From NCBI GenBank assembly GCA_017481185.1, contig JAFUPO010000383.1, positions 1 through 15,854 of the forward strand: DNA of 15,854 nucleotides. Reading direction: 5' to 3'. The notes under the pieces are model-generated. The model searched no databases, was not told where the DNA came from, and worked only from the letters and a program-made list of their open reading frames with translations. Of the stretch, positions 1-15,854 are shown one piece after another (the stretch's first letter is position 1; each line of letters starts with the position of its first letter). Origin of the DNA: Clostridia bacterium. GTDB taxonomy: Bacteria > Bacillota_A > Clostridia > Christensenellales > Aristaeellaceae. The position numbers and the translations under genes were made by a program.

Positions 1-13
1 AGGATACCATTTG

Positions 14-1270
14 ATGAAAAGAACCCTCATTCTTTTGGCTACGCTTCTTCTGACCTTCTCTTTTGCCTATGCTGAAGACAGCAAAACGGTAGAGGTCTAT
101 CCCGTCACCGTTGCTCCTGAACTGTATACCGCCTTCCCCCAGAGCGAGGGCACTGACTTTGCGGACGGCATCAAAACCGGCTTTGGCTCCGCCATCACCT
201 TCAAGGGCTATGATGAGGACGGCAATTTGCAGTTCTACGGTGCCTCCGACCGGGGCCCCAGCCTTGATTTGACGGACAAGGACGGCAACGAAGTGGAAAA
301 CACCAAGGTGTTCCCCGTGCCCGATTTCTCCCCCGTGATCGGTACCATTACCTTAAAGGACGGCAAGGCTGTGGTGGAAGAAGCCATCACCCTCAAAAAG
401 GCTGACGGCACCCCCCTGACGGGCCTGCCCCTGCCCGCTGGCGAAACCGGCGCTACCGGTGAAATCGCCCTGGACATTTATGGCAACGAACTGACCTATG
501 ATCCCGAAGGCTTCGACCCCGAAGGCATCGCCCTGGATAAGGACGGCAACTTCTGGCTGGGCGACGAATACGGCCCCTTTATTGGCAAGTTCTCTGCCGA
601 CGGCACGCTGATCAAGATGTACAAGCCCGGCGACGGCCTGCCTGAGATTCTCAAATACCGCATCGCCAACCGGGGCTTTGAGAGCCTGACCATCTCCCCC
701 AGCGGCAAGGTGTTTGCCATTCAGCAGAGCGTGATGGACATTGAGGGCGAAACCCAAAAGACCGCCACCTTTATCCGCATCCTGGAGTTGGATCCTGAGA
801 CCGGCGCTACCAAGATGTACGCCTATCCCGTGGATCTGAGCGAATACTCCAAGCCCAAAAACTGCAAGCTGGGCGACGCTTTCGCCATCGACGATACCAC
901 CCTTCTGGTGGTGGAGCAGGGCACCCTGGCGGATGATTCCATGCGCAACATCATCTATCAGGTGGATCTGTCCAATGCCACCGACATCACCGGCCTGACC
1001 TACAACGACAAGGAGCTGGAATACACCGCTTCTGCCGAAGAGTTGGCTACTGTGATGACCTACGCCGAAAAGGAAGTTTATGTGGATCTGCGGACCCTGA
1101 ACTGGACCGCCGAGAAGGCCGAGGGCATCTGCCTGACCGATAACGGCGAGCTGGTTGCCATTATTGAGGACGACTTCGGCATGGCCGGCGCTAAGGAAGT
1201 GGAAGGCGAAGACGCCTACACCATCCTGCCCAACCTGGCGGATCCTTCTCAGATTTGGGTTATCAAATAA
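14..1270 (+). CDS. Secreted phytase-like esterase domain protein
   Basis: The predicted product is an exported protein of about 418 residues. Its first 20 residues form a classical signal peptide: a KR basic start, a Leu-rich core and an AYA cleavage site before EDSK. The mature part resembles the 'esterase-like activity of phytase' family (PF13449 type), a beta-propeller fold. The family marks seen are a DPEGIALDKDGNFWLGDEYGPF segment near residues 168-188 and NRGFESLTISPSGK near 218-231, followed by a late EGICLTDNGELVAIIEDD stretch. The substrate is unknown; family members are only loosely linked to phosphoester hydrolysis. An AGGA motif at positions 1-4 fits ATG at 14 with a 9-nt gap; a TTG at 11 would add only one Met. 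The promoter lies outside the window. A strong terminator follows at once, so this gene ends its transcription unit. Confidence 0.8.
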   Translation: MKRTLILLATLLLTFSFAYAEDSKTVEVYPVTVAPELYTAFPQSEGTDFADGIKTGFGSAITFKGYDEDGNLQFYGASDRGPSLDLTDKDGNEVENTKVFPVPDFSPVIGTITLKDGKAVVEEAITLKKADGTPLTGLPLPAGETGATGEIALDIYGNELTYDPEGFDPEGIALDKDGNFWLGDEYGPFIGKFSADGTLIKMYKPGDGLPEILKYRIANRGFESLTISPSGKVFAIQQSVMDIEGETQKTATFIRILELDPETGATKMYAYPVDLSEYSKPKNCKLGDAFAIDDTTLLVVEQGTLADDSMRNIIYQVDLSNATDITGLTYNDKELEYTASAEELATVMTYAEKEVYVDLRTLNWTAEKAEGICLTDNGELVAIIEDDFGMAGAKEVEGEDAYTILPNLADPSQIWVIK

Positions 1271-1279
1271 ACATCCCTC

Positions 1280-1315
1280 GCCCGGACTGATTTTGCATCA
1301 GTCCGGGCTTTTTTT
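1280..1315 (+). terminator. Intrinsic terminator after the phytase-like gene
   Basis: A perfect 12-bp stem (1280-1291 with 1297-1308) and a 5-nt loop TTTGC are followed by seven T residues. It starts 9 nt after the stop codon. Confidence 0.95.
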
Positions 1316-1326
1316 GCATTTTCCCC

Positions 1327-1355
1327 TTGACGCACAAGGGAAAGGGTGGTATAAT
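1327..1355 (+). promoter_or_regulatory. Promoter of the infC operon
   Basis: TTGACG at 1327-1332 and a perfect TATAAT at 1350-1355 are separated by 17 nt. This is a near-consensus housekeeping sigma promoter. It would start transcription near 1362 and leave a leader of about 160 nt before infC. Confidence 0.88.
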
Positions 1356-1361
1356 TCCATC

Positions 1362-1522
1362 CGTATGAAGCAGAAGCTGTCCGCTTCTCACCTGGGCGAA
1401 GTGAGTTTTGCCGGGTACGAGACATCCTTTACGATATGAAAAGGTTTGTTTTCCGGCGGGCAGTGGAGCCCGCCGGTTTTTTATTGGCGGAGGCGACCCA
1501 CATTTTTAGGAGGTGCATTTAC
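1362..1522 (+). ncRNA. infC leader, L20-leader-like attenuation region
   Basis: The untranslated leader of about 160 nt between promoter and infC contains a complete intrinsic terminator (1453-1482) only 40 nt before the IF-3 start. In Firmicutes the infC-rpmI-rplT operon is commonly autoregulated by L20 binding its leader RNA and favouring premature termination (L20 leader). The position and the terminator match that arrangement. A short CTCAC/GTGAG pairing lies at about 1386-1405. I could not find a convincing antiterminator or L20-site match by eye, so the mechanism is inferred from context. Confidence 0.6.
1453..1482 (+). terminator. Attenuator terminator in the infC leader
   Basis: A 9-bp perfect GC-rich stem (1453-1461 with 1468-1476), a 6-nt loop and six T residues (1477-1482) lie inside the leader rather than after a gene. 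It therefore acts as a conditional terminator upstream of infC. Confidence 0.85.
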
Positions 1523-2089
1523 ATCAACACCGATCTGATGATCAATGAGGAGATCCGCGACCGCGAGGTACGCTTGATCGATCAAAACGGCGAGCAGCTG
1601 GGCGTGATGCCGACCCGCAAGGCCCTTGAGCTGGCGGAGGAAGCAGGCCTGGACCTGGTGAAAATCGTTCCCAATGCCAAGCCCCCGGTATGCAAGCTGA
1701 TGGACTACGACAAGCACCGCTATGAGCAGTCCAAGCGCGAGCGCGAACTTCGAAAGAATCAAAAGGTTGTTGCCTTGAAGGAAGTGCAGCTTTCCGCCAC
1801 CATCGAGGAAAACGATGTGATGACCAAAGCGAAGAACGCCATCAAGTTCCTCCAGGAGGGGGACAAGGTGAAGGTCTCCATTCGTTTCCGGGGCCGTCAG
1901 ATCACCCATGCCGACATCGGCATGAAGGTGATGCAGGACTTCATTGAGCGCACAAAGGACGTATGCACGGTGGAACGCCGCCCCCTGCTGGATGGCCGCC
2001 ACATGATCATGATCCTTGCGCCTAAAGCCGAAAAGCAGTCCTTTGCAGAGCGCAAAGCTCTCAAGGCTAAGCAGGATTCGGCCAACTAA
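1523..2089 (+). CDS. infC: Translation initiation factor IF-3
   Basis: IF-3 binds the 30S subunit, keeps it apart from 50S and checks the start codon and initiator tRNA. The family signature INEEIRDREVRLIDQNGEQLG lies at the N-terminus, followed by the linker rich in Lys, Arg and Glu around YEQSKRERELRKNQK and the C-terminal domain containing IRFRGRQITH. The length of about 188 residues is normal. The start is placed at ATC (1523), 9 nt after a strong AGGAGG at 1508-1513. The first in-frame ATG (1538) is 24 nt from that site, and the upstream in-frame ATG (1436) would translate through the attenuator hairpin. A non-AUG start is usual for infC and lets IF-3 repress its own synthesis. rpmI follows after 25 nt and rplT after that. 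The exact start codon is inferred from spacing. Confidence 0.93.
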   Translation: MNTDLMINEEIRDREVRLIDQNGEQLGVMPTRKALELAEEAGLDLVKIVPNAKPPVCKLMDYDKHRYEQSKRERELRKNQKVVALKEVQLSATIEENDVMTKAKNAIKFLQEGDKVKVSIRFRGRQITHADIGMKVMQDFIERTKDVCTVERRPLLDGRHMIMILAPKAEKQSFAERKALKAKQDSAN

Positions 2090-2114
2090 CCACTGTTAGG
2101 AGAGGAGGATACCC

Positions 2115-2315
2115 ATGCCTAAGCAAAAGTCTCATCGCGGTGCCGCCAAGCGCTTTTCCTTTACCAAGACCGGTATCGTAAAGCATAAGCAGCAGAACGC
2201 CAATCACCAGGTTCGCCTGAAGACCACCAAGCGTACCCGCCACCTGCGGGCTGATGGTATTGTGGATAACGCCGCTGAAGCTCGCACCATCCACAAGCTG
2301 CTCCCCTACAAATAA
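2115..2315 (+). CDS. rpmI: 50S ribosomal protein L35
   Basis: This is a 66-residue basic protein, exactly the usual bacterial L35 length. It begins with the typical PKQKSHRGAAKRF and shows the conserved NHQVRLKTTKRTRHLR core. L35 is a late-binding protein of the large ribosomal subunit. It is the second gene of the infC operon, with a GGAGAGGAGG ribosome binding site a few bases before its ATG. No internal promoter is evident, so expression should follow the leader-controlled infC transcript. Confidence 0.97.
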   Translation: MPKQKSHRGAAKRFSFTKTGIVKHKQQNANHQVRLKTTKRTRHLRADGIVDNAAEARTIHKLLPYK

Positions 2316-2346
2316 GCACTTTCGCTAGCAAGGAGGTTACTCAAAC

Positions 2347-2694
2347 ATGGCACGTATTAAGAGGGCTGTGAATGCCCATAAGAAGCGTCGTAAGGTATTT
2401 AAGCTGGCGAAGGGCTACTTTGGCGCCAAGTCCAAGCAGTACCGCGCCGCGACTGAACAGGTCGCCCGTTCCCTTCGTTATGCCTACATCGGCCGCAAGC
2501 TGCGCAAGCGTGATTTCCGCCGTCTGTGGATCACCCGTATCAACGCCGCTGCCCGCCTGAACGGCACCACCTACTCTGCTCTGGTCTCCGGCCTGAAGAA
2601 GCAGAATGTGAACATCAACCGCAAGATGCTGGCTGAAATGGCTGTGAACGACGCCGCTGCTTTCGCCCAGCTGGTGGAGATCTCCAAGAAGTAA
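2347..2694 (+). CDS. rplT: 50S ribosomal protein L20
   Basis: This is a 115-residue basic protein with the L20 hallmarks: [23 protein letters not shown] at the start, then [17 protein letters not shown] and [10 protein letters not shown]20 binds 23S rRNA early and is essential for assembly of the large subunit. In Firmicutes it also binds the leader of its own operon to repress it, which fits the attenuator seen upstream of infC. A strong AAGGAGG lies 10 nt before the ATG. It is the last gene of the operon and is followed by an intrinsic terminator. Confidence 0.97.
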
Positions 2695-2714
2695 TTCGTT
2701 GGACAAGCTCTGTG

Positions 2715-2746
2715 AAAAGGCTTCCTCTAAAGAGGGAGCCTTTTTT
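2715..2746 (+). terminator. Terminator of the infC-rpmI-rplT operon
   Basis: The stem AAGGCTTCCTCT pairs with AGAGGGAGCCTT (one G-T wobble, tight loop) and runs into six T residues at 2741-2746, about 20 nt after the rplT stop. Confidence 0.92.
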
Positions 2747-2748
2747 GC

Positions 2749-2778
2749 TTGCCTCTCTCCCCGCTTATAAGGTATAAT
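2749..2778 (+). promoter_or_regulatory. Promoter of walJ and the CPBP gene
   Basis: A perfect TATAAT at 2773-2778 is preceded, 18 nt upstream, by TTGCCT (2749-2754), a four-of-six -35 match. It lies just after the rplT terminator and 36 nt before the chosen walJ start. Confidence 0.7.
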
Positions 2779-2813
2779 ATAGGGTAATCGTGTTTTTTGA
2801 AGGAGGCCCTCTG

Positions 2814-3641
2814 GTGGCAATGATCTTCTGTCCCCTCTACTCCGGGTCCAGCGGCAACGCGCTGTTTGTGCAGGCGGGGCGCACCCGGCTTTTGATCGAT
2901 GCAGGCTTAAGCGGCAAAACGGTGACCGAGGCCCTTAAGTCCATCGGCGTAGACCCTGAAACCTTGGATGGGATGCTCATCACCCATGAGCATACGGACC
3001 ATATCAAGGGCGCAGGGGTGCTTTGCCGCAAGTATCATTTGCCAGTATATGCCACCGTGGAAACCTGGCAGGCCATGGCCCATCATGTGGGGGAGATCCC
3101 ATTAGGGCTGCGGCGAGAGTTTCAAAAGGGGGACGAGTTCTATATCGGCGAGGCGGGGATTTCACCCTTCCCCATCCCCCATGACGCGGCGGGCCCCGTG
3201 GGCTATAGGGTATGGCATGGGGCTACCAGCCTGTCCACCGCTACGGACTTGGGGCATTTTACCAAGAGCGTACTGGAGCATATCGCTGGCAGCGACCTGG
3301 TGCTTTTGGAAAGCAACCATGACCCGGATATGCTGCGGATGAACCCTCATTATTCTCAGGCGCTGAAGAACCGCATCCTGTCCAACAAGGGGCATCTGAG
3401 CAACGAAAGCTGCGCCCTGGCCCTGGAGCAGCTGGTAAACACCGGCGTGCGCCATGTGGTATTGGGGCATTTGAGCGGTGAAAACAATCTGCCGGAATTG
3501 GCCTATAACACCTCCTGCCAGCACCTGACGGACCTGGGGCTCACCCCCGGGGTAGATGTCACCGTGGATATGGCCTGGCGGGACCGGGTGGGCCAGGTGT
3601 ACACCCTGGCGGATTCCTTTTGTGCGGGGGCCAGCTTATGA
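2814..3641 (+). CDS. walJ: WalJ (YycJ) family metallo-beta-lactamase fold hydrolase
   Basis: The product is about 275 residues. The N-terminal LYSGSSGNALFVQ segment and the metal-binding motif THEHTDHIKG (HxHxDH) at about residues 60-69 mark the YycJ/WalJ branch of the metallo-beta-lactamase fold. A later HDAAGPVGYRV segment, LLESNHDPDML and VVLGHLSGENN supply further metal ligands. WalJ is classically encoded with the WalRK cell-wall two-component system and is linked to replication and cell-wall coordination; its chemical substrate is unsettled. The start GTG at 2814 is 7 nt after AAGGAGG; an upstream GTG (2790) lies before that site and ATG 2820 is 13 nt from it. The stop overlaps the next start in ATGA, so translation is probably coupled. 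walR and walK are not adjacent: rplT lies directly upstream. Confidence 0.88.
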   Translation: MAMIFCPLYSGSSGNALFVQAGRTRLLIDAGLSGKTVTEALKSIGVDPETLDGMLITHEHTDHIKGAGVLCRKYHLPVYATVETWQAMAHHVGEIPLGLRREFQKGDEFYIGEAGISPFPIPHDAAGPVGYRVWHGATSLSTATDLGHFTKSVLEHIAGSDLVLLESNHDPDMLRMNPHYSQALKNRILSNKGHLSNESCALALEQLVNTGVRHVVLGHLSGENNLPELAYNTSCQHLTDLGLTPGVDVTVDMAWRDRVGQVYTLADSFCAGASL

Positions 3642-4525
3642 CAGCCCCGTGGCGGCTTTTGGCCGCGGAAAAGGCGCTTCTTGCGCTGGGGCTCATTGCC
3701 ATCGCCCGCACGGTGGCGGGCTGGTTCATGCCCTCGGTGGGGGAGGACTTTGGCCTCTACAGCCTTTTGCTCATCGGCCAGCAGCTGCTTTTGTACGGGC
3801 TGCCCGCCATTGTGCTCCATCCCCAGGCGCGGATTCCTACCCCCCGCCTGCCGGAGGAAGAGGACCGGCCCGGCCTCAAGCGGCTGGCAGCCATTGCCGG
3901 CACGGCAGCCCTCCACCAGGGGGCGCTGGTGCTGGTAACGCTGGTGTTTGGCCAGTGGCTGGCCTTTATGGGCCTGTCGGTGCGCGTCTCCCAACCGCCC
4001 CTGCCTCAAAACGGAGGACAGGCGGCGCTGGCTGTGCTGGCCCTGGCGGTTATCCCCGCTCTATGTGAAGAAAGCCTGTTCAGGGGCCGGGTGCTTAAGG
4101 GGCTGCAAAGCAGCTTTGCCCCTCGAACCAGCCTTTTTTTGACCGCCGGGCTCTTTGCCCTGATGCACGGGCAATTGGCTAATTTGCCCGCCCACCTGGC
4201 GGCGGGGTTCATGCTCACCGCCCTGTGCATGAAAGACGGGCTCATGGGGGCCATGGCGTATCATTTTACATTTAATCTGACTTCTCTGGCCCTGAGCCTG
4301 TGCGAAGGGGCCTTCCATTGGCAAGGGCTGCTCATGGCCAGCCCGCCCCTTTTGATGGCGCTGATGGGCTTGCTCATTTTGCTGGGCGTTTTATGTGCCT
4401 GGGCGCTTTTGCGGGGCCTGACCCTTGAGAAAGGCCCCCAAGCCTCCGCCCGGGCCTGGTACTGGGTGGGCGGCGTGGCCCTGTTGCTGCTGCCCGCGTA
4501 CCTGCTGGAGCTGCTGCCAAGGTAA
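3638..4525 (+). CDS. CPBP family intramembrane metalloprotease
   Basis: This is a hydrophobic protein of about 295 residues with roughly seven or eight predicted membrane segments. It carries all three motifs of the CPBP (Abi/Rce1-like) family: EESLFR with Glu144-Glu145 and Arg149, FALMH with Phe173 and His177, and HFTFN with His209 and Asn213. These residues form the active site inside the membrane. Family members cleave membrane or prenylated proteins and often act in self-immunity or envelope regulation; the substrate here is unknown. It starts at the ATG of an ATGA overlap with walJ, so the two are co-translated. A cluster of charged residues, PEEEDRPGLKR, separates the first membrane segments from the catalytic core. 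No partner peptide gene is visible nearby. Confidence 0.9.
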   Translation: MTAPWRLLAAEKALLALGLIAIARTVAGWFMPSVGEDFGLYSLLLIGQQLLLYGLPAIVLHPQARIPTPRLPEEEDRPGLKRLAAIAGTAALHQGALVLVTLVFGQWLAFMGLSVRVSQPPLPQNGGQAALAVLALAVIPALCEESLFRGRVLKGLQSSFAPRTSLFLTAGLFALMHGQLANLPAHLAAGFMLTALCMKDGLMGAMAYHFTFNLTSLALSLCEGAFHWQGLLMASPPLLMALMGLLILLGVLCAWALLRGLTLEKGPQASARAWYWVGGVALLLLPAYLLELLPR

Positions 4526-4531
4526 AGGGGA

Positions 4532-4602
4532 CGAGGTTTTTGCGAGGGGAGGACTTTTTTGAAAAAAAGTTCCTCCCCTCGCGCTCCCTTTTCAAAAAAC
4601 TT
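4532..4602 (-). repeat. Dispersed hairpin repeat, copy A
   Basis: On the minus strand this has a T-rich 5' block, then GGGAGCGCGAG, then a long hairpin ending CTCGCAAAAA. The stem pairs 4542-4553 with 4571-4582 (12 bp), a one-base bulge, and at least five more A-T pairs to the tip. It begins just after the CPBP stop codon. The outer GCGAG/CTCGC bases are shared with copies B, C and D but the inner arms are its own. It faces copy B head to head. Confidence 0.85.
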
Positions 4603-4673
4603 TATTTTTTTCACTATTACGATACACCCGGAAGCAACTGTGCAAAAGGCTGTGGCTTCACCGGGAATTGGGC

Positions 4674-4694
4674 CCAGGGCGAAACCCTGGTTTT
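4674..4694 (+). terminator. Possible weak terminator between repeats A and B
   Basis: CCAGGG (4674-4679), loop CGAAA and CCCTGG (4685-4690) form a 6-bp hairpin followed by TTTT. The T run is short and overlaps the 5' block of repeat B, so terminator function is uncertain. The rest of 4603-4673 holds no gene or clear promoter. Confidence 0.3.
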
Positions 4695-4763
4695 CTTGGG
4701 GAGAGAGCGCGAGAGAGGGGTGTTCTTTTTCCTAAAAGAACACCCCTCTCTCGCAAAAAGGAG
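4689..4763 (+). repeat. Dispersed hairpin repeat, copy B
   Basis: The block GGTTTTCTT with GAGAGCGCGAG precedes a perfect 21-bp stem (4709-4729 with 4734-4754) closed by the 4-nt loop TCCT. The right edge CTCGCAAAAAGGAG runs straight into the rlmH ribosome binding site. This is the longest uninterrupted stem of the family in the window. It is not followed by a T run on either strand, so it is not an ordinary terminator. Confidence 0.9.
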
Positions 4764-4772
4764 CTATACCAT

Positions 4773-5252
4773 ATGCAAGCGGCGATTGCCTGTGTGGGAA
4801 AAATTCGCGACAAGCATCTGCGGGGGGCCGCGGATGAATTTTTAAAGCGCCTGAGCCGTTTCGGCAAGGTGGAGGAAATGGAAGTGCAGGATCTGCCCGA
4901 GCCGGAAAACGCCGGGGAGGCCCTGTGCCGCCAGGTGATGGAAAAGGAAGGGGAGCGGCTTTTGAGCCGCATCAAGCCCGGGGATCATGTGATCACCCTA
5001 TGTATCGGCGGCAAAAAGTACACCAGCGAAGGCTTTGCCCAGCGCCTCCAAACCCTGGAAAACCAGGGCAAGGGCCGCATCGTGTTCGTGATCGGCGGGT
5101 CCCTGGGCCTAAGCCCGGCGGTTTTGCAGCGGGCGGACGAAACCCTTTCCCTTTCCGATATGACCTTCCCCCACCAATTGGCCCGGGTGCTTTTGCTGGA
5201 GCAGATTTATCGGGCGTGCAAGATCAATCATAACGAACGATACCATAAATGA
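4773..5252 (+). CDS. rlmH: 23S rRNA pseudouridine-1915 N3-methyltransferase RlmH
   Basis: RlmH is a SPOUT-class methyltransferase that uses S-adenosylmethionine to methylate pseudouridine 1915 of 23S rRNA in assembled 70S ribosomes. The 159-residue length is exactly that of the family. The cofactor knot is seen as FVIGGSLGLSPAV (residues 105-117) and LSLSDMTFPHQLARVLLLEQIYRA, and the protein ends YHK as expected. The usual Pro before that Tyr is Arg here (NERYHK). ATG 4773 is chosen because AAGGAG (4758-4763) lies 9 nt upstream and the protein then matches RlmH from its first residue. An upstream in-frame start would translate through repeat B. The neighbourhood walJ-protease-rlmH recalls the order yycJ-htrA-rlmH of other Firmicutes. 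Confidence 0.96.
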   Translation: MQAAIACVGKIRDKHLRGAADEFLKRLSRFGKVEEMEVQDLPEPENAGEALCRQVMEKEGERLLSRIKPGDHVITLCIGGKKYTSEGFAQRLQTLENQGKGRIVFVIGGSLGLSPAVLQRADETLSLSDMTFPHQLARVLLLEQIYRACKINHNERYHK

Positions 5253-5253
5253 A

Positions 5254-5294
5254 AGTGCAAAGTGCAGAGTGCAGAGAGATAAGTTTTGAATTGT
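5254..5294 (+). repeat. Left terminal heptad array of the S23 cassette
   Basis: Units of seven bases start at 5254, 5261, 5268, 5275 and 5282. The second and third are identical (AGTGCAG) and the fifth is AGTTTTG. The next six bases (AATTGT) match the opposite end at four to five positions. Confidence 0.85.
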
Positions 5295-5300
5295 TGGAAT

Positions 5301-5654
5301 TTAAATTTTGTTCTTAAGCGTTGTAACAGAAGAAACCAACATCCGGCGCAGTTCAAGGCAAGCGTCAGAGTATGCTTGCAGCTCTGATTCTGACAGGCTG
5401 CCTACATCTCGAAGCAGTTCAAGCCAGTATTCTGTTTCACCGCATTCTTTCAGCGCGATTTCAAGCTTGGAAATAAAGTCTTTGGGTCCGTGAGCGTACT
5501 GGGCTTCGTGGATGTTTGCGCCGATTGATGTTCCGCTTCGAAGGAGCTGACTGGTCAACGCCCCTTCCGAGCCTCGCTGCTTCAAGCTGCGGCAAAGAAA
5601 AACGATATCCCTGGCAAATTGCTTTGATTTTTTTCGCAAGATGCTATCAGCCAT
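5301..5654 (-). CDS. Four-helix-bundle protein of the S23 / IVS family
   Basis: This 117-residue, largely helical protein belongs to the S23 ribosomal-protein-like four-helix-bundle family (PF05635 type). Seen features are the N-terminal KSKQFARDIVFLCRSL helix, the conserved LTSQLLRSGTSIGANIHEAQYA motif (residues 38-58), then FISKLEIALKECGETEYWLELL. Relatives are encoded in intervening sequences of some 23S rRNA genes and in stand-alone cassettes, and a related fold (Avd) assists diversity-generating retroelements; the cellular function of stand-alone members is not established. AAAGGGAG lies about 9 nt before ATG 5654. No rRNA gene, reverse transcriptase or variable-repeat pair is present here. 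It is transcribed in the same direction as the DUF4340 gene upstream of it, so read-through from the ABC operon is possible. Confidence 0.88.
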   Translation of the reverse strand: MADSILRKKSKQFARDIVFLCRSLKQRGSEGALTSQLLRSGTSIGANIHEAQYAHGPKDFISKLEIALKECGETEYWLELLRDVGSLSESELQAYSDACLELRRMLVSSVTTLKNKI

Positions 5655-5681
5655 TATTGCCCACTCCCTTTGAAGCTTTTC

Positions 5682-5722
5682 ACAAGTTAAAACTCATCAC
5701 TCATCATTCTGCACTTATCACT
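5682..5722 (-). repeat. Right terminal heptad array of the S23 cassette
   Basis: Read on the minus strand from 5722, seven-base units are AGTGATA, AGTGCAG and two further related units, then AGTTTTA (5688-5694) and ACTTGT. It is inverted relative to the left array. The TAG stop of the DUF4340 gene overlaps its first unit. Confidence 0.85.
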
Positions 5723-7151
5723 AAAAACTCAAGCCGCCCTTAATAAGATAAAACAAATACACCCCATCCACCCCCACCGCGTTATGCAGGGCGTCGTAGG
5801 GGGTCAGGGTAATCACCCGGGTTGCGCCGTCTGTAAAGGTGAAGGCCAGGGTATCGGTCACGGCTTCACTGGGCTGATACCCGGCAGGGAGCCGCCCGCC
5901 CACGGAAACGGAGGCCAGGGCTGTTAAGCGGGATTCAAAGGCGTCCAGGCTCATGGCCTGGCCGTTTTTTGTTACCGTGGTGTCGTAAAGGATATGGCCC
6001 TCGGCGTCAGTCTCCAGCTCGTTGTTTTCCTTGACCCGCTCGGTGCGGGTAAGCTGGTATATATCCCCGTTGACGGTGAGGGAGGCCAGGTTTTCCACCG
6101 TCACGTCCCCGGCGGGCTTTAAGGGCAGGGTATCCCAGCCCAGGTCCGTTTCATAAAGGAAGGCCAGGCTCAGCCGTAAAAAGCGATAGATGCCCCCGCC
6201 CACGGCGCAGTAGCCGGTTTGGCCATCGCCCATGGGCCAAAGGAGGAGGCTGGTGGTTTTTTCGGCCTGGTCGGCGCTGGTCAAAACGCCGCCGTCCACC
6301 ACGCTGGCGCTGCCTGCGCCTTCATGAATGACCAGGCGGTACTGGTAATCCCCCAGGGATTCGCGGTTGGCGGAGGTATCGGCATTAACATACGCGCCCA
6401 GGCGGAAGTTTTCCAACGCGGAGAGAATGTTGGTGAACATTTCCCCGTCGGTGGGGTAAGATTGGGGATAAGTCATGTAAAAGCTGCCGCCCCGGCGCTG
6501 GAACTCATAAAGCAGCGCATCGCTGCTGTCATAGAGGGCCACCCGGTCAATGAGGGAGCCGGTGAGCCGCACCTGCTCCACGGGGTAAAGAACCCCTGCC
6601 TCCACCTGAAAGGTATCCAGAATATCATCATGAACCCGATAGAGGCGCTTGTCTCCGGCGATCATGAAATAATAGCCCGTTTCCAGGGTGAGAGGATCTC
6701 CGATATGGTAGGTGATGGCCTCCCCGTCGGTGTAGGCGATGGTCACCGTGCATTGGGGGGGATTCAGCCCAAAGGCGGCCAGGTCTTCTGGCGTTTCCTC
6801 TGCCAAGGTTTCCTCGGCGGAAAGGCTGGTGCAGGCGGTGAGGATGTCGCCGGTGAGGATGTCATCCACCCTAAAAGGGGTTTCCCCCTGATACCACAGG
6901 GCCCCCTCCTGATATAAGAGGGTGTAGTTCTCCCCTTCCGGCGCGGAAACGGTGATGGAAGAAAGCTGCGCTTCCTCCTTGGCCACCAGAGGGGTGGACT
7001 TGTCCGCCGTTTCCACCACAGCCGTCTCCTGGGGCCGGGTGACCCAATACAGCCCGCCGCCGATGACCAAAAGGGCCAGGATCAGCACGATCAGGATCAT
7101 ACCCTTCAGATGTTCAGGCCTGCGGCTGCGTTTTTTTTCAGGTATCTGCAT
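5721..7151 (-). CDS. DUF4340 domain protein of a Gld-like ABC system
   Basis: This membrane-anchored protein has about 476 residues. A basic N-terminus (KKRSRRPEHLK) precedes one membrane segment at about residues 17-39, then a long extracytoplasmic part. That part has repeated beta-rich segments such as LWYQGETPFRVDD, YFMIAGDKRLYRVHDDILDTF and FTFTDGATRVITLTPYD, which fit the DUF4340 family. DUF4340 genes commonly follow the GldG-like gene of ABC-2 type export operons; the transported substrate is unknown. The start at 7151 is set by AGGAGG with a 6-nt gap and the membrane-anchor position. An in-frame extension to 7283 would consist of Arg/Lys-rich translation of repeat E and is rejected. 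It is separated from its operon partner by 259 nt holding two hairpin repeats. Its TAG stop lies in the S23 cassette end. Confidence 0.82.
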   Translation of the reverse strand: MQIPEKKRSRRPEHLKGMILIVLILALLVIGGGLYWVTRPQETAVVETADKSTPLVAKEEAQLSSITVSAPEGENYTLLYQEGALWYQGETPFRVDDILTGDILTACTSLSAEETLAEETPEDLAAFGLNPPQCTVTIAYTDGEAITYHIGDPLTLETGYYFMIAGDKRLYRVHDDILDTFQVEAGVLYPVEQVRLTGSLIDRVALYDSSDALLYEFQRRGGSFYMTYPQSYPTDGEMFTNILSALENFRLGAYVNADTSANRESLGDYQYRLVIHEGAGSASVVDGGVLTSADQAEKTTSLLLWPMGDGQTGYCAVGGGIYRFLRLSLAFLYETDLGWDTLPLKPAGDVTVENLASLTVNGDIYQLTRTERVKENNELETDAEGHILYDTTVTKNGQAMSLDAFESRLTALASVSVGGRLPAGYQPSEAVTDTLAFTFTDGATRVITLTPYDALHNAVGVDGVYLFYLIKGGLSF

Positions 7152-7163
7152 GGGAGACCTCCT

Positions 7164-7333
7164 TTTTTGCGAGAACCCTTTCCTTTTGCGTAAAAAGAAA
7201 TCCCTTCGCAATAGTCGCCTGGCTCGCTGCCGCATCGCCACGCTCCTTTGCTCGTACCGCTTCCGCCTCGCTTCATCCGCCACAGGCGGCGCTCGGCTCC
7301 GCGCCCGCGCTCTCCTAAAGGAAAACCTTTTTT
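7164..7333 (-). repeat. Dispersed hairpin repeat, copy E, expanded
   Basis: On the minus strand it starts with the family block GGTTTTCCTTTAGGAGAGCG and ends with GGGTTCTCGCAAAAAAGG, almost the right arm of copy D. Between them lie about 95 nt of GC-rich sequence (with a small CCGCC/GGCGG hairpin at 7277-7289) and a decayed left arm near 7190-7209. The stem is therefore imperfect. The right edge merges with the DUF4340 ribosome binding site. Confidence 0.65.
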
Positions 7334-7336
7334 AAT

Positions 7337-7406
7337 CAAAGTTCTTTGAAGTGGGAGCGCGAGGGAGAAAGCTTGCTTTTAAGAAAGTTTCTCCCTCGCA
7401 AAAAAC
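7337..7406 (+). repeat. Dispersed hairpin repeat, copy C
   Basis: CAAAGTTCTTTGAAG and GGGAGCGCGAG precede a stem pairing 7359-7370 with 7388-7399 (12 bp), one bulged G and at least three further pairs. It ends CTCGCAAAAAA, about 11 nt from the GldG-like stop codon. Its 5' edge abuts that of copy E, so the two form a head-to-head doublet. Confidence 0.85.
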
Positions 7407-7410
7407 TCCG

Positions 7411-8856
7411 TCACCGATTCCTCCGGGGCACCAGCACCCAGATGGCGGCGATCACAACGCTCATGGGCACGGCCACCATGAGGGCAATGCCCAGGGTTTG
7501 GCTGCCGGTGCTCAGGCCCGGGCGCACGGCGGCCTTGGCGGCGATGTTCAGAGAAATGGCCTCCTGATCCAGGAGGTATTCAAGCATCTTCAAAAGGAAG
7601 GGCCCGTTATCGGTGGTGGCGTACATGGAGCTGTCGGTCATAAAGGTGGTGTTGCCGATGGCAAAAGCCCGGCTCAATTCCCCCGAGTCCATCATCCGCT
7701 GGGATAACAGCGCCAGGGGGAAGGGGCCCACCGGGTCATCGTCGCCCTGCTCGATGGAGAAGGTTTGGGTATCCAGGGGATGCAGATACGCCTGGTAGCC
7801 GGAATAGAGCACCGGCTCCACAGTGAGGCTGTTATCCGTGCCGGAGGGGTCTTCAAAGGCGCGGCACAGGGCCAGCAGCAGCGTATCCTGCTTGGATTCG
7901 ATCAGGTTGCGGGTGGGCAGGGTGGCCTGCATATAGGGCAAAAGGGCGATCTGCGAATCTTCATAATAGGTATTGCTCTCCTCCTTGCCCGCCACCACCA
8001 TGCCCTCACGGGGCACGACGCCGTAGGCCCGCATCAGCGCTGAAAAATTGGGCATATTCTCCACCGGCGTGGTTACATCGCAGGTGATGAACAGCGCGCC
8101 CCCCGCCTTGGCAAAGGCCATCACGGTTTCCAACTCATCGGCGCGGATGTCCACCTGGGGGCTGAGGATCATCAAAAGGCCCTCGGGATCCAGCTCGTCG
8201 CCGTTTTTCAGGTTCACCTGGTACAGGTCGTAATTATTGCGGGTCAGGTAATCGTAGAGAAAGGTCAGATCCGTGGTGCCCCACTCGTTATGGCCCTCAA
8301 GGATCATCACCGGGGGAATCTGCTGGCGGGTGACGTATACGATAGCCTCGGAGATCTCCTTTTCATAGGTGAGGCCCGACAGGGTGTAGCCCCCCAGGTC
8401 CATATCATAGCTCAATGATACGAAGGAGTTGAGAATTTTGTACCGATCCGTTGCCTCGCAGTACACCACCAGGCTGTTGGTGGTCAGGGCCGTATCCGAA
8501 TCCCCCTGAAACTTGGCAATAAGCCCGGGGTTCAAGGTGATGTCAATCTGCTCCCAGGTGACCAGGTCGGATTGGGCCTGGTACCGGTTCAACAGCTCAA
8601 AGAGCGGTTCATCTTCTTCACCGGATCTGAACAGCGCATAAATATGCACCGGGGTGGTCAATTCGTTCAGGATGGCCCGGGTGGTTTCCGACTGGGTGGT
8701 AACGCCGTTAAAGGAATAGTCCACCCGCCAGCCCTTTTGCACCTCCAGGGCATCCATCAGACTGACGATTAAAATCGCTGCCGCCAGGAACAGGATAAGC
8801 AGCAACAGGGCAAACCGGCCATGGCGGCGCTTGGGGTCCTTTAAAAACTTCATCAT
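7411..8856 (-). CDS. GldG-like ABC auxiliary membrane protein
   Basis: This protein of about 481 residues has an N-terminal membrane segment (residues 14-36), a large extracytoplasmic domain and a C-terminal membrane segment (about 452-474) before RRNR. The domain resembles the GldG / ABC-2 auxiliary (IFT52-like) family. Seen features are TRAILNELTTPVHIYALF after the first membrane segment, VIYVTRQQIPPVMILEGHNE, and LLMILSPQVDIRADELETVMAFAKAGGALFITCD. In Bacteroidetes GldG works with GldA and GldF in gliding; in Clostridia the role is unknown, probably export or envelope remodelling. Its ATG overlaps the permease stop as ATGA, so the three upper genes are tightly coupled. It sits between the permease and, after two repeats, the DUF4340 gene. 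Confidence 0.82.
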   Translation of the reverse strand: MMKFLKDPKRRHGRFALLLLILFLAAAILIVSLMDALEVQKGWRVDYSFNGVTTQSETTRAILNELTTPVHIYALFRSGEEDEPLFELLNRYQAQSDLVTWEQIDITLNPGLIAKFQGDSDTALTTNSLVVYCEATDRYKILNSFVSLSYDMDLGGYTLSGLTYEKEISEAIVYVTRQQIPPVMILEGHNEWGTTDLTFLYDYLTRNNYDLYQVNLKNGDELDPEGLLMILSPQVDIRADELETVMAFAKAGGALFITCDVTTPVENMPNFSALMRAYGVVPREGMVVAGKEESNTYYEDSQIALLPYMQATLPTRNLIESKQDTLLLALCRAFEDPSGTDNSLTVEPVLYSGYQAYLHPLDTQTFSIEQGDDDPVGPFPLALLSQRMMDSGELSRAFAIGNTTFMTDSSMYATTDNGPFLLKMLEYLLDQEAISLNIAAKAAVRPGLSTGSQTLGIALMVAVPMSVVIAAIWVLVPRRNR

Positions 8857-9566
8857 GCGTTTTCCCTCCAGCGCCGTGCGTCCAGGCAGTAAATGGCCGC
8901 CGCCACAAAGAAGGCGATAAACGCCAGATAATAGCAGATGGCCGCGTAAGAAAGCTGCCCCATCAAAAAGGGTTCATACCGGGTGTACAGGCTCACAAAG
9001 TCCAGCATTTGGGCGACCCAGCTGACCGTGATCTGGGGGGTGACCATATCCATCAGCCACAGGGCCAAATTGACGCCAAAGGCGCTGACCGCCGCAGTCA
9101 CCTGGGTTTTGCACAGGCCGGAGATAAACAGGTCCAGGGCCAGAAAGGCGCAGCCCTGGAGAATAAACCCGCCGTAACCCACCATGATTTCAGAAGGGTA
9201 GACCTGCCCATAGATGGCAATCACCCCCATGAACACCAGGGACAGCGCCACCGTGAGGATCATCACCGCCGCTGCGGCCAGGTACTTGCCCAAAACCACC
9301 CCCGCCACACAAACAGGGCTGGTGAGCAAAAGCTGATCGGTTTTCTGGTGCCGCTCCTCAGCCAAGAGGCGCATGGTTAAAACAGGGGAGAGGAGCATCC
9401 AGATAAAGGACATCTGCCCCAGAAAAGTGAGGATATCCGAGGAGCGCAGAGCCAGGTTGTACATATAGAACATGAGCCCGGACAGGGCCAGGAACACGCC
9501 CATGAACACATAGCCCACAGGGGTCAGAAAATAGCTTTGCATCTCCCTTTTCCAAATGGCGATCAC
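8853..9566 (-). CDS. ABC-2 type permease, GldF-like
   Basis: This integral membrane protein of 237 residues has about six membrane segments. It carries the typical ABC-2 permease stretch SPVLTMRLLAEERHQKTDQLLLTSPV (about residues 59-84), which lies near the ATPase contact region, followed by a long second half that is almost wholly hydrophobic. It forms the membrane channel for the ATPase encoded just upstream. GTG is used as start and its first base group overlaps the ATPase stop (GTGA, 9563-9566). The next gene starts in an ATGA overlap, so ATPase, permease and GldG-like protein should be made in fixed proportions. The substrate is not deducible. Confidence 0.88.
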   Translation of the reverse strand: MIAIWKREMQSYFLTPVGYVFMGVFLALSGLMFYMYNLALRSSDILTFLGQMSFIWMLLSPVLTMRLLAEERHQKTDQLLLTSPVCVAGVVLGKYLAAAAVMILTVALSLVFMGVIAIYGQVYPSEIMVGYGGFILQGCAFLALDLFISGLCKTQVTAAVSAFGVNLALWLMDMVTPQITVSWVAQMLDFVSLYTRYEPFLMGQLSYAAICYYLAFIAFFVAAAIYCLDARRWRENA

Positions 9567-10501
9567 GCCTCCACCTCCTCATGGGCAGCCGTAGCCTCCA
9601 GAAAGATCTCCTCCAGGCTGTCAGCCAGGGGGGTCATGCGCAGGATGGGCGCATCCAACCCCGTCAAAAGGGTGAACAGGCGGCGGGGCAGCTCCTGGGT
9701 GTCACATTCCAAAATGGCCTCGGTAACCTGGGTATCAAAGGTGGGCAGCACCTTTAAGCGGGTCACCCCGGGGAGCCCCTTCAGGGCTGGGGCCAGGCGC
9801 TTTTCGTTCATGGCGATGGACAGGCGATATTTGCGGGGATGGGCTTCCATGCGGGTCAAATCCACCTCCCGTACCATGCGGCCCTCATGGAGGATGATGA
9901 CCCGCTGGCAAAGCTGCTGCACCTCCTGCAAAATGTGGGAGGAAAAAATAATGGTGTGGGTCTTGCCCAATTCTTTAATCAGGCTGCGGATTTCCACCAC
10001 CTGCTTGGGGTCCAGGCCCACGGTGGGCTCGTCCAGCACCAATACCTCCGGCGCGCCGCACAGGGCCTGAGCGATGCCCGCCCGCTGGCGGTAGCCCTTG
10101 GATAAATGCCCCAGGGGGCGGCGGGCCACGTCGGTCAAGCCGGTGGTTTTCAAGATCTCTGCCACATGATGGGGGATGGCCTTTTTAGCCACCTCCTTGA
10201 GCTGACAGCAGAATTTTAAATAGCTTTCCACGGTCATCTCCTCATACAGGGGCGGCTTTTCGGGCAGGTAGCCCATAAGCCGCTTGGCCTGGCGGGGGTT
10301 TGTGAGCAGGTCAAACGCCCCCACCGTAACGCTGCCCGAGCTGGGGGGCAGATACCCGGTGAGGATATTCAGCGTGGTTGTTTTGCCTGCGCCGTTCTGG
10401 CCCAACAGCCCGATAATCTGGCCCCGGGGCGCGGTGAAGGACAAATCCTTCAGGGCGTGGGCAGCGCCGTAGCGCTTGGTGATGTGGGATAAGGCGATCA
10501 T
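9563..10501 (-). CDS. ABC transporter ATP-binding protein, GldA-like
   Basis: This cytoplasmic ATPase of 312 residues energises the permease encoded next. It has Walker A GQNGAGKT (34-41), Q-loop region YLPEKPPLY (78-86), signature LSKGYRQR (133-140, the variant typical of ABC-2 exporters), Walker B VLVLDEPT (153-160) and the switch His189 in SSH. A C-terminal domain of about 90 residues follows, ending ILRMTPLADSLEEIFLEAT, usual for drug or gliding-type ABC-2 ATPases. It is first in a four-gene operon running leftward. An extended -10 promoter and a palindrome lie directly upstream, and AGGAAG precedes the ATG by 5 nt. Substrate unknown. Confidence 0.93.
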   Translation of the reverse strand: MIALSHITKRYGAAHALKDLSFTAPRGQIIGLLGQNGAGKTTTLNILTGYLPPSSGSVTVGAFDLLTNPRQAKRLMGYLPEKPPLYEEMTVESYLKFCCQLKEVAKKAIPHHVAEILKTTGLTDVARRPLGHLSKGYRQRAGIAQALCGAPEVLVLDEPTVGLDPKQVVEIRSLIKELGKTHTIIFSSHILQEVQQLCQRVIILHEGRMVREVDLTRMEAHPRKYRLSIAMNEKRLAPALKGLPGVTRLKVLPTFDTQVTEAILECDTQELPRRLFTLLTGLDAPILRMTPLADSLEEIFLEATAAHEEVEA

Positions 10502-10513
10502 ACTAACTTCCTT

Positions 10514-10530
10514 TCGGCCTATCAGGCCGA
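10514..10530 (-). promoter_or_regulatory. Palindrome at the start point of the ABC operon
   Basis: TCGGCCT, 3-nt centre, AGGCCGA forms a perfect 7-bp dyad lying at the expected transcription start, between the -10 element and the ribosome binding site. It could be a repressor operator or a 5' stem that protects the mRNA. Which one cannot be told from sequence. Confidence 0.55.
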
Positions 10531-10534
10531 TTCC

Positions 10535-10543
10535 ATTATAACA
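10535..10543 (-). promoter_or_regulatory. Extended -10 promoter of the ABC operon
   Basis: On the minus strand TGTTATAAT gives a perfect TATAAT with the TG of an extended -10 element. No good -35 is seen at the right distance (ACACCT), consistent with dependence on the extended -10. Confidence 0.72.
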
Positions 10544-10609
10544 GATGCCGCAACCCCAGGTGTGAATAAACTGTAAAAGGTCAGGGTTTCGCCCCTTGAA
10601 AAAACCGGG

Positions 10610-10615
10610 TATAAT
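10610..10615 (+). promoter_or_regulatory. -10 element of the nfo promoter
   Basis: A perfect TATAAT lies 30 nt before the nfo ATG. The -35 at 17 nt spacing is poor (TTTCGC, 10587-10592). It diverges from the ABC operon promoter about 70 bp away. Confidence 0.6.
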
Positions 10616-10645
10616 ACAAGCAGTTTACATAAAGGAGTTATACAT

Positions 10646-11473
10646 ATGCTTATCGGCTGCCATTTGTCATCTTCCAAAGGATACCTGCACATGGGCAAGG
10701 AGGCACTGGCCCTGGGCGGCAACACCTTTCAGTTTTTCACCCGCAACCCCCGAGGCGGGGCAGCCAAGGCCATTGACGAAAAGGACGTGGCCGCCTTCAA
10801 TCATCTTTGCCGCGAGGAGGGCATCCCCGTTATTCTGGCCCATGCCCCCTATACCCTTAACCCCTGCGCTAAGGACGAGGGCATCCGCACCTTTGCCCGC
10901 AATACCTTTCAGGATGATCTGCGCCGCCTGGAGTATACCCCGGGGAGCCTTTACAACTTTCATCCGGGCAGCCACGTGGGCCAGGGCGCGCAGGAGGGCG
11001 TGCGCCTGATCACCCAAATGCTCAACGATCTGCTTTATCCCCAGATGACCACCACCGTGCTCCTTGAAACCATGGCGGGCAAGGGCAGCGAGGTGGGCCG
11101 CTCCTTCCAAGAGCTGCGGGCCATTATGGACGGCGTACACTTAAAGGATAAATTGGGCGTATGTCTGGACACCTGCCATGTGTACGATGCAGGTTACGAC
11201 ATTGTAAACGACCTGGAGGGGGTGCTTTTGCACTTTGATGAAATCGTTGGCCTGGATAAGCTCAAGGCCATCCACCTGAACGATTCCAAAAACCCTTTCC
11301 AGAGCCACAAGGACCGGCACGAAAAGATCGGGGAAGGGTCCATCGGCCTTGAGGCCTTTGAACGCATCATCAACCACCCCCGCCTAAAGCACCTGCCCTT
11401 TTTTCTGGAAACCCCCAATGAGCTGGAGGGCTATGCCCGGGAGATAGCGCTTTTGAAGGGGCTGCGAAAGTAA
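10646..11473 (+). CDS. nfo: Deoxyribonuclease IV (AP endonuclease)
   Basis: Endonuclease IV cuts DNA 5' to abasic sites and removes damaged 3' ends in base-excision repair. The 275-residue protein is normal in length and keeps all nine zinc ligands of the family: His66, His106, Glu141, Asp175, His178, His210, Asp223, His225 and Glu255. Recognisable segments are [11 protein letters not shown] at the start, [50 protein letters not shown] and FFLETPN. AAAGGAG lies 8 nt before the ATG. It has its own promoter, diverges from the ABC operon, and is followed by a long non-coding stretch before dnaE. No terminator is apparent after it. Confidence 0.97.
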
Positions 11474-11516
11474 AGGGGCTCTTCCCGTTTCGTACAAATA
11501 GAACAAATTTACGTCT

Positions 11517-11600
11517 TGCATACATCTGCTTGCAAATGCGTGCAGATGTTTTCATGAGCTTGCATCTGCCAGCAAGTGCTTGCAAATGCGCGCAGATGCG
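11517..11600 (+). repeat. Decamer tandem array downstream of nfo
   Basis: About eight in-register 10-base units run from 11517 with consensus TGCNTGCANA. The best units are TGCTTGCAAA at 11527 and 11577 and TGCGTGCAGA / TGCGCGCAGA at 11537 and 11587; the unit at 11547 is decayed. The 21-base stretches at 11528-11548 and 11578-11598 differ at one position. GCAGATG and CATCTGC also alternate in orientation. The rest of 11474-11516 shows nothing recognisable. Confidence 0.75.
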
Positions 11601-11605
11601 CCCGT

Positions 11606-11652
11606 AATCCAATCCAAATCCGAATCTAAATCCAAATCCCAATCCGAACCCC
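11606..11652 (+). repeat. Hexamer tandem array upstream of dnaE
   Basis: After a short AATCC at 11606, six units of form AATCYN start every six bases from 11611 to 11641, and a last AACCCC follows at 11647. The minus strand is a G-rich GGATTN repeat. It lies 30 nt before the dnaE -35 element. Confidence 0.85.
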
Positions 11653-11681
11653 CAGAGGCGGTACGGATTTCAAAAAAGGCA

Positions 11682-11710
11682 TTGACAAATTCCGTTTTAG
11701 GGATTAATAT
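11682..11710 (+). promoter_or_regulatory. Upstream promoter of dnaE
   Basis: A perfect TTGACA at 11682-11687, a 17-nt spacer and TAATAT at 11705-11710 (four of six). It would give a dnaE leader of about 70 nt. Confidence 0.65.
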
Positions 11711-11747
11711 AACAACGCCTCCTGCTCTCGCAAAACCTTTCCCCCTA

Positions 11748-11756
11748 TGGTATAAT
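11748..11756 (+). promoter_or_regulatory. Downstream extended -10 promoter of dnaE
   Basis: TGGTATAAT is a perfect TATAAT with an extended -10 TG. It lies 31 nt before the dnaE start and would give a very short leader that still includes AAAGGAG (11774-11780). Confidence 0.65.
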
Positions 11757-11787
11757 AAGCCTAACCTACACCCAAAGGAGAATCCCT

Positions 11788-14700
11788 ATGGCTTTTGCAC
11801 ACCTGCACCTGCACACAGAATACAGCCTGCTGGACGGCGCCTGCCGCATCAAGCCCCTGATGAAGCGCCTCAAAGAAATGGGCATGACCCATTGCGCCAT
11901 TACCGACCATGGGGTGATGTATGGCGTGGTTGACTTTTACCAGGCCTGCCAGGATAACGGCATCCATCCGGTGATCGGCTGCGAGGTGTATGTGTGCCAG
12001 GACCGGTTTGACAAAACCTATAAGAGCCGGGAATACAGCCACCTGATCCTCCTGTGCCAGAACAACACCGGCTACAAAAACCTGATGTATCTGGTGAGCC
12101 AGGGCTTTCTGGAGGGGTATTATTACCGCCCCCGCATCGACTACCGCCTTCTTGCCCAGCACGCTGAGGGCCTGATTTGCATGAGCGCCTGCCTCTCCGG
12201 CGACTTGCCTAAGTATCTCTTGGATGGCCAGTGGGAAACGGCCAGGCAGTATGTTTGTGAGATGCAAAAGATCTTTGGCAAGGAAAACTTTTACATTGAG
12301 ATCATGGATCACGGCATCCCGGAGGAAAAGCAGGTGCTGCCCCGGCTGATCCAGCTGGCCCGGGAGATGGAGGCGCCCCTGTGCGCCACCAACGACTGCC
12401 ACTACATCGAAAAGAAGGATGCTGACGCCCAGGAAGTGCTCATGTGCATCCAGACCGGCAAAACCCTGGACGACGAGACCCGTATGCGCATGGAAACCCG
12501 GGAATTGTATGTAAAGAGCGAGGAGGAAATGCGCCAGCTTTTTCCCAACTGCCCGGACGCCATTGAAAATTCGCATTTGATCGCCCAGCGCTGCCATGTG
12601 GATTTTGATTTTAAAACCGTGCATTTGCCCAAGTACCCGGTGCCGGAGGGGGAAACGGCCCTCTCCATGCTCACCCGGCTGTGCCGCGAGGGGTTGGAAA
12701 AGCGCTACCCCGGCCAGTGCCACGAGGGCACGGAGCCCTATAAGCGCCTGCAATACGAATTGGACACCATTGCCACCATGGGGTATGTGGATTACTTTCT
12801 CATCGTGTGGGATTTTATCAACTACGCCAAGCAAAACGGCATCATGGTGGGCCCCGGCCGGGGCTCGGGCGCAGGCTCCATCGTGGCCTACACCTTGGGC
12901 ATCACCCTGCTGGATCCCCTCAAGTACAACCTGCTCTTTGAGCGGTTTTTGAACCCGGAGCGGGTATCCATGCCCGATCTGGATATTGACTTTTGCTACG
13001 AGCGCCGCCAGGAGGTTATCGATTATGTGGCCCGCAAGTACGGCCATGACCATGTGAGCCAGATCATCACCTTCGGCACCATGGCTGCCCGGGGCGTAAT
13101 CCGTGATGTGGGCCGGGTCTTGGGCATGAGCTACCAGGAAACGGATCAGATCGCCAAAATGGTGCCCTTTGACCTGGGCATGACCCTGGAAAAGGCTCTG
13201 AAGCTCAACCCCGAACTGCGCCACGCCTACGAGGATTCTGACGAGGTGAAAAACCTCATCGACACCGCCATGACCCTGGAGGGTATGCCCCGCCATGCCT
13301 CAACCCACGCGGCGGGCGTTCTCATCACCTCTCAGCCGGTGATGAACTATGTGCCCTTGCAGACCAACGACGAGGTGATCACCACCCAGTTCCCCATGGG
13401 CACCATTGAGCGGCTGGGCCTTTTGAAAATGGACTTTTTGGGCCTCAGAACCCTCACCGTCATCCGGGACACCCTGGATATGCTCAAGGAAACGGGCGTT
13501 GACTTAAAGCCTGAAGACATCCCCATGGATGACCCTCAGGTTTACGAAATGATCTCCCAAGGGGATACGGACGGCGTGTTCCAATTGGAAGGCAGCGGGA
13601 TGCGCAACTTTCTCACCAGCATGAAGCCTGAAAACTTTGAGGATATTATCGCCGCCATCTCCCTCTACCGCCCCGGCCCCATGGACTCCATCCCCCGCTA
13701 CATTGCCGGCAAGCACGACCCTTCCACCGTGAAATACGCCACGGAAAAGCTGCGCCCCATCCTGGATGTGACCTACGGCTGCATGGTGTACCAGGAGCAG
13801 GTAATGCAGATCGTGCGGGATCTGGCAGGCTACTCCCTGGGCCGCTCAGACCTTATGCGCCGGGCCATGGCCAAAAAGAAAAAGGACGTAATGGCCAAGG
13901 AGCGGGAGTACTTCATCTTCGGCATGAAGGACGAAAACGGGAATCAATTGATCCCCGGCTGCGTGAACAACGGCGTCAGCGAAAAGGTGGCCGCGCAGAT
14001 TTATGACGAAATGAGCGCCTTCGCCTCCTACGCCTTCAACAAGAGCCACGCCGCCGCCTACGGCGTGGTAGCTGTGCAAACCGGCTGGCTCAAGCGTCAC
14101 TATCCGGTGCCCTTTATGGCGGCCATTATGAACAGCGTGTATGGCAACCCCGGCAAGATCGCCGCCTACATTCAATACTGCCGCAGCCATGATATTCCCA
14201 TCCTGCCCCCCAATGTGAACCACTCCGCTTGGCGCTTCACCGTGGACCGGGATGCCAAGGGTAAATTAGGCATCCGCTTCGGCCTGGGGGCTGTGAAAAA
14301 CGTGGGCCAGGCTGCCATTGACTCGGTGGTTAAGGCCCGCAGGCAGGCCCCCTTCAAGGATATTTTTGATTTCTGCCAGCGGGTGGACCCTGAGGCCATC
14401 AATAAGCGAGTGGTGGAGAGCCTCATCATGGCCGGCGCTTTCGACGGCATGGGCGCAACCCGTGTGCAGCTGCTGGCGGTGTACGATTCCGCCCTGGACG
14501 GGGCTGCCGCCCGCAAAAAGCAGAATATCGCCGGGCAGGTATCCCTCTTTGACCTGGATGGCATCGGCCTTGCGCCCCCTGCCAATCCAGAACTGCCGGA
14601 TATGCCGGAGCATCCTCTCAGAGCCCGGCTGGCCATGGAAAAGGAGATGACCGGCGTGTACATCTCCGGCCATCCCCTGGATGAGCACGCGGCCCTGCTT

Positions 14701-15330
14701 AACCAGTTGGATTGCAACACCGCCTTTGTGCAGGAGCTTTCAGAGCGGCCCGACCGGGGCCTGGCCATGGACGGTATGCAGGTGGAAATGGGCGGCATCC
14801 TCACCGAGGCCAAGGGCAAGGCCACCAAAAAGGGCGCGTTCATGGGCTTTATCACCCTGGAGGATTTAACCGGGCAGATTGAGGGCCTGGTTTTTCCCAA
14901 GGTGTATGAAAAATATCAGGGCCTCTTGGCAGCGGATGATTTGGTGGTGCTTGCGGGCAAGCTCTCCATCCGGGAGGATGAGGACACCAAGATATTGGTG
15001 GACAAGGTGACGCCCCTATCCCAGTGGCAGCCCAAGGGCAAAGGGCCCCTGGGCCGCCCCCAGGTGAAAATCAAGGCGGAGCCCCCCAAGCCCCCAAGCC
15101 CCAAGGATGCGCCGGTAAAGCTCTTTCTTCGCCTGGAAAGACGCCAGATGGAAAAGACAAAGCCCATCCTGGCCCTGACCCCCGGCCCCTGCCCGGTGTA
15201 CTTTCATTTGCCCCAGGAAAACATGACCCTCCTGGCCCCGGAGGTTTTGTGGGTCAGCCAGCAGGACAGCCTCACCCAGCGGCTTCAAGAGGAGCTGGGG
15301 GCGGCAAATGTGAAATGGGTTGTGAAGTGA
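11788..15330 (+). CDS. dnaE: DNA polymerase III alpha subunit, DnaE type
   Basis: This is a replicative DNA polymerase of 1180 residues, normal for DnaE and distinct from the exonuclease-containing PolC. Order of domains: an N-terminal PHP domain with HLHLHTEYSLLDG (residues 5-17), TDHG (39-42), GCEVY (64-68) and NDCHYIE (202-208); a palm with GPGRGSGAGSIVAY (near 355), catalytic PDLDIDF (Asp397 and Asp399) and KMDFLGLR (Asp549); YRPGPM and the fingers; a helix-hairpin-helix region; an OB fold at about 1000-1072; a Pro/Lys-rich linker at about 1080-1110; and a short C-terminal domain. The metal-binding PHP residues look intact, which in other DnaE proteins goes with 3'-5' proofreading. Low-GC Firmicutes usually also have PolC; none is in this window. 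It is monocistronic, with two candidate promoters and AAAGGAG 7 nt before the ATG. Confidence 0.97.
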   Translation: MAFAHLHLHTEYSLLDGACRIKPLMKRLKEMGMTHCAITDHGVMYGVVDFYQACQDNGIHPVIGCEVYVCQDRFDKTYKSREYSHLILLCQNNTGYKNLMYLVSQGFLEGYYYRPRIDYRLLAQHAEGLICMSACLSGDLPKYLLDGQWETARQYVCEMQKIFGKENFYIEIMDHGIPEEKQVLPRLIQLAREMEAPLCATNDCHYIEKKDADAQEVLMCIQTGKTLDDETRMRMETRELYVKSEEEMRQLFPNCPDAIENSHLIAQRCHVDFDFKTVHLPKYPVPEGETALSMLTRLCREGLEKRYPGQCHEGTEPYKRLQYELDTIATMGYVDYFLIVWDFINYAKQNGIMVGPGRGSGAGSIVAYTLGITLLDPLKYNLLFERFLNPERVSMPDLDIDFCYERRQEVIDYVARKYGHDHVSQIITFGTMAARGVIRDVGRVLGMSYQETDQIAKMVPFDLGMTLEKALKLNPELRHAYEDSDEVKNLIDTAMTLEGMPRHASTHAAGVLITSQPVMNYVPLQTNDEVITTQFPMGTIERLGLLKMDFLGLRTLTVIRDTLDMLKETGVDLKPEDIPMDDPQVYEMISQGDTDGVFQLEGSGMRNFLTSMKPENFEDIIAAISLYRPGPMDSIPRYIAGKHDPSTVKYATEKLRPILDVTYGCMVYQEQVMQIVRDLAGYSLGRSDLMRRAMAKKKKDVMAKEREYFIFGMKDENGNQLIPGCVNNGVSEKVAAQIYDEMSAFASYAFNKSHAAAYGVVAVQTGWLKRHYPVPFMAAIMNSVYGNPGKIAAYIQYCRSHDIPILPPNVNHSAWRFTVDRDAKGKLGIRFGLGAVKNVGQAAIDSVVKARRQAPFKDIFDFCQRVDPEAINKRVVESLIMAGAFDGMGATRVQLLAVYDSALDGAAARKKQNIAGQVSLFDLDGIGLAPPANPELPDMPEHPLRARLAMEKEMTGVYISGHPLDEHAALLNQLDCNTAFVQELSERPDRGLAMDGMQVEMGGILTEAKGKATKKGAFMGFITLEDLTGQIEGLVFPKVYEKYQGLLAADDLVVLAGKLSIREDEDTKILVDKVTPLSQWQPKGKGPLGRPQVKIKAEPPKPPSPKDAPVKLFLRLERRQMEKTKPILALTPGPCPVYFHLPQENMTLLAPEVLWVSQQDSLTQRLQEELGAANVKWVVK

Positions 15331-15372
15331 GCGTTAAGCGTTTAGAACTAAGCGTTTTAGTTTGTGAAAGGC
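15330..15372 (+). repeat. Solo end of an S23-type heptad cassette
   Basis: Seven-base units start at 15330, 15337, 15344 and 15351 (AGCGTTA, AGCGTTT and related), and the first begins with the last A of the dnaE TGA stop. The following TTTTAGTTTGTGAAAGGC matches the inner part of the right S23 cassette end (TTTTAACTTGTGAAAAGC) with only three transitions. No S23 gene or opposite end follows, so it looks like a remnant. Confidence 0.6.
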
Positions 15373-15439
15373 AAACGCCTTGGCCTGCCCCCCTCCGGAT
15401 GGCAGCGGCGTACCGCGTTACCTTTCTCCTATGATAAAT

Positions 15440-15500
15440 GGTTTTCTTTAGGGAGAGCGCGAGAACCCCTTTCTTTTGCAAAAGAAAGGGGTTCTCGCAA
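15440..15500 (+). repeat. Dispersed hairpin repeat, copy D
   Basis: GGTTTTCTTTAGGGAGAGCG and the GCGAG base lead into a perfect palindromic stem of about 18-19 bp (15459-15477 with 15480-15498) with loop near GC. It ends CTCGCAA, 19 nt from the stop codon of the convergent PFL gene. Between this and the cassette remnant (15373-15439) I see no gene or terminator. Confidence 0.9.
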
Positions 15501-15516
15501 TATATGTGGTCGTTCC

Positions 15517-15854
15517 TCAGTTCCTCAAACTATGCAGGGGGGCTGGGATGCGGCCGCCCCGGCGGATGAAGTCGTCGTTTTTATAGGTATTTACAGGCAT
15601 GATGGGGGCGTAGCCCAAGAGCCCGCCGAAGTTTACGGTTTCCCCTGCCTTTTTACCCCAGGCGGGGATGATGCGCACGGCAGTGGTTTTGTTGTTGACC
15701 ATGCCGATGGCCGCCTCGTCGGCAATGATGCCGGAGATGGTTTCGGCTGAGGTGTCGCCAGGCACGGCGATCATATCCAGGCCCACGGAGCACACGCAGG
15801 TCATGGCCTCCAGCTTTTCCAGGGTCAGGGCCCCGCAGGCGGCAGCCTCGATCA
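15517..15854 (-). CDS. PFL / UPF0210 (DUF711) family protein, C-terminal part
   Basis: This is the last 112 or so residues of a protein whose start lies beyond the window edge; full-length relatives have about 450. The family tail is clear: [32 protein letters not shown], then [41 protein letters not shown], and the ending [14 protein letters not shown]. The reading frame is open to the edge without a break. The protein is related by sequence to pyruvate-formate-lyase-like annotations ('PFL family') but its biochemical role is unproven; an ACT-domain protein gene is its usual upstream partner and would lie outside the window. It converges on dnaE, with a cassette remnant and hairpin copy D between them. 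Confidence 0.9.

Follow-up and report, generated by a model that had tools for sequence, protein, structure and literature searches.

A dispersed bacterial hairpin family with a co-varying mirror block and a putative alternate-strand DNA triplex at gene ends

Results

The window, the whole 15,854-nt stretch of Clostridia DNA analysed here, carries five copies of a hairpin element (copies A to E), four of them intact and one, C, interrupted; all five lie at the loci given in the initial annotation. The motif GAGCGCGAG occurs four times in the window against an expectation of 0.11, a number reached in none of 200 shuffles. Copy A, on the minus strand, consists of a 41-nt hairpin of left arm, loop and right arm (4542-4582) and a block at 4583-4607, the third strand proposed below, which is an imperfect mirror of the left arm (13/15 aligned positions); the CTCGC end of the hairpin lies 16 nt past the stop codon of a CAAX-protease-like gene (3620-4525). 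Copy B, on the plus strand, has its mirror block at 4688-4708 and a perfect 21-bp hairpin of 46 nt at 4709-4754, the CTCGC end of which lies 18 nt upstream of the rlmH ATG (4773); its reversed block GAGAGAGGGGTTCTTTTG matches the left arm GAGAGAGGGGTGTTCTTTT at 17/17 aligned positions with 2 nt skipped. The block of copy D (7338-7358, plus) is again imperfect, with 13/15 aligned positions and a departure from the skip rule given below, and is followed by a 41-nt hairpin (7359-7399) with its CTCGC end 11 nt past the stop codon of a minus-strand ABC-transporter-associated gene (7411-8856). In the block of copy E (15440-15458, plus) the reversed TTTCTTTTG equals the left-arm TTTCTTTTG and the lower part is imperfect (11/15 aligned); the 40-nt hairpin (15459-15498) is a perfect inverted repeat of 20 nt, and 18 nt separate its CTCGC end from the stop of a minus-strand ORF of 95 aa (15517-15804). 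Overall, the CTCGC end of every window copy has an ORF start or stop 11-18 nt away, which for copy E belongs to the 95-aa ORF only.

The four intact copies form 17 to 21 pairs per fold and, with short flanks, have fold z scores of -5.2, -7.2, -4.2 and -7.8 against shuffles. In copy C (minus strand) the right arm (7169-7190, by eye), 17 nt ahead of the start of a DUF4340 gene (7151), and the mirror block (7309-7327, by eye; outside the counted sets) are separated by about 120 nt of other sequence (7191-7308) at the expected left-arm site. Its end piece (7160-7220) folds no better than shuffles (z -0.8; 43/200); judged by eye, the reversed block GAGAGGATTTCCTTTTGG has TTTCCTTTTG in common with the complement of its own right arm.

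Further copies were gathered by searching for the seed GAGNGCGAG and filtering the hits by fold, so that decayed copies such as copy C are missing from the set. Among 200 sampled genomes of one family 17 matched, 7 of which were judged non-hairpin by eye; 10 of the 200 (by eye) are carriers, with up to about 20 copies each. When further genomes were searched, 12 of 17 matching genomes were judged non-hairpin by eye. The distribution is patchy, with no match in 20/29 genomes of one carrier genus and 14/18 of another, and in a class-wide sample of 391 genomes the one match was G018 itself. Genome G002 has four copies. The first pattern scan of viral contigs gave 36 stretches, none a true hairpin in the printed sequence; by the same standard the next scans gave one real stretch of eight, in the phage contig L060, and one of seven, in L060 only, and a scan for the A/D-type block gave three stretches, none of them real. 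A looser pattern matched in 19 of 23 records, a set including G018, L060 and G002, mostly by chance among the matches listed. Searching genome contigs with a single protein gave 18 stretches and no relative; a search with an alignment of 17 proteins led to 22 MAG loci. As a phage contig and genomes of related Clostridia both contain relatives, the idea of a dispersed family with copies elsewhere is borne out. Two of 75 copies (L218 and L221) were without 36 nt upstream and were dropped, leaving 73, of which 56 are unique. Element types include the G089 TTTCTTTT type, the G575 CTTTTG type and window copy B.

Family-wide, the hairpins are 36-49 nt long with 15-21 pairs per fold. As initially proposed, the arms vary among copies and yet pair inside each copy: for eight unique hairpins, own-arm pairing is the best of all 40,320 possible assignments. 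In one genome with 12 hairpins (8 distinct) the covariation score of 0.218 compares with 0.073 +- 0.017 in shuffles, 0/500 of which reach it, so that paired change of the arms exceeds chance. Counted pair by pair in this same genome, 13 of 18 pairs are invariant and two-sided changes are confined to two junction pairs, 10 and 11 (5/8 sequences each; CG, GC, AU and UA), a restriction that was not foreseen; the number of pairs with two-sided change is not above that in shuffles (2 vs 1.9). Copies in L060 and G018 keep one unpaired base on the right arm.

The 5' block, initially described as shared, changes from copy to copy like the arms; it mirrors the left arm of the hairpin, reading as its reversed, uncomplemented sequence, a relation that had likewise not been foreseen. 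Block and left arm are identical at 779/820 aligned positions overall, of which the first 3-6 per copy are fixed by the search seed. Past the first six bases identity is 466/503 against 2,436/2,883 for blocks swapped within a genome, and 191/197 against 727/895 in a validation set, gapped alignment inflating identity to the extent that swapped partners still reach 81-84%. When partners were permuted within genomes (56 unique copies, 12 genomes or records), the mirror score was 550 vs 484.5 +- 11.5, and 402 vs 369.4 +- 6.1 past the first six bases, each reached in 0/20,000 permutations; the direct reading was weaker (609/20,000) and the reverse-complement reading gave no signal (9,758/20,000). 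Validation with 24 copies (23 unique) from five further genomes, which belong to the genus of G089 already in the first set, gave 171 vs 149.5 +- 5.1 for the mirror (0/20,000) and 361/20,000 for the direct reading (pooled validation 3/20,000). These tests left out listed copies such as G130:C55 and, because the copies are related, their permutation counts are not probabilities. At the level of 32 distinct block types the mirror score was 261 vs 199.7 +- 7.2 (0/50,000), the direct reading likewise gave 0/50,000, and the own partner was the row maximum in only 12 types. That the direct reading also lies above permutations follows from the near symmetry of many pyrimidine runs; the mirror run is longer than the direct run in 38, shorter in 5 and tied in 13 of the 56 copies, and longer in 22, shorter in 1 and tied in 1 of the 24 validation copies. 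A score of at least 8 is reached by 53/56 copies vs 2/81 control hairpin strands. Reading the block as a direct repeat or switch gave 0.004-0.06 overall but 0.17-0.42, not significant, within the window alone; the mirror reading took its place.

At the purine-to-pyrimidine switch, where the hairpin pairs vary freely, the block usually skips 1-2 nt: the length to the common pyrimidine run is greater in the duplex than in the block by 1 in 27/55 copies and by 2 in 25/55, and by 2 in 24/24 validation copies. Exceptions are window copy D, L177 and L216:1248, and one L166 copy is without a common run; in the window, the mirror is imperfect in A, D and E.

The block also bears on how the matched arms arose. 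Template switching at quasi-palindromes would yield matched, locally different arms, as observed, and to this extent the initial suggestion that one arm was copied from the other can account for the matched arms. Copying, however, should produce complements or direct repeats and never mirrors, and the mirror tests in both the 56-copy and the validation set disfavour it, as do the restriction of two-sided changes to two junction pairs in one genome and the persistence of the unpaired right-arm base in L060 and G018. We regard template switching alone, without selection, as highly improbable.

The elements lie beside gene ends. In 54/73 copies a frame of 120 codons or more has its stop 2-27 nt (median 14) from the CTCGC end, and in 13/73 a start lies within 45 nt; on the CTCGC side a start or stop is present in 64/73 copies, vs 13 on the block side, and no gene end was found there in 9/73. 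Each frame was taken as the stretch between two stops, and some may not be genes. In L060, copies sit at the edges of composite repeats of roughly 380 bp. These repeats have no DNA similarity in phage records, and a comparison of the whole L060 contig gave matches in 8 records, all to another L060 repeat.

Such placement could also reflect a mobile repeat of the REP/RAYT or MITE type, in which the hairpin is a transposase site and the gene-end bias results from loss of other insertions. The copies are dispersed, form head-to-head pairs in two gaps of the window and edge the L060 composite repeats, and AGCGCGAGAGG is found in 0/24 related phage loci; by eye, the portal-side stretches listed have short gaps. 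As a candidate target-site duplication of the MITE kind, CTCC flanks the C/D pair on either side, and none is clear for A/B (by eye). Y1 transposase matches, in contrast, are lacking in four of the ten carriers (G030, G130, G181 and G018; MAGs that may be incomplete), and GAGCGCGAG occurs in 0/6 fetched Y1 loci (1.6-3.4 kb); on these matches and loci, RAYT/IS200 is unsupported as a linked partner. Mobility leaves the mirror co-variation unexplained. We consider this origin unlikely, and it could be compatible with the triplex reading that we favour.

Discussion

The mirror relation and its co-variation suggest to us that each copy may form a single-strand fold-back of three tracts, mirror block, left arm and right arm, in which the two arms would make an ordinary hairpin and the block would fold back along the left arm. 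In the lower stem, the block GGGAGAG would occupy the major groove antiparallel to the left-arm purines GAGAGGG, with G.G-C and A.A-T triplets (class I); in the upper stem, the block pyrimidines (CTTTTC, TTTTCTTT and others, 5' to 3') would run parallel to the purine right arm with T.A-T and C+.G-C triplets (class IV). The third strand would thus switch the strand that it reads at the purine-to-pyrimidine step, skipping 1-2 base pairs, and the skipped pairs could vary freely because only Watson-Crick complementarity would be needed there. As judged from sequence alone, the canonical triplets G.G-C, A.A-T, T.A-T or C.G-C would be given at 466/503 positions past the seed, and the general features of an intrastrand triplex motif are in place: three tracts, with mirror identity above chance and above that of other hairpins. 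Because the purine tracts vary little, the purine half of the argument rests on few variants (B, L212, L216:3333 and L220). The strand has little room to turn between block and hairpin, which counts against a triplex. We think that the triplex fold probably forms. We place it in DNA because, according to passages of Holder 2015 (PMC4666352), RNA does not adopt the purine motif; intrastrand triplexes of the pyrimidine type do occur there.

Two adjacent Watson-Crick/G.U hairpins, the block pairing with GGGAGAGC and the main hairpin following, would mean that the mirror arises only incidentally, from the apposition of a pyrimidine run and a purine run. RNA folding gives a small hairpin of at least 5 bp in 65/80 blocks, and a small hairpin is seen in the four intact window copies; with DNA parameters, however, it appears in only 12/80, and in copies past a stop codon, which would be transcribed in the opposite orientation, G.U becomes A.C. 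As this arrangement predicts neither the matching of pyrimidine run and arm nor the steady skip of 1-2 nt, we hold it to be very unlikely.

A further alternative is an RNA element at mRNA 3' ends, where a hairpin past the stop codon would block 3' exonucleases, perhaps with help from an RNA triplex in the pyrimidine motif, made by the complementary strand (CUCUCCC over GAGAGGG). The many copies just past long-frame stops, their 15-21 pairs and the pyrimidine-type intrastrand triplexes of RNA reported in Holder 2015 (PMC4666352) are in its favour. In that strand, however, the upper third-strand segment would be purine (A.A-U, G.G-C), a motif that according to the same source does not form in RNA, and yet this segment co-varies; moreover, the 13/73 copies with a start codon nearby have the opposite orientation. 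We regard this alternative as unlikely. Like intrinsic terminators, the elements present a GC-rich hairpin a few bases past a stop codon; an intrinsic terminator was rejected since the hairpin is not followed by a U tract: in gene sense the flank is GCTCTCCC and then mostly purines (by eye). If the proposed triplex forms, it might, while replication or transcription leaves the DNA single-stranded, serve as a barrier or boundary specific to one strand and in most copies placed shortly after a stop codon, a role that we infer only tentatively. Taken as a whole, an alternate-strand intrastrand DNA triplex at gene ends is likely the best explanation.

In alternate-strand geometry a third strand follows the purines of the duplex across a purine-pyrimidine junction, at which it passes from one duplex strand to the other. 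Hoyne and Maher reportedly dealt with intrastrand triplex motifs of the PIT/BoxC type in 2000. According to passages of Holder 2015 (PMC4666352), PIT, BoxC and TM motifs occur in E. coli, cyanobacteria and others, and the E. coli motif forms a triplex in vitro, stable formation in vivo being unsupported. As described there, these motifs resemble the present elements in being short and dispersed, with three tracts on one strand, a mirror-type third tract beside a hairpin, and the G.G-C/A.A-T purine motif; inverted pairs are also found. E. coli BoxC is of class II (Y-R-RH) with the third strand 3', short loops and a near-constant sequence, whereas the present elements have the third strand 5', would combine classes I and IV on one third strand, skip 1-2 bp at the switch and vary in sequence with mirror co-variation. 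By eye, the listed copies do not show the class II consensus CCCTCNCCC N3-6 GGGNGAGGG N3 GGGNGAGGG; they run 5' to 3' as block, purine arm and pyrimidine arm, with an upper pyrimidine/purine stem. The ITxF search, as described in Holder 2015 (PMC4666352), uses loops of 1-6 nt and single-class stems and so should not list these elements, in which the lower purine and pyrimidine tracts lie about 18 nt or more apart because the upper hairpin stands between them.

Alternate-strand triplexes with synthetic oligonucleotides (passages of PMC3660596 and PMC4807104) share the reading of purines from strand to strand across a junction by one third strand; those in these passages are designed or peptide-induced and intermolecular, whereas the present tract is natural, intramolecular and repeated. 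REP/BIME stem-loop families are likewise dispersed hairpin repeats, many of them intergenic, and as presented in parts of Cozzuto 2008 (PMC2267715) are defined by sequence similarity of the whole repeat; here, in contrast, changes in one arm are compensated in the other, and the copies examined have no Y1 transposase as a neighbour. We found no such mirror-co-varying family in the literature searched, which mostly excludes subscription journals, and an Rfam scan of the window gave 0 matches above gathering score. That no named family fits is thus fair for the sequence; the kind itself is known (PIT/BoxC/TM motifs), and the initial interpretation is partly supported. On balance we lean towards the view that selection maintains these elements in the genomes of bacteria and phages as natural intrastrand triplexes of the alternate-strand type.

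The role of the three-stranded DNA helix in living cells has long been unclear. Passages of Holder 2015 (PMC4666352) leave it open whether bacteria form intrastrand triplexes and whether these have any importance there, and the E. coli motif is described as nearly constant, so that its conservation cannot separate structure from sequence. In the present family, different sequences under the same mirror rule and skip would be the triplex counterpart of compensatory base-pair change, and the natural copies offer a ready source of variants, matched or swapped, for experiments both in vitro and in cells. If our reading is correct, the mirror co-variation would amount to evidence from evolution for the importance of base triplets, and not of base pairs alone, in living cells.

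Hairpin copies and paired change of their arms

The window is part of a metagenomic contig with Pfam matches that include a metallo-beta-lactamase-fold protein, a CAAX protease, RlmH, a DUF4340 protein, an ABC transporter with its auxiliary protein and an AP endonuclease; translation initiation factor 3, ribosomal protein L20 and DnaE were named by eye from open reading frames (ORFs). The five hairpin loci described in the initial annotation all exist, and four of them, A (4532-4602, minus strand), B (4689-4763, plus), D (7337-7406, plus) and E (15440-15500, plus), are intact with 17-21 pairs; the fifth, copy C (7164-7333, minus), is interrupted in that the 5' block and the right arm are present and about 120 nt of other sequence replaces the left arm. 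This interrupting sequence (7191-7308), which may be another dispersed repeat, lengthens the DUF4340 ORF upstream by an arginine-rich stretch. Separately, the stretch 5250-5722 holds a gene with a 23S rRNA intervening-sequence protein domain (PF05635), flanked on either side by short repeats of the TGCAGAG type in inverted orientation (arms 5254-5294 and 5682-5722).

The initial proposal that the structure is kept while the sequence changes is borne out by two analyses. Among eight unique hairpins, the true partners give the lowest summed arm pairing energy of all 40,320 assignments. In 12 hairpins (eight distinct) from one genome, the covariation score is 0.218 compared to 0.073 ± 0.017 after shuffling (reached in 0/500) and falls to 0.013-0.067 when the partner is slid. 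In the same 12 hairpins, cells with two-sided change number 10 versus 3.3 in shuffles (0/500), and the number of pairs with two-sided change is not above shuffles (2 versus 1.9). Here, 13 of the 18 pairs are invariant, G-U accounts for the variation at two, an unpaired cell occurs at one, and at each of pairs 10 and 11 five of the eight sequences show two-sided change (CG, GC, AU, UA).

Mirror relation of the 5' block and the left arm

Read in reverse, the 5' block matches the left arm, as in copy B (GAGAGAGGGGTTCTTTTG versus GAGAGAGGGGTGTTCTTTT). In a set of 56 unique copies (12 genomes or records), block and left arm are identical at 779/820 aligned positions; since the first 3-6 positions are dictated by the search seed, the fairer figure is that beyond six bases, 466/503, compared to 2,436/2,883 for blocks swapped within a genome between copies with different arms. 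The mean mirror score is 9.9 in the elements (at least 8 in 53/56) versus 3.7 in control hairpins from the same loci (at least 8 in 2/81 strands). When blocks were permuted within genomes, the observed mirror sum was reached in 0/20,000 permutations, likewise beyond the first six bases; the direct reading was weaker (609/20,000) and the reverse-complement reading of the block gave no signal (9,758/20,000).

The mirror idea arose from the first copies, and its validation set consisted of 24 later-found copies (23 unique) from genomes G574-G578, which belong to the genus of G089, a genome already in the first set. In this set, the mirror sum is 171 versus 149.5 ± 5.1 (0/20,000; direct reading, 361/20,000), the mirror run exceeds the direct run in 22 copies, falls below it in one and ties in one, and identity is 191/197 versus 727/895 with swapped blocks. 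Across 32 distinct block types, the mirror sum is 261 versus 199.7 ± 7.2 (0/50,000); the direct reading is also above its own permutations (194 versus 165.3 ± 5.3, 0/50,000), and just 12/32 types score highest with their own partner. All of these copies come from genomes carrying the GAGCGCGAG seed or near variants, and they share ancestry.

Counted up to the pyrimidine run that they share, the block falls short of the left arm by 1 nt in 27 copies and by 2 nt in 25, together 52/55, and the shortfall is 2 nt in 24/24 validation copies. The skipped nucleotides fall where the left arm passes from purines to pyrimidines, and in the one genome with a pair-by-pair count, the freely varying pairs are these junction pairs. 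Blocks in which GAGAGGG runs directly into TTT accompany ten different dinucleotides at the hairpin junction. By eye, two genomes of the order sample show a GATTTT run in both block and arm with a 2-nt difference (G341) and an 11-nt mirror (G233).

A proposed triplex

Because copying makes no mirror repeat, a mirror that persists while sequences change needs some constraint by which the bases are read in mirror order. From the sequence relations, we propose that triplex pairing supplies this reading of block and left arm. The block would run antiparallel along the left arm, with block purines facing left-arm purines in antiparallel and block pyrimidines facing right-arm purines in parallel orientation. 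In 5'-to-3' order, the lower stem would consist of third strand, purine arm and pyrimidine arm (class I of Holder 2015) and the upper stem of third strand, pyrimidine arm and purine arm (class IV). Holder 2015 (PMC4666352) gives the same orientations, antiparallel for the R motif and parallel for the Y motif. Alternate-strand triplexes formed with synthetic oligonucleotides are mentioned in two further papers (PMC3660596, PMC4807104); in such complexes, the third strand can switch strands at a purine-pyrimidine step. Holder 2015 further states that RNA does not form the purine motif, and thus a constraint on both halves of the element points to DNA rather than RNA, though the purine half varies little. 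The same paper reports, for the closest E. coli motif, a triplex in vitro and in vivo footprinting that gave no support for its stable formation.

Distribution

The covariation test and copy count suggested at the outset gave a score above every shuffle, and further copies in other Clostridia genomes and in a phage contig, L060. Among 22 MAGs retrieved with a DUF4340 protein alignment, G018 was the sole match to the first pattern; it holds two copies with the second pattern, and G002, also one of these MAGs, holds four. In the family of G018, 17 of 200 sampled genomes match, and hairpins are real by eye in 10 of these (2 to 14 listed each); a looser pattern gave 6 to 24 listed matches in each of five carriers, nearly all hairpins by eye. 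Matches were found in 17/396 genomes of the order sample, real by eye in five (G018, G089, G084, G341 with 13 counted, and G233), in 9/29 genomes of the genus of G089, in 4/18 of that of G130, and in 1/391 of the class sample, this being G018 itself. The hairpin family therefore has a patchy distribution, largely within one family of Clostridia. Two adjoining copies in G030 contig 76 (L166, 47-191) have longer upper arms and a poor mirror match, and are possibly decayed or another subtype. In another locus (L059), the stretch 300-380, which precedes a gene that by eye looks like a tryptophanyl-tRNA synthetase, resembles a T-box leader.

A pattern scan of viral contigs returned one contig with the family, L060, which encodes terminase, portal and major head genes and for which Aristaeellaceae is the name on one relative of the capsid protein. 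Its four copies sit at the borders of long gaps rich in repeats. Three gaps between phage structural genes (1068-1946, 3321-3873 and 4411-5093) and the end of the contig beyond the last gene (6330-6854) are each about 525-880 bases in length and filled with repeats. Related phages look compact by eye in the stretches beside the portal (130 nt before, 150 nt after), with short gaps where the flank is present, and AGCGCGAGAGG occurs in 0/24 related loci (portal 47-65% identical). A second repeat (TTTCGCCTCTGCGGAGGCGACCAAAGGGCTTTCC...) in the L060 gaps, at 1335-1515 and 4552-4618, matches stretches in eight phage records from human faeces (81-96% mean identity), and at two gap edges (1050-1090 and 3813-3853) there are inverted runs of AATTCGTAATTCG / AATTACGCATTACG units.

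Position at gene ends and possible role

In 54/73 copies, the CTCGC end lies 2-27 nt (median 14) from the stop codon of an opposite-strand frame of at least 120 codons, and in 13/73 a start codon with a ribosome-site-like motif lies within 45 nt. A stop or start is found by the CTCGC end in 64/73 copies, compared to 13 on the block side; copy C is outside the 73, and copy E is scored as a miss, its ORF being 95 aa (below 120 codons). In the window, copies A, D and E follow stops, and B and C precede starts. By these counts, the element is a marker of gene ends, chiefly of 3' ends. With no U tract after the hairpin in the gene sense, it is unlikely to be a standard terminator. As guesses at the role of the element, we rank a DNA-level barrier or boundary as most likely and a role at RNA 3' ends next.
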